The notes below the pieces were generated by a model, which had not been told where the DNA came from, did no database searches, and saw only the letters and a program-made list of their open reading frames with translations. DNA of 64,000 bases from Solobacterium sp. GTDB lineage: Bacteria; Bacillota_I; Bacilli_A; Erysipelotrichales; Erysipelotrichaceae. The position numbers were made by a program, and so were the translations under genes. Location: NCBI GenBank assembly GCA_024693325.1, contig JAILLA010000016.1:27760-91759 (forward strand), written 5' to 3'. Positions 1 through 64,000 of this stretch are shown piece after piece. Every line of letters begins with the position of its first letter. Position 1 is the first letter of the stretch.

Positions 1-1
1 T

Positions 2-928
2 ACGGCGGATGCCGTATTCGCAGCACAGGCAGGCAGTGATGCCCAGCTGAACGCAACGGAGATCTTTGCGGACCACAATACCATCCGTTTCCTCAACAGC
101 AGCGGTATCGACCATAGTTATGATACGTATTCCGTATTCTGTGAGACGATCCCGAGCTATGACGGGGAGAAGGAAGATGTTGAGCTGTATTACAGCAGAT
201 ACGCGGATATTTCCGATCCTGCGGAATTTACAGAAACAGTCGGTACGGCATTGTCCAATGTCCGCTACAGATATGATGCAGTGAAGCTGGAAGATGTCAC
301 CATTCCCGAGAACTGCCTGGTTGCAGTACAGGGCGACATGCTGAGAAACATCATGACGAACTTTGCACAGGAACTGTCCTACAGCAGGCAGTACTACAAG
401 ATGAGCCACAGCAAACTGAATGATCAGATCTCCGCTGTACCGTTTGACATGATCCTGAAAGGACAGGAAGAAGGCATCTGCGGTTCTTCACCGGTAGACC
501 CTAATGGTATCGCTCTGAAATATACAAAAGTCATTGACCAGGGCAGGGCTTCTGCTTTCTGGGGTGACCAGCGCTTCGGTTACTACCTGAAGGAAGAACA
601 TATTACCGGTTCCTATCCGGTTGCCTGTGTACAGAACTATCCGGTGATCTCTGAGGAAGATCAGAAGAGACCGGTGCTGTACCTGATGAACTTCTCCGCA
701 CCGCAGCTGGAATCCTCCAGCGGTTACTTTGGAGGAGAAGTACGTCTGGCTCTGCTGGTGGAAGGAGACAAGGTAACTCCTGTTACAGGTTTCTCTGTCA
801 GCGGCAATATCTATGAAGCAGTGAATACTGCAAGGTTCTCTGAAGAGACAGCTTCTGTCAGCGCGAAAGGCAGAATGTCATTCAAAGGACCGAAGTACAT
901 GTACTTTGATCAGCTGAAGCTGCATTGA
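2..928 (+). CDS. TldD/PmbA family metallopeptidase-like protein, C-terminal part (5' truncated by window edge)
   Basis: Frame 2 is open from base 2 (TADAVFAAQAGSDAQ...NSSGIDHSYDTY). C-terminal motif GGEVRLALLVEGDKVTPVTGFSVSGNIYEA is typical of TldD/PmbA. Confidence 0.8.
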   Translation, partial: TADAVFAAQAGSDAQLNATEIFADHNTIRFLNSSGIDHSYDTYSVFCETIPSYDGEKEDVELYYSRYADISDPAEFTETVGTALSNVRYRYDAVKLEDVTIPENCLVAVQGDMLRNIMTNFAQELSYSRQYYKMSHSKLNDQISAVPFDMILKGQEEGICGSSPVDPNGIALKYTKVIDQGRASAFWGDQRFGYYLKEEHITGSYPVACVQNYPVISEEDQKRPVLYLMNFSAPQLESSSGYFGGEVRLALLVEGDKVTPVTGFSVSGNIYEAVNTARFSEETASVSAKGRMSFKGPKYMYFDQLKLH

Positions 929-939
929 TGATGAAAATG

Positions 940-978
940 ATCAGGCTTTCCGGATACCGGGGAGCCTGATTTCTTTTT
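940..978 (+). terminator. Rho-independent terminator
   Basis: ATCAGGCT...AGCCTGAT stem followed by TTCTTTTT, 12 nt after the preceding stop. Confidence 0.75.
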
Positions 979-1042
979 CCGTTTATTTTTATCAGTTGAA
1001 TCAGTACTGTATTGTCAGTATAAAAATCTTGTCTTTATACCA

Positions 1043-1157
1043 GTCGAAGATATACCGCTCAGAAAGATCTGGCTTGTATAAAAAGACACCGGAATATCAT
1101 CCGGCGCTGAATGAGTTCATTAATTTTGTAAAAGACTATTTTCAGATGGGACTATAG
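1043..1157 (+). pseudogene. Relic of a LysR-type regulator C-terminus (frameshifted)
   Basis: Frame A gives VEDIPLRKIWLV then stop; a frame change gives YKKTPEYHPALNEFINFVKDYFQMGL*. This resembles the C-terminal end of LysR effector domains. Confidence 0.4.
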
Positions 1158-1217
1158 AAATAAACAAACCAGACAGAAGAGATAAAACCATACACATGCA
1201 GAACAGATCCCTTGTGT

Positions 1218-1973
1218 TCATACAGAGAAGATGCTGTCATAGTTCTTAGCTGTGGCTCTGGAGAGTTCTTCTAAAGCTACACCCTTGAGTTCTGCGATCT
1301 TACGGTAGATGGCAATGACATCAGTTGGGTCATGCCGTTTACCTATAATAGGACTCTGGTAAGGTGCGTCAGTCTCTATCATCAGATGATCCAGGGGAAC
1401 AGCCTTGACTGCTTCCATGGGTCTTTTTGCATTCGGGAAGAGAACACTGGCACCGAAAGAGATCATCCATCCTGCTTTGACGTATTCATTTGCTGTTTCA
1501 GGGGATCCGCTGAAGCTGTGCAGGACTCCTTTTACAGGATACTTCTTAAGGATCAACTGTGTATCCAGTACCGCTTTGCGGGAATGGATATTGACAGGCA
1601 GATGCATTTCACATGCCAGTTCCAGATGCTTTTCAAAGAACTGTTTCTGGAGTTCTTTTGTGTGTTTATGGGATGCATAATCAAGCCCTGTCTCTCCGAT
1701 CATATCCGGTCGGATCTGTTTCATCTGTTCCGCGAACCGATCAAAACGATCCAGGGTATCTGTTGTCCGCAGAGCCTGCGGATGGATGGCACAGGCAAAC
1801 TTAAAACCGGGTATCGTATCCTTGAGGCCAGATACCTCTCTGTAATCATGTTCACTGCAGCAGATCAGGATCACTCTGTTCAATCCAGCTTCCAGCATAT
1901 CTTTGATCATTTCTTCTCTGTCCTCAGAGAACTGTCTGTTCCCCAGATGACAATGCGCATCAATGTAATCCAT
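1218..1973 (-). CDS. tatD: TatD family hydrolase (DNase)
   Basis: MDYIDAHCHLGNRQF start, IGETGLDYA, HSFSGS, IETDAPYQSP motifs. Confidence 0.92.
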   Translation of the reverse strand: MDYIDAHCHLGNRQFSEDREEMIKDMLEAGLNRVILICCSEHDYREVSGLKDTIPGFKFACAIHPQALRTTDTLDRFDRFAEQMKQIRPDMIGETGLDYASHKHTKELQKQFFEKHLELACEMHLPVNIHSRKAVLDTQLILKKYPVKGVLHSFSGSPETANEYVKAGWMISFGASVLFPNAKRPMEAVKAVPLDHLMIETDAPYQSPIIGKRHDPTDVIAIYRKIAELKGVALEELSRATAKNYDSIFSV

Positions 1974-2028
1974 ATCCCTATTATGACAGAAAAACGGACC
2001 GCTGTATGGATACAGCGATCCGCTTCTA

Positions 2029-2748
2029 TTACTGTTTTGCTTTCCTGCCTGAGAGTACTTTCAGTACTTCAGCAATTACTATGAATGCCAGACCAAGCCA
2101 GTAAGCAAGGTTCCTGATCGGCAGTAATGGAGCTATCACATAACCTAGGGCATGTGTACTGAGGTACTTTGACAGCATATCTGTTTCCGGTTCCTTCCTG
2201 CCGAGCTTCCTGACCAGCATCCTGGTCAGTGCGAAGATCAGGCCGGAACGAGCCTGGAGTTCTTTTGTGATCTGGATGAACAGGACCACGCTGACAAAGG
2301 AATGGCGGAACAGTCCTGAACCTGACAGCAGACGTGACAGGATCAGTGCTGTACCGAAGCCTGCGGCTTCGGCAGAGAGTACTGCATAATCGCTTGAAAT
2401 CAGGTCCTTCAGTGTTTTGAAGTAGGGGATCACTCCGATCAGTTTGTCCTTGAGGATCGTACCGCATGAGGACAGACGTTCTTTCATGGGAAGCTTTGAG
2501 AAGAACAGGACAATGATCATCTGTTCAAAGAACACATAGATGATCGCTCTTGCGGCAGCCCCGCAGATCATGCCCAGGAAGCCTCCTCCGGTAATACCGG
2601 ACAGGGCACCTGTCAGGTAATACAGGGGATAGAAGAATACCGGCTGGTATCCGTATACTGCAGGCAGTTCCAGCAGGATCCAGATAGCTGTCATCAGCAG
2701 CAATGGCTTCCAGTGTTCTTTCATGTATCTGGAAAGGATGGCTGTCAT
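2029..2748 (-). CDS. Multi-pass membrane protein of unknown function
   Basis: 239 aa ORF with several hydrophobic segments. Overlaps the stop of the upstream ORF (translational coupling). Confidence 0.7.
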   Translation of the reverse strand: MTAILSRYMKEHWKPLLLMTAIWILLELPAVYGYQPVFFYPLYYLTGALSGITGGGFLGMICGAAARAIIYVFFEQMIIVLFFSKLPMKERLSSCGTILKDKLIGVIPYFKTLKDLISSDYAVLSAEAAGFGTALILSRLLSGSGLFRHSFVSVVLFIQITKELQARSGLIFALTRMLVRKLGRKEPETDMLSKYLSTHALGYVIAPLLPIRNLAYWLGLAFIVIAEVLKVLSGRKAKQ

Positions 2749-4439
2749 GACAGTTTCTCCTTTCCGCTGTTTTTCAGCTGATAGGTGTCTTTACCGTTTT
2801 CATCGCGAAGAACTTCATATTCATTTTCCTTCAGTTCCGTTTCCCTTGCGCTTCCGGGAACAGCACCTTCATTAACCAGGAAGACCTTTGTTTCACCGTT
2901 GTCTTTCTTTGTATGGATACCGGGTATCCTGACTTTGACATTGGTGAGCTTTGTCGCAAGGACTGCCTTGTCCTTTACGGAAAGGGCACTGACACGCAGT
3001 GTCGCATGGAAGTCTTCCGAAACAGGTCCGCAGAGAATGTTCAGTCTGGCTTCAGCATTGCCTCCGGCACATTCAGCCATGAGATTCTCCAGCCGCTTGT
3101 TCAGTTCCTTATCGGGATCAGGCAGGACTGTGACCAGCCAGGTGACCATGGCTTCATCCGTTCCTTCCAATGTTACCGGTACGGAAACAGGTCTGCCGCA
3201 TCCGGCCAGGATGTCGGGGATACTGTCTCCGTCATTGACCGTCAGTGTACCGGAAGCTTTTGTTTTCTTTGTTGAACCGGAAGCTGCAGAGGCTGCACCG
3301 GATGAAGCTGAAGAGATCAGGGCTGCACCTGCGGCAGTCAGTGCCGCAAGTACCGCAATACCGAGAACACTGAGAATGTTTCCGGGACCTTTCCTGACAA
3401 GGCTTCCCTTTGTCAGGGTGACCTTTGTTTTTCCTGCTCCTGGAGAAGGTTTCTGTTTTTCCGTTTCCTGGTTCTTGGGGTTCAAGAGTCTGTTTAACCT
3501 CGAATTGTTTTTCTCCAGCTGTTCATCATTCTGCTGCATGGGTTCAGTATAATCAAAGCCGTCTGTCGGCAGTGAATCACGGGGATACAGGTCAGAACCC
3601 ACCAGAACGACTGCAGGGGTATGGTAATACAGTCCTGCAGGTCCGTTATAGTTTTCGTATTCCTGGATCACTGCGGAACTGACATTCTGTGTGTCTTCAC
3701 CGACACTGATCGTCCATACTGTGTCTTCCAGTACGAAATCAAATGCGGTGCTGTCTGCCAGGGGATCTGCGTTCTTCTCTTCATACTGGCAGCTGGAACA
3801 TGTATACTCTGACAGATCATTCAGCATGATCAGGGAAGCACGGGCTTTGGCAGTGATTGTGATCACTGCCCGTTCATTCTTTTCAACGTTCTTGTTAATG
3901 ATCTCGTCGTCCGGTTTCTTTTCCAGACTGCTGTCCGCGATCTTTGTTCCGATCCCGGTAAATGTCAGTGTGACATTTGCGGAAGTGTCAGACAGGTCTG
4001 TATCAAACCCGAAGTCGGAAACTTCCAGAAACTGGCTGATGACCTGGAGTTCATAGATGCCTTTTCCGTCCGCATGGACAGCCTTCATTCTGCCGCCTTC
4101 TTCAAAATGCGTGGTAAAGAAGGGAGTCGTCAGTTTAGCAGGTGAAGCCAGTTTAAAGGAAAAACGTTCTCCCGGATGTGCAGTAAATACATGGTCATCC
4201 GGTGAACCGACACCGGGACCTGACAGTTCTGTCATGACGCTGGCACATTTTCCGTTCGAGTCAGAAGTCATCGTATCGGTGAATGTCACTTCTTTTGGAT
4301 ACTTCCCGGATAAAATACTGAAATACTCCGGACCGTTTACTTCCATGCCTCCGGCACAGACCGGAATGACGCATGTAAAGAACATGGCCAGGAATAACAG
4401 AAACACAAAGCGTTTCCGTATCATATGCATTGCGTCCAT
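2745..4439 (-). CDS. Secreted/membrane-anchored protein of unknown function
   Basis: Start placed at 4439 (MDAMHMIRKRFVFLLFLAMFFTCVIPVCA signal peptide, GGAGG RBS) rather than the ORF-track start. Internal Ala/Gly-rich hydrophobic segment. Confidence 0.75.
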   Translation of the reverse strand: MDAMHMIRKRFVFLLFLAMFFTCVIPVCAGGMEVNGPEYFSILSGKYPKEVTFTDTMTSDSNGKCASVMTELSGPGVGSPDDHVFTAHPGERFSFKLASPAKLTTPFFTTHFEEGGRMKAVHADGKGIYELQVISQFLEVSDFGFDTDLSDTSANVTLTFTGIGTKIADSSLEKKPDDEIINKNVEKNERAVITITAKARASLIMLNDLSEYTCSSCQYEEKNADPLADSTAFDFVLEDTVWTISVGEDTQNVSSAVIQEYENYNGPAGLYYHTPAVVLVGSDLYPRDSLPTDGFDYTEPMQQNDEQLEKNNSRLNRLLNPKNQETEKQKPSPGAGKTKVTLTKGSLVRKGPGNILSVLGIAVLAALTAAGAALISSASSGAASAASGSTKKTKASGTLTVNDGDSIPDILAGCGRPVSVPVTLEGTDEAMVTWLVTVLPDPDKELNKRLENLMAECAGGNAEARLNILCGPVSEDFHATLRVSALSVKDKAVLATKLTNVKVRIPGIHTKKDNGETKVFLVNEGAVPGSARETELKENEYEVLRDENGKDTYQLKNSGKEKLS

Positions 4440-4739
4440 ATGATATCCTCCGTTCAACTGTTTTTCATCATACCACAAAGGAATCACTGACTGCCGCAGG
4501 TGCGGCAGACAAAGTATTTTCCTGCATTCCCTTTGACAATTTCTGTGAAAACGTTTTCCTGCCGCTTCATTGACTGACACATAGGACATGAGCAGAAAAA
4601 GATACGTTTGGAATGACTGTAGAACAACGGAAAACATAGTATGATGAGTAGCGTAAGAGTGTGTACTGTTTTCTTCACTGCATGCAATGCAGGAAGAACA
4701 CATGGTATACAGACAAAGAAACTAATAAGGAGCTTGTGT

Positions 4740-6425
4740 ATGAAGCGTTTAGCAGCATTATTAATGCCATTGCTGTTGCTGGCCGGATGTGCTGAAAGCA
4801 CTGCACCTGCTGTGCCTTCAACAGCACCGGAAGTGCCCTCAGCAGAACCGGAACAGACAGATGACATCTATATTTTCTATACATCTGATGTTCACTGCGG
4901 AGTAGATGAGAACCTGACTCTTCCTGCATTGAAGGCACTTGTAGAAGATACCAGGAAAGAACATGAATATGTTGCCTTGGTAGACCTGGGTGACTTTGCG
5001 TCAGGCGGTACACTTGGATCTTTGTCTTCCGGTGAGATCATTGTCAATCTGATGAATAAGATGGGGTATGATGTGTCAACAGTCGGAAACCATGAGTTTG
5101 ATTACGGCATGCCTCAGCTGAAGAGACTGATCGGTATGGCGGCATTCCCGTTTGTCGCAGCCAATGTACGTTACACAGGAACAGAAGGAAATGTATTTGC
5201 GGATGTTCCGGAGTATTTTATCAAAGATTACGGCTCTGTCAGAGTCGGGTTCATCGGTGTACTGACACCGGCATCCATCACGACTTCAACACCTGCCAAC
5301 TTTATGGAAAACGGTGAGTTTGTGTATAACTTCTATGACGGCAATGAGGGTAAGGAACTGACAGAGAAGATCCAGAACTCAGTTGATGAGATGCGCGGAA
5401 ACGGAGCAGACTACGTCATCGCTTTAACACATCTTGGATCGATCGAAGCCATTGCGCCGTATGACTCCATCTCACTGATCCATAATACGACCGGGATCGA
5501 TGCTGTGCTGGACGGACATTCCCATTCCGTGATCGTCGGAGATATGTATCCGAACAAAGATGGTGAGGATGTGCTGCTTTCTTCTGTCGGTACAAAGATG
5601 GAGAATGCCGGAGAACTGATCATCGGAAAAGACGGTACACTGACATCGATGCTGATATCGGAATATGACCGGGAAGATGAAACGGTCAGAAAAGCACTGG
5701 ACGAAGCTCAGGAAGAACTGAACGGTATCCTTTCAGAAAAGGTGGGTGAAGTACCGTTTACGCTGTCGATCAAAGATGAGAACGGACTTCGTTTAGTCAG
5801 AAACAGGGAAGCACCGTTAGGCAACCTCAGTGCTGATGCGATCAGGGAATACATGGATACAGACGTGGCTGTCGTCAATGGCGGTGAAGTCCGTGCAAAC
5901 ATTGATGAAGGTGATGTGACAATGGAAGACCTGCTGAATGTTATGCCGTTCCAGAGTCTGCTTTCCTCCTGTTACTGTACAGGTCAGCAGATCATTGATG
6001 TGCTGGAATATGCCTCTAAAGAGACACAAGGTATTGCCAATTTTGACGGAAACCCGGTAGGGGAATTCGGCGGATTCCTGCAGGTATCAGGTCTGAAGTT
6101 TACGATCGATACTTCGATCGATACACCTGTACTCCTGAATGAGAAAAATATGTTTGCAGGATTTGAAGGTGAAAGAAGAGTCCGAGATGTACAGATAATG
6201 AAAAACGGAGAATACGTACCGATCGATCCGGAGGCAGTCTATACATTGTCATCAGTCGACTACGTCATCTATCAAGGCGGAGACGGTAATACAATGCTTT
6301 CGGAATGTGAACCGATCGTAGAAGCAGGTCCTGCAGACCTGGTAGCACTGATCGAATACTTCAAGATACATGATACGATTCCTGAAACATACCAACAGAC
6401 AGAGGGACGTATTACTGTTAAGTAG
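4740..6425 (+). CDS. 5'-nucleotidase/bifunctional UDP-sugar hydrolase-like lipoprotein
   Basis: Lipobox MKRLAALLMPLLLLAGC; metallophosphatase motifs TSDVHCG, DLGDF, GNHEFD, LTHLG, DGHSHS; C-terminal 5_nucleotid_C motifs. Confidence 0.9.
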   Translation: MKRLAALLMPLLLLAGCAESTAPAVPSTAPEVPSAEPEQTDDIYIFYTSDVHCGVDENLTLPALKALVEDTRKEHEYVALVDLGDFASGGTLGSLSSGEIIVNLMNKMGYDVSTVGNHEFDYGMPQLKRLIGMAAFPFVAANVRYTGTEGNVFADVPEYFIKDYGSVRVGFIGVLTPASITTSTPANFMENGEFVYNFYDGNEGKELTEKIQNSVDEMRGNGADYVIALTHLGSIEAIAPYDSISLIHNTTGIDAVLDGHSHSVIVGDMYPNKDGEDVLLSSVGTKMENAGELIIGKDGTLTSMLISEYDREDETVRKALDEAQEELNGILSEKVGEVPFTLSIKDENGLRLVRNREAPLGNLSADAIREYMDTDVAVVNGGEVRANIDEGDVTMEDLLNVMPFQSLLSSCYCTGQQIIDVLEYASKETQGIANFDGNPVGEFGGFLQVSGLKFTIDTSIDTPVLLNEKNMFAGFEGERRVRDVQIMKNGEYVPIDPEAVYTLSSVDYVIYQGGDGNTMLSECEPIVEAGPADLVALIEYFKIHDTIPETYQQTEGRITVK

Positions 6426-6456
6426 TAATAATAATTATACATAACACTAAGAACAG

Positions 6457-6484
6457 CCGGCTGTGGGAATACAGTCGGTTTTTA
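6457..6484 (+). terminator. Putative Rho-independent terminator
   Basis: CCGGCTGT...ACAGTCGG then T-run, about 30 nt after the nucleotidase stop. Confidence 0.65.
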
Positions 6485-6876
6485 ATATAAGAACAATAAG
6501 CTGGCATGTTTTTTGTTATATGAGTTTTACTAATATTCAATTGTGGAATCTGATGATTTTATTATGTGATCCTTTCGAGAAAGGGAAAATGGATCCCATA
6601 AAATTGGATAACAAAATGTTTCATTATTTGAAAAGAATAGGGGGTTTTGAGCGCTTCATTGACATTAATACGTTTTTAAAATGACCATCAGAATACTCTA
6701 ATGGTAAAGTATTATTATATAAGTCTGAAATGTAAACATACTTTGACATTCTGCTATCCATTTGAAAATGAAATACATCAAAAAAAAGAATATTTTCGTT
6801 TTAATGTAATGATTGATGATGAGTTCAGACTGGTATATCTGACATATAGAAATATAACTGCTGGAGGTTACCTGAT

Positions 6877-8121
6877 ATGGGATTAAACTTTATAGATTTA
6901 TTTGCAGGAGCTGGTGGTCTTTCTGAAGGTTTTGTGTCAGCAGGTTATAATCCTGTAGCACATGTTGAAATGTTGGAAGATGCATGTATGACTCTTAAAA
7001 CAAGGGAATGCTTCCATTATTTGAAGTCTATTGGTAAAGAAGCTTTATATAAAAATTATCTATGCCATGGAATAACACAAGATGAATTATACTCATTAGT
7101 TCCAGACGCTGTTACTGATAAAGTGCTACAACGGACAATGAGTCTAGATACGATGTTTGATCTGTTTAGTGATATTAATCGGTTGATGAAAACATCAAAA
7201 GTTCAGAAGATTGATTTAATCATAGGAGGACCTCCATGCCAAGCATATTCATTGGTTGGAAGATCTAGGAAGGGAGAGACAATAGTAAATGATCCCCGAA
7301 ATTTCTTGTATAAGATTTATCTGGAAGTACTTAACGAGTATAAGCCAAAACTATTTGTTTTTGAAAATGTTCCTGGCCTGCTAACAGCCAATAGAGGTAG
7401 ATATTTTGAAGATATCAAACAAGCCTTCAGGGATGCTGGATATGTTATTGACTATCGTATTGTAAATGCACGTGACTTCGGAGTGTTACAGAACAGAAAA
7501 AGAGTAATCCTCATCGGATGGAGAGAGGATGTACAAGAAGAGTATCCAGTTTTCGAAAAGATTGATTCTCCACATTATGTAAGAGAAATACTAGAAGATC
7601 TTCCACCACTACAAGCAGGTGAAGAGAATAATCGCTATTCAACCGTTTTGATAAATGATTATTTAAAAACAACTGGAATAAGAAAAGAAGATGACATATT
7701 AACTTGGCATGTTTCAAGACCAAATTCAAAACGGGATCGCGAGATTTACAAACTGGTTATTTCAGCATGGGATAATGGTAAACAAAGACTTAAGTATAAT
7801 GATCTTCCAGAAGAGTTATGTACTCATAGGAATCGGAGTTCTTTCCTGGATAGATTTAAGGTTGTTGCAGCTGATTTATCTGCAAGTCAGACAATGACGG
7901 CACATATCTCAAAAGATGGTCACTATTTTATCCATCCGGATATATCACAGGCCAGGTCAATTTCAGTAAGGGAGGCAGCACGTATTCAGTCATTTCCGGA
8001 TGATTACTATTTTGAAGGCTCAAGGACGACGGCCTATATGCAGATAGGCAACGCCGTGCCAGTCCTGATGGCAAAAGGAATTGCTGTAAGTCTTAGGAAA
8101 GCATTGGAGGTTCAGAAATGA
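6877..8121 (+). CDS. DNA (cytosine-5) methyltransferase, DrmMII-like position
   Basis: FIDLFAGAGGLSEGF (motif I), GGPPCQAYS (IV), FENVPG (VI), QNRKRVILIG (VIII), RIQSFPDDY and QIGNAVPV (IX/X). Confidence 0.95.
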   Translation: MGLNFIDLFAGAGGLSEGFVSAGYNPVAHVEMLEDACMTLKTRECFHYLKSIGKEALYKNYLCHGITQDELYSLVPDAVTDKVLQRTMSLDTMFDLFSDINRLMKTSKVQKIDLIIGGPPCQAYSLVGRSRKGETIVNDPRNFLYKIYLEVLNEYKPKLFVFENVPGLLTANRGRYFEDIKQAFRDAGYVIDYRIVNARDFGVLQNRKRVILIGWREDVQEEYPVFEKIDSPHYVREILEDLPPLQAGEENNRYSTVLINDYLKTTGIRKEDDILTWHVSRPNSKRDREIYKLVISAWDNGKQRLKYNDLPEELCTHRNRSSFLDRFKVVAADLSASQTMTAHISKDGHYFIHPDISQARSISVREAARIQSFPDDYYFEGSRTTAYMQIGNAVPVLMAKGIAVSLRKALEVQK

Positions 8122-10169
8122 GTAAAGAATTAACCATCACTGAGTTCTATAAAACAATTAATGAAGAGATCCAGATGGCCAGAGATACAGAAACATTTGG
8201 CTGGGAAGATCAAGACTTTTTCACTGCGGTGATACTTGATTATCTGGAAGAAGTCGGTGAAGTAGAGGATCCTATAATTTGTCCATTCCGGGGATATGGG
8301 TTGCAACTAAATGCTTACAGTATTTCAGAAGATTATGAGAATGTTGAGATTTATGTAAGTATCTATAAACCAGACGACTCAATTCAATCTGTTTCAAGAA
8401 CTGATATAGATGCTGCAATAAAGCGAGCTATTCAATTGTACCGGAAGGCAACAAATGATTTGTTTGAATCATTTGAAAAAGACAGTGACACATATGAATT
8501 TGCAATTTCACTACATAATCACTGTGATGACATCAAAAAGGTGAAGATTATTGCACTGACAAACGGCCTTGTCAAATCAATAGACTTAAAAAACCTTGAT
8601 CTATCTGGAGTTGAAATATCTTTCTCAGTATGGGATATGGATCGACTTTACAGATGTTTCATTTCTGGAAAGATGAGGGAAACAATTGAAATTGACTTTC
8701 TTAAGGAATATAACATTTCAATACCATGTATAGAGAACAAAACATCTGATAAGTACAGTGTATACCTTGCTATTATAAGCGGTGAATTGCTGGCCTCCAT
8801 CTATGAGACCCATGGACCAAGATTGTTGGAAAGGAACGTACGATCATTTCTTCAGGTCAAAGGTGCAGTTAATAAAGGTATACGGGATACTCTACGTGAT
8901 GAACCGGATATGTTCCTTGCATATAATAACGGTATTTCAGTAACTGCTGAGGAAGTTGAAATTAGTAGAGATGAAAATGGTAAACCGTCAATTTGCAGAA
9001 TTCGTGACATGCAGATTGTAAATGGCGGTCAGACAACAGCCTCCATTTATAATGCTTGGAAAGATAAAAAAATCAATGCGGATTTATCTAAAGTTTTTGT
9101 ACAGATGAAATTATCAGTCATAGATAATATAGAAGATATGAATACAATAGTACCGAAAATATCTGCTTTTGCTAACACACAAAATAAGATACAAATGGCA
9201 GATTTCTCTGCTAATGACCCTTATCACCGGAAAATAGAAGAGCTTTCCAGGATTACATGGGCTCCGTCTATCAGTGGTTCTAAACCGATGAACTGGTTTT
9301 ATGAACGCGCTAGGGGTCAGTATGCGGACATGCTTTCAAAGGAAACAACAACTTTGCGCAGAAAAGAGTTCAAGAACACACATCCTCTATTTACAAAAAC
9401 AGATCTTGCGAAATATGAAAATTCCTGGGATCAATTACCATATCAGGTAAGTGAAGGAGCGCAAAAGAATTTCAAGAAATTTACTCTCAAACTGAAGGAT
9501 AGGGGTAATTTTATCCCGGATATTTCATATTATCAGCGTCTAATTGCAAAAGCTATTCTTTTCCGGCGTACTGAAAAATTGGTTCAGCTACAGCAATATG
9601 GTGGATATAGAGCCAATATTGTCACTTACACAATTGCTTACCTTTCCTATGTGACTGGCCAGAGAATTGACCTTGAAAGAATCTGGAAAGAGCAGGCAAC
9701 TACACCAGCTCTGGACGAGAATATTATCAGTATTTCCCGTTTTGTACATGATATTATAACTAACCCTCCAGGGGGTGCAAATGTCAGTGAGTGGTGTAAA
9801 AAAACAAAGTGTTGGGAAACTGTTAGAGATTATAAATATTGCATTACGGATGATCTTGAACAGCAACTGATAAATATGGCAAACCCGAAACAGGTAGTTT
9901 CAAATTCAGACCAGGCATCGAGATCTTCTCTTAATGAGGCGTCGGAAGAGGAAAGACTGCTTATTACCCGTGCCAGGGAGATACCGGCCAAAACATGGTA
10001 CGCCCTTTCCCGATGGGCAAAAGAAACAGATAATTTCCAAGGTTGGCAAAGGAGTATTGTATTCTCTGTGGGGCAGTTAATTGCAAGAGGAAAAACACCG
10101 TCATTCAAACAAGCAAATCAAGCTCTGATTGTATATGATGAAGCAATTAACAAAGGATTCAAATTATAA
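8118..10169 (+). CDS. AIPR (abortive infection phage resistance) family protein
   Basis: Overlaps methyltransferase stop (ATGA). Core RNVRSFLQVKGAVNKGIRDTL...MFLAYNNGISVTAEEV...IVNGGQTTASIY is characteristic of AIPR. Confidence 0.88.
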   Translation: MSKELTITEFYKTINEEIQMARDTETFGWEDQDFFTAVILDYLEEVGEVEDPIICPFRGYGLQLNAYSISEDYENVEIYVSIYKPDDSIQSVSRTDIDAAIKRAIQLYRKATNDLFESFEKDSDTYEFAISLHNHCDDIKKVKIIALTNGLVKSIDLKNLDLSGVEISFSVWDMDRLYRCFISGKMRETIEIDFLKEYNISIPCIENKTSDKYSVYLAIISGELLASIYETHGPRLLERNVRSFLQVKGAVNKGIRDTLRDEPDMFLAYNNGISVTAEEVEISRDENGKPSICRIRDMQIVNGGQTTASIYNAWKDKKINADLSKVFVQMKLSVIDNIEDMNTIVPKISAFANTQNKIQMADFSANDPYHRKIEELSRITWAPSISGSKPMNWFYERARGQYADMLSKETTTLRRKEFKNTHPLFTKTDLAKYENSWDQLPYQVSEGAQKNFKKFTLKLKDRGNFIPDISYYQRLIAKAILFRRTEKLVQLQQYGGYRANIVTYTIAYLSYVTGQRIDLERIWKEQATTPALDENIISISRFVHDIITNPPGGANVSEWCKKTKCWETVRDYKYCITDDLEQQLINMANPKQVVSNSDQASRSSLNEASEEERLLITRAREIPAKTWYALSRWAKETDNFQGWQRSIVFSVGQLIARGKTPSFKQANQALIVYDEAINKGFKL

Positions 10170-10190
10170 TAACTGAAGGAATTGTACATT

Positions 10191-12785
10191 ATGAATTGGA
10201 ACGAATCATTGAAAAGTATTTTAGATCAACATACTCCGATTGATAATGTAACATTGAGTTTTGATAATGTTGAAACAAGAGTATCTCCTATCGTAAAAGC
10301 AAGTTTGGTTATGCTTGCTAAGCTGTCAACAGAAGGAAAAAACAATAATATATTCGTTTTCCCTGAAATTGCGAAAACCGGTTTTGAGTTTGTAATAGCA
10401 AAAACAGTGATGGATATTCTTGCTGGACGAATTGACTCAACATATGATCCTCATTCCTTTAAAAAAGGACAAAAACTGAGATATGAGGACTGCATAGTTG
10501 TGTTTGAAGAAGTGGCTGACCATGATAATGATGGCCTTGAAAGAATCTGGATTTCATTTTCAAATCCACATGCTAGAAGAGGTATACCAATCAAACTAGC
10601 TCCGTTTTTTCAAAAAGTTGATAGTAAAAAAATATCAACAGCAAAAGCATTTAACAAAACTTACAGCGCAAAACATAAAGAGCATGAAGCTAAAATTGAT
10701 GCACTTAATGCAAATTCACTCAAAACACTTAAGGATAACAAGACTCACCTGACAGATTCCATTGTTTATGTAACTAGGGTTCAGAGTACAAGGAACTATC
10801 TTCTGACAGCACTCTTAAATGGGAACAAGTTGTCAGATGTTCTTTATCTTGCTCAAATAGGCAATGATGGGATGCTCAATAATGTTTCATCTGGTCAAAT
10901 GACTGGCAATCCAGCAATCGCAATAGCTAGTGATCTGTACAAAGTGATAAATGCAATGTCAAACGGATTGAAAGTACACAGGATAATATTCGATGCATCA
11001 GTATCAAACAATCTTAATCAACAGCTTGATGCATTTGACCAGCTGATATCGGAAAAGATACCAATAACGTGCATTGCTGATACAGTGAATTCCATGGATA
11101 CCCGCCATCTTAAGGCGCGTAATTTTCTGGAATGGAGATGGAACAAACAGAGTATTACAGAAGACTTGTACGTGAACGAATTAAATGTTCCGGTCAAAAA
11201 ACGAATTATCAATTGTTCCCAACATCAGGTGAATTATCTAAACGTCGAGGACAAATTTATCAGCAATGCGTTAACTCTTCTTTATAGACAGAGGGAACAG
11301 ATACAAGGACAATCATCTAAATTGATGAATGTTTATGACAAACTGTTTTCAATGACAACGAACTTCATGCGTGCAATAGTACCTTTTACTATTACACAAA
11401 AGAGGCATTTTATTGATATTCTTGATGAATGCGAAGAAATAGTTAACGCCGAAAAGCGCTTTATTTCTTCTGAAATGTTTAAAGATCTATTAACAATCTC
11501 TGACTTGTTGAGGGGATTTGTTTCAAACAATCAAGCACTCCAAAAAGTAATTATGCTACAACAATTGTTGAATAGTAACAACTGGTCGCATGTTTGTATA
11601 GTTGTGCATGAATCCCAAGATAAGTTGGCAGCCATTAAATATTGGAATGACTGGAAAATGAGTACATGCATTAAAACGGAGATCACCATTGTTTACACAA
11701 AAGAGTATCAGAATAGTAAATCACTTCTATCAGATATAACCATCATTCCCAGCTGGTTCAGAAATGAAACTGTCAAAAGTATAATTTATCACTATGTTTC
11801 ATCGACCTATTATATGCTGCTTTACAAACAGGAAGAACGATGGAAAACCAAAGCGGTTAGTTTTTGGACAAATGTAACGCAGGATACAGACAATCATGTG
11901 ATTGCGGATACTGTTTTAGGAAAACAGGATAACGGTGTGAAAGAGGTTTTAAATCTTCCTGTATCGAATACAGCTGTTTTAGATGCTCCTGTAGAAGTAG
12001 AAGACGACCTGGAGCAAATGGAAAAGAGATTACTGGAGCGTCGATATAGAAGTTACAGTTCGTCTTCTTCTGATGGTCATACTGTTATCAATGCAATTCC
12101 TGTAAGTTTTGTTGGGGGATTGCTGGCTTTTTACAAAACAGGTCATAAGGTTATTACAGTGACAGATATCATTGAAAGAAAAGCTAAGGAAATGGTACTG
12201 AAAAACGCTGAAGATATATCGATTGGGGAGTTTATTGTTGTTAGGGAATCTGAAAAAGAAATAATACGTGAACTTGCAGACATTATACTCAAAAACGATG
12301 GAAATAATGAACTTCGAAGCTATTCGCAAAAATGGCGTGATTCTCTAAAAGTGGAGTTATTGTTCTCAAGTAATGATGAAATTGTAGAAAAAATATGTGC
12401 TGCTGGCTGTCGTAAAGAGAAAAGTACAATATTAAACTGGATCACTAATGATGAATTGATTTCTCCACAGTCTAAAGAAGATTTAATTTATATTGCCAAA
12501 GCCACAAATGATGATGTACTGCTGGAAAAAGCCGATCTGTATTTTAAGGCTTGTACAGAAGTGAGATCTGCACATAGAAAAGCAGGTCATCTGTTGTCAG
12601 AACGGCTGAGTCGTACTATTCATTTGAGGTTAGATGAGATGAATGAGCTAGATCCTTTCAATGTATGGGATCCAATTGAAGTCAAATTAGAAGATATTGG
12701 AACTGTAAAGATATTGAAAGTAATTGATATCGGCAGTCAAATTCTTGTTGAACAGATCAATACAAACCGTCTATTAAGTGAATAG
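10191..12785 (+). CDS. Large protein in DrmE position of a DISARM-like operon
   Basis: ATG at 10191 with upstream GAAGGA. About 864 aa, no obvious catalytic motif. Assignment rests on size and neighbourhood. Confidence 0.5.
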   Translation: MNWNESLKSILDQHTPIDNVTLSFDNVETRVSPIVKASLVMLAKLSTEGKNNNIFVFPEIAKTGFEFVIAKTVMDILAGRIDSTYDPHSFKKGQKLRYEDCIVVFEEVADHDNDGLERIWISFSNPHARRGIPIKLAPFFQKVDSKKISTAKAFNKTYSAKHKEHEAKIDALNANSLKTLKDNKTHLTDSIVYVTRVQSTRNYLLTALLNGNKLSDVLYLAQIGNDGMLNNVSSGQMTGNPAIAIASDLYKVINAMSNGLKVHRIIFDASVSNNLNQQLDAFDQLISEKIPITCIADTVNSMDTRHLKARNFLEWRWNKQSITEDLYVNELNVPVKKRIINCSQHQVNYLNVEDKFISNALTLLYRQREQIQGQSSKLMNVYDKLFSMTTNFMRAIVPFTITQKRHFIDILDECEEIVNAEKRFISSEMFKDLLTISDLLRGFVSNNQALQKVIMLQQLLNSNNWSHVCIVVHESQDKLAAIKYWNDWKMSTCIKTEITIVYTKEYQNSKSLLSDITIIPSWFRNETVKSIIYHYVSSTYYMLLYKQEERWKTKAVSFWTNVTQDTDNHVIADTVLGKQDNGVKEVLNLPVSNTAVLDAPVEVEDDLEQMEKRLLERRYRSYSSSSSDGHTVINAIPVSFVGGLLAFYKTGHKVITVTDIIERKAKEMVLKNAEDISIGEFIVVRESEKEIIRELADIILKNDGNNELRSYSQKWRDSLKVELLFSSNDEIVEKICAAGCRKEKSTILNWITNDELISPQSKEDLIYIAKATNDDVLLEKADLYFKACTEVRSAHRKAGHLLSERLSRTIHLRLDEMNELDPFNVWDPIEVKLEDIGTVKILKVIDIGSQILVEQINTNRLLSE

Positions 12786-12796
12786 GAGCGAATCAT

Positions 12797-14539
12797 ATGG
12801 CAAAGATGATACCTTCAGTTCTTTCTCCTGAAATCAAAAGTGCTGCAGAAAAACACATTTTTCAATGGTTTAAGGAGGATCCTTCAACCAAGGACTGGAT
12901 AGTCCTTCATTCTCTTGGTATTTCCAATCACAGAACTGTAATCCACGGTGAAACAGACTTCTTTGTCTTGGCTCCGTATATGGGACTATTTGCTTTGGAA
13001 GTCAAAGGAGGTAGGGTCAGTAGAAAGAACGGTATCTGGCAATACACTGACAGATACGGTAATACTACGAAAAAGGCAAGAGGACCATTCGAACAAGCCT
13101 GGGATGGAGTACATAGCATCACAGATGATATTAAAAAGAAGGTGGATAATTCGCATCGGAATCTGGAAAATGTCTTTTACGGAATCGGAGTAATGTTTCC
13201 AGATATTGAATACCAAGCCGTGGGCTGTGATGAAGAACAGTGGCAAGTATTTGATGTTAACGATGGATACCGCGTGGGAGACTATGTCAGGCGCTTGTTT
13301 GATGGGGCACAGAAAAGATGGGAGGAAACATTTCAGAACACTGTATCATTCGACAAGCTGCCGACTGAGAGCGATGTTCGATACATTGCAGATCTCTTAA
13401 GAGGAGATTTTGATAAAGCGGTAGCAATAAGTGCGAAGATCCGGGATTCTGAAGAAGAACTTGTCAGACTGACAGAGCAGCAGTACAGGTGTATTGACCA
13501 GATAAGTGACAATAAACGGAGTCTTATACTCGGAGGTGCTGGTACAGGTAAAACTCTTCTTGCAATTGAAGCTGCGAAAAATGCTGCTGCTGAAGGAAAA
13601 CGAACCGCTATGTTTTGTTTCAATCGGAATCTAGGGAGTTGGATAGAACAATATTTCAAGAAAATGCCTGTCTCAGTTCGACCACAGTATTATGGTACAT
13701 TCCATCAATATATGATGAAATCCATTAAGAACAATAGCAATAAATCTACAGATCACCTAGATGTCTACAGTAGTGAATTCTATCAAAACAAACTGCCGGT
13801 ACTAGCCAAAGAAGCAATACAAGAAATGCGAGATCGATTTGACCTAGTAATAATTGATGAAGCTCAAGATTTGGTGAAACCACAATATATTGATGTGCTT
13901 GATGTGTGTCTGCATGAGGGATTTGCTAGAGGACAATGGATTATGTTTGGTGATTTCTCGCGGCAAGCTATCTATAGCGGCTCAATGGATGGTACAAAAA
14001 TGATTGATCTATTGGAAGAAAAAACGGCTTTCGCAAGATTCAGGTTAACAATCAATTGCAGAAACACCAAACATATTTGTGATGAAATTACAACTATCAC
14101 AGGATTTGAACCACCGAAGGAAATATGGTCAAAAATCGAAGGTATTCCTGTTGAGTATTATGTGTATTCCAGCAGAGAGGAAGAGCAGACGAAATTAAAA
14201 AGCGTTATCTCAATGTTGATAGAAAATCATATTTCTCCCGCAAGGATTACTATACTGTCACCATTAAAGCGTGACTTATCAATTGTAGACACGGTTTCAG
14301 ATTATAAAATTATCAATTATTCACCAACCAATACTCGCAATCTATCGTTCAGTACTATACAGGGATTCAAGGGATTGGAAAATATGGTAATTATTCTGGT
14401 TGATATTGATACAATTTCTGATACAAATCTGATGTATGTTGCCTTAAGCAGAGCGAGGTCAGGATTGTATGTGATTGAATCGAAAAATGCAAGAGAAGAA
14501 TATGTGAAACTTATGATGGGGAGGATAGAAAATGGATAA
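12797..14539 (+). CDS. NERD-domain / UvrD-like superfamily 1 helicase
   Basis: N-terminal NERD-like segment (GETDFFVLAPYMGLFALEVKGG), Walker A GGAGTGKT, DEAQD box, C-terminal VALSRAR. Confidence 0.88.
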   Translation: MAKMIPSVLSPEIKSAAEKHIFQWFKEDPSTKDWIVLHSLGISNHRTVIHGETDFFVLAPYMGLFALEVKGGRVSRKNGIWQYTDRYGNTTKKARGPFEQAWDGVHSITDDIKKKVDNSHRNLENVFYGIGVMFPDIEYQAVGCDEEQWQVFDVNDGYRVGDYVRRLFDGAQKRWEETFQNTVSFDKLPTESDVRYIADLLRGDFDKAVAISAKIRDSEEELVRLTEQQYRCIDQISDNKRSLILGGAGTGKTLLAIEAAKNAAAEGKRTAMFCFNRNLGSWIEQYFKKMPVSVRPQYYGTFHQYMMKSIKNNSNKSTDHLDVYSSEFYQNKLPVLAKEAIQEMRDRFDLVIIDEAQDLVKPQYIDVLDVCLHEGFARGQWIMFGDFSRQAIYSGSMDGTKMIDLLEEKTAFARFRLTINCRNTKHICDEITTITGFEPPKEIWSKIEGIPVEYYVYSSREEEQTKLKSVISMLIENHISPARITILSPLKRDLSIVDTVSDYKIINYSPTNTRNLSFSTIQGFKGLENMVIILVDIDTISDTNLMYVALSRARSGLYVIESKNAREEYVKLMMGRIENG

Positions 14540-17500
14540 TAGAAGAGAACAGATTATAGATATCATCAAAAGGGAATTCATTGGTCCGGATCCTCTTCGT
14601 ATAGCTGGATTAATTCAGGAAAACGGGGAGGAGATACTATCCTCAGACCCCCCAACAATTAGATACGCTGCAGGGATTTTGTTTCCACAGAATGTCAAAG
14701 TAGATCAGGTAGAAAGTGATACTGAGGTAGAAAGTATTGGACTGGATCAGCAATCTAAAGATACCGTGACAGATGAACCTGGAGGTGGAGTTGGGGAATT
14801 CCTTCAAGAGGCAGAAGAACTGATTAATCTTTCCAACGCATACCAACAATCAGCAATCAGCATGACAGTAGCTGTTTGCGAAGGAGATCATATTTTTGTT
14901 AATGTACGTGCTGGGGCATATACAACCGTTAGTGAAAAAGATGCTACTACAGGTAAAGAAAAAAGAAAGTATTACAGATCTCAGATAACTTGGGACAATA
15001 CAGATTTTCCAATTCAAATATCTGAAACCGGGAGAATTGAGCCGCAGATTATTACATGTAACACACAAAAAACTGCTCTGAAATTTCATACGACATTCAG
15101 ATATAAAAAGGATTCTAAACTTGTTTATACATTTACTTTGGAGAATTCCAAGATGAATAAGGCAAGTCGTGTCAAGGATGATGATTGTTATTTCCAAGTA
15201 GAGTTTTCTCTGATTTCTCAACTTGGATTCCAATCGATGCCAAATGACACACGGTTGAACATAAATGATGAAGACTATTTGTCTAATCAGATGCTGTACA
15301 GAAATGTTAAAAAATATGCAGTGGGGCATGGCTGTGCAGCGGAATGGACTGAAATTGAAGGGAAAGTTAATTTGATCAATACGGCTGTTTTTCCTTCATA
15401 TGAGATGAAACCAATCGTTCCAAATGTAATAGACAAAGTTTCTCTGGAAATGTATAGATTGTCTGATGCAGGTAGAAAAGAAGATATTCTCTTGGAATTG
15501 AGAACCTTATGTATGAAATACGAAGAATGGATTATTGATCTGTCGACTCGTGTAAATACTATAGCGGATCACGGTACAGCATTGCGTCATATAGAAAACT
15601 GTCGTTTCTGTTTACGTAGAATGGAAGATGGTATAGACCTACTTGAAAGAGATGATTTGGTTTTACTTGCTTTTCAGCTGATGAACAGGGCAATGCTTTT
15701 GCAACAACTTCATTATGGACTTCCTTTACAAAAGTGGGAATCTGAAAAGGGACAGCTAGTTCTGCAGAATGCTATCAAAGTTTTCCCTAGTATTCATGAT
15801 AAAGAAACCTGGGGAGAGAATAAGAACCGACTGGGAAGATGGAGGCCGTTCCAACTGGCGTTCGTTTTGATGAACTTGAAATCAATGTATGACAGAACTT
15901 GCAATGAAAGGTCTATCGTTGATTTGATTTGGTTCCCAACTGGAGGTGGAAAAACAGAAGCATATCTAGGTTTATCCGCGTACACCATCTTCATCAGAAG
16001 ACTGATGAACAGAGATGATTCTGGAACAACAATTTTGATGAGATATACTCTCAGATTGCTGACATCTCAGCAATATGAAAGAGCATCCTCGCTAATCTGC
16101 GCATGCGAACTGATTCGGCAAGAGATGAAAGATAAACTCGGAGTGGCAAGAATATCGATTGGTCTCTGGGTTGGTAGTGCAACTACACCTAATAGTATGA
16201 CCGATGCAGTCAGAAATTATGAAAAATTGTATAGAGGTGAAACTGCTGAGCACAATCCTTTTATCGTTATGAAGTGCCCATGGTGCGGAGCTGAAATGGG
16301 TTTGGTGCAAAATGGAAAAACAAAAGATACACCAGGATATAAAAAAATAATAAGCAAAGGATCAAAACGACTTGTACTACAGTGTAGAAATAGCCTGAAC
16401 AACTGTGCTTTCTCAAAAACGGATAACACACTTCCTTTGTATATAGTTGATGATGATATTTACAGTAACACACCTACGCTTCTGCTTGGAACGGTCGATA
16501 AATTCGCATCTCTTCCGTACAGACCGGAAGCACAAACAATTTTTGGTATTCATGACGGAAAAAGAGTAACATCACCTGATCTGATCATCCAAGATGAACT
16601 TCATTTGATTTCAGGCCCGTTAGGTTCAATGGTCGGGCACTATGAAACCATGATTTATGAACTCTGCTCATACGAAACCGTTAAAGGAAAGATACAACCT
16701 AAGATAATTGCATCAACTGCAACTATAAGCAGAGCTGCAGAACAATGCAATGCCCTATACGGATGTGGAAAGAATAAGGTCAGACAGTTCCCACCAGCAG
16801 GATTGGATGCCGGTGATTCCTTCTTTGCCGTGGAAGACAAGAAAGCTCCTGGAAGAAAGTATGTTGGTATATTGGCTTCAGGTGCGTCCTCAATGGCAAC
16901 AACAGCAATCAGATTATATGCAACTCTACTTTATGCAGGTAAAGCAATCAAAGTAGGTAAAGAAGCAGATCGAGACCCATACTGGACAAATGTCGGTTAT
17001 TTCAACAGTATCCGTGAACTAGGGCAATTGGAAACCTGGATACCTGCGGATATTAATGAATACCTGCATGTTATTTACAAAAGAAGATATGAAGATAAAG
17101 AAGAAGGGTACATTAAAAATAGAAGATATCTAAATGCATACAAAGAATTGACCAGCCGAATAAGCAGCAATTTGATTCCTGCTACTTTGCAGGAACTAGG
17201 AGAAAGATATCCGTCAAACAACCCGAAAGAGCATCCGCTGGATATCTGTCTAGCAACTAATATGATTTCTGTTGGGGTCGATGTACCAAGATTAGGACTG
17301 ATGACAGTAGACGGACAACCAAAAACTACATCTGAATACATCCAAGCAACAAGTCGTGTCGGGAGAAGAGCTGATGCCCCTGGACTCGTACTTACACTGT
17401 ATAACCCGGGAAAACCGAGGGATAAATCACATTATGAGCAGTTTGTTTCATATCATTCAAGAATCTACTGTAATGTTGAACCAACTAGTGTTACACCATT

Positions 17501-17906
17501 CTCTGCTCCATTGAGAGATCGTGCTCTGCATGCATTGGTAATTGGCATAATACGTCAAGAAGGAGACAAATATGTAAATGCTAATCCTCCTTCAATACCT
17601 GACGAGGAAACAAGAAAAAGGGTAAAGGCAATCATATGTGATAGAGTCGCGAAAATTGATTGTGATGAACTTGAAGACACCATGAGACAGATTGATGATA
17701 TATTTGATAACTGGTCTCTTTGGGAACCTGAAAAATACCACGATTATAAAGCCGGTGATGAGCTTCCGTTAATATTTCCAGCTGGAACTCGTCGTAACGA
17801 GTTGTGGGGCGAATCACGTGGATATCCTACACCGACATCAATGAGAAGTGTTGATGCATCGTGCGAGGCAAAAGTAATAGAAAATGGATATAGTGTGGAG
17901 GATTAA
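14532..17906 (+). CDS. drmA: DrmA-like DISARM helicase
   Basis: Walker A FPTGGGKTEAYLG, motif II QDELHLISGPLG, helicase C NMISVGVDVPRLGLM...SEYIQATSRVGR. Immediately followed by a DUF1998 gene. Confidence 0.82.
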   Translation: MDNRREQIIDIIKREFIGPDPLRIAGLIQENGEEILSSDPPTIRYAAGILFPQNVKVDQVESDTEVESIGLDQQSKDTVTDEPGGGVGEFLQEAEELINLSNAYQQSAISMTVAVCEGDHIFVNVRAGAYTTVSEKDATTGKEKRKYYRSQITWDNTDFPIQISETGRIEPQIITCNTQKTALKFHTTFRYKKDSKLVYTFTLENSKMNKASRVKDDDCYFQVEFSLISQLGFQSMPNDTRLNINDEDYLSNQMLYRNVKKYAVGHGCAAEWTEIEGKVNLINTAVFPSYEMKPIVPNVIDKVSLEMYRLSDAGRKEDILLELRTLCMKYEEWIIDLSTRVNTIADHGTALRHIENCRFCLRRMEDGIDLLERDDLVLLAFQLMNRAMLLQQLHYGLPLQKWESEKGQLVLQNAIKVFPSIHDKETWGENKNRLGRWRPFQLAFVLMNLKSMYDRTCNERSIVDLIWFPTGGGKTEAYLGLSAYTIFIRRLMNRDDSGTTILMRYTLRLLTSQQYERASSLICACELIRQEMKDKLGVARISIGLWVGSATTPNSMTDAVRNYEKLYRGETAEHNPFIVMKCPWCGAEMGLVQNGKTKDTPGYKKIISKGSKRLVLQCRNSLNNCAFSKTDNTLPLYIVDDDIYSNTPTLLLGTVDKFASLPYRPEAQTIFGIHDGKRVTSPDLIIQDELHLISGPLGSMVGHYETMIYELCSYETVKGKIQPKIIASTATISRAAEQCNALYGCGKNKVRQFPPAGLDAGDSFFAVEDKKAPGRKYVGILASGASSMATTAIRLYATLLYAGKAIKVGKEADRDPYWTNVGYFNSIRELGQLETWIPADINEYLHVIYKRRYEDKEEGYIKNRRYLNAYKELTSRISSNLIPATLQELGERYPSNNPKEHPLDICLATNMISVGVDVPRLGLMTVDGQPKTTSEYIQATSRVGRRADAPGLVLTLYNPGKPRDKSHYEQFVSYHSRIYCNVEPTSVTPFSAPLRDRALHALVIGIIRQEGDKYVNANPPSIPDEETRKRVKAIICDRVAKIDCDELEDTMRQIDDIFDNWSLWEPEKYHDYKAGDELPLIFPAGTRRNELWGESRGYPTPTSMRSVDASCEAKVIENGYSVED

Positions 17907-17909
17907 GCA

Positions 17910-19757
17910 ATGGCATATGCAAAAAGGCCTATGCGGAGAACTAGTTTGATCAGTCCGTGGGGTGTCGGTGCAATTGTACCGTTCCCGAATGATGAATCTC
18001 TTATGATTGCAGGATTAGATATGTGGAGATACAGCACCATTGACCCATTTCTGATAAAGGATGACCGTCTTCAGAAGAGGCTTGGTGTCAAAGAATTGCG
18101 GTGGCCGCCAGATTTCAGAGAGCCAAAATCAGATCCTGAAAACTGTAATCTTACAATCCCAGCTGTACGTTTTCCCAGATGGCATTATTGTCCTTTTTGT
18201 GGAGGAATGCATTATGTAGGCCTATATACAAAACAGCCTGTATGCGACGCATATCAGTGGGAAAACGGGAGAAAATGTGATCCAAACAACAAGTACAAGA
18301 AAAAACTGATTCCAGAACGATTTGTAGTGGTTTGTCCGGAAGGACATATTGATGATTTTCCGGTAGCTGAATGGCTTCATTTTGAGACTGGGCATGAATA
18401 CGATCCCAACAAGTGCAGAATCAGGAGGAGCACCGGTGGCACTTCAGCTTCTCTGACTGGTGTGATGTATGAATGTACCTGCGGAGCTAAGAAATCTATA
18501 GCCGGTGCAGTACGGCCGGGTGGACTAGCCAGGATGGGTTATAAATGCAAAGGTAGCAAACCGTGGCTCGGCATTATAGAAGATAATCAGGAACCGTGTA
18601 CGTGTGAGCCAAACGATCTAAAAGTTCTACAAAGGGGTGCCACAAACGTATGGTTTGCGGATACAACAAGCTCCATCAGTATACCTCTGGACAGTGATAA
18701 AGCATCAAGAAAGCTTCTTGCAGCAGTAGACGACTGCTTTGAGTATGTTGCCAGTCACCGTGTTGATGGTGAACTGGACAGAAACCTGATTGATTTCCAA
18801 GCACATAAATATTCTGTTAATCCTGATGAGTTATATCGGGCTATCAAGAACCGAATTGACAACAAGGATCAGCTTCCAAATGATACAGAATCAATAACAG
18901 AAAACCAGTATCGAAGATCAGAATATGATGTCCTTGTGAAAACAAGTGGCAGTGATGCACTGGATTTTTATTGTATTAATCAACCAATAGAACATTATTC
19001 TCAAGTGATTCGAAAGTATTTCAACAGTATATCTTTAGTTAAAAAACTGCGTGAAACCAGAGCGTTTGTCGGTTTTTCCAGACTTGAGCCGAACAGTTCA
19101 AAAACGGTTTTAGAAAAGAAAAAGATGCTTAAACTTGGTAGAGTTGATTGGCTGCCTGCAATAGAGGTCTATGGAGAAGGAATATTCTTTGAGTTTAACA
19201 AAGAAACACTCACCAAATGGGCTGCATTTCCGCCAGTTGTTTCTAGAATTGAAAAGCTAAATGACGCCTATCAAAAATCATTCTTTGCCAAAGATGAACC
19301 AGGAAGCTTACGCCCGGAATTTGTGCTGATCCATACATTTGCACATTTGATTATCAATCAACTGAGTTATGAATGTGGCTATGGAAGTTCATCAATTAGA
19401 GAACGTATTTATTGTGAGAAATGTTCCGACAACTATGATATGTACGGTGTCCTTATTTATACTGCTTCAGGTGACTCCGAAGGTTCACTTGGTGGACTGG
19501 TCAGACAAGGTGAAAGTGGTAGACTGGAAGATACAATCCTCGCAGCCATTCGAAATGCTGAATGGTGCTCCTCCGATCCGATTTGTATTCAATCAACTGG
19601 TCAAGGTCCTGATTCGTGCAATCTGGCAGCATGCCATAACTGTGCGTTGCTTCCAGAAACGTGCTGTGAACTGGGAAACCGGCTTTTAGATCGCGGATGT
19701 GTGGTAGGTATTTTGGAAGATAAATCGATTGGTTTTTTCAGTGAGATAGGGGAATAG
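17910..19757 (+). CDS. drmB: DrmB-like DUF1998 protein
   Basis: Zinc-ribbon cysteines (CPFCGG, CTCGA), DUF1998 motif LIHTFAHLIINQLSYECGYGSSSIRERIYC, C-terminal Cys cluster CNLAACHNCALLPETCCE. Confidence 0.85.
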   Translation: MAYAKRPMRRTSLISPWGVGAIVPFPNDESLMIAGLDMWRYSTIDPFLIKDDRLQKRLGVKELRWPPDFREPKSDPENCNLTIPAVRFPRWHYCPFCGGMHYVGLYTKQPVCDAYQWENGRKCDPNNKYKKKLIPERFVVVCPEGHIDDFPVAEWLHFETGHEYDPNKCRIRRSTGGTSASLTGVMYECTCGAKKSIAGAVRPGGLARMGYKCKGSKPWLGIIEDNQEPCTCEPNDLKVLQRGATNVWFADTTSSISIPLDSDKASRKLLAAVDDCFEYVASHRVDGELDRNLIDFQAHKYSVNPDELYRAIKNRIDNKDQLPNDTESITENQYRRSEYDVLVKTSGSDALDFYCINQPIEHYSQVIRKYFNSISLVKKLRETRAFVGFSRLEPNSSKTVLEKKKMLKLGRVDWLPAIEVYGEGIFFEFNKETLTKWAAFPPVVSRIEKLNDAYQKSFFAKDEPGSLRPEFVLIHTFAHLIINQLSYECGYGSSSIRERIYCEKCSDNYDMYGVLIYTASGDSEGSLGGLVRQGESGRLEDTILAAIRNAEWCSSDPICIQSTGQGPDSCNLAACHNCALLPETCCELGNRLLDRGCVVGILEDKSIGFFSEIGE

Positions 19758-19760
19758 AAT

Positions 19761-20330
19761 ATGTATGTGATTTTATCTCAGAGGATTGACACTGAATCAA
19801 GTTATGAAGATAGTGTTTTTAAGCTATATCATTACCCTTCGAGGTATAAAAATCAGCTACATGTAGGTGATACTTTTATATATTATCAAGGAAATAGATA
19901 TAAGCAGGAACAGAGGTATTACTTTGGTACAGGTACAATTGCAGCCATAAGTACTGAAGATGGGAAAAACTTTTATGCTGAATTGAAAGATTGTATTCGT
20001 TTTCCTAATAATGTTCCGATTTATTACGAAGGTGATGTAAATTATATAGAACAACTTGAATACCAAACAGTAAGAAAGAGCATTAATCCACCATGGCAAA
20101 GTTCAATACGTCCACTGTCCAAAGAAGCATACGATTATATTATTAGCAGGTCTGGTTTGGATGCGATTATTGAAGCACAATCTTCAGTGTTTGAGACGAA
20201 TGAGCTACTTAAAAATGCTGTACGTGAGTATTTCAGAGATAAGAATAGTGAAGCAATTACAAGAATAAGAGAATACTCAACAATGATTGAAAAAGAAATC
20301 AACTGTACAAGAAAAAAAGTTAAGAAATGA
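19761..20330 (+). CDS. Small protein with EVE/PUA-like (modified-base reader type) domain, putative
   Basis: MYVILSQRIDTESSYEDSVFKLYHYPSRYKNQLHVGDTFIYYQGN...YYFGTGTI resembles N-terminal reader domains of HNH/McrBC-like proteins. Confidence 0.5.
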   Translation: MYVILSQRIDTESSYEDSVFKLYHYPSRYKNQLHVGDTFIYYQGNRYKQEQRYYFGTGTIAAISTEDGKNFYAELKDCIRFPNNVPIYYEGDVNYIEQLEYQTVRKSINPPWQSSIRPLSKEAYDYIISRSGLDAIIEAQSSVFETNELLKNAVREYFRDKNSEAITRIREYSTMIEKEINCTRKKVKK

Positions 20331-20664
20331 AAAAAGTTTGATTGGCCTTTTAAACTGTTAGATTTTTATTTATGAGGTACAAATAATTCATATAATATAC
20401 TTCTATATAGTTCATGGTCTACATAAAACAATCAACCATCTGATTTCATGAAGAATAGAATCGCTGATTAGTGTTAAATACAGAAAGAATAGATAACTAT
20501 TGGGAGAATATTGTTATATCAATAGAACGTGCTGTTTTTGAAATTTAGATGACAAAACTGATAATATAAACAGGATTGTATGTTAGCAATAACTATCAAA
20601 GATATATCGTTTGAACGTTATTTAGGAACTATGTTGATTAAGATATAGATGAGGAATCAGATAA

Positions 20665-21078
20665 ATGGATGTTTTGACAAAAGAACAAAGAAGCTATAAC
20701 ATGTCCCGGATAAAAAAAGACAATACGAAACCCGAAGAAATAGTCAGACATTATTTATTTTCTAAAGGGCTGAGATATAGAAAAAATGTTTCTACGCTCC
20801 CGGGCACTCCTGATATTGTCCTAAAAAAACATCATACTGTAATCTTTGTGAATGGTTGCTTCTGGCATAAACATGATAACTGTAAATACTTTGTTTGGCC
20901 AAAAACTAATATTGATTTTTGGAAAAATAAACTAACAAAAAATGCAGAAAGAGATAAACTAACTCGGACTTTGTTAGAGGAAAAAGGTTGGAAAGTGATC
21001 ATTATATGGGAATGTGAATTGAAAAAAGACTTGAGGGAATGTACACTTGATAATCTATATAAAATGATTATTACCTGA
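20665..21078 (+). CDS. vsr: Very short patch repair endonuclease
   Basis: LTKEQRSYNMSRIKKDNTKPE, LPGTPDIVLKKHHTVIFVNGCFWHKHDNCKYF, WKVIIIWECEL are classic Vsr motifs. Confidence 0.95.
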   Translation: MDVLTKEQRSYNMSRIKKDNTKPEEIVRHYLFSKGLRYRKNVSTLPGTPDIVLKKHHTVIFVNGCFWHKHDNCKYFVWPKTNIDFWKNKLTKNAERDKLTRTLLEEKGWKVIIIWECELKKDLRECTLDNLYKMIIT

Positions 21079-21082
21079 TTGG

Positions 21083-21165
21083 TTGATCAGACCAATGACA
21101 CCCATGATCAGATAAATGGTTTGTTTGGTCAGGTATACTGCATCAAACAGATAGATTTGCGTAAT
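21083..21165 (-). pseudogene. Diverged relic of pnuC 3' end
   Basis: Reverse complement translates FDAVYLTKQTIYLIMGVIGLINQ, versus intact PnuC FDAVYLTKRTIYLIMAVIGLANW at ~27350-27420. A 19-bp identical core is shared (21102-21120 = 27368-27386). Confidence 0.85.
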
Positions 21166-21279
21166 ACTAAGCCTGAGGACAATTATTTCAAGCAGGCTTA
21201 CGGATACATAATCCCCTCTAAACCTTGGAGAATTGTCTTCAAGGATTTTTTATCTCGGAAGAAAGGAGGTCGGCGGATT

Positions 21280-22674
21280 ATGGGAAGAGACAAGATCACA
21301 GCGCTTTATGAGAGACTGTCCCGGTATGATGAGCTTCAGGGCGAGTCCAACAGCATCCTGAACCAGAAGAAATATCTGGAAAACTATGCCCGGTCAAAAG
21401 GGCTGACGAATATCCGGCATTTTACCGATGACGGCTATTCCGGCACCAACTTCAACCGTCCCGGATTTACCGCCCTCCTCGAAGAGGTCAAGGCCGGGAA
21501 TGTGTCCGTAATATGCGTGAAGGACATGAGCCGTTTCGGAAGGAATTATCTTCAGGTCGGTTATTACACGGAGATCCTGTTCCCGGACAAAGGGGTCCGG
21601 TTCATAGCGGTCAATAACAATATCGACAGTGATAATCCGGCAGAGAACGAGTTCACGCCCTTCCTGAATATCATGAACGAGTGGTACGCGAAGGATACCA
21701 GCAAGAAGATCAAGGCAGTCTTCCGCAACCGTATGGAACAGGGACTGCGCTGTTCCTGCGCTATTCCCTATGGCTACACAAGGAAGCCGGATGATAAGCA
21801 GACACTGTATGTCGACCCGGAGGCCGCCGGGGTGGTCAGAAGGATCTTCGCGATGGCCGCCCTCGCGGAAAGTGATCCGGAGGCCGCTGAAGTTCTTGAA
21901 AAGAGGAGTGCCTATTATGCCGAGAAGAACCAGATCAGCGCGGAAAGACGAAAGCAAAAGGCGGCCAGGGATTCCGAGTTCGCGGAACACGTCAGGGAGA
22001 AACGGCAGGAATACGCGGAGAATAAGCGCAAAAGGAATCAGAAATTAAAAGAAGCTGCTCAGACAGACCCGGAAGCCGCCGCTGTGCTGGCTGAGCAAAC
22101 GGAAAAGCAAAAGGAATACCGCAAGAGATCTGACGAGAGACAGGCCAAAAGGGCTGAAGAAGATCAGGAATTCGCGGCAGAGCTTGAAGCCCGAAGGAAG
22201 GAATCAACCCGGAAGAACACTGCCCGGAGGAAAGCCTATATGGATGACTTGAAGGAGCGGGCAGAAACAGATCCAGTCGTCGCCGAAGAACTTGCCGCCA
22301 TCCGGGCCTATAACGTGCAGGCTACAACAAAGAGCCGGAACAAGCTGATCGAGGATGTCAGGACTGATCCTGAAGCGGCAAAGAAGCTTGCCGGACAGCG
22401 GGAACGCCGCAACCAGAATGACAGGAACAAACGGCAGGCCCTCATTGCACAGGCTGAAACAGATCCGGAAGCCGCTGCGAGACTGGCCGAGATCAGGGCC
22501 AAGGATGTTCGAAAACAGCAGGAATATCTGGCAAGGCTTCAGGAAAAGGCCAAGGCGGATCCCGATGCCGCCGCCAGATGGGAAGCGCATCTGGAATACG
22601 TTCAAAACTATAATCGCAACTACAAATCAAGGAAGCAGGCGGAGGACGCTGGAAAGGAGCTGGTAGCGATATGA
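21280..22674 (+). CDS. Chimeric serine recombinase: resolvase N-terminus fused to charged DPEAA-repeat tail
   Basis: RBS AAAGGAGG, then MGRDKITALYERLSRYDELQGESNSILNQKKYLE and CVKDMSRFGRNYLQVGYYTE. Recombinase homology ends at VVRRIFAMAA and continues in frame as ALAESDPEAAEVLEKR... repeats. Confidence 0.85.
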   Translation: MGRDKITALYERLSRYDELQGESNSILNQKKYLENYARSKGLTNIRHFTDDGYSGTNFNRPGFTALLEEVKAGNVSVICVKDMSRFGRNYLQVGYYTEILFPDKGVRFIAVNNNIDSDNPAENEFTPFLNIMNEWYAKDTSKKIKAVFRNRMEQGLRCSCAIPYGYTRKPDDKQTLYVDPEAAGVVRRIFAMAALAESDPEAAEVLEKRSAYYAEKNQISAERRKQKAARDSEFAEHVREKRQEYAENKRKRNQKLKEAAQTDPEAAAVLAEQTEKQKEYRKRSDERQAKRAEEDQEFAAELEARRKESTRKNTARRKAYMDDLKERAETDPVVAEELAAIRAYNVQATTKSRNKLIEDVRTDPEAAKKLAGQRERRNQNDRNKRQALIAQAETDPEAAARLAEIRAKDVRKQQEYLARLQEKAKADPDAAARWEAHLEYVQNYNRNYKSRKQAEDAGKELVAI

Positions 22675-22940
22675 AGCTGATACGATTGATCGTGAAGATC
22701 ATTCTTCTTCCGATGGCAGTTGTCCTGACACTGGTCCAGTGGATCGGGATCTTCCTAAACAGCATCTCCGGTATGGTCATGGGGATCCTGTCCTTCCTCT
22801 TCGTCCTGGCCTCCGGGGCGGAGTTCCTGAAGATGATGATCGCCGCATTTGTGATCTTCCTGATCCCGCATATCGGGAACTGGGTAGTCGAGAGGATCGC
22901 CGTGCTCCGTTTGTTGATCGGTGATTTCATCCGGTCATGA
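22671..22940 (+). CDS. CD1845-like small membrane protein of Tn1549/Tn916-type elements
   Basis: MKLIRLIVKIILLPMAVVLTLVQWIGIFLNSISGMVMGILSFLF; overlaps the preceding stop. Confidence 0.65.
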   Translation: MKLIRLIVKIILLPMAVVLTLVQWIGIFLNSISGMVMGILSFLFVLASGAEFLKMMIAAFVIFLIPHIGNWVVERIAVLRLLIGDFIRS

Positions 22941-23047
22941 CCTGCAAAACTGAATATGGATTACATATCTAAGGCCGTCTGTCCGTCATGGAGAGGCGGC
23001 TTTTGATATGGGACAACAATCAATTTTATGAAAGGATGGTACAGACC

Positions 23048-23611
23048 ATGAACAGACTCTTTAACAGCATCACATTCACGGAAACCCAGAAGAACGCCCT
23101 CTTCGCTTTTGGCGAGAAGGACAAGATCGGCACCGGGGCCAACCTGATCATCGCCGCCTGCATGTGTGAGGGCGAATTGCCCAAAGCGATTCTGATGAAC
23201 CTTGCGGATCTGATCGAGAGTGTCGGCATCACGGATGAGGAATTTGAGCAGCTCATCTACCAGATCCGGCTTGAAACGGAAGAAAACATCCTCAGCATGG
23301 AGAAGCACTATCAGGAGATGACCGGGAAGAGATCCGCTGACCGCTCTTGGAGAGATTTCGCCCGGAAGAAGATCCTTGCAACGTTCGGTAACGAGAGCTG
23401 CGGAAACACGGTTCTCCGGCTCAACTATGTCGAGCACGTGACGGTGGATCCGGACCTGAAGCAGATCATCCATGACCTGACCTCGCAGGTCGCCACCATG
23501 AATGTCTTCAAATCGGAGAAGTATCCGGATCTCCTGACCGAGGCCCGGAAGGTAGATGAGCTTTGGAGAATCAAGACGGATGACTTGGGATACTTCATTG
23601 TAAAAGACTGA
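23048..23611 (+). CDS. Mobile-element-associated hypothetical protein
   Basis: GAAAGGATGG upstream; MNRLFNSITFTETQKNALFAFGEKDKIGTGANLIIAACMCEG. GC-rich like the adjacent element genes. Confidence 0.55.
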   Translation: MNRLFNSITFTETQKNALFAFGEKDKIGTGANLIIAACMCEGELPKAILMNLADLIESVGITDEEFEQLIYQIRLETEENILSMEKHYQEMTGKRSADRSWRDFARKKILATFGNESCGNTVLRLNYVEHVTVDPDLKQIIHDLTSQVATMNVFKSEKYPDLLTEARKVDELWRIKTDDLGYFIVKD

Positions 23612-23742
23612 TACGAAGAACTGAACTACGGCAGGCAAGTGTACCGGGGCCGTCAGTCCAATGCGGATTGGCGGCTCCAGCGTGCTATTGGAGAACCAGA
23701 ATGGGAGCCATTAACTTGACATCACGAAAACATGATAATTTA

Positions 23743-23771
23743 TTGAAAAATGAACATGTTTATGATATGCT
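23743..23771 (+). promoter_or_regulatory. Putative sigma-A promoter with palindrome AACATGTT in the spacer
   Basis: TTGAAA - 17 nt - TATGCT, with AACATGTT (23753-23760) between the boxes, directly upstream of the HTH-methyltransferase. Confidence 0.55.
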
Positions 23772-23793
23772 ACTCTCCTGTTAGGAGGCGATT

Positions 23794-24816
23794 ATGACGT
23801 ATAATTACAACAAGCTTTGGAAACTGCTCATTGACAAGGGTATGACCAAAACAGAATTACGTGTGCAAGCCGGAATTAGTACAAATATCCTTGCAAAAAT
23901 GGGGAAAAATGAATCTGTTGCATTGGAGAGCCTGGCCAAAATCTGTGTTGCTCTCAAGTGCACATTGGATGAGGTGGTTGAGATTGTATCTGATGAAGCT
24001 GCTTCTACTTCAATAATTAGCCTATCTGATGAAGCAATACAGAACAGACAGTCGTTTCAGAATAATTATGAACAGCTAGAATTATCTTTTTCCCATAACA
24101 AAAAGAACAGTAATAAACCAAAGGTAATAAGTTTATTCTCTGGAGCCGGAGGGCTTGATATCGGGTTTGAACAAGCTGGATTTTCGATCGCAGTTGCAGT
24201 GGAAATGGATCCTTCCTGTTGCGATACATTAAAGACAAATCGTCCGGACTTACCGATCATTAACGGCAATATCACCGATATCACAGGGACTGAAATTTTA
24301 TCCAAGGCAGGTCTCAAACCATTAGAGGCCGCGCTTGTTATTGGTGGCCCGCCGTGCCAGAGTTTCAGCTTGGCAGGGCTTAGAAAAGGGTTGGAAGATG
24401 ATCGTGGAAAGTTGCTTTTTGAATATGTTCGTGTGGTAAGGGAAACTCTTCCGGTTGGATTCGTACTCGAAAACGTGAAAGGTCTAACCAACTGGGACTC
24501 TGGAAGAGCTTTAAAATTGCTAATAGAAGAATTGTCGAAGCCTATTGAGTTTGAGGGAAAAACATATGTATATACGATTACTCCGCCAAAGGTTCTTAAT
24601 GCAGTAGATTATGGAGTCCCTCAATATAGAGAACGCTTAATTCTTGTTGGGAATAGAAAAGGCTTAACATTTGAGTACCCAAAGCCTTGTGATGAAAAAG
24701 AGCGTAAAACAGTTTGGGATGCAATAGGTGGTCTACCTGCACCAGAACAACCTTCTGAAACTGCATTACGTGTTGCTGGAACAATTAAGGGAAGGAGAGA
24801 GAAATTTGGATTCTAA
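23794..24816 (+). CDS. XRE-type HTH fused to DNA (cytosine-5) methyltransferase, N-terminal portion
   Basis: HTH MTYNYNKLWKLLIDKGMTKTELRVQAGIS..., then SLFSGAGGLDIGFEQAG, GGPPCQSFSLAG, LENVKG, YGVPQYRERLILVG. Motifs IX/X are missing and sit in the next ORF. Confidence 0.85.
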   Translation: MTYNYNKLWKLLIDKGMTKTELRVQAGISTNILAKMGKNESVALESLAKICVALKCTLDEVVEIVSDEAASTSIISLSDEAIQNRQSFQNNYEQLELSFSHNKKNSNKPKVISLFSGAGGLDIGFEQAGFSIAVAVEMDPSCCDTLKTNRPDLPIINGNITDITGTEILSKAGLKPLEAALVIGGPPCQSFSLAGLRKGLEDDRGKLLFEYVRVVRETLPVGFVLENVKGLTNWDSGRALKLLIEELSKPIEFEGKTYVYTITPPKVLNAVDYGVPQYRERLILVGNRKGLTFEYPKPCDEKERKTVWDAIGGLPAPEQPSETALRVAGTIKGRREKFGF

Positions 24817-25213
24817 AATGATACCCAATCATCAGGTGACAGCCCATTCTCCATCTACGCTCGAGAAAATCAAAAAAGTGCCAATTGGAAAGAAGCTCTC
24901 TGATATTGAAAAAACATTTGGTTCAACTTATAGACGACTCGATCCTAATAAGCCGTCACCTACTGTTACACGAAGTGGTTATAGGGATTTTATTCATCCC
25001 TATGAAGACAGAATGCTTACTGTTAGAGAACTTGCCTGCTTACAGACATTTCCTCTTGATTGGGAGATAAAAGGAGTAAGGCTTGATTCTTACAGTTCTA
25101 AGAGACAAACTACTATGACACAGTTTGGTCAAGTCGGAAATGCTGTTCCGCCCATGCTGGCGAAAGCTATAGCTGATTCGATTATGACGCAATGGTTTTC
25201 AGAGGAGGAATAG
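24728..25213 (+). CDS. C5 methyltransferase C-terminal portion (frameshifted or separately translated subunit; possible TTG start near 24804)
   Basis: SYRRLDPNKPSPTVTRSGYRDFIHP-type segment, RELACLQTFP (IX), QVGNAVPPMLA (X), in a different frame from 23794..24816. Confidence 0.8.
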   Translation: MVYLHQNNLLKLHYVLLEQLREGERNLDSKMIPNHQVTAHSPSTLEKIKKVPIGKKLSDIEKTFGSTYRRLDPNKPSPTVTRSGYRDFIHPYEDRMLTVRELACLQTFPLDWEIKGVRLDSYSSKRQTTMTQFGQVGNAVPPMLAKAIADSIMTQWFSEEE

Positions 25214-25216
25214 TAA

Positions 25217-26263
25217 ATGCCAAGGGTTCCTGAATCAGTAGTCAAGGAGAGCTATCAGCTAAAATCCACATTTTTTTATAACCGCCTCCGCGCAGATGGT
25301 TATTTTCAAATGTTCTTACAAGTGCAAAATCTTTCAAGAATAGAAGGAGCAAAGCTTAAATGGGATAAGAAGGCTGACTGGAAGATCAGCGAAGAAGCTT
25401 GGAAGGTTTTAGAGGATAACAGTATCGATCCTATGCTTGTGTTTGTTCATCCAAAGATTCTTAAGCTATACCCGACATATCTGAAGTATTACAGATCTGT
25501 CGCAATGCTTCCGCAGAAGGGACTTAAGAGTATATCCCATGTCTCTAATGTCGAACGTATTGAAGCGGGAAACGTTGAAGCTGGCACTCTTTCAAACGAA
25601 ACAGTGGATAAGCTTGTAAAATGTCTCAATGAAGTAATGTCATTGGTTATTACCCTTGCGACAGACATCAGTGAAAAAGAACTCGAAGGGATGATGTATG
25701 CCACAGCAGGAACTAATATAGATGGTTCGTGGAGAAATTCAATTGGAGCTGAAGGTGAGCGTGTAATCAGATCCATCATTCTGCGAGAACTTGCATACCA
25801 TCATGAAGTTACCTCAATAACCGATCGCCAGAATAACACTCTTGAAGTTGATGATAAAGCTGCAGTTGAACATGCAAAGAATGTAGATAATGTCAAAACG
25901 ATCAATCTTTCAAATGGCTATTCTGTTCTTTTTGCATCTGAACCAGATGTTACGATGTTTGATGATGAAGGCGCAATCGTTGGCATTATTGAAATTAAAT
26001 CAGGTTTAGATCCAGCTGGAGCATTGGAACGTTTAGGTGCGATGTTTAAGTCATTTGATAATACTCTGGCGGAATATCCCAATGCGGTAACTATTCTTGT
26101 AGCATCTTGCATTACTGATGAAGTTGAATCAAGGCTTGGGGCCGCAATGTCAGTAAGACAGAAGTATATCACAACTGAGATTACTTCGAGTGAGAAAAGC
26201 CAGAGGATGTTTGTTAATCGCCTCAGAAAGATAATGCAGTTGATTAACGAAAAAAGGAAGTAA
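25217..26263 (+). CDS. Type II restriction endonuclease, XcyI-like (putative)
   Basis: Adjacent to methyltransferase. HPKILKLYPTYLKYYRSVAMLPQK, GAEGERVIRSI, EPDVTMFDDEGAIVGIIEIKSGLDPAGALERLGA (PD-(D/E)XK-like). Confidence 0.6.
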   Translation: MPRVPESVVKESYQLKSTFFYNRLRADGYFQMFLQVQNLSRIEGAKLKWDKKADWKISEEAWKVLEDNSIDPMLVFVHPKILKLYPTYLKYYRSVAMLPQKGLKSISHVSNVERIEAGNVEAGTLSNETVDKLVKCLNEVMSLVITLATDISEKELEGMMYATAGTNIDGSWRNSIGAEGERVIRSIILRELAYHHEVTSITDRQNNTLEVDDKAAVEHAKNVDNVKTINLSNGYSVLFASEPDVTMFDDEGAIVGIIEIKSGLDPAGALERLGAMFKSFDNTLAEYPNAVTILVASCITDEVESRLGAAMSVRQKYITTEITSSEKSQRMFVNRLRKIMQLINEKRK

Positions 26264-26269
26264 GCATTA

Positions 26270-27043
26270 ATGGATCAGCCACAGGTTCTTAAAGAATTAG
26301 AAACCCTTGTAAAAGAGGGAAAGGAAAAAATACTTCCGACAAAATGGTATCCGGATGGTGTGATCGGTGCGCCTTATTATGTAGACGGAACAATATATGC
26401 CGGATGGCATACAAAAGCGTTGACGTTACTGAAAATGTTTCTGAGCGAAGAAACGGACTTTGTTCAGAAATTTATTAAGTGCACAGAAAACACTTTCAGT
26501 AGGGCTCAGGCGGCGATTGCTGTACTCGAAAGCCTAATCGAGTATATTCAAAAGGGATTTATAACAGTCGAAGGGGCCGATTGTATCGATCTGAATATAG
26601 AACTCCATAGACTGTTTAATCGCTTTCATCGTATAGCAAGACAACTTCGGTCACGGCATGAAGCTCGTCCAACACTCAGTATTGGAGATGAGTATGATGT
26701 TCAAGATTTGTTGCATGCACTATTGAAACTATATTTTGATGATGTTCGGCCGGAGGAATGGACTCCCTCATATGCGGGCAAGTCAGCAAGGATGGATTTC
26801 CTTCTGAAAAATGAGAAAACTGTAATTGAGGTCAAGAAAACAAGGCAAGGATTGGCAGACAAAGAATTAGGGGATCAGCTAATAATTGATGTAGACAGAT
26901 ATAAGGTACATCCCGATTGCCAAAAGCTAATATGCTTTGTTTATGATCCAGAGGGCCGAATCGGAAATCCAGAAGGGTTAATGAATGACTTGAACACACA
27001 ACATCAAGGATTTGCAGAAGTGATTATTGAACCAATAAACTGA
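26270..27043 (+). CDS. PD-(D/E)XK nuclease with DpnII/MboI-like C-terminal domain
   Basis: YDVQDLLHALLKLYFDDVRPEEWTPSYAGKSARMDFLLKNEKTVIEVKKTRQGLADKELGDQLIIDVDRYKVHPDCQKLICFVYDPEGRIGNP. Confidence 0.8.
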   Translation: MDQPQVLKELETLVKEGKEKILPTKWYPDGVIGAPYYVDGTIYAGWHTKALTLLKMFLSEETDFVQKFIKCTENTFSRAQAAIAVLESLIEYIQKGFITVEGADCIDLNIELHRLFNRFHRIARQLRSRHEARPTLSIGDEYDVQDLLHALLKLYFDDVRPEEWTPSYAGKSARMDFLLKNEKTVIEVKKTRQGLADKELGDQLIIDVDRYKVHPDCQKLICFVYDPEGRIGNPEGLMNDLNTQHQGFAEVIIEPIN

Positions 27044-27066
27044 TATATGATAAGCAAACTAAAGAC

Positions 27067-27098
27067 TCTCAACAGTGAAAAAGTTGAGGGCTTTTGGT
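27067..27098 (+). terminator. Putative terminator after restriction module
   Basis: CTCTCAAC-loop-GTTGAGGGC followed by TTTT. Confidence 0.5.
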
Positions 27099-27305
27099 TT
27101 GCCCTTTGAGCAGAATCGGCCGCGCGGCGATCCTGTGAAAACCGAATATGACGAAAGCCAAGGCCGCCGCCCTGGCTGAGTCAGATGAGAGGAAGCCGTT
27201 GATGGTTTCGCTCCACCGCTCTCTTGCGGGTGGCAGCGAAAATTTTAGCGGTTGGATTGTCTGTTATTGTACATCAAGCTGATTTCTATCTTTTCTTATT
27301 TGTGA

Positions 27306-28037
27306 CTATTCATTAATCAGATTTCTTTCCCTATTCAACTTTGCCCAATTGGCCAAGCCAATGACAGCCATGATCAGATAAATGGTACGCTTGGTCAGAT
27401 ATACAGCATCAAAATGAGCAATATACATACCGACAGAAGCGATATCTGTGATGATCCACCAGACATATTGTTCTCTATATCTGAGAAGCTCCAAAATTGT
27501 TGCAATGATGCCTATGCTGAGAGTAAATGCATCAAACCAGGCAACTTCTCCGCCGATCCTTACAAGAATCATGTGATTGATAAAAGCTCCGCTAATGACC
27601 AATGCGGCACAGACTGTGTTCTGCCATAGTTCAAGCCGCTTGGTTTTTGTTTTCTGGGTGATTTCCAGGTCTCTGTGTTTTGCCCAGTAATACCAGGAGA
27701 TGAAGTTCATCGGTATATAGAACAGAATCTCCAATGCTGCTGTTCCCCATATATGCCAGTAAACAAGATATACTGCATAAACGATAGTGTTTACTGTAGC
27801 AAATAGGAAGTTGCTGATGTTGGCTTTAGCTGTAAAGAAGATACATATCACACCACAGACGGCACTGATGAAGTTGACTACAGTCAGCCATGCAGGATTC
27901 CCGTCAGAAGAACCCTGAGTAAATCCCTGGATCATTGCGTTGGCCGCAATGATGATCATTATGGATCCCATTAAGTATTCATACCATTTTAATTCCTGAA
28001 AGCTCTTCTTAATGTTACAAATCATCTGATAATCCAT
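27306..28037 (-). CDS. pnuC: Nicotinamide riboside/mononucleotide transporter PnuC
   Basis: Multi-pass protein: FISAVCGVICIFFTAKANISNFLFATVNTIVYAVYLVYW, EILFYIPMNFISWYYWAKH. Confidence 0.9.
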   Translation of the reverse strand: MDYQMICNIKKSFQELKWYEYLMGSIMIIIAANAMIQGFTQGSSDGNPAWLTVVNFISAVCGVICIFFTAKANISNFLFATVNTIVYAVYLVYWHIWGTAALEILFYIPMNFISWYYWAKHRDLEITQKTKTKRLELWQNTVCAALVISGAFINHMILVRIGGEVAWFDAFTLSIGIIATILELLRYREQYVWWIITDIASVGMYIAHFDAVYLTKRTIYLIMAVIGLANWAKLNRERNLINE

Positions 28038-28528
28038 TTTGCTCTCTGTTCCTCTTCTTTCATGTTCCTGATCTCAGTACCGCTGATCGGATAATGGATC
28101 CTCTTTACGTCTACTAATCGATGTACGGCTTCAGGATATGCATGGCTGAAATAGTCACCATAGGATTCCTCACTGCTGTACACAGCATCAAGCTGATATC
28201 CGAGAAGGTCTCTTACCAGAGGTGTTTCTGCTTCCCAGTCTTCTTTGCCGTCAGGAGTTCTTAATTCCCTGATATCAATTAACGCAGGAATGATCTTAGC
28301 GTACTTACCGGCATCTTCACAGATCTTGTACATCTGCCTGATTCTCTCCTCAACAGAAAGATACTCTTCTGGGTGCTCCTCCAGGATGAGTTCCTCATCC
28401 GCACCGCCCCAAAAGAGTATTACATAAACTGTTTCACATTCCATGGCAGCATTCTCTACACAATATCTGTGCCCTTTATGGAAGGGGAGAAACTTGCCTC
28501 CGTACATACCGATCTTATATGGCTTCAT
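28022..28528 (-). CDS. Nicotinamide-nucleotide adenylyltransferase (NadR/NadM-type nucleotidyltransferase)
   Basis: GMYGGKFLPFHKGHRYCVENA, ISGTEIRNM; overlaps pnuC. Confidence 0.82.
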   Translation of the reverse strand: MKPYKIGMYGGKFLPFHKGHRYCVENAAMECETVYVILFWGGADEELILEEHPEEYLSVEERIRQMYKICEDAGKYAKIIPALIDIRELRTPDGKEDWEAETPLVRDLLGYQLDAVYSSEESYGDYFSHAYPEAVHRLVDVKRIHYPISGTEIRNMKEEEQRAKWIIR

Positions 28529-29441
28529 TCTGTCTTAAATGAATTTCCTTTCCATTAAATCCTGCAAGCAGTCTGTTGTCTGCTGTATATACCAGTTGTC
28601 TGGCATATGGGACTATCTGATTACCGATACAGCGGTAATAAAAGCGTACAGACCTGCTTTCAGCCTTATAACTGCCGCTGCTGCATTTGCAGTATTCATG
28701 ATCATGGAATCTGTTCCAGATCGTAAATCTTGGATCCTTGCTGAAGTCTAAACCAGCAGGATCAACATAGTTCTCTATACAGAAGCTGTTGACTTTTGCC
28801 ATACCAATAAAAGAGGCATTGCTTACTTGAACATCTGCAGCAAACTCCAGATAGTCTGCTATTCTTTCTACTGTATCGATTCCGTTCTTCATCAGGATAC
28901 AGTTAAATACTACTTTTGCAGGATCTGATAATCCTGAAACGATATCTTTGATCTCTGCAGATGAAACGACCGGAATACCGAATATCCTGTTATTCTCATA
29001 GTCATTGATCATGTGCCTGCTCAAATGAATAGAGTCCAGGTCATCCAAGTGCTTCAGTTTTTTGATTTCACTGAAATTAAAACCATTTGTCACAATATCT
29101 GTTTCAATATACTGTTTAAAAGCTTCGTTTATAACACCGAGTACTTCATCTACCAGTTCCGGATACAGCATTGGTTCTCCACCGGTAATGGATATACCGC
29201 TGATATGGTCTTTGATCCGGTAAAGAGTTTCCCTGAAAGAATCAATGCTAAATGATGTGTTTCCATCACATCTGCATGGATTGATGCAGAAGGGACAATG
29301 TGCATTGCAGATATCCGAGATGTTTATATACAGCCAAAGATTACTGTTTTTCCTGGTGATGTAACCATCACCGTCATCACAGTAATAGTCTTTGACTTTA
29401 AAAACATGTTCTCCAATCGTAATGGTTTTCATGCTCAGCAA
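28515..29441 (-). CDS. Radical SAM protein
   Basis: LWLYINISDICNAHCPFCINPC (CxxxCxxC cluster), ISITGGEPMLYPELV, DIVTNGFN. Confidence 0.88.
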   Translation of the reverse strand: MLSMKTITIGEHVFKVKDYYCDDGDGYITRKNSNLWLYINISDICNAHCPFCINPCRCDGNTSFSIDSFRETLYRIKDHISGISITGGEPMLYPELVDEVLGVINEAFKQYIETDIVTNGFNFSEIKKLKHLDDLDSIHLSRHMINDYENNRIFGIPVVSSAEIKDIVSGLSDPAKVVFNCILMKNGIDTVERIADYLEFAADVQVSNASFIGMAKVNSFCIENYVDPAGLDFSKDPRFTIWNRFHDHEYCKCSSGSYKAESRSVRFYYRCIGNQIVPYARQLVYTADNRLLAGFNGKEIHLRQNEAI

Positions 29442-29722
29442 TGCGGGACCAGCATCATTTCCAGTCTTTTACGTTTCTGTTCATTTTCTCTGTATTTCCC
29501 GGGGACACCGGCAAAGTCTTTTGCGTGTTCTACAAGATTTTGAAATTCATCCTCAGCAGATACCATTGCGCGAACCGTAATTGGATCTGCTTTACCGGAT
29601 GCTCTTGCTAAAGAAGCTGTTGCGGATAATGCGTTCTTTGCTAAACCGATCGAATACTTGTTCTTCGGATCGACCATGGAAAGCAGCTGCTGAAGATATG
29701 AAATAAAGTTTGCTAATGACAT
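29435..29722 (-). CDS. Small hypothetical protein upstream of the radical SAM gene
   Basis: 95 aa ORF, GGAGG RBS, overlaps the radical SAM ORF start. Confidence 0.6.
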   Translation of the reverse strand: MSLANFISYLQQLLSMVDPKNKYSIGLAKNALSATASLARASGKADPITVRAMVSAEDEFQNLVEHAKDFAGVPGKYRENEQKRKRLEMMLVPHC

Positions 29723-29807
29723 GCCGGTTCCTCCTTCATTTGATCTTATAGGTATTCCGGTATTTTCACCGGGAAATACGTTTCATTCGAGACAATACGA
29801 TTGTTTT

Positions 29808-29841
29808 GCAGGTAGTACTTTTTAAATATTATACTGCCTGC
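29808..29841 (-). promoter_or_regulatory. Inverted repeat around a TATAAT box upstream of the NAD-salvage/radical SAM operon
   Basis: GCAGGCAGTATAATATTTAAAAAGTACTACCTGC on the minus strand: 10-bp arms with one mismatch. Confidence 0.45.
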
Positions 29842-29881
29842 AGCTGTTCGATTATATATGTCATCTAGTATGAACATAAAA

Positions 29882-29907
29882 GAACCGGCTCATTTCCGGG
29901 CCGGTTC
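29882..29907 (-). terminator. Hairpin terminator of paralogue 1 (GAACCGG...CCGGTTC)
   Basis: 7-bp perfect outer stem, TTTT on minus strand, 40 nt after the gene end. Confidence 0.65.
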
Positions 29908-29946
29908 GTATGGGGGATAAAATCGAATGGCAGAAGTATGCAATGC

Positions 29947-30726
29947 TCAAACAGACAGAGGATTGCTGTATACCCTGCGGTTACAGACTATTTCGATTTC
30001 ATTGCCGCCTTCTAAGTTGTTGATCAATGCGTTGTAGAGAATAAGTGCTTTTGCAGCATGATCACCGTATTCTAAAATTATGGTCTTTAAATCTTGTTCA
30101 TCAGCGAACTGAAGCATGCAGTCATAGACGATCATGGTCCTGCAGTAATCATGAAGTATGTGAGCGAGAGTTCCTTCTGATTCGTCTTCCAGATTCAATG
30201 AGCTGATCGTCTGCAAGTAACTGTCAATAATCTGCTTTTTGTCCGGGTCAAGAGACTGGGGGATAAACAGGGACAGATCTTCTTTGTCCAGCCATTCTTG
30301 ATGCATATCCACGATCAGTTCATATGCCTCATCAATATTTTTTGTGCGGAATGACTCTAAAGGGAAGACTCCCAGGGATTCGAAATGATTTGTTCCTTTA
30401 CTTAACATGATCCTGGCAATTGAATTGAACAGTACATACTGCTTTCTTTTACTGATCAGGAATGCACGTTCAGAGAACGCTTTGTAATCTTTCACAACAC
30501 TGTTCAGGTTATTCTGATGTTCTCCGTTAAGCTTAATTATGATATCTTCATTCCACTCAATACTGAGATTCCGGAAAAGATCAGGATCGATTACTGCAAG
30601 TCTTTCGGTAAGCTTTTTGGCTTCCTCATAATAGTCTTCATAAAGTTCAGCATCTATTTCATTAAGCTGCTCATCTTCCTCATAGTAATCTTCATAAAAT
30701 TCATCATTCATAACTTTATCAGTCAT
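29947..30726 (-). CDS. Paralogue 1 of a repeated unknown protein family
   Basis: RBS AAAAAGGAGA before ATG at 30726. Signature SLFIPQSLDPDKKQIIDSYLQTISSLNLEDESEGTLAHILHDYCRTMIVYDC. Confidence 0.75.
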   Translation of the reverse strand: MTDKVMNDEFYEDYYEEDEQLNEIDAELYEDYYEEAKKLTERLAVIDPDLFRNLSIEWNEDIIIKLNGEHQNNLNSVVKDYKAFSERAFLISKRKQYVLFNSIARIMLSKGTNHFESLGVFPLESFRTKNIDEAYELIVDMHQEWLDKEDLSLFIPQSLDPDKKQIIDSYLQTISSLNLEDESEGTLAHILHDYCRTMIVYDCMLQFADEQDLKTIILEYGDHAAKALILYNALINNLEGGNEIEIVCNRRVYSNPLSV

Positions 30727-30756
30727 AAAACTAAATATCTCCTTTTTCATTAATGG

Positions 30757-30851
30757 GCATTGTCTGTCCGGATGGCCATCCCTGTTGATCAATGTAAGAA
30801 CATGATAAAACACTGCAACCCCTAAAAAATCGTGGGTATGTACAATCAGCA
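30757..30851 (-). repeat. 95-bp conserved upstream element, copy A
   Basis: Gap-free alignment to three other 95-bp copies; 30 nt upstream of paralogue 1. Confidence 0.9.
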
Positions 30852-31062
30852 CATCATGAATGATTGATAGGGAAATCATGGAGATGAATTCTGTTTCGGG
30901 TGCGGTGAAAAGAGAACAATCTATTGCTTTACCTCAAAATGATCCAGGGTTTTCATTGGTACATAAACTCGATTTGGAAACTCTATTCATTTGACGTTTA
31001 TGAAACAACATATGAGAAAACCAGCCGAATGAGTTTATATGTCATCTGGCCTGAACGCTAAA

Positions 31063-31088
31063 GAACCGGCTCATTTCTTGGCCGGCTC
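31063..31088 (-). terminator. Hairpin terminator of paralogue 2
   Basis: GAACCGGC...GCCGGCTC; shares the GAACCGGCTCAT arm with the 29882 and 42995 hairpins. Confidence 0.6.
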
Positions 31089-31181
31089 TCCTGGAGGATG
31101 TCATATGACAGATATTCATATGTGTTTCATTTGTTCTGTGCAATACATGAAGAAGTATTCAGTATTGCGTATTACATGTAA

Positions 31182-31865
31182 TCAGTCTTCCTCATCACCT
31201 CCCATCAGCTGATCAACCATACTGCTGAAGAGGTTCTTTGCTTCTGCGGCATATTCACCGTATACATTGCTTAACGTTTTATACGTATTGCCATAAGCAA
31301 ACTGCAGTGCACAGTTATAGAGGATCATGGTCCTGCAGTAATCAAGCAGCAGGTACGCAAGCGTTCCTTCTGATTCGTCTTCCAGATTCAGTCCCTCTAT
31401 CATCTGTAAATGGTTTTCTATGATCTTCTTTTTCTGCGGGTCAAGTCCTGTAGGGATGAAAATAGACAGGTCTTCTCCGTTCATCCATTTCTTATGCATA
31501 TCCGCAATTAACATCACCGCATCATGATCGACTCTTGCAGTCAATGGATCTTTATCCGATCGATCTGTGTTTTCAGGATCAGCCGGTGTTTTGCATAACA
31601 TGTTCCTGGCAGTTCTGCTGACCAGTGCATAGTATTTCCTTTCACCGATCAGTGCTGTACGTTCACAATACATGATGTATCTCTTTACTTCACAGTACAG
31701 TTTATAGCTTCGGTCTGCATCGGTCTGAATGCTGATATTCTTATTGTCTATCCATTTATCATCGTGCTCTGCAACAGGATCAGGATTGTCCTTTGCGATC
31801 CTGTAAATGAGCTGTTCGGCATTTGTGAGTGTATTGCTGTTCTGCGTTGTTTTATTAACAGTCAT
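31182..31865 (-). CDS. Paralogue 2 of the repeated unknown family
   Basis: SIFIPTGLDPQKKKIIENHLQMIEGLNLEDESEGTLAYLLLDYCRTMILYNCALQFAYG. Confidence 0.75.
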   Translation of the reverse strand: MTVNKTTQNSNTLTNAEQLIYRIAKDNPDPVAEHDDKWIDNKNISIQTDADRSYKLYCEVKRYIMYCERTALIGERKYYALVSRTARNMLCKTPADPENTDRSDKDPLTARVDHDAVMLIADMHKKWMNGEDLSIFIPTGLDPQKKKIIENHLQMIEGLNLEDESEGTLAYLLLDYCRTMILYNCALQFAYGNTYKTLSNVYGEYAAEAKNLFSSMVDQLMGGDEED

Positions 31866-31880
31866 GATTTCCGCTTCCTT

Positions 31881-32594
31881 TCAATCCTCTTTTTCATACT
31901 GCGTATCTTCGGTCTCATACTGTGCTGTCAGTTCACAGATCATATCGTCGTAGATGTTAAATGCTTCTTCAGCATATTCACCATACGCACTGCGTAGAGT
32001 TTCCAGATCTGCTCCATATATGAACTGCATTGCACAGTTGTAAATGATCAATATCCTGCAGTAATCATGCAGCAGATATGCATAAGTACCTTCTGCCTCA
32101 TCATCAGTATTCAATGACTGAATCCTGCGTAAGTAACCTGCAATGATCTTCTTTTTATCCGATTCAAGAGCAGGGGGAATGAACAGGGACAGGTCTTTTT
32201 TGTCTCTCCATTTGTCATGCATTTCATCGATCAGCAGAAGTGCTGAAACATTGAATGTTCTGCACCACTGTTTGATACCGAATTTATTCAAGGCATCTGA
32301 AACGATCGGTGTTCTGCATAACATATTCCTGGCAAATAAACTGGTCAGTTCATAGCACTTCCTTTTATTGATCAGGAATGTATGTTCACATGATCTTTTG
32401 TATCTTTTGACCCGGTCGGTCAGGTTATCCTGCCGGTCAGGACCGAACTGAATATTTTTGTTTTCATTATCAAGCCATTTTTCGTTGTGATCCAGAATCA
32501 GTGAAGGGTCAAGCGTAGCGATCCTGTTGGTAAGCTCTCTTGCGAGATCAAGGAACTTGAATTCATGTTCCTCAGATGTAAATGTGAGATCCAT
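31881..32594 (-). CDS. Paralogue 3 of the repeated unknown family
   Basis: SLFIPPALESDKKKIIAGYLRRIQSLNTDDEAEGTYAYLLHDYCRILIIYNCAMQFIYGADLETLRSAYGEYAEEAF; RBS GGAGG. Confidence 0.75.
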   Translation of the reverse strand: MDLTFTSEEHEFKFLDLARELTNRIATLDPSLILDHNEKWLDNENKNIQFGPDRQDNLTDRVKRYKRSCEHTFLINKRKCYELTSLFARNMLCRTPIVSDALNKFGIKQWCRTFNVSALLLIDEMHDKWRDKKDLSLFIPPALESDKKKIIAGYLRRIQSLNTDDEAEGTYAYLLHDYCRILIIYNCAMQFIYGADLETLRSAYGEYAEEAFNIYDDMICELTAQYETEDTQYEKED

Positions 32595-32613
32595 TTTCTA
32601 CCTCCGTCAATAA

Positions 32614-32708
32614 GCATTGCCTGTCAGGATGGCCATCTCTGTTGATCAATGCAAGAACATGATAAAGCAATGCAACCCCTAAAAAACTGCGGCTTTGTAC
32701 ACTTAGCA
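32614..32708 (-). repeat. 95-bp conserved upstream element, copy B
   Basis: Gap-free alignment to copies A, C and D; 19 nt upstream of paralogue 3. Confidence 0.9.
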
Positions 32709-32821
32709 CGAAGGGTAGAAATGAAAGGACAGCAGTACGTTCATTGTATGGTACTAGGCTTGTTCAGGGCTGAAAACATCTCATACCATTACCGGGGATT
32801 TTTGATTTGGGCATAGAAAAA

Positions 32822-32848
32822 AGAACCGATCCGTCTTGAATCGGTTCT
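32822..32848 (-). terminator. Hairpin terminator of paralogue 4
   Basis: AGAACCGAT...ATCGGTTCT with TTTTTT on minus strand. Confidence 0.7.
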
Positions 32849-32925
32849 ATTGGAAAGCTGATAGTGTTCACTGAAATGAATTAGGTATTCCGTATGCTAT
32901 ACGAACCTGAACAGAGAATGATAAA

Positions 32926-33630
32926 TCACTCATCAGTATCATCAGGGTTCATCAGCATTTTTACCAGGTCAATCTTTTTGCTGAAGATCTCAAATGCTTC
33001 TGCAGTATATTCATCGTATATACTGTGTACTGTTTCGTAATCAGCACCATAAGTAAACTGAAGCGCGCAGTCATAGACGAGCATAGTCCTGCAGTAATCA
33101 TGCAGCAAGTACGCGAGCGTTCCTTCTGATTCATCTTCTTTATTCAATGCCTGAATTGAATCTAAATAGTTTTCGATGATCTGCTTATTATCCAGATTCA
33201 GTCCCTGGGGAATGAAGAGGGACAGATCTTCTTTGTTCATCCATCTCTGATGCATTTCCCAAATCAGCATAAGGGTATCGTTATCCCTTTTTGTATTATA
33301 GAACGCTTCGATGAAATCATCCGGGATCTCAAAACCATCCGGTACTTCACACAGGAACAGCCTTGCAAATCTGCTGACCAGTTCATAGTATTCTTTATCA
33401 GAACTTACTTCATCATTTGCAAACTGCAGTTCTTTATCATCTGCTTCACAGAGTTTTTCTGAGTGTTCGTTCAAATAGTTCTGAATGATGACATTGACAT
33501 GATCATTCCAGCTTTCGGGGTGAAGCATAGCCAGACAAAGATCAAATTTTGCAATTCTGCAAATCAGTTCTTCAGCGTCAGTAATAGAATTTTCGTTGTA
33601 GGGGTGATTGAAAATCTCATATGTATGCAT
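32926..33630 (-). CDS. Paralogue 4 of the repeated unknown family
   Basis: SLFIPQGLNLDNKQIIENYLDSIQALNKEDESEGTLAYLLHDYCRTMLVYDCALQFTYGADYETVHSIYDEYTAEAFEIF. Confidence 0.75.
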   Translation of the reverse strand: MHTYEIFNHPYNENSITDAEELICRIAKFDLCLAMLHPESWNDHVNVIIQNYLNEHSEKLCEADDKELQFANDEVSSDKEYYELVSRFARLFLCEVPDGFEIPDDFIEAFYNTKRDNDTLMLIWEMHQRWMNKEDLSLFIPQGLNLDNKQIIENYLDSIQALNKEDESEGTLAYLLHDYCRTMLVYDCALQFTYGADYETVHSIYDEYTAEAFEIFSKKIDLVKMLMNPDDTDE

Positions 33631-33659
33631 ATTTTATCGTCTCCTTTATACATGTTTTT

Positions 33660-33754
33660 GCATTGTCTACCTGGATGGCCATCTCTGTTGATCAATGCAA
33701 GAACATGATAAAGCAATGCAACCCCTAAAAAACTGCGGCTTTGTACACTTAGCA
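33660..33754 (-). repeat. 95-bp conserved upstream element, copy C
   Basis: Nearly identical to copy B; 29 nt upstream of paralogue 4. Confidence 0.9.
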
Positions 33755-33913
33755 CCAAGGTAAGAAATGAAGGAGAACTGAGAGGGTCAATTGTATTTCT
33801 GATGCAATGAAGTGATTGAATTGAATGTCATTTACACGAGTATAGATTAAAATAATGTCAGAACCAGTAATATGTAAGATATCTGTATATTTGATTAGAA
33901 TTCGGGGACTGAT

Positions 33914-35782
33914 ATGATCATCTACAACGGTACAAAACTTAGTTTTCAGGAAGCAGTCACAAATCAGGAGATCGCTGATCTCTTGAATGACTCCATATAC
34001 AAGAAGATGCACAGGAGAACAGGATCCAGTGAACTGGAATCATGGAAGAATTCCATGAATTATATGTACATCACACTGAATGATCCAATGATACCTGATG
34101 ATGCAGGTGTTGCTGTTGAATACAATATTCCCCAGACATCCAAGAGAGTTGATTTCATCATTTCCGGTTATGGAAAAGAAAAACAGGAACAGGTCGTTAT
34201 CGTAGAACTGAAGCAGTGGACAGAACTAAATGCACTGCCAGGTATGGATGGTCTTGTAGAAACATATACCGGACATGCATTGAGACATGTAGTACATCCT
34301 TCCTATCAGGCATGGTCTTATGCTGCATTGATCAGAGATTATAATGAAACAGTTCAAAACCGTGGTATTGAATTAAATCCATGCGCATTTCTTCATAATT
34401 ATGAAGTACAGGATAATGATCCTCTGTATGCAAAGCAGTATGAACCATATCTGGAAGATGCTCCTGCTTTCACAAAAAAGGATGTTTCCAAACTGAGAGA
34501 ATTCATCAAGCAGTATATACAACTGGGTGATAATGGAGAAACCATATACAAAATAGAAAACGGCAGGATCAGACCATCAAAGAGTCTCCAGGATTCTATT
34601 GTCAGTATGGTCAAAGGAAATCAGGAGTTCATCATGGTTGATGATCAGAAAGTAGTCTATGAAAAGATCATAGAACTTTCGTCGTTATCCTACAAAGATA
34701 ATAAGAAGAGAGTGATCATTGTTAAGGGTGGTCCCGGTACAGGCAAGACGGTAGTTGCTGTAAACCTGCTTGCCAGACTGACAAATGATGGTATGTTTGT
34801 CCAATATACTTCCAAGAACAGTGCACCAAGGAGTGTTTATCTGAAGAAGCTGAAAGGGGCTGTACGTAAGAGCAGTATTGATAATATGTTCAAAGGCTCA
34901 GGTTCTTATGTGGATGTACCTGTAAATGCTGTTGACTGTGTACTATGTGATGAGGCACACAGACTGAATGATAAATCCGGTCTGTTTCATAATATCGGTG
35001 AGAACCAGGTGAAAGAGATCATTCATGCGTCCAAATGTGCTGTGTTCTTCATTGATCCGGAACAGATCGTAACATTGAATGATATTGGTACTATACAGGA
35101 GATCAAACGCTGGGCATTTGAAGAAAAAGCACAGGTATATGAAGAAGAATTGGTATCACAATTCCGCTGCAATGGATCAGATGGATACCTGGCATGGATC
35201 GATAATACACTGGAGATCCGTGAAACAGCCAATCTTGATATGGAAGGCATAGATTATGACATCAGGATACTGAATACTCCTGAAGAAGTCAGGGATCTGA
35301 TCTTTGAGAAGAACAAAGGGACCAATAGATCCAGACTGCTTGCCGGATACTGCTGGAACTGGATCTCGGAAGGAAAAAACAAATCCGATGTGCATGATAT
35401 CAATATCGGGGATTTCTCTATGAGCTGGAACCTCGGCAGTACATCTACTTGGGCAATTGATGAAGAATCAGTTAATGAGATCGGATGTATTCATACATCC
35501 CAGGGATTGGAATTTGAATATGTCGGAGTTATTATCGGACCTGATCTCAGATATGAAGATGGTCATATTGTCACTGATTATTCAAAACGTGCTAAAACAG
35601 ATCAGTCTCTGAAGGGTATCAAGAAACTGATCAAAGAAGATAAAGAATACGCAGAGAAGAAAGCAGATCAGATCATTAAAAACACATATCGTACTCTGAT
35701 GACCAGAGGTATGAAAGGCTGCTATGTATACTGCTGTGATAAAGCATTAGCTGAATATCTGAAGAGCCGTATTACGGCATAG
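33914..35782 (+). CDS. DUF2075 / Schlafen group 3-like DNA/RNA helicase domain protein
   Basis: N-terminal nuclease-like KRVDFIISGYGKEKQEQVVIVELKQW, Walker A VKGGPGTGKTVVAVNLL, VLCDEAHRL, HTSQGLEFEYVGVIIGPDL. Confidence 0.85.
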   Translation: MIIYNGTKLSFQEAVTNQEIADLLNDSIYKKMHRRTGSSELESWKNSMNYMYITLNDPMIPDDAGVAVEYNIPQTSKRVDFIISGYGKEKQEQVVIVELKQWTELNALPGMDGLVETYTGHALRHVVHPSYQAWSYAALIRDYNETVQNRGIELNPCAFLHNYEVQDNDPLYAKQYEPYLEDAPAFTKKDVSKLREFIKQYIQLGDNGETIYKIENGRIRPSKSLQDSIVSMVKGNQEFIMVDDQKVVYEKIIELSSLSYKDNKKRVIIVKGGPGTGKTVVAVNLLARLTNDGMFVQYTSKNSAPRSVYLKKLKGAVRKSSIDNMFKGSGSYVDVPVNAVDCVLCDEAHRLNDKSGLFHNIGENQVKEIIHASKCAVFFIDPEQIVTLNDIGTIQEIKRWAFEEKAQVYEEELVSQFRCNGSDGYLAWIDNTLEIRETANLDMEGIDYDIRILNTPEEVRDLIFEKNKGTNRSRLLAGYCWNWISEGKNKSDVHDINIGDFSMSWNLGSTSTWAIDEESVNEIGCIHTSQGLEFEYVGVIIGPDLRYEDGHIVTDYSKRAKTDQSLKGIKKLIKEDKEYAEKKADQIIKNTYRTLMTRGMKGCYVYCCDKALAEYLKSRITA

Positions 35783-35809
35783 AATTAATTATTTGAAGAG
35801 GGGCCATTT

Positions 35810-36415
35810 ATGTCAGATAAATATGATTCTACTTTGAAATACTATGATGATAATAAGAACAGTTTCACCAATACTACTGTAGATCTTGAGTTTTCTGATG
35901 TTCAGGACAGATTTCTAAGGTATCTTGAACCGGGATCACTGATTCTGGATCTTGGCTGCGGTCCCGGCAGGGACAGCAGGTACTTCCTTTCCAAAGGATA
36001 TGCTGTAGAAGCAATCGATGGCTCAGAAGAGATGGTACGTATTGCAAGAGAGACTACAGGTCTTCCTGTAAAGCAGATGCTGTTCAATGAACTGGATGAA
36101 ACAGATAAGTATGATGGTGTATTTGCATGTGCTTCTTTGTTGCATGTACCGTCTAAAGAACTTCCTGAGGTTATAGGAAAGGTAATTAAAGCATTAAAGA
36201 ATAAGGGTATCTTTTATCTGTCATTCAAGTATGGAGACTTTGAAGGATATCGGAATGACAGATACTTTACTGATTATAAAGAAGATACCTTTGCTCAGTT
36301 AATGGCACCATTCCATGAACTGGCTGCTGTAGATCACTGGATCTCCAGTGATGCAAGACCGGGAAGGTCTGATGAGAAATGGCTGAATGTGATAATGGTT
36401 AAGATAGGGGAATAA
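35810..36415 (+). CDS. Class I SAM-dependent methyltransferase
   Basis: ILDLGCGPGRDSRYFLSKGYAVEAIDGSEEMV. Confidence 0.9.
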   Translation: MSDKYDSTLKYYDDNKNSFTNTTVDLEFSDVQDRFLRYLEPGSLILDLGCGPGRDSRYFLSKGYAVEAIDGSEEMVRIARETTGLPVKQMLFNELDETDKYDGVFACASLLHVPSKELPEVIGKVIKALKNKGIFYLSFKYGDFEGYRNDRYFTDYKEDTFAQLMAPFHELAAVDHWISSDARPGRSDEKWLNVIMVKIGE

Positions 36416-37560
36416 TGAACAAAGAACTGCAGGTGACATATGCACCGGGACATCTGGATATTAAGAAGTTCTCCAGAATGCTGGACAGTCCTTCCCAGTG
36501 TTATAAGTTCTACTGGCTGGAAGCTATCCTTCAGTTATTGAAAGACAGTGGAGATCGTTGTTTTCGTTATGAAGAAATCATTGATCTGATGATAGCCAAT
36601 GCCTGGTATACAGTTACGATGTATCATCTCCACCTTGGACCCGGAAGAATAAACAATGAGCACAGTGACAAGGTAGAAGATGCAGTATTGAGCTTAAAAA
36701 GAGCTGCTCCGTCTTTATCGGAAACGGCAAGAAAACAGGAGGTCATTAAACAACTGCATATATATGATCGTGAAGTAATATTTGCCAAGACTGAACTGAC
36801 AAAGAATGTACCTTACAGACTTCTCTCACCGTTTCTGACAGTTGCAGATAAGAAAAGCTGGTACAAAAAGGAAAGGATGATCGAACTGATCAGCAGAACT
36901 GCTGAAAAGATCGTTCTTCCGTATACGATTCTGAATGCTGACAATGTACTGGACTGCAGAGTTGTTGTGAACGATCAGTGGGCAGACTGGATGTTGATGG
37001 AATATCCGATACTGATTGACTGGATCAACTTTAATAAAGTCATATTCCTGCAGGGCAGAAATCCTGAAGTACCGGGAATCATATATAAGCTTGAACCTCC
37101 TTATGCGAGGAATCTGAATGACATTAAGAAACTATGGAACTCTGTACTGGATCATGTGGAGATACATGATATCTATTCCGGAAGACTTCTCAATGAAGAA
37201 AAGTATGACATTGATCATTTTGTTCCGTGGTCTTATGTAGCAATGGATGAGATATGGAATCTGATCCCGGCAGATAAATCGTGCAATACCAGCAAGAATA
37301 ACAGACTGCCGGACTGGGATAAATACTCTTCTGTCTATCTGGAAGCACAGTACAAAATGTATACACAGATATTCAGAAATGAGGATATCTATTCTCTGTT
37401 CAGAAAATGTGCCAAGAAAAATCTGAACAGCCAATGGGCAATCGATCAATTATATATACCTGGAAAACAGGAAGAAGAATTTAAAGGGATACTCGGCACC
37501 AACTTGAAAAGATTGTATGACTCGGCAATCATACAGGGATATGGGACATGGAAATGGTAA
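36415..37560 (+). CDS. HNH endonuclease domain protein
   Basis: YDIDHFVPWSYVAMDEIWNLIPADKSCNTSKNNRLP is an HNH motif; start overlaps preceding stop. Confidence 0.8.
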   Translation: MNKELQVTYAPGHLDIKKFSRMLDSPSQCYKFYWLEAILQLLKDSGDRCFRYEEIIDLMIANAWYTVTMYHLHLGPGRINNEHSDKVEDAVLSLKRAAPSLSETARKQEVIKQLHIYDREVIFAKTELTKNVPYRLLSPFLTVADKKSWYKKERMIELISRTAEKIVLPYTILNADNVLDCRVVVNDQWADWMLMEYPILIDWINFNKVIFLQGRNPEVPGIIYKLEPPYARNLNDIKKLWNSVLDHVEIHDIYSGRLLNEEKYDIDHFVPWSYVAMDEIWNLIPADKSCNTSKNNRLPDWDKYSSVYLEAQYKMYTQIFRNEDIYSLFRKCAKKNLNSQWAIDQLYIPGKQEEEFKGILGTNLKRLYDSAIIQGYGTWKW

Positions 37561-37605
37561 AGTAAGCATTACTATTTCTCTAGATAAATCTGAGAAAGGA
37601 CATTT

Positions 37606-39702
37606 ATGACTAATAGTGCCAAGCTTGAAGAATTTAGAAAGTATTACTTTGAGAACCTTGAGAATGCAAAAATAAAAAAGGCATCAGAAGCCGCAGAAAT
37701 TGAAGAATATTTGAAAGAATATCCTTTGGACAAGCTTCGCAGTATGACACCTGTTGAATACTGTCTTGGGACCGGTTATTCTAAAGAGAGTTTCTGCTAT
37801 AAACTGGAATTTGGCAAATACAGACATACAGGAGCAGGTATCGGCGGAGGATCTTCTAAGAAGTTTGGTGTGTATTACAACAAAACTGAACAAAGTTACA
37901 GGCATGGTTCAACGAAGATCGATAATATTCAGAAGTATTGGCCAGGTTTTAGAAATCAACTCTGCAAATTCCTGACTGATTCAGATAATGATCATTCTGC
38001 AATGCGGCTGGAAGATTATCCAATGCTTCGTGGGATGGACATGGTCCTGGCAAAACTCCTGTATCTTTATTATCCGGATAGATATACAGCAATCGTTTCA
38101 TATTCATCTTTGAAAGAACTGATGAATATGTTTGGGTATGAATGTGATGATAGTATGCGCTGCCATCAGCTTAGTTTTCTCCTGAATAAGAATATCAGAA
38201 GGGATATTCCTGAATGTGCAGATCATGGAAACAATATAATCGGCAATTTACTATGGGAATATTTAAAACATGATGATGGATCCACTGACGATAACTCTGA
38301 CAAAACCAAACAGAACGGTTTAGGAGACAGCGATGTTTCTGAAGTCCATTACTGGCTTTATTCACCAGGAACAAATGGCTCTAAATGGGATGAATACATC
38401 AAGGAAGGTGTGATGGGTATCGGCTGGGGTGATATCGGAGATCTGTCTCAATACAAGACCAGAAATGAAATGCGCAGCAAAATGCAGGAAGTTTATGAGT
38501 CGGATAGAAATTTCAAGATGGACAGTCTGGCAACTTGGCAGTTCGCAAAAGAAATGAAACCAGGTGATATCGTATATGCCAAAAAAGGACGACGAGTATT
38601 ACTTGGCCGCGGTATTGTAACATCTGACTATATGTATAATGAAGCTTTCGATGAGGAAGAGGATCACTACAGCCGCAGAAAAGTGAATTGGACACATATA
38701 GGCAAATGGGATCATCCAGGTCAGGCTGCCATGAAAACTCTGACCGATATTTCTGCATATACCGGTTATATAACTCAATTGGAGGCTTTGTTTGAGAGTG
38801 ATACAGAAGAGGAAGATGAGCCGGAGCTTCCAGAAACAAAATGGCCTCTATACAATAAAGAACTATTCCTGAAAGAGGTATTTATGGATGAGGCTCAGTA
38901 CGATACACTTGTCGGATTGATCCTCAATAAAAAGAATGTGATTCTGCAGGGCGCTCCAGGTGTTGGTAAAACATATGCGGCAAATCGTCTCGCATATTCT
39001 ATTATCGGAGAAAAGAATAAGGACAGGGTAATGATGGTTCAGTTCCATCAGAGCTATTCCTATGAGGACTTTATTGAAGGCTTCAGACCACAGACTGACA
39101 GCGCCGGATATGATATCAAAAAAGGTTCATTTTACAAATTCTGCAAGAAAGCTGCAGAGGATAGCGATAATAAGTACTTCTTTATTATTGATGAGATCAA
39201 CAGAGGTAATCTCAGCAAAATATTCGGTGAACTGTTCATGCTGATTGAAAAGGATAAGCGTGGCAATTCACTGCAGCTGCTGTATTCTGATGAGAAATTT
39301 TATGTACCGTCAAATGTTTATATCATCGGTATGATGAATACTGCGGATAGAAGTCTGGCAATTCTTGATTATGCACTTCGCAGAAGATTTGCATTCTATG
39401 ATATGAAACCTGCTTTTGACAGACCTTCATTCATTGATTATAAGCAGAGTTTAAACAGTTCCGGATTCAACAGTCTGATTGACTGCGTGATGAAATTGAA
39501 TGAAGCTATTTCCGAGGACAGTTCTCTAGGAGAGGGGTTCTGTATCGGGCACAGCTATTTCTGTGATTTAAAAAAAGCTGACTATGCTGCATTATCATCA
39601 ATTGTTGAATACGAGCTGATACCTCTGCTGAAGGAATACTGGTTTGATGATCCTGCAAATGTAAGGGACTGGACGGAAAGACTGAGGAATTCAATTAAGT
39701 GA
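37606..39702 (+). CDS. McrB-like AAA+ GTPase with N-terminal EVE-like domain
   Basis: HYWLYSPGTNGSKWDEYIKEGVMGIGWGDIGDLSQY (EVE-like), QGAPGVGKTYAA, IIDEINRGNLSKIFGEL, MNTADRSLAILDYALRRRF. Confidence 0.88.
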   Translation: MTNSAKLEEFRKYYFENLENAKIKKASEAAEIEEYLKEYPLDKLRSMTPVEYCLGTGYSKESFCYKLEFGKYRHTGAGIGGGSSKKFGVYYNKTEQSYRHGSTKIDNIQKYWPGFRNQLCKFLTDSDNDHSAMRLEDYPMLRGMDMVLAKLLYLYYPDRYTAIVSYSSLKELMNMFGYECDDSMRCHQLSFLLNKNIRRDIPECADHGNNIIGNLLWEYLKHDDGSTDDNSDKTKQNGLGDSDVSEVHYWLYSPGTNGSKWDEYIKEGVMGIGWGDIGDLSQYKTRNEMRSKMQEVYESDRNFKMDSLATWQFAKEMKPGDIVYAKKGRRVLLGRGIVTSDYMYNEAFDEEEDHYSRRKVNWTHIGKWDHPGQAAMKTLTDISAYTGYITQLEALFESDTEEEDEPELPETKWPLYNKELFLKEVFMDEAQYDTLVGLILNKKNVILQGAPGVGKTYAANRLAYSIIGEKNKDRVMMVQFHQSYSYEDFIEGFRPQTDSAGYDIKKGSFYKFCKKAAEDSDNKYFFIIDEINRGNLSKIFGELFMLIEKDKRGNSLQLLYSDEKFYVPSNVYIIGMMNTADRSLAILDYALRRRFAFYDMKPAFDRPSFIDYKQSLNSSGFNSLIDCVMKLNEAISEDSSLGEGFCIGHSYFCDLKKADYAALSSIVEYELIPLLKEYWFDDPANVRDWTERLRNSIK

Positions 39703-40751
39703 TACTGATTAAAAATATCTACTATATGCTTTCTTATGCATATCAGGTTCTGAATGAAGAGGGAATGAAAAATATGGGCCTCGAGAGTTTTGATAATGTT
39801 CAGAAGTTATGTGCAGAGATATTGATCAAAGGTATTCATATTCAGATAAAACGGGGATTGAAACGCGATTATGTTTTGAAAAGTGAACAGATGTCTGCTG
39901 TTAAAGGAAAGATAGATGTTACTGAAACACTCAAAACAATGTCTGTGCTGAGAAGGAAACAGGTCTGTAATTATGATGATCTGACGATCGATATTCCCCT
40001 CAACAGAATTCTGAAAACAACAATGCTGATCCTTCTGAAAGGTGATGTAACAAAATTGCAGAAGAAGGAACTCAGAAAATTACTGGTTTATTTTTCAAAT
40101 GTGCGTGAAACAGATATTCATTTAATTGACTGGAATATACATTATACCCGCAATAATCAGTACTATCAGATGCTCATATCAATCTGTTACCTTGTTCTTA
40201 AAGGTTTGCTGCAGACAGAGAAAGATGGATCTTACAAGATGATGGATTTCTTCGATGAACAGCGAATGAACCGCCTTTACGAGAAGTTTATTCTGGAGTA
40301 TTACAGGAAGCATTATCCTCAATTGTCACCGAATCCTTCACCGATTGAGTGGCAGCTGGATCAGGCGGGTGATGCAATGCTGCCGATGATGAAAACAGAT
40401 ATTACATTGAAATCCGGAAACAATATACTGATTATTGATGCGAAATACTATTCTCATAATACTCAGGAACAATTTGGAAAACGTACAATTCATTCAAATA
40501 ATCTGTATCAGATATTTACTTATGTAAAAAATAAAGATTATGAACTGAAAGATACGCCGCATACTGTATCAGGTTTGTTGCTGTATGCCCGGACAGATGA
40601 AGAGATTCAGCCCGACAACGATTATTATATGAGTGGTAATAGGATTGGTGTTAAGAGTCTGGATCTGAATGCCGAATTTGAAAGTATTGCCTCTATTCTG
40701 AACGGAATTGCAAATAAGATGGAGATAAGCCTTCTGCCAAATGGAGTATAA
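39699..40751 (+). CDS. McrC-like 5-methylcytosine restriction subunit
   Basis: GTG start overlapping the McrB stop; KYFILEYYRKHYP-type segment, MKTDITLKSGNNILIIDAKYY nuclease motif. Confidence 0.85.
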   Translation: MILIKNIYYMLSYAYQVLNEEGMKNMGLESFDNVQKLCAEILIKGIHIQIKRGLKRDYVLKSEQMSAVKGKIDVTETLKTMSVLRRKQVCNYDDLTIDIPLNRILKTTMLILLKGDVTKLQKKELRKLLVYFSNVRETDIHLIDWNIHYTRNNQYYQMLISICYLVLKGLLQTEKDGSYKMMDFFDEQRMNRLYEKFILEYYRKHYPQLSPNPSPIEWQLDQAGDAMLPMMKTDITLKSGNNILIIDAKYYSHNTQEQFGKRTIHSNNLYQIFTYVKNKDYELKDTPHTVSGLLLYARTDEEIQPDNDYYMSGNRIGVKSLDLNAEFESIASILNGIANKMEISLLPNGV

Positions 40752-40929
40752 ATCAGGAGTACAGGAGTCTTAATTCTATAAATAACGAAAGCTTTGCAAC
40801 GCTGGGAAGGCGAAGCAGGTCAAGAACTCGGTAAAACTAATACGGTCTCAATGAATTATAATAGGTATGCATTAGAGATTGAAAAGCCTCAGCTAAAAGC
40901 TGGATGAAATGTTGTAAGTGGATGATCAG

Positions 40930-42747
40930 ATGGCAACTTCAAACAACAAAAGAATAGAGGAAACAGCAACAACTGCGCTTAAAGCAGTACTGCTGCGGTG
41001 TCCCATTTTAGAGTCTTTCATTGATAGTAATGATAAAACACCATCTTGGGATGGCACCGTTTTCGTATACAAAAATGGTTCGTTCAAGAAGGATGATATG
41101 TTGGGCCGAGCCCCAATACAGATAAAGGGCACAGAAGCGGTTATTGTTTCAGATACAGCTTCATATTCGTGCCAGCTCTCAGATATTAGAAACTACTACA
41201 GAGATGGAGGGTGTATTTTCTTTCTTATCAGTGTAGACACATCCAATGGAGCGGCGAATATTTATTATGCAAGTCTGCAGGTGTTCGATCTAAAAAAATT
41301 TTTGGACAGTGCTGGTCGACAAAAAACTAAAACTATAAAGCTGGACAAGTTCCCTCAAGATGATTCCAATGAAATGGCCTCCATTTTTATGAGCTTCGTT
41401 GAGAACTCACGCAAGCAAACCAGCTTTATTGGAAAAGAAATTGTTTCGCTTGAACAGTTGGAAAAGAACGGTGTTGGAATTGAATCAATTTCTTTCAATA
41501 CTTCAGGTGTTGGATTGAATATTTATAATATTGGAACCTTTATTTCTACTCACGATTTCTATATATACGCTAGACCAAAAGGATTAGATATTGATATCCC
41601 TGTAGAGAAAGTTAGCAACGCTATTGTCTCCAATACCTTTTCGGGTAAGGTCTTAGTTAAGGAGACAGAGTATTATTCTTCGTACAATGTTATATACGAG
41701 AAAGGTGATGCTATTTTACGTGTTGGTAAAGGGATTAGTATTTCATTGGATCATCCAAATAGTAAGATAACCGTTAATTTTAAGCCGACAGGTACGTTAT
41801 CAGATTTTATACTGGATGCATCATGCTTTATCGACATGATAGAGAGTCAAGAGATTACACTTGACGGTGGTCGGATTTTGATTAATGGAATGAACTCAGT
41901 GGATCTTAGCAAATACAAAGACAGCCTACAGTATTATAAAGACGTAAAAAGAATGCTGGATTTTTTGGGCGTTACAGAAGAACTCCAGTGCGGAAATCTA
42001 TCTGACAAGGATGAAAATAACATTAGAAACTTCGTGAATGCTGTCCTCTATAACAAAAGGATTGGTTTTCCTGAAGTAAAAGATTCCGTGATTCATGGAC
42101 CAATTAAGATTGCCAATCTTTCCATTTGGATCTGGGCTACCAGGCAAGAAGACGGTTACTATCAACTGGAGAATTTCTTTGATCCACATAGCATTGTGCT
42201 CTTTGATGGTGATGATACAACGCAGAGTAATCCGATTCCAGCTTCACACTACCTCTTGCTAAATAAAGAAGCCTTTGTCCATACATCCAACATGGATTAT
42301 GAGGTGATAAAAAGCGATCTCTGCTCAATGAAATTTCATCCCCTGTTGATTGAAAGCGTAACATTCATGATGCTGAACGTTCTACGTGGATATGATGAAC
42401 AAAAAGAAAAGGATGAGCGACTTCTTAATCTGGCAGAAATAATCTGCAACTGGCTCTCAATGGATAAGGAGACAGCAGTGTCTCCGATCCAGAGACTAAA
42501 TCAGTTGCAGATTGAGAAACGACGGCGCACTCTCACCACTCAGGAAGTAATTGAGCTTGGAAGGTTCACAGGGATGGAGTATCCGGCAAATATACGTTGT
42601 GGAGCATACCTCCTGTTGGAAGATTCTTCTGAAGCACAAAAATGCTATGATGAAATGTCTCAGGAAACACAAAGGGAATTTATCACTTTCCCGATATGTC
42701 ACTTCGGAAAGTTGATTCAAAGAGAAATTCATCAATTGATAAAATGA
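40930..42747 (+). CDS. Large protein with DUF4365-like N-terminal PD-(D/E)XK-type segment
   Basis: NKRIEETATTALKAVLLRCPILESFIDSNDKTPSWDGTVFVYKNG...GRAPIQIKGTE; the remaining ~450 aa are unrecognised. Confidence 0.55.
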   Translation: MATSNNKRIEETATTALKAVLLRCPILESFIDSNDKTPSWDGTVFVYKNGSFKKDDMLGRAPIQIKGTEAVIVSDTASYSCQLSDIRNYYRDGGCIFFLISVDTSNGAANIYYASLQVFDLKKFLDSAGRQKTKTIKLDKFPQDDSNEMASIFMSFVENSRKQTSFIGKEIVSLEQLEKNGVGIESISFNTSGVGLNIYNIGTFISTHDFYIYARPKGLDIDIPVEKVSNAIVSNTFSGKVLVKETEYYSSYNVIYEKGDAILRVGKGISISLDHPNSKITVNFKPTGTLSDFILDASCFIDMIESQEITLDGGRILINGMNSVDLSKYKDSLQYYKDVKRMLDFLGVTEELQCGNLSDKDENNIRNFVNAVLYNKRIGFPEVKDSVIHGPIKIANLSIWIWATRQEDGYYQLENFFDPHSIVLFDGDDTTQSNPIPASHYLLLNKEAFVHTSNMDYEVIKSDLCSMKFHPLLIESVTFMMLNVLRGYDEQKEKDERLLNLAEIICNWLSMDKETAVSPIQRLNQLQIEKRRRTLTTQEVIELGRFTGMEYPANIRCGAYLLLEDSSEAQKCYDEMSQETQREFITFPICHFGKLIQREIHQLIK

Positions 42748-42994
42748 GAATGGAAACGCCAGACTTGACGTCGTCGAATTTGCAGAAGATTGGTGCACTG
42801 TTCTTGAGCTGAATTACGGTGACCAAAGACGAGAACGGCAAGCTGAAAAAGTCGTTAATTTTGAACTTCTTCGTCAGGTGTTGCCGGGAGATGCGGCCGA
42901 AGGCGTTGGCATATAAGTTTACTTAGGTGGATAAAAAACTTCCATTGTAAAACTAACAAGCCCATCCACAAAATACTACGTCCATGCCATGAAA

Positions 42995-43020
42995 GAACCG
43001 GCTCATCTCTGAACCGGTTC
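42995..43020 (-). terminator. Hairpin terminator of paralogue 5
   Basis: GAACCGG...CCGGTTC; same GAACCGGCTCAT arm as the other cassettes. Confidence 0.6.
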
Positions 43021-43132
43021 AGTTGTAGTTAAACGATGATTTTGGAGGTATACAATCGTTATTCTATGCGCCAGTAAAGGATTGGAGGTTTACTGTTGTT
43101 TCTTGCATTATTTGATGAGAGAGGATCTCTCA

Positions 43133-43843
43133 TTAAATGACATATTGTGGAATAGTGTCATATGTGTGTCCCTGAAGATCATCGATCAGATAACAATAGT
43201 GATTAAATGCCCATCCTGCATAGTCACCATAATCTTTCTGTACATCTTCAATCTCAGCACCATATGTGTACAGTAATGCTGCGTCATAAACGATCATTTG
43301 CTGTATGTAGTCGTACAGCAGGTGTGCCATGGTACCTTCAGATTCATTCTTCATATCCAAAGACTTGATCGTCTGCAGATGTCCTTCAATGATCTGCTTC
43401 TTTTCTGGAGAAAGAACTTCAGGAATGAATATATACGGTTCTTCATCATACAGCCAGTCATTATGCATAGCAGTGATCAGTTCAATGGCATTGTCATGAT
43501 CTTGGTCAGACAAGAAATCTGCGGAGTAGTATGGCTCATCTTGATCAAGCGGCATCCTGCATAACATTGCTCTGGCAAGCTTATTGATCAGTTCATAGTG
43601 CTTTCTGTCACTGATCAGGACTGCACGGCTGCGGAATCTTTCAAAATCACAGTATTGACTGTAAAAGTGATCATGGAAATCCGTATAAACCTTAGAATCA
43701 GTTCTGACAGGATCATCGATCCACATTTCATGATGATTGAGTACAAGGTCCGGATCGACATTGGCAATACTGCAGACAAGCTGTTCAGCTTCAGTAAGCG
43801 TATCGTTGCTGGAACTGCTGTTGAATGCTTCATTTGTTAACAT
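43133..43843 (-). CDS. Paralogue 5 of the repeated unknown family
   Basis: YIFIPEVLSPEKKQIIEGHLQTIKSLDMKNESEGTMAHLLYDYIQQMIVYDAALLYTYGAEIEDVQKDYGDYAGWAFN; RBS AGAAGGAGA. Confidence 0.75.
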   Translation of the reverse strand: MLTNEAFNSSSSNDTLTEAEQLVCSIANVDPDLVLNHHEMWIDDPVRTDSKVYTDFHDHFYSQYCDFERFRSRAVLISDRKHYELINKLARAMLCRMPLDQDEPYYSADFLSDQDHDNAIELITAMHNDWLYDEEPYIFIPEVLSPEKKQIIEGHLQTIKSLDMKNESEGTMAHLLYDYIQQMIVYDAALLYTYGAEIEDVQKDYGDYAGWAFNHYCYLIDDLQGHTYDTIPQYVI

Positions 43844-43880
43844 TTCAAATGTCTCCTTCTAAACAGATAACTGTTTTCCA

Positions 43881-43975
43881 GCATTGATGATCCGGATGCG
43901 CATCCCTGTTGATCAATGCAAGAACATGATAAAACAATGCAACCCCTAAAAAATCGTGAGTATGTACAATCAGCA
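43881..43975 (-). repeat. 95-bp conserved upstream element, copy D
   Basis: Gap-free alignment to copies A-C; 37 nt upstream of paralogue 5. Confidence 0.9.
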
Positions 43976-44140
43976 CGCCATGCATAATGGGGAAGAAAAG
44001 CAGGCGGACAGATCGTATTAGTCATGTGCTGAAATAAGTGATCCTGATATAAAATCAAATCAGAAAAACTGTGAACGATTCCTTGGGACTTAAGTAATGT
44101 AAGACGTTATGCAGCGTGTTTGTGGCTGCAGGGAGAATGT

Positions 44141-45922
44141 ATGCTGAGCAGAAGACAGACAGAACTGGTGCTGCTGATATTGAACAGGGCAGACTATATC
44201 ATAGGACATGAAATCGCGGACATTTTGAATGTGACCGGCAGAACAGTCCGCAGTGATATTCGTGAGATCAATGATTATTTCAAAGAATATGGAATTGAGA
44301 TCAAAGCAGATGTGAAGAAAGGTTACTGCTTTTCAGAAGAGGATATTCAGAAGCTTCATTCCGATCTGATCTTTGATCTGCTTGCAGAAAATATGGACTT
44401 CGATTATCCGGAAAACAGCAATGAGCGCGTGATCTGGATCTTGTTCGGACTTCTCTTTGGAAACACCTACAGCAATGAAGAACTGGAAGATCTTCTATAT
44501 GTATCAACTACTGTACTGCGCAAAGATCTGCTGGCTCTGAACTACCTTCTCGACAGCAAGACCGGTATCAGACTGGACAGAGAGAAGGACAGATATTATA
44601 TCAAGGCAGAAGAATCACAGATCCGTGATCTGATCAGCGGTATTTACACTCAGCGTTCCAATCCGGTACTGCAGACAAAATACAGTTATTTTATTTCCGG
44701 TGATTCTTCTTTCAGGGATATGGTGAAAGTACTGTGTCCTCTGATCCCGGAATTTGCAGAGATCATCCATCAGAAACTGAGCGGGGAAGGGATCCGTTCT
44801 TTTGCTGCAGATATTGCTTTGAGCTGGCATCGCTGTGACCAGGGATTCCGTATGGATGAACAGAGAGAAAATGACGATGATACCGCAGCATTGCTGAAAG
44901 ACTTTCTGGAACAGAAACTGCCGGAATTTCAAAAACTGGACAGGAATGATTATCTTTGGCTGAGCCGGAGGCTTGCCGGAAAGGACGGCTTTGAAGCGGC
45001 AGATGACGAATATGCAGCCCTGAGCAGCACGATCGTCCGGAAAGCAGAGTCCCTGCTGGAGAGGATTGGGTATCAATTGAAGGACAGGGCAGTGATGATC
45101 AGAACAGTCAGTGCGATCCTGCGCCGGAAGAAATACCGGGAATACTATGTGCTGGACAACCGGAAGACCGTCTTTTCATACGCACCGGTACCATTCTATT
45201 TTTCATCCGTATTCCGCTACTGTACTGAATCCATGGCACAGGTCCGTCTCAACAGTACGGATACTGCGTCTTTAACGCTTGCACTGCAGTTAAGCCTTGT
45301 ATATCCGCGCATCAGAACAGTGATCGTAACGAACGATAACAGCAATATCGCTGACGTGATCTGCGGAAAGATCGAGCGTCATTTCGGAAGAAGCCTGGAT
45401 ATTGCAGGGGTACAGAGCGCATATGAATTTGGTCATAACCCGATCAAGAGCAGTCTGGTGATCAGTACAGTTCCTCTGGAATCCTACGGCAGGATGGAAA
45501 TACTGATCGACCGTTTATGCAGTGATGACTCCATAGAGAAGATCAGAGGATCTCTGAGAAAATTCAGACGTCAGAACTTTGCGGTCCGTGATGAAGGAAT
45601 ACTCAGCGGAACCCTGGAAAACGCGGTGCATATCCTTCTTGAAAAGCTGTATGCAGAAAAAGAGATCGGATGTCCGGATATCGGATATGTATATGAACAT
45701 CTGATGGAATATCTGATGATCAGAACAGGAGAAAACTGTCTGTATCTCTGTGTACCGCTGGTATCGGCAGGACATTCCAAACAGTTTGACTTTGTCCTGG
45801 AAACACCGTTTGTTTTTCATGATGCAGAATACTGCAAAGCTTCCTTCTTTGTGTTTTCAAGAAATGATTATGAACATATTTATCAGTTTGCAGGAAACGA
45901 TTTCCTAACTGATGGGAAATAG
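44141..45922 (+). CDS. BglG/LicR-type PRD-containing transcriptional regulator
   Basis: N-terminal HTH MLSRRQTELVLLILNRADYIIGHEIADILNVTGRTVRSDIREIN; PRD and IIB/IIA-like C-terminal segments. Confidence 0.85.
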   Translation: MLSRRQTELVLLILNRADYIIGHEIADILNVTGRTVRSDIREINDYFKEYGIEIKADVKKGYCFSEEDIQKLHSDLIFDLLAENMDFDYPENSNERVIWILFGLLFGNTYSNEELEDLLYVSTTVLRKDLLALNYLLDSKTGIRLDREKDRYYIKAEESQIRDLISGIYTQRSNPVLQTKYSYFISGDSSFRDMVKVLCPLIPEFAEIIHQKLSGEGIRSFAADIALSWHRCDQGFRMDEQRENDDDTAALLKDFLEQKLPEFQKLDRNDYLWLSRRLAGKDGFEAADDEYAALSSTIVRKAESLLERIGYQLKDRAVMIRTVSAILRRKKYREYYVLDNRKTVFSYAPVPFYFSSVFRYCTESMAQVRLNSTDTASLTLALQLSLVYPRIRTVIVTNDNSNIADVICGKIERHFGRSLDIAGVQSAYEFGHNPIKSSLVISTVPLESYGRMEILIDRLCSDDSIEKIRGSLRKFRRQNFAVRDEGILSGTLENAVHILLEKLYAEKEIGCPDIGYVYEHLMEYLMIRTGENCLYLCVPLVSAGHSKQFDFVLETPFVFHDAEYCKASFFVFSRNDYEHIYQFAGNDFLTDGK

Positions 45923-45992
45923 GAAATTCGAATAATCTCTCAATATTTTTTATAGTGTGGTCACAGAAGCAAAGGCTTCAAAGGAGAAATGT

Positions 45993-48709
<2,717 letters not shown>

Positions 48710-48713
48710 TACC

Positions 48714-49655
48714 ATGAAAGAATATCTATCACTGGATTTCGGCGGAACATTTCTGAAATATGCCTGGATCGATGAGAATTACAGGATCATTGAACAGGGC
48801 AAAACAGAAGCTCCGCTGGGAACGGAAGAAGAGTTCTGCAGCGCAATAGCCGCACTGGCAAAGAAGCGTCCTGTATGCGGCATCGCAATATCCATGCCCG
48901 GCATCCTGGACACGGATACCGGCTATGCACTGAAGGCTGGTTCTTATAGACAGCTTGCCGGTAAGAATATTTATGAACTGCTGTCAGCGTATACCGATCT
49001 GCCGATAACGATCGAAAATGACGGAAAGGCTGCAGCTCTGGCAGAACTGCATGCAGGTGCTCTGAAAGGAGTCAACACTGCAGCAGCCATTATCATAGGA
49101 ACAGGGCTCGGCGGCGGAGTGATCATGGACGGCAGGCTCAGGAAAGGTTCTCATTACGCGGCAGGGGAGTTTACCGGCTTCCTCATGAAGCCGGGAAGCT
49201 ACAGCATGGATTCCAGTGCTGCAATGAAGACCGGTATGACCGGTTTCCTGCTTGATGTAGCAAAAACAAAGAATATGGATCCTGCTGACTTTGAAGTTTC
49301 TGCAAACTTTGTAGACCATGAATCAGACAGAAAGACAAAGATCAGCGGAAAGGAAGTATTCGGATGGATCGAAAACAACGATCCGCTGACCATGGAGGCC
49401 TATCAGAGATGGCTTGAATCCCTGGTCTTCATCATGATCAATCTGAAAGTCGTTCTCGATCCGGAAAAGATCGTGATCGGCGGCGGGGTCTCTGCCAATC
49501 AGAGATTCATCGACGATCTGAACAGGGAATTCCGCAAAGCAGGTGAGGCAATGTCTGTATGGAAACGCTTCGATACGAAAATTGAACGCTGTCACTTTCA
49601 GGCAGACGCAAATCTGATCGGTGCGCTTTACGTCTTCAGAAACAAATACAATTGA
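48714..49655 (+). CDS. ROK family sugar kinase
   Basis: LSLDFGGTFLKYAWI, ENDGKAAALAE, IIGTGLGGGVIMDG, VIGGGVSAN. Confidence 0.9.
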   Translation: MKEYLSLDFGGTFLKYAWIDENYRIIEQGKTEAPLGTEEEFCSAIAALAKKRPVCGIAISMPGILDTDTGYALKAGSYRQLAGKNIYELLSAYTDLPITIENDGKAAALAELHAGALKGVNTAAAIIIGTGLGGGVIMDGRLRKGSHYAAGEFTGFLMKPGSYSMDSSAAMKTGMTGFLLDVAKTKNMDPADFEVSANFVDHESDRKTKISGKEVFGWIENNDPLTMEAYQRWLESLVFIMINLKVVLDPEKIVIGGGVSANQRFIDDLNREFRKAGEAMSVWKRFDTKIERCHFQADANLIGALYVFRNKYN

Positions 49656-49682
49656 TAAACTCAGAATGATCCAGTTTACGAT

Positions 49683-49716
49683 AACTTCCCGGGCACGGTT
49701 CGGGAAGTTGTTGTTT
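49683..49716 (+). terminator. Rho-independent terminator after the PTS/ROK operon
   Basis: AACTTCCCG-GGCACGGTT-CGGGAAGTT followed by a T-rich tract. Confidence 0.8.
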
Positions 49717-49899
49717 ATATGAGAAATATACTTGTTCAGGTGAATGAAAATGTCCGGTTTGTTTCAGATGAGATTGAAACAGTGCTCTGCAGATTCAAAG
49801 AAATGATGCACCAATCATGATTATGTCAGAAAAAACCTGTCCACTATTTTGCCACTAATTGAAGAGGAGCTATATGTTTCCTTAAAATAGAAATAGCGA

Positions 49900-49937
49900 G
49901 TTCTTAAGAGACCGGATGATATCCGTTCCTTAAGAAC
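49900..49937 (+). promoter_or_regulatory. 5'-UTR hairpin immediately upstream of the RBS of the giant surface protein
   Basis: GTTCTTAAG...CGGAT-GAT-ATCCG...CTTAAGAAC, ending about 5 nt before GGAGG. Confidence 0.65.
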
Positions 49938-49954
49938 GATTCCGGAGGATGAAT

Positions 49955-52900
49955 ATGAACTGGAAAAAGATGTCAAAATGGATGATCAGTTTTGTTCTTG
50001 CGTTAAGCACGGTACTTTCCAATGGTGCAGTGTTTGCTGAAGAGAACACAGCTGAAAACGAACCGGCAGCCGAAGAAACTGCTGAACCTGTTTCTGCAGA
50101 AGAAACAGAGGCAGTTGAAGAAGAGGTATTGCCGGAAGAAGAAGCAGAAGTGCCTGTCATTGAAGAGGTGACAGAGACTGAAGTAACATCTGAACCTGAA
50201 GTGACAGAGAATGTTGCTGATGAGGAAGAAGAAACGGAAGGCACCGATGAGGAGATGCCTGCGGATATACTTCCTTCTGAGGCTCCTGTCTATGAACCGG
50301 GTGAAGTGACTGAGGAAGAAAAAACTGATGAGACATCAGAAACAAAGGAACCTGAAAGCTTATCAGAAGAAGCATCAGTCGAACAGGCCACGGGAACATT
50401 GCACTCATTAACAGCAGAACCATCGGCTTTTAAAGCTGCACTGGAAATGGAGACCGATAAACATCAGCTCCCTTATTATTATTCCTTTTATTCAGTATGG
50501 GGAACGCCGGAAGCTATGAGTTCATTGTCTGAAACTTCAACGGTCAGCACGACGGATCTGGACAAAGCAGGTGTTTCTTATTGTTATGCATTTTTCAGTG
50601 ATTATAAAGAGACAGATGATTCATATGTTCTTTCTATCGAATTCACCGGTAATAGCGACACTGCTACGAGTGCTTTGAATGCAAACACCAGGTATTCCGT
50701 ACAGATCTATGAAGAAACAGATTCTTCACAGTTTGCTCCGTTTTCAGAACGTGTTGAATTTACCACATTGAAACAAAAAGATACACTCAATATCAAGCTC
50801 AATAGTTTCGGCGTAGTGAATGGTCATTATTATTCACTGTTCCTTTATGACTTGGAGAATCCTGATGATGAGATCATAAACGGTATCGAGATACTGGCAG
50901 AAGATGGATCACTCATCCAGAGCAGAAACACCTTTGTCAGATACAATGACGATTATTACGATGCAAGATTATTTGAAAATGGCATTTCCGGGACAGTGAC
51001 ACCGAGAGTCAATGTTTATGCCGGTAAAGGTCAAAGCAGATACGTTTATGCAGATCCTATTCAGGTGCAGCGGATCCCGTTTGACAGCAGTAAAGTGACT
51101 GACGAATTGTCGGTTGGAGGTCATTCCGTTGAACAAACAGTGACAATAGATGACTATACTATTGCAGATGAAGGATTATATCTTAACTTCTTTTACAGAA
51201 AAGTTGGAGACGAAAGCTATTTATCAAGGAGCAGTACCTTCTATACACATCCCAATACACTGAAGATCACCGGTCTGGATGAAAACACTGAATATGAGTA
51301 CTATTACACGATTGCGTCGACACAGAGTTTTAATCCTGAAGATCATATGATCCTGATGTCCCGCTATTCTTTCCAAAGTCCGGGAACATTCAGAACAAAA
51401 GAAAGTGTTCTTTATACATTAAAGGATTTCGGGGATCCTCAACTGTATCTTTTCCTGCGTTCACAATATGGATCAGGTGAGCAGTTATACAGTGAAGATC
51501 TGGAAAATGTTACGGATGGCAGTCAGTTCTATTCAGGCTATATGGATAAGATATTAAAATCCATCAAAGGAATAGAACATCTGGGAAGTCTTGAAACACT
51601 TGATATTTCGGGCCATAACATCACAGATATCAGTCCTGTTGCTGAACTCAGAAAGCTGAAATCATTAGATGCCCGGAATAATAATCTTGAAGAAATACCG
51701 GACCTTTCAAAGCTTCCTCTTGAGTCTTTGAATCTCGACGGAAATCTCCTGACACGGGAAACGCTGACAGCAGATAAACTGCCTGCAGCTATTCTTGAAA
51801 AAGATCCGGCTTTCATTGAAAATACGCTTAAAAAACAAAGAACGATTATTTTTGAAAATGAATATTTTACATCCGGAAACAGTTTCCCGTTCGCATTTGC
51901 TGTTATCTGGAAATTTAATCATGATATGCATGTGGAAGTGACGATCAATGGTCACACCATCAAAAAAGATATCGATGCATATTTACATCAGGGAAGTACT
52001 ATATTGGAATTTGATGATCTGAACAGTGATGAATACAACTGCGGGTTAGAGACCGGTAAGGAATACGACACACAGATCAAGGTTTATGACGATGATGATA
52101 ATGTCATGGTCAGAAATATAACTGTCAGGTTTGAACCTTTTGGTGCATTCATGGACGTCAAGGAAGTATCTGCTTTCACCAATTATGCATCCTTTAACGT
52201 AGCTGTCCTAGGGAATTTGGATGGTGTATCTCCTGCAATAAGTGTCAGGAATCAGGATGGAGTGATTCAGAATCTCACGCTCAATACAAACAGTACAGTC
52301 AGTTATGCGAACGATAGTTATTATCCGAATCTTACACAGAATGGTTTTTATCCTACCGCTTTTAATAGCGAAACATTAATATATGTAACGATGAACGGAA
52401 CCCTCAATGAAGGGATATATGATGTTCTGGTAACAATAAACGGGAAAGAAATCGTTCTTGAGGACAGAATCATTTCATACGGTGCAAGTGAAGGGATATT
52501 ACTCCAGTATGCAGAACTCTCCCACAATTATGATAATACGGGAAATTATGTGCATGTCATGATGAACATGATTGGCGGTGCAACATCAGACCTGATTCCT
52601 TCTTTGTATTCAGATGATGGAAAACGGCTTACTGAAACAGTTCCGGAGAATATTATTGTTATTGATGAGACACTGACGGCAGGATCGTATATCTATGTGC
52701 TCAGGAAAACAGACGCATGGAATGAATCAGTAACAATCAACAATTATGGAAGTAAGGAAAATTATGTTTCAGGAACAATAGAGATCCTGAATCCGAAGAA
52801 TATAAAGTACAGGGACATGAGATCTTATCAGGGCTTCCGCTGCTACTTTGATTCATATTACCTGCTGTCCGGAGTGTACAATTCCAAGAAATCCAGATTT

Positions 52901-55900
52901 GAATTACAATTCTCACCATCGGTTCCTGCCGGAACAAAAATGACGGTTTCATTAAGTCAGTCCCCTGTGACTGCGTCAGTTGCGACCGGAAATGGAGTTG
53001 TTGGTGAAGACCAGTCTTTATATTTAAATCTGAAAAAATCTGACGGGAAGGATTTTAAACCGTCCGGTGAATATAATTCTTATTATATAAAATGCTCTTA
53101 TACGAGAAATGGACAAACCGAGAGCATAGGCGACTATTTCACAATCAGGCTGTACAATTATCCGGAGCATGTTGAAACATATTTCATTGGAAAAAGTGTG
53201 CTTCTGTCTGCAGATTCGTTCCAAGTAATAATACGGACTACGGATACGTCGTTTGCGCTGTCTGACCATTCAATAGAAATCATCAATAAACAGACACAAG
53301 AAAAAATCAGCACATCAAAGAAGATACTCAGTCAGTCCCAGAGTCTGGGGCAGTTACACTATCATTTAAAATTGACTGCAGCGAAAAAACTGTCTGCAGG
53401 ACAATACAGTGTCAATCTCAAAAACAAGCAAGGCACCATTATTTCTTCATATGGTCTGAATGTCGTGGCAAATACCAATCAATTCTACCTGGATCAACAG
53501 GATTTCTATTTTATAAGTCCGTTATATCATCTCCAGATCAATTCAATCAATTTGGCTAGCTTGTCCGACAGCGAACTGAAAAACAAGTGGGAAACCGGGG
53601 GATATCAGATAAAGCTCTTTGACGAATTTAAAAGAGAACTGACCGGATGGACAATTGTTGACTATCACGCAAATGATGAAAGGTTTTCAAATTATGTATC
53701 TTTGTCTATTGACGGTCTGAGTCAGGAACTCAGTAAGATATATGTCAGGATCACAAAGAATGGACAGAATGGAATAGATCCGAGAACCGGACAGGATTTC
53801 TATGCTTCAGGCGGCTTTGATACAGAATATGGAAAGCTGACAACATTCAGTCCCGGCGGAGCATCGAATTCTCTGGGACTCGTCAGTGATAACTTGAGCA
53901 GAGTGTATTATGGTGTATCTGTAGATGGAGCATCGGTATATCCGGTCAACGTCGAAATATATCGTCCCGGAAAATCGTTCCCTGATAAAATCATTACGAT
54001 TACCGGTCCGGAAGATCTGAATGCAACATTTGGTTATCTCTTCACCGAAGATGATATGACAGGAATCGATCCGGAGACTGTTTATAATGTGGTACTTAAA
54101 TCTGCTGGATATACACATTTAATGACCGGGTATGTCGGAATTCGAAAAGAAGTACCGCCAGTAACGGTTGCTGTTACCGGCGTAAAATTAAGTGCAGCCA
54201 CTCAGTACATCTTTGTCGGGGAATCTGTAAAGCTTGAACCCGAAATTATGCCGGAAAATGCTACAAACAGAAATGTTTCCTGGAAGAGCAGTGATGAGTC
54301 GGTCGCAACTGTATCTGACGGTGTTGTTACTGGAACAGCTCCCGGTACTGCCGTGATCACTGTGACAACTGAAGACGGAAACAAAACAGCAGCATGCACG
54401 GTGACTGTCATAGAGAAGCCAAGACCTGTTCTGTCAGATGTATATGCATTTATAGACGGCAGAAAGCAGACCCTTTCAGGAAATGTCAGCCTGGATGCCG
54501 GGACATCGATCTATATCAAAGCTGAAGCAGGATCCGATATCAGATATACAAATGATGGAAGTGATCCGGCAGATTCTGCATCCGGTGCAGCATATACTGA
54601 TCCGATCGCCTTTGAAGGCGGAAACATGACATTAAAGATCATCGCTGTGAGCGGAGAGGAAACGTCCGAAGTATGGTCCGTCAACGTGACAGAAAATGAT
54701 CATAGCTGGAAAGAAGAACCTGGTGACGTCACACTTATAGATGCTGACTTGGTGGGAGAAAAAATCCCTGAGGACCTTTGGGTCACAGATGTTCCGGTAT
54801 CAGTGCCATATACAGGAAAAGCCGTCAAAATAACAGGATTCAGGGTTTATAACAATACAACTCTGCTGAAACAGAAAACGGATTATACCGTCAGCTATAA
54901 GAACAACAGTAATGCAGGAACAGCATATCTTGTTGTAAATGGAAAAGGAAACTACAGCGGAACAGCAGAACTCCCGTTCACAATTGAGCCGATCGATCTG
55001 AACGAAACAACTGCAGGCAACATCCAGCTGAAAAACACAGGAGCGGAACAGCTGATCAAACCTGTTGTGAAGTGGGGAAAGAAAACACTGAAGAAGGATG
55101 TTGACTATACCGTATCTGAAATTACAAATACAGACTTTTGGACAAACGGCGGAGAAGAGATTGTAACGATCACAGGTATCGGAAACTATACCGGAAAGAA
55201 AGAGATCACAGTCTATATCCCCGGAGCAGCAGAAGTGCCTATGAGCAAGGTATCGATCACCCTTTCAGCAAAAACCGTAGACTATGATGCGCAATCTCCG
55301 ACAGTAACAGTCAAATACAACAAGCAACCGGTAGACAGTTCCGCTTATGAGGTGATCTATCCGGAAGAAAAACAGGCGGGAAAGGCCACGCTGATCATAA
55401 AGGGAACAGGCGTCCAGGATGAAAATCTGAAAGCTGCCTTCAGAGGAGAGAAGAGCCTGTCATATACAGTCAAGGGAACAGCACTGTCCAAAAAGACAGT
55501 GACAGTAACCGGAGAACCGGGTTCCGTATATACAGGTCTGTATCAGGAGTCTGAACTGGGACTGTCAGATTTGGAAGGAAACAAGCTGACTGAAGGAACA
55601 GACTATACTGTAGTACAGGCAAGAGGACTGAAAGCAGGGAAGTATACAGCAGTATTTACCGGAAAGGGAAGATACAGCGGAACATACAAAGTGACCTGGA
55701 CGATCACACCGGATAATGAAATTACACTTTCCGATATCCCTGCACAGGCATACGCAACGGGTGGAACAACCCCGAAAGTAACTGTGACTGACAGAAACGG
55801 TACCAAACTGGTAAATGGAACAGACTATACAGTCAAGTACACGAACAACAAGAAGATCGGAACCGGAACAGTAACGGTAACCGGAAAAGGAAACTACAAG

Positions 55901-56482
55901 GGAGCCAAAGCTGCAAAGACGTTTGAGATCATTCAGCAGGATCTGAGTGTACTGGATGTCAGTGCGAAGGATGTGAACTTTGTAAACAAGAAGAACAAGT
56001 ACAAGAGCGCACCTGTAGTCACCGATATCAACGGAAAGAAAGTATCAGCGAAGGAATATACAGTCAGCTACAGTTACGCGAATGGCATGCCGATCCTCGG
56101 AATCCCTCAGGCCGGTGAAGTGATCAAAGTCACTGTTACCGGAAAAGGTACTAACTATAGTGGAACAAGAAGTGCAGAGTATAAGATCATTTCCAAGAGT
56201 GAGAACATTGCGGATGCCAAGGCATTCAAAGTGACCGTAAATAACGATGAAGCTTATGAGTATACCGGCAGGGCAATCTGTCCGCTGAAACAGGATATCA
56301 TCCTGACAGATGCCGGCGGGAATCAGCTTAATGATTTTGAAGTGGTATCTTATGCAAATAATGTAAGAAAAGGTACCGGAACGGTAACGATCAGGGGTAT
56401 CGGAACACTCGGAGGAGTCAGGACGGTCAAGTTCACGATCGGAACAAAAGACATAAAGACTCTCGTTGCGATAACTGAATAA
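49955..56482 (+). CDS. Giant secreted surface protein (Glu-rich N-terminus, LRR, Big_2-like and GTDYTV..GKGNYxG repeats)
   Basis: Signal peptide MNWKKMSKWMISFVLALSTVLSNGAVFA; LETLDISGHNITDISPVAEL LRR; VTGVKLSAATQYIFVGESVKL...WKSSDESVATVSDGVVTGTAPGTAVITVTT; no LPXTG at C-terminus. Confidence 0.9.
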   Translation: MNWKKMSKWMISFVLALSTVLSNGAVFAEENTAENEPAAEETAEPVSAEETEAVEEEVLPEEEAEVPVIEEVTETEVTSEPEVTENVADEEEETEGTDEEMPADILPSEAPVYEPGEVTEEEKTDETSETKEPESLSEEASVEQATGTLHSLTAEPSAFKAALEMETDKHQLPYYYSFYSVWGTPEAMSSLSETSTVSTTDLDKAGVSYCYAFFSDYKETDDSYVLSIEFTGNSDTATSALNANTRYSVQIYEETDSSQFAPFSERVEFTTLKQKDTLNIKLNSFGVVNGHYYSLFLYDLENPDDEIINGIEILAEDGSLIQSRNTFVRYNDDYYDARLFENGISGTVTPRVNVYAGKGQSRYVYADPIQVQRIPFDSSKVTDELSVGGHSVEQTVTIDDYTIADEGLYLNFFYRKVGDESYLSRSSTFYTHPNTLKITGLDENTEYEYYYTIASTQSFNPEDHMILMSRYSFQSPGTFRTKESVLYTLKDFGDPQLYLFLRSQYGSGEQLYSEDLENVTDGSQFYSGYMDKILKSIKGIEHLGSLETLDISGHNITDISPVAELRKLKSLDARNNNLEEIPDLSKLPLESLNLDGNLLTRETLTADKLPAAILEKDPAFIENTLKKQRTIIFENEYFTSGNSFPFAFAVIWKFNHDMHVEVTINGHTIKKDIDAYLHQGSTILEFDDLNSDEYNCGLETGKEYDTQIKVYDDDDNVMVRNITVRFEPFGAFMDVKEVSAFTNYASFNVAVLGNLDGVSPAISVRNQDGVIQNLTLNTNSTVSYANDSYYPNLTQNGFYPTAFNSETLIYVTMNGTLNEGIYDVLVTINGKEIVLEDRIISYGASEGILLQYAELSHNYDNTGNYVHVMMNMIGGATSDLIPSLYSDDGKRLTETVPENIIVIDETLTAGSYIYVLRKTDAWNESVTINNYGSKENYVSGTIEILNPKNIKYRDMRSYQGFRCYFDSYYLLSGVYNSKKSRFELQFSPSVPAGTKMTVSLSQSPVTASVATGNGVVGEDQSLYLNLKKSDGKDFKPSGEYNSYYIKCSYTRNGQTESIGDYFTIRLYNYPEHVETYFIGKSVLLSADSFQVIIRTTDTSFALSDHSIEIINKQTQEKISTSKKILSQSQSLGQLHYHLKLTAAKKLSAGQYSVNLKNKQGTIISSYGLNVVANTNQFYLDQQDFYFISPLYHLQINSINLASLSDSELKNKWETGGYQIKLFDEFKRELTGWTIVDYHANDERFSNYVSLSIDGLSQELSKIYVRITKNGQNGIDPRTGQDFYASGGFDTEYGKLTTFSPGGASNSLGLVSDNLSRVYYGVSVDGASVYPVNVEIYRPGKSFPDKIITITGPEDLNATFGYLFTEDDMTGIDPETVYNVVLKSAGYTHLMTGYVGIRKEVPPVTVAVTGVKLSAATQYIFVGESVKLEPEIMPENATNRNVSWKSSDESVATVSDGVVTGTAPGTAVITVTTEDGNKTAACTVTVIEKPRPVLSDVYAFIDGRKQTLSGNVSLDAGTSIYIKAEAGSDIRYTNDGSDPADSASGAAYTDPIAFEGGNMTLKIIAVSGEETSEVWSVNVTENDHSWKEEPGDVTLIDADLVGEKIPEDLWVTDVPVSVPYTGKAVKITGFRVYNNTTLLKQKTDYTVSYKNNSNAGTAYLVVNGKGNYSGTAELPFTIEPIDLNETTAGNIQLKNTGAEQLIKPVVKWGKKTLKKDVDYTVSEITNTDFWTNGGEEIVTITGIGNYTGKKEITVYIPGAAEVPMSKVSITLSAKTVDYDAQSPTVTVKYNKQPVDSSAYEVIYPEEKQAGKATLIIKGTGVQDENLKAAFRGEKSLSYTVKGTALSKKTVTVTGEPGSVYTGLYQESELGLSDLEGNKLTEGTDYTVVQARGLKAGKYTAVFTGKGRYSGTYKVTWTITPDNEITLSDIPAQAYATGGTTPKVTVTDRNGTKLVNGTDYTVKYTNNKKIGTGTVTVTGKGNYKGAKAAKTFEIIQQDLSVLDVSAKDVNFVNKKNKYKSAPVVTDINGKKVSAKEYTVSYSYANGMPILGIPQAGEVIKVTVTGKGTNYSGTRSAEYKIISKSENIADAKAFKVTVNNDEAYEYTGRAICPLKQDIILTDAGGNQLNDFEVVSYANNVRKGTGTVTIRGIGTLGGVRTVKFTIGTKDIKTLVAITE

Positions 56483-56520
56483 GCTGATAAACTGATATAC
56501 AGAATGCAATACTGATATTG

Positions 56521-56562
56521 ATCCCGGAAATCAGAAGAAACTGATGTTCCGGGATTTTTTTC
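56521..56562 (+). terminator. Strong Rho-independent terminator
   Basis: ATCCCGGAA...TTCCGGGAT followed by TTTTTTT. Confidence 0.88.
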
Positions 56563-56680
56563 TTTCACAAACAGGAGACAGCCGTAAAAACACTGTCCAC
56601 TTTTCCGCCACTCATTGAAGGCTTTCTTTGCCGTTTTATATAATGTTTTCAGAAAAATGTATTAATGCCGGGAGGTAATT

Positions 56681-59600
56681 ATGAATTGGAAAAAATCCCT
56701 TAATTTATGTCTGAGTTTTGTGGTGGCATTCAGCACGTTAAACTTTGATATGCGGATAACTGCTGAAGAAACCTCGGATCCTGAGATGGAAGAGTATCTG
56801 GAAACAGATACCACGCCAGAACCGGAAATGACAGAGATCACCAGTGATGAAAAGGAAGATGATGCTTATCCGGAAATATCTGAAATGACCGATCAGAGCA
56901 GCCAGGAAACAAATGAAGAGGCTGCAGAAGAAATCGAACTTCCCGATGCTGAAGAGGAATCTGTGGCGGAAGAACCGGCAGCTGAAGATGAAGCGTCTGA
57001 AAACATATCATCTTCAGCGGAAGAAGCCTTTGAGACGGAACAGCCGGATTACTATGAAGAACCGGAAGAGGCAGAAAGCATAGTATATGCAACAGATGAA
57101 GAAGATTTTTCGTATGTCTTAAATGAGAGCACTGAAGATATTACTATTACAGGTTATAAAGGTACAAGTACTGTAGTTGAAATCCCCTCTGATTTTTATG
57201 GTTTTAAAGTTACGGAGATCAGAGGATCCGCTTTTGAAAACTGTACCGAAATAACAAGTATCACGATTCCGGATGATGTTAAACGGATCGAATACAGAGC
57301 GTTTTATAATTGTACAAGTCTGACAACTATAACTGTCCCGCGCAGCCTGACTGAAGTCGGTCGGGAAGCATTCTATAACTGCAGCAGTCTGACAACTGAT
57401 ATTCCGGTTCCGGATGGTCAGGAATCAATTGAAGAAGGAACATTCTATAATTGCAGCAACATTAAAAACATTACGATTCCGGACAGTGTTACACATATTG
57501 GATACCATGCATTCGAAAACTGTTCCGGTCTTACTGCTGTTAATATTCCTGAAAATCTAACTGATATTGGCTATGATGCGTTCTATAATTGCAGTGGTTT
57601 GACAGAAATAACGATCCCGGGCACCGTTAACAATATAGGGCATCGTGCATTTGCAAATTGTACGAGCCTGAAAACAGTCAACATGCCGGAAAAATTTACT
57701 TCGGAAACAAGAATAGAAAGCGAGGCTTTCTCCGGGTGTCCGGGTTTGACCTCAATGATTATTCCTGAAGGGGTAACAGAATTGCCGGGTTTATGGCTTT
57801 ATTCTGATGTTGATGAAACGCTAGGCGGAATGTTCTCAAGATGTGATAATTTGAAAACGATAACCCTCCCATCTACAATACGGGATATTGGAAGAAATGC
57901 TTTAGCTGATCTGATCAGCCTGGAAAATATTATCATGCCTGAACGGTTTGCTTCTAATACCTATGTTGGCGACAATGCTTTTTCAGGTTGTGAAAAACTT
58001 ACGTCTATTACAATCCCCGAAGGAGTAGTGTCATTAGGTGGTATGTCGGAAGAGAATGGATCGTTCGCCGGCTGCCCTAATTTGAAAACAATTACATTAC
58101 CTTCAACGCTTGAAAGAATTGAAGACTATGCTTTTTATGATCTGAAAAGCGTTGAAACAATAAACATGCCTGAGCGCTTCCTCTCTGAGGTTTATTTGGG
58201 ACACAGCGCATTTCAGGGCTGTGAGAAACTGACCTCAATTGTCATTCCGGAAGGTGTTACAGAACTGCATAAAACTTCCTTTTACTCTGACACATATATC
58301 GAAGGAGTATTTTACGGGTGCAACAGTCTTTCTTCCGTCAGTCTTCCGTCAACCCTGACAAAAATCGGGGATCGGTTTTTTTACGAAATGACTAACCTGA
58401 AAACAGTAATCATGCCTGAGAAATTTACATCCGGTGCGGTAATCGGCTCACTGGCATTTTATGGCTGCAGCAGTCTGCAATCGATTTCAATTCCGGAAGG
58501 GGCAGCATTGACAGGAGCAGAATTTGTAGAAGAAATAGATGATTATAGCTCAACATTTGGCGGCTGCAGCAGCCTGGAAACAGTAAACTTGCCAAGCACT
58601 GTGACTATTATTCCACATTACACTTTCAGTGGCTGTACTTCTTTATCTGCGATAGTTATTCCTGAAGGGACGATCGAAATAGGAAGTTATGCATTTTTGA
58701 ATTGTCAGAGCTTGAAAAGTGTTCAATTGCCCGGCACATTACAATATATAGATTCAGATGCTTTTCATAATTGCATCAGCCTGGAGAACGTCATCATGCC
58801 AGAGGAGTTCAAACCAGGTTTAGTTATTATAGAACGCGCATTTGAAAACTGCAGCGGCTTAAAATCAATAGACTTTGCTGAAGGTACAACAGAAATATAT
58901 CGTGCATTTAGAGGCTGCGATAATCTGACCTCAATTTCATTGCCTTCAACAATAACTAAAATAGCGGAAGAAGCGTTTTATCATATGAAAAATCTGGAAG
59001 AAGTTAAAATGCCGAAACATTTCGCAGATGGTGCAACAATAGGTAAATGTGCTTTTAGTGGCTGTGAAAGCCTTAAAGCCATTAGTATTCCTGAAGGGGT
59101 CACAATGCTTCCTGATGGAGGATTTAGAGAGTTGGATAACTATACAGGTGTATTTGGGAATTGCTATAGTTTAAAATCTGCTGAACTTCCTAAGACGCTG
59201 AATTATATTGGCGAATATGCATTTACAGGATGTAGTAGTTTAGAAACCATTATTATACCGGAAGGTGTGTCAGTTATTGGGGCAGACTCTTTTGAAGGAT
59301 GTGGTTTGAATACTGTTTATTTTCCAAGCACAATATCAGAAATTAGAGACCATGCATTTGCTTATTGCGGTAAACTGTCATCAGTTATAACACCGGACCA
59401 TTTTGCTTCTGGAGCTATTATTCATGACGATGTATTCAGAAACTGTAACAGTCTGACAACTATTACTATTCCTGAAGGAGTAGTAAACATTAATTATGCA
59501 TTTAGAAACTGTGATAATCTGGTTGAAATAACATTGCCTTCAACTTTGGAAGAGATAAAAGAATCATATTTTGCAAATTATAAGACACTTGAGAAAGTTA

Positions 59601-62600
59601 ATATGCCGGCCTACTTTGTAAACGGTAATGTAATAGGGGATTCTGCATTTAGTGGCTGTGACCATTTATTGTCGCTCAGCATACCAGAAGGGATTACAAC
59701 TTTACCTAATAGCATTCTCTATGGCTGCACATCTTTAACTTCGATATCCTTACCTTCCACACTGCAGACAATTAGGGCAGGAGCATTTTATGATTGCAGC
59801 AGTTTAACATCAATCACTATTCCTGAAGGAGTAACAGGAATAGGCCGTTCTGCTTTCTACAATTGCAGCAGTTTAACATCAATCACTATTCCTGAAAAAG
59901 TAACAATAATAGGCAGTTCTGCTTTCAGCGGTTGCAGCAGTTTAGCATCAATTACAATTCCTGATGGAATAACCAGCATAGGAGAGAGTACTTTTGAAAA
60001 CTGCACTAATTTATCGGATGTGATATATCCCTCAAATCTAAAGGAAATTGGTAAAAATGCTTTTAAAAATTGCAAAAAGTATGCTGATATTCTTTCTTTA
60101 GAATCACTGACAAGTATCGGAGAAGAAGCATTTTCCCGGACAGGTTTGGAAAAAGTATATATTTATGATACTCCAACAATAGGAACAAATGCTTTCTCCT
60201 ATTGTGAGAATCTCAATACAGTACTAATCGAGAACAGTGATACAAATCTTTCATTATTCAGCGGATGCAAGAATATTAAAACAATTTACTATGGCGGATC
60301 CGCAGATGATTTCCTGTCTCATGGGGGACGATCGACCACATTATATGAAATTGAAAAGTATACTTGCGGCTACACGGAAAACAAGTATGACAAATTCAAT
60401 GCTGCTGAAGAAAAAGGCTATTATTTGGGAGATCTTGATATTAAAGAATACAGAGTTACTGCCTGTGAGTATAAACAGGGAGAGTACTCAATTAAAACTG
60501 AATATAGCACTAATCCGCTTGTTAACAAATGGGATATCCATGTATATTTCGATATTGACGCGGACAGTATAGAAATAGATGAAGGCAGTATATCGTTAAA
60601 TAATTATTCGTTGAATTTACATCATGTTAATGCAACAAGATTATTAAGTGCCACTCCATTGGGTAAGGCAAAAGGTAAAACACTTGTTTTCACCAGTTCA
60701 AACAAAGATGTTGTTTCATTTACTGGACTGGAATATGGAAACAGCAGGACTCTGATCGCTAACGGTCCCGGAACAGCAACTATTACTGTCACAACAGAGG
60801 ATGGCAAATATTCAGCTTCTGTTGAGGTGACAGTAATAGACAGCGAGAAGAAATACGGAAGATTAACCAATATAAACCTGTCATTCAGAACCATGACAAT
60901 TGATGGACAGGCTATACCATATTCAGAATTGGATGAGTCGATCGAGCAAAGGATCTCTGCTGTTTATAATGGCAATTATGAATGCAGTAAGATGGTTGCT
61001 TACTATGTGTATGAAGGAAACGTTGTTGATTTCAGGTACTTGGACGAGGAGGTCGGAGAAATCTATGATTGGAATCCTTCGACCGGAAAACTGACAGTGA
61101 GAATTCATCATTCAGGAACGACACCGGAATGGACAAAGGAAGAATACTATGTAAATGAAGAAATCGCGGGTTGTATCGAATCTGTCATTTCTGAGGGCAA
61201 TAACTCAAGAATCAAGATCTATGCGGATGAAGAAGGAAGAAACGAAAAAGAACTTATTCAAGTATCAGTATTCCGAACAAGGACCGGTACTATTGATTCC
61301 ATGGCCGAAGAGAACAGCAGCTATTATGTTACTGTTTTCCTGCAGGATGGGCATTCTGCATTAGCTGATCATGAAAGATTCCAGGTGCGTGACCGTAGTA
61401 CGTTTGCAAAACTGAGCGGAAAAGAAGGGGAAACAATTGTATTTACAACAGAAGATGCTGTTATAAATGAAGTTTATACAAAATCTGATTTCAATATGGC
61501 GCCTGCAGTACATCTTGATGTTAAAGATGACCGCATAAAGTGCAGCAGCGACAACAAAGTCGAAAATGTTTTCAGCAGTCCTGTCACTGTCAGCGTCAGC
61601 TATACATATCAGCTTCCTTCCGGTTTTGAAGGGGACTTCAGTACGATCGAAGATGCTTTCAATATCAGTCTTTCTTCAATCATACTTAGCTCAGAAAACG
61701 AAGACCTGTTCAGCTTTGGAGAAAACAAAACAAAGATGTTTGAATTTGAAGATGCCGTTGATCAGGTCATAACACTGAAACATCCGTTGATATTTAGTAC
61801 AGAAGTAAATTTCAACAGGAATTATGAATTCCCTCAGGAACTGGATGAAACAGACATCAATGAGAAGATCACCGTCAGCGCAGAATTCTCAGGCGGAAAA
61901 CAGATCACTGCAGACAATAATATTAAGTTTTACAAGGTGACACCTGTAGATCAGGAAGCTGTAAATAATACCAGGAAAGCTGTTGAAAATATAGTCAGTG
62001 TAACAAGTGAAAATCCTATTATCTCAAGCTATGTTGATAAAGAAACATTTGAATTTTTGAAAAGATGGGCTGTCCTGGTTATGGATCTTGCGGCTCGCCC
62101 AGATGTTTCTGATTCTGTAAAACGAGCTGTATTTGACAGCTATTCTTCCAATGGTGAAACTGCTGACGTTGAAGAAACGATCACACTCAATCTGAAGAAA
62201 AACCATCCGGGGAGATATGTTGAAGGAAACCGGGCTGATTTCACTTTCAGATTCCATGTGTTTGTTGTGGATATTAACAGATATATTGACAGTGATTTGA
62301 ATCTGAGCAATTTGTGCAGTACGAAAGAGGTTCGGTTTGACTGCCCGGCATTGAATATTAGAAACGAGTTGTTCAGCGCATCAATAAGTGCGAATGTAGG
62401 TAAATTCAACAAAGCAGCGCAGGACCTTATCGTTATGGCAAAGAAAGAAGTTGTCAAAGCAGGTCTTGATGATATTTTTGCAGTATATGACGAGTTCATT
62501 GAAGCCTGTGACTTTGTCAATGAGGAAGAAATCGTTATATCTAATGCGGTTAAGAGTTATCTTTACGTAGCCTCAGAAGAACTGGTAACAATGGAAGAAA

Positions 62601-64000
62601 CAGACTTCATATCGCTTGTCAGAAAGATGTGGGGAAAAGACTTTTATGACAAGTGTAAGAAAGATATCAATTCCTATCATGAGAGCCAGGGAAATGCTGC
62701 ACATGATCGGAAAGTCAAGATCGATTGCCCTGTTGATGTTTATGTATACAGCGGAGATGTGCTTGTCGGTTCGGTCATAAATGATCAGGTCGTACCAAAT
62801 GACCATGTATGGGGATCTGTTGTTGAAGCGGATGGAGAAACCAAGTATATTCTGGACTATGGCTATGATCTAACATATAAGATCGTTGGCTACGATGAAG
62901 GTACGATGAATATTGAAACATATGTTTATCAAAGCGATGAAGCAGAGGGGATGATCGAACCTATCAAAGAAACCGGATATTACGATCTGGAAGTTACGAA
63001 TGATATCGAATATACCGGTGAGATCAAAGCAGAAACAGATCCTCTCGCAGAAGATCAGCTGATCTGCGTTACAAAGGAAGAAACGATCGTTCCTGATATC
63101 GATACATCCAAGGGTGATATTCTGGTACAAAGTATCTCACTGGATCATAATGAACTGATGCTCATGAAAGATGAGACAGCAGTACTTACTGCCACTGTAT
63201 TGCCCGAAAATGCGACCAACAGGCAGTACACCTGGTCGTCCAGTAATGAACGTGTAGCATCAGTTGATGAGAATGGTACAGTCACTGCACATAGAAGAGG
63301 AAATGCTGTTATTACCGCAAGAAGTAAAAACGGTTCTTATACAGCCGATTGCAATGTGACCGTCAAAGTAGAACTTGATGATCAGGGAGATATCATTGAC
63401 GAAGATATTCCGGCTGATGGTATCGTACCATCCGGATTATGGGTATCCGGAATTCCTTCTAAGAATGAATATACAGGAAACAAGTATACGTTTGATTTCA
63501 GGGTTTATGATGGAAACAAACTGCTGTCTACTAATGCTGACTACAGTGTTTCATACAAGAACAATGTCAAAGCATATACACTGAAAGAAGGAGAAGATGA
63601 CTTCAGTGCCAAGAATGCACCTCAGGTCATCATCAAGGCAAAAGGAAACTACTCAGGCACTAAGACAGTTTACTTCACCATTGACCCGGCAGATATCACT
63701 TCATCAGATGTTGAAACACTGACAACAGCCTATACAGGCAAAGTACAGAAGCTCTCTCCGACAGTTGTATTTGAAGGAAAGACACTGAAGAAGGGTACTG
63801 ACTATATACTGGATTATCCGGATACAGCAGAGAATGCATACCTGGCGTCCGGTACGTATAACATTACTGTGACAGGCAAGGGCAACTATACAGGTACCAG
63901 AACATATCAGATGACCATTGGTGCTGAAAAGCAGATCAGCCTGGATAAAGCATCAATTACTCTGGAACAGAAGAGTTATGGATACCAGAACGGTGAAACA
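56681..64000 (+). CDS. Giant BspA-like leucine-rich-repeat surface protein (3' truncated by window edge)
   Basis: RBS GGAGG; MNWKKSLNLCLSFVVAFSTLNFDMRITAEE. Frame 2 spot-checked open at several points to the window end; absent from the ORF track because no stop is reached. LRR_5 repeats (AFYNCSSLTTI.IPEGVT.IG) and a Big_2-like domain near 63.1-63.4 kb. Confidence 0.9.
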   Translation, partial: MNWKKSLNLCLSFVVAFSTLNFDMRITAEETSDPEMEEYLETDTTPEPEMTEITSDEKEDDAYPEISEMTDQSSQETNEEAAEEIELPDAEEESVAEEPAAEDEASENISSSAEEAFETEQPDYYEEPEEAESIVYATDEEDFSYVLNESTEDITITGYKGTSTVVEIPSDFYGFKVTEIRGSAFENCTEITSITIPDDVKRIEYRAFYNCTSLTTITVPRSLTEVGREAFYNCSSLTTDIPVPDGQESIEEGTFYNCSNIKNITIPDSVTHIGYHAFENCSGLTAVNIPENLTDIGYDAFYNCSGLTEITIPGTVNNIGHRAFANCTSLKTVNMPEKFTSETRIESEAFSGCPGLTSMIIPEGVTELPGLWLYSDVDETLGGMFSRCDNLKTITLPSTIRDIGRNALADLISLENIIMPERFASNTYVGDNAFSGCEKLTSITIPEGVVSLGGMSEENGSFAGCPNLKTITLPSTLERIEDYAFYDLKSVETINMPERFLSEVYLGHSAFQGCEKLTSIVIPEGVTELHKTSFYSDTYIEGVFYGCNSLSSVSLPSTLTKIGDRFFYEMTNLKTVIMPEKFTSGAVIGSLAFYGCSSLQSISIPEGAALTGAEFVEEIDDYSSTFGGCSSLETVNLPSTVTIIPHYTFSGCTSLSAIVIPEGTIEIGSYAFLNCQSLKSVQLPGTLQYIDSDAFHNCISLENVIMPEEFKPGLVIIERAFENCSGLKSIDFAEGTTEIYRAFRGCDNLTSISLPSTITKIAEEAFYHMKNLEEVKMPKHFADGATIGKCAFSGCESLKAISIPEGVTMLPDGGFRELDNYTGVFGNCYSLKSAELPKTLNYIGEYAFTGCSSLETIIIPEGVSVIGADSFEGCGLNTVYFPSTISEIRDHAFAYCGKLSSVITPDHFASGAIIHDDVFRNCNSLTTITIPEGVVNINYAFRNCDNLVEITLPSTLEEIKESYFANYKTLEKVNMPAYFVNGNVIGDSAFSGCDHLLSLSIPEGITTLPNSILYGCTSLTSISLPSTLQTIRAGAFYDCSSLTSITIPEGVTGIGRSAFYNCSSLTSITIPEKVTIIGSSAFSGCSSLASITIPDGITSIGESTFENCTNLSDVIYPSNLKEIGKNAFKNCKKYADILSLESLTSIGEEAFSRTGLEKVYIYDTPTIGTNAFSYCENLNTVLIENSDTNLSLFSGCKNIKTIYYGGSADDFLSHGGRSTTLYEIEKYTCGYTENKYDKFNAAEEKGYYLGDLDIKEYRVTACEYKQGEYSIKTEYSTNPLVNKWDIHVYFDIDADSIEIDEGSISLNNYSLNLHHVNATRLLSATPLGKAKGKTLVFTSSNKDVVSFTGLEYGNSRTLIANGPGTATITVTTEDGKYSASVEVTVIDSEKKYGRLTNINLSFRTMTIDGQAIPYSELDESIEQRISAVYNGNYECSKMVAYYVYEGNVVDFRYLDEEVGEIYDWNPSTGKLTVRIHHSGTTPEWTKEEYYVNEEIAGCIESVISEGNNSRIKIYADEEGRNEKELIQVSVFRTRTGTIDSMAEENSSYYVTVFLQDGHSALADHERFQVRDRSTFAKLSGKEGETIVFTTEDAVINEVYTKSDFNMAPAVHLDVKDDRIKCSSDNKVENVFSSPVTVSVSYTYQLPSGFEGDFSTIEDAFNISLSSIILSSENEDLFSFGENKTKMFEFEDAVDQVITLKHPLIFSTEVNFNRNYEFPQELDETDINEKITVSAEFSGGKQITADNNIKFYKVTPVDQEAVNNTRKAVENIVSVTSENPIISSYVDKETFEFLKRWAVLVMDLAARPDVSDSVKRAVFDSYSSNGETADVEETITLNLKKNHPGRYVEGNRADFTFRFHVFVVDINRYIDSDLNLSNLCSTKEVRFDCPALNIRNELFSASISANVGKFNKAAQDLIVMAKKEVVKAGLDDIFAVYDEFIEACDFVNEEEIVISNAVKSYLYVASEELVTMEETDFISLVRKMWGKDFYDKCKKDINSYHESQGNAAHDRKVKIDCPVDVYVYSGDVLVGSVINDQVVPNDHVWGSVVEADGETKYILDYGYDLTYKIVGYDEGTMNIETYVYQSDEAEGMIEPIKETGYYDLEVTNDIEYTGEIKAETDPLAEDQLICVTKEETIVPDIDTSKGDILVQSISLDHNELMLMKDETAVLTATVLPENATNRQYTWSSSNERVASVDENGTVTAHRRGNAVITARSKNGSYTADCNVTVKVELDDQGDIIDEDIPADGIVPSGLWVSGIPSKNEYTGNKYTFDFRVYDGNKLLSTNADYSVSYKNNVKAYTLKEGEDDFSAKNAPQVIIKAKGNYSGTKTVYFTIDPADITSSDVETLTTAYTGKVQKLSPTVVFEGKTLKKGTDYILDYPDTAENAYLASGTYNITVTGKGNYTGTRTYQMTIGAEKQISLDKASITLEQKSYGYQNGET
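59793..59966 (+). repeat. Near-identical 69-bp (23-aa) LRR tandem units inside the BspA-like gene
   Basis: ATTGCAGCAGTTTAACATCAATCACTATTCCTGAA occurs at 59793 and 59862, with a third diverged unit following. Confidence 0.85.

Follow-up and report, generated by a model that had tools for sequence, protein, structure and literature searches.

A class 2-like DISARM locus of Solobacterium with a NERD-SF1 protein as candidate substitute for DrmC

How might a DISARM system destroy DNA when its operon carries no DrmC? The PLD nuclease DrmC is typical of the DISARM core, and is reported to be often absent and dispensable; in the paper on the DrmAB structure, DNA destruction by DISARM is called a mystery and recruitment of PLD nucleases from outside is suggested (PMC9142583). 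The question is raised by a locus in the 64,000-nucleotide stretch of Solobacterium DNA analyzed here (the window). Neither DrmC nor a PLD domain was found in the window or on its contig, and the only PLD proteins of the genome, of 511, 531 and 713 aa, are all located on other contigs. The answer that appears fairly probable from sequence comparison is that the locus represents a class 2-like DISARM variant, in which a NERD nuclease fused to an SF1 helicase (NERD-SF1) replaces DrmC, an AIPR protein was captured from MZA systems, and a stand-alone EVE-like reader was added.

The preliminary description of this DNA had proposed an extended DISARM locus of eight same-strand genes. All eight open reading frames were found on the + strand at unchanged coordinates, and profile searches identified DrmMII, a DrmE-family protein, DrmA and DrmB among them, with no DrmC in the locus. 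The first gene (6877-8121) encodes a DrmMII-type C5-cytosine DNA methyltransferase of 414 aa (PADLOC DrmMII, 1.1e-170; PF00145, 2e-66), which supplies the DrmMI or DrmMII methyltransferase of the DISARM core and is 51-53% identical to the methyltransferase of the DrmC-bearing loci L033 and L064. DrmA (14532-17906; 1124 aa) is a YprA-family SF2 helicase of the short form, matching PADLOC DrmA at 3.1e-232 and NF038325 at 948 bits (cutoff 950); its only PDB match is DrmA 7s9v (1.4e-261 by profile, 1.2e-136 as a single sequence). Across a spacing of 3 nt it adjoins DrmB (17910-19757; 615 aa), the core neighbor with an MZB/DUF1998-type C-terminus (PF09369), which scores 454 bits against NF038324 (DrmB_fam; cutoff 240). 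The earlier assignment of the 1124-aa and 615-aa proteins to DrmA and DrmB was thus confirmed by profile. No DrmA match was found in phages.

The DrmE-family protein (10182-12785; 867 aa) scores 353.8 bits against NF038316 (DrmE_fam; cutoff 80) and 31.9 bits against PF24957 (DrmE_C; cutoff 27), but the equivalog model for DISARM DrmE gives only 35 bits (cutoff 250), so that the match is at family level only. Its TTG start at 10182 is doubtful, and the ATG at 10191, three codons in, is perhaps the true start. A degenerate SF1 helicase was considered for this protein and ruled out by profile comparison with NERD-SF1 and other SF1 partners (0.1-1.9% probability). No DrmE match was found in plasmids.

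Genes 1 to 7 (6877-20330) are closely packed; the spacings between the eight genes are, in order, -4, 12, 11, -8, 3, 3 and 334 nt, and a Shine-Dalgarno-like sequence is located upstream of most starts. These features make one transcription unit plausible for the first seven genes only. Promoter and terminator scans gave a signal no better than the shuffle level. Compared with its left flank, the locus has a raised AT content, and a serine recombinase adjoins it.

The eighth gene (20665-21078) encodes a Vsr mismatch endonuclease of 137 aa (TIGR00632, 141 bits; cutoff 98), a family with an established role in the repair of T:G mismatches that arise from deaminated 5-methylcytosine. Its inclusion in the unit was not upheld. 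The 334-nt gap, the absence of Vsr beside L061, one of the two closest loci, and its presence with other 5mC DISARM loci (L034, L072, L076, L080) place Vsr, as judged by gene context, outside the conserved unit as an accessory gene, which is probably transcribed separately. Vsr was likewise not seen in L062, the contig of which ends soon after the homolog of the seventh gene.

The NERD-SF1 protein (12797-14539; 580 aa) is the candidate effector nuclease. It combines a NERD domain (PF08378, 8e-9) with a UvrD/PcrA-like SF1 helicase, and its PDB profile matches are UvrD, PcrA, HelD and GajB. The PD-(D/E)XK residues E52, D54, E68 and K70 of the NERD domain and the helicase residues K252, D354, E355, R422 and R552 are invariant in 10 divergent homologs.

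Recurrence of AIPR and NERD in homologous loci, for which the preliminary description had called, was observed. The gene order of the window is repeated in two diverged loci, L061 and L062, which represent an IMG/VR contig and another genus of the same family. Identities to the window operon are 63/75/40/62/66/70% in L061 and 62/36/47/58/64/58% in L062, and at this divergence of 36-75% both gene order and open frames are retained. The order DrmE-NERD-DrmA is also present in L024, and L063 reads DrmE-DrmA-DrmB-NERD. In all, NERD-SF1 neighbors DISARM genes in four or more bacterial phyla, with further cases in Actinomycetota, Pseudomonadota and Deinococcota; it adjoins DrmA or DrmB in R. opacus B4, Azospirillum, Rhizobium, Shinella and two Deinococcus plasmids. 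Among 14 plasmid records with a NERD homolog, 10 have DrmAB as a neighbor (hypergeometric P about 3e-27, a value inflated by related plasmids). The other 4 records carry NERD-SF1 without DISARM, as does L036, whose tree position is within the DISARM NERDs. A scan of genome contigs with a two-sequence NERD alignment returned only 3 loci, the patterns chosen being poor.

The relation of NERD to DrmC is best seen in one DrmA clade, in which the slot after DrmB holds NERD in L040, L041, L043 and L069 and DrmC in L070. Shinella (L127) shares the order UvrD-DrmA-DrmB-NERD. A strict split of NERD and DrmC loci on one branch of the DrmA tree was considered and dropped, L070 being a PLD DrmC locus inside the NERD clade. 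None of the surveyed loci carries both NERD and DrmC; the sample included no Bacillus-type class 2 system with DrmC, so this separation may be less clean than it appears. Against slot replacement, the window NERD precedes DrmA rather than following DrmB. Many DrmC-less DrmAB loci are also without NERD, some of them carrying other SF1 helicases, which suggests that a nuclease partner may be optional.

The second gene (8118-10169) encodes an AIPR protein of 683 aa (PF10592, 2.9e-101; AIPR_N). It is MzaE-like, scoring 443 bits against NF041935 (MzaE), under the cutoff of 1050. In the tree it is nested among the AIPRs of MZA systems (support 95/94 and 100/100), and by this position it was captured once, from MZA defense systems. 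In the window, the neighbors of AIPR are DrmMII and DrmE, whereas 9 other AIPR loci have MZA partners.

The seventh gene (19761-20330) encodes a protein of 189 aa, P189, which matches nothing in Pfam, NCBIfam or PADLOC and is kept after DrmB in L062 at 58% identity. It corresponds to the N-terminal sensor half of certain HNH endonucleases and lacks their nuclease portion (phrog_8048, 1.8e-6), and the HNH domain of its relatives matches VcaM4I in PDB. P189 is a stand-alone, PUA/EVE-like candidate and a probable reader of modified bases. The top Foldseek matches include DrmA and EVE proteins (E 0.01-0.1, probability 0.89-0.98) for a model with pLDDT of only 54.5, a weak indication of an EVE/PUA-like fold. 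Kinship by sequence with the long N-termini of DrmA was rejected, as profile comparison gave nothing; the structural match to DrmA therefore stays weak. The small reader-like protein suggested earlier was moderately supported. No match to the P189 pair emerged when viral contigs were scanned.

A possible course of action can be outlined from these homologies. DrmMII would lay down 5-methylcytosine on host DNA, and DrmAB would bind the ends of unmethylated incoming DNA and become activated to translocate, as was shown for DrmAB of Serratia (PMC9142583). The DNA exposed by DrmAB would then be unwound and degraded by NERD-SF1, the job assigned to DrmC elsewhere; the slot replacement, the recurrence and the intact catalytic residues argue for this step. 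AIPR may provide a second, possibly abortive, response, or may sense the status of DrmAB or the methyltransferase. P189 might sense modified cytosine and so help to recognize self or modified phage DNA, while Vsr would repair the mismatches left by deamination.

The preliminary description had named AIPR and NERD as possible effectors, and the choice has been narrowed toward NERD, which is recurrent, catalytically intact and in the DrmC slot in one clade, while AIPR came from MZA and is confined with DISARM to a single clade of three loci. It is quite unlikely that AIPR is itself the effector, with DrmAB sensing leading to an AIPR-mediated abortive response and NERD-SF1 serving as a DNA-processing helper. 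AIPR shows the strongest conservation within the operon (75% identity to L061), accompanies a C5-methyltransferase in MZA also, has a PHROG match to an Abi-like family, and bears a name that refers to abortive infection. Its restricted distribution beside the widely recurring NERD speaks against this role, as does the lack of a recognizable nuclease or toxin fold (predicted model pLDDT 56.7; no Foldseek match below E 0.27).

Another reading, judged unlikely though of some weight, is that DrmAB, DrmMII and DrmE form a complete system in which binding and translocation block phage DNA, with NERD-SF1 and AIPR as independent companions within a defense island. DrmC was dispensable in the tested DISARM systems (PMC9142583), so a nuclease may not be needed for DrmAB to act; L022, L023 and L067 carry DrmE-DrmA-DrmB but lack both NERD and DrmC, stand-alone NERD-SF1 genes occur (L036, Sphingomonas, Thermomicrobium, Selenomonas, Paracoccus), and the best PADLOC match of NERD-SF1 is the DRT-associated NERD helicase (RTasNERD-Hel, 2.5e-48). 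Speaking against independent genes are the overlapping or near-zero spacing, an order kept at 36-75% identity, the non-random placement of NERD in several lineages, where it immediately precedes DrmA or follows DrmB, and its alternation with DrmC in a single slot. That the island is decayed or silent and was kept by chance in a draft assembly is very improbable: the AT-richness and the adjacent recombinase would suit it, but all frames and catalytic motifs are intact and the diverged homologs keep theirs open and in order. Returning to replacement of DrmC by NERD-SF1, a broader model is put forward tentatively, in which DISARM-type DrmAB motors serve as a common core for interchangeable modules that degrade DNA. 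One branch of these modules would be of PLD type (DrmC) and the other would consist of SF1 helicases, NERD-SF1 being the type that brings a nuclease of its own; the window clade would add the AIPR arm of MZA, giving two tiers, direct degradation and a fallback response.

Among known systems, DISARM class 2 (DrmMII, DrmA, DrmB, DrmC, DrmE) is shared by the window in DrmMII, DrmA, DrmB and, at family level only, DrmE; DrmC is missing, and AIPR, NERD-SF1 and P189 are added. Class 1 and class 1-like systems (DrmD, DrmA, DrmB, DrmC, some with DrmMII) share the DrmAB core, in L033 and L064 the DrmMII type, and in the four Vsr-bearing loci above the accessory gene. In contrast, the window has neither DrmD nor DrmC, its DrmA belongs to a different clade, and profile searches of its eight genes found no class 1 marker (the SNF2-like helicase DrmD and/or DrmMI). 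MZA (MORC/MutL, Z1, PD-(D/E)XK, AIPR, methyltransferase) has in common with the window the AIPR of its tree and a C5-methyltransferase, but the window operon has no MORC ATPase, Z1 or PD-(D/E)XK gene and its methyltransferase is of DISARM type. TALON joins a YprA-family helicase with a NERD nuclease, as in the window, and ARMADA II, with an SF1 GajB-like helicase, is a comparable pairing; in both, the helicase is ARMADA-like and carries fused C-terminal domains, unlike in the window (PMC12458937). The TPR-CSD/TBP genes of TALON have no match among the eight genes, and the window DrmA is of DISARM type. The DRT-associated NERD helicase and C3a187 (NERD+UvrD) have the NERD-SF1 architecture, but no reverse transcriptase is present among the operon genes. 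Relatives of P189 resemble EVE-HNH modification-dependent endonucleases (VcaM4I) in having an HNH domain and an N-terminal sensor-like domain, whereas P189 lacks HNH and is a separate gene after DrmB.

No paper joining DISARM with AIPR or NERD was found in the literature searched. An operon-encoded NERD-SF1 with intact active sites, near DrmAB in several phyla, offers a concrete candidate cutter for DrmC-less DISARM, and the AIPR capture ties together two defense systems that each have a cytosine methyltransferase, providing a route to learning the role of AIPR. Such variants are probably undercounted, since DrmA falls just below and DrmE well below the curated DISARM equivalog cutoffs, and related copies on plasmids carry no annotation other than helicase-related protein.

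Eight same-strand genes make up the locus, on the forward strand and at the positions assigned to them by the preliminary description. They encode a C5-cytosine methyltransferase (6877-8121; DrmMII, 1.1e-170), an AIPR protein (8118-10169; AIPR profile, 2.9e-101), a DrmE-family protein (10182-12785; DrmE_fam, 354 bits, cutoff 80), a NERD-SF1 helicase (12797-14539; NERD, 8e-9, plus SF1 models), DrmA (14532-17906; DrmA profile, 3.1e-232), DrmB (17910-19757; DrmB_fam, 454 bits, cutoff 240), P189 (189 aa; 19761-20330), which alone has no profile-supported name, and Vsr (20665-21078; 141 bits, cutoff 98). The sole PDB match of DrmA was DrmA itself (7s9v). These matches bear out the earlier naming of DrmA, DrmB and a 5mC methyltransferase as in class 2. 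The DISARM models gave scores of 948 for DrmA (cutoff 950) and only 35 for the DrmE equivalog (cutoff 250), indicating a diverged member of DISARM. The locus is a real, recurrent DISARM variant and constitutes no new category.

AIPR and NERD occur together in two homologous loci. An IMG/VR contig (L061) carries MT-AIPR-DrmE-NERD-DrmA-DrmB, with 63, 75, 40, 62, 66 and 70% identity to the window, and a McrBC-like pair (AAA_5; DUF2357 with PD-(D/E)XK) after DrmB, where the window has P189. L062, from a different genus of the host's family, contains AIPR-DrmE-NERD-DrmA-DrmB-P189 (62, 36, 47, 58, 64 and 58% identity) and is cut upstream by the contig end. DrmE-NERD-DrmA was found in a MAG of the host's class (L024/L037, cut at both ends), and a further locus, L063, reads Vsr-MT-355 aa-DrmE-DrmA-DrmB-NERD.

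The spacing from the methyltransferase through P189 is -4, 12, 11, -8, 3 and 3 nt, and homologous loci are comparably tight. Promoter- and terminator-like sites in the locus were no more frequent than in shuffles; the seven-gene unit is therefore proposed from spacing and conserved order. The single unit suggested earlier is plausible for these seven genes but not supported for Vsr, which follows P189 after 334 nt. No Vsr lies beside L061, so Vsr is an accessory of the locus. Vsr repairs T:G mismatches at 5mC sites, and its presence at DrmMII/DrmC loci (L034, L072, L076, L080) is consistent with this role.

The absence of DrmC, the PLD nuclease, was confirmed in the locus by searching the whole genome with DrmC and PLD models. 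The only matches lie on other contigs, and their lengths of 511, 531 and 713 aa suit cardiolipin synthases and polyphosphate kinase; since the assembly is about 92% complete, a DrmC far from the locus keeps some slight probability. Among 40 proteins in a DrmA tree, 9 were accompanied by DrmC, 13 by NERD and 18 by neither. A clean one-branch split between DrmC and NERD, the first reading of this tree, was broken by L070 (UvrD-DrmA-DrmB-DrmC), which falls in a clade of UvrD-DrmA-DrmB-NERD loci (L040, L041, L043, L069) and has a 240-aa PLD protein in the NERD position. Of the surveyed loci, L070 most directly suggests that one nuclease substitutes for the other, and none contained both. Loci with neither often have another SF1 helicase adjoining DrmB or DrmA, and some have none. 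Photobacterium plasmids and a viral contig (L048, L051, L078) show another minimal DrmAB arrangement, in which DrmA-DrmB precedes a short SF1 helicase of 458-507 aa and a second protein, about 480-540 aa long.

NERD adjoins DrmA/DrmB in 10 of 14 NERD-bearing plasmid records, namely Rhodococcus opacus B4, Azospirillum ramasamyi, five Rhizobium, Deinococcus gobiensis, D. psychrotolerans (where the neighbourhood spans the record's origin) and Shinella; the other four are Sphingomonas, Paracoccus, Thermomicrobium and Selenomonas. The co-occurrence (P ~3e-27, inflated by related plasmids) is not chance overlap, because DrmA was found in only 85 of 72,556 records. Helicases neighbouring plasmid NERDs are mostly annotated just as helicase-related protein. 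The active sites are intact: an alignment of ten NERDs, drawn from four phyla and from viral contigs and 24-62% identical to that of the window, shows no change at nuclease residues E52, D54, E68 and K70 or at helicase residues K252, D354, E355, R422 and R552. In profile comparison with the PDB, the helicase half matches UvrD, PcrA, HelD and GajB. In Azospirillum (L040, 13270-15671), a gene for a DarT-family ssDNA ADP-ribosyltransferase comes after DrmA-DrmB-NERD. A Ruminococcaceae MAG (L036, 9055-16292) has a stand-alone NERD-SF1, 44% identical to the window's, beside genes named by eye as WYL-type regulator and dynamin-like GTPase, and may be a distinct defence system.

Neighbourhoods and tree point to an MZA origin for the AIPR of this locus. 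Seven further AIPR genes (35-42% identity), from genomes in the host's order, all lie in MORC-Z1-PD-(D/E)XK-AIPR operons, most with an adjoining C5-MTase, as do the closest plasmid and viral relatives. In the tree, the AIPRs of the three DISARM loci group as a single clade (100/99) nested inside MZA AIPRs (95/94 and 100/100); a single capture from an MZA-type system is the simplest reading.

P189 has no Pfam match. Its alignments are to the N-terminal halves of HNH endonucleases and a NOV_C protein; residues 12-132 are also matched by the HNH endonuclease family PHROG 8048 (1.8e-6). The HNH half of its relatives matches VcaM4I and TagI, described as sensor-HNH enzymes for modified cytosine (PMC7897488; PMC6212794). 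The top structural matches of a low-confidence model (pLDDT 54.5) were DrmA and EVE proteins. According to Bell and colleagues, the N-terminus of class 1 DrmA bears an EVE-like domain (PMC12458937); the DrmA of this locus belongs to the short form. On these alignments and matches, P189 is likely a stand-alone reader. Together they give moderate support to the reader-like character proposed earlier, with a possible EVE-like fold from the pLDDT 54.5 model.

Unmethylated DNA with 5' overhangs is bound by DrmAB and activates it, and tested DISARM systems can do without DrmC (PMC9142583). In this variant, DNA engaged by DrmAB would be degraded by NERD-SF1, a second arm may be supplied by AIPR, and modified cytosine might be read by P189. 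A YprA survey described NERD only in TALON systems and named PLD DrmC as the nuclease typical of DISARM (PMC12458937). A literature search, which may have missed preprints and subscription papers, found no paper joining DISARM with AIPR or NERD. The locus offers a testable candidate for the missing DISARM nuclease, together with an MZA-derived AIPR.

Downstream, window positions 21079-27413 contain a 531-aa serine recombinase, two overlapping frames (23794-24816 and 24728-25213) for a C5-MTase with a Cro-type HTH, and XcyI-like and DpnII/MboI-like endonucleases. This segment, flanked by a 65-nt direct repeat of 85% identity (21083-21147 and 27349-27413, the right copy inside a pnuC-like gene), appears to be a separate R-M insertion. 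A Schlafen-group-3 helicase, an HNH_4 protein and a McrB-like AAA_5 ATPase at 33914-42747 probably form a second defence cluster. Two very large open frames occupy 49949-64000: one has 2177 aa, and the other, of at least 2440 aa, runs off the window.
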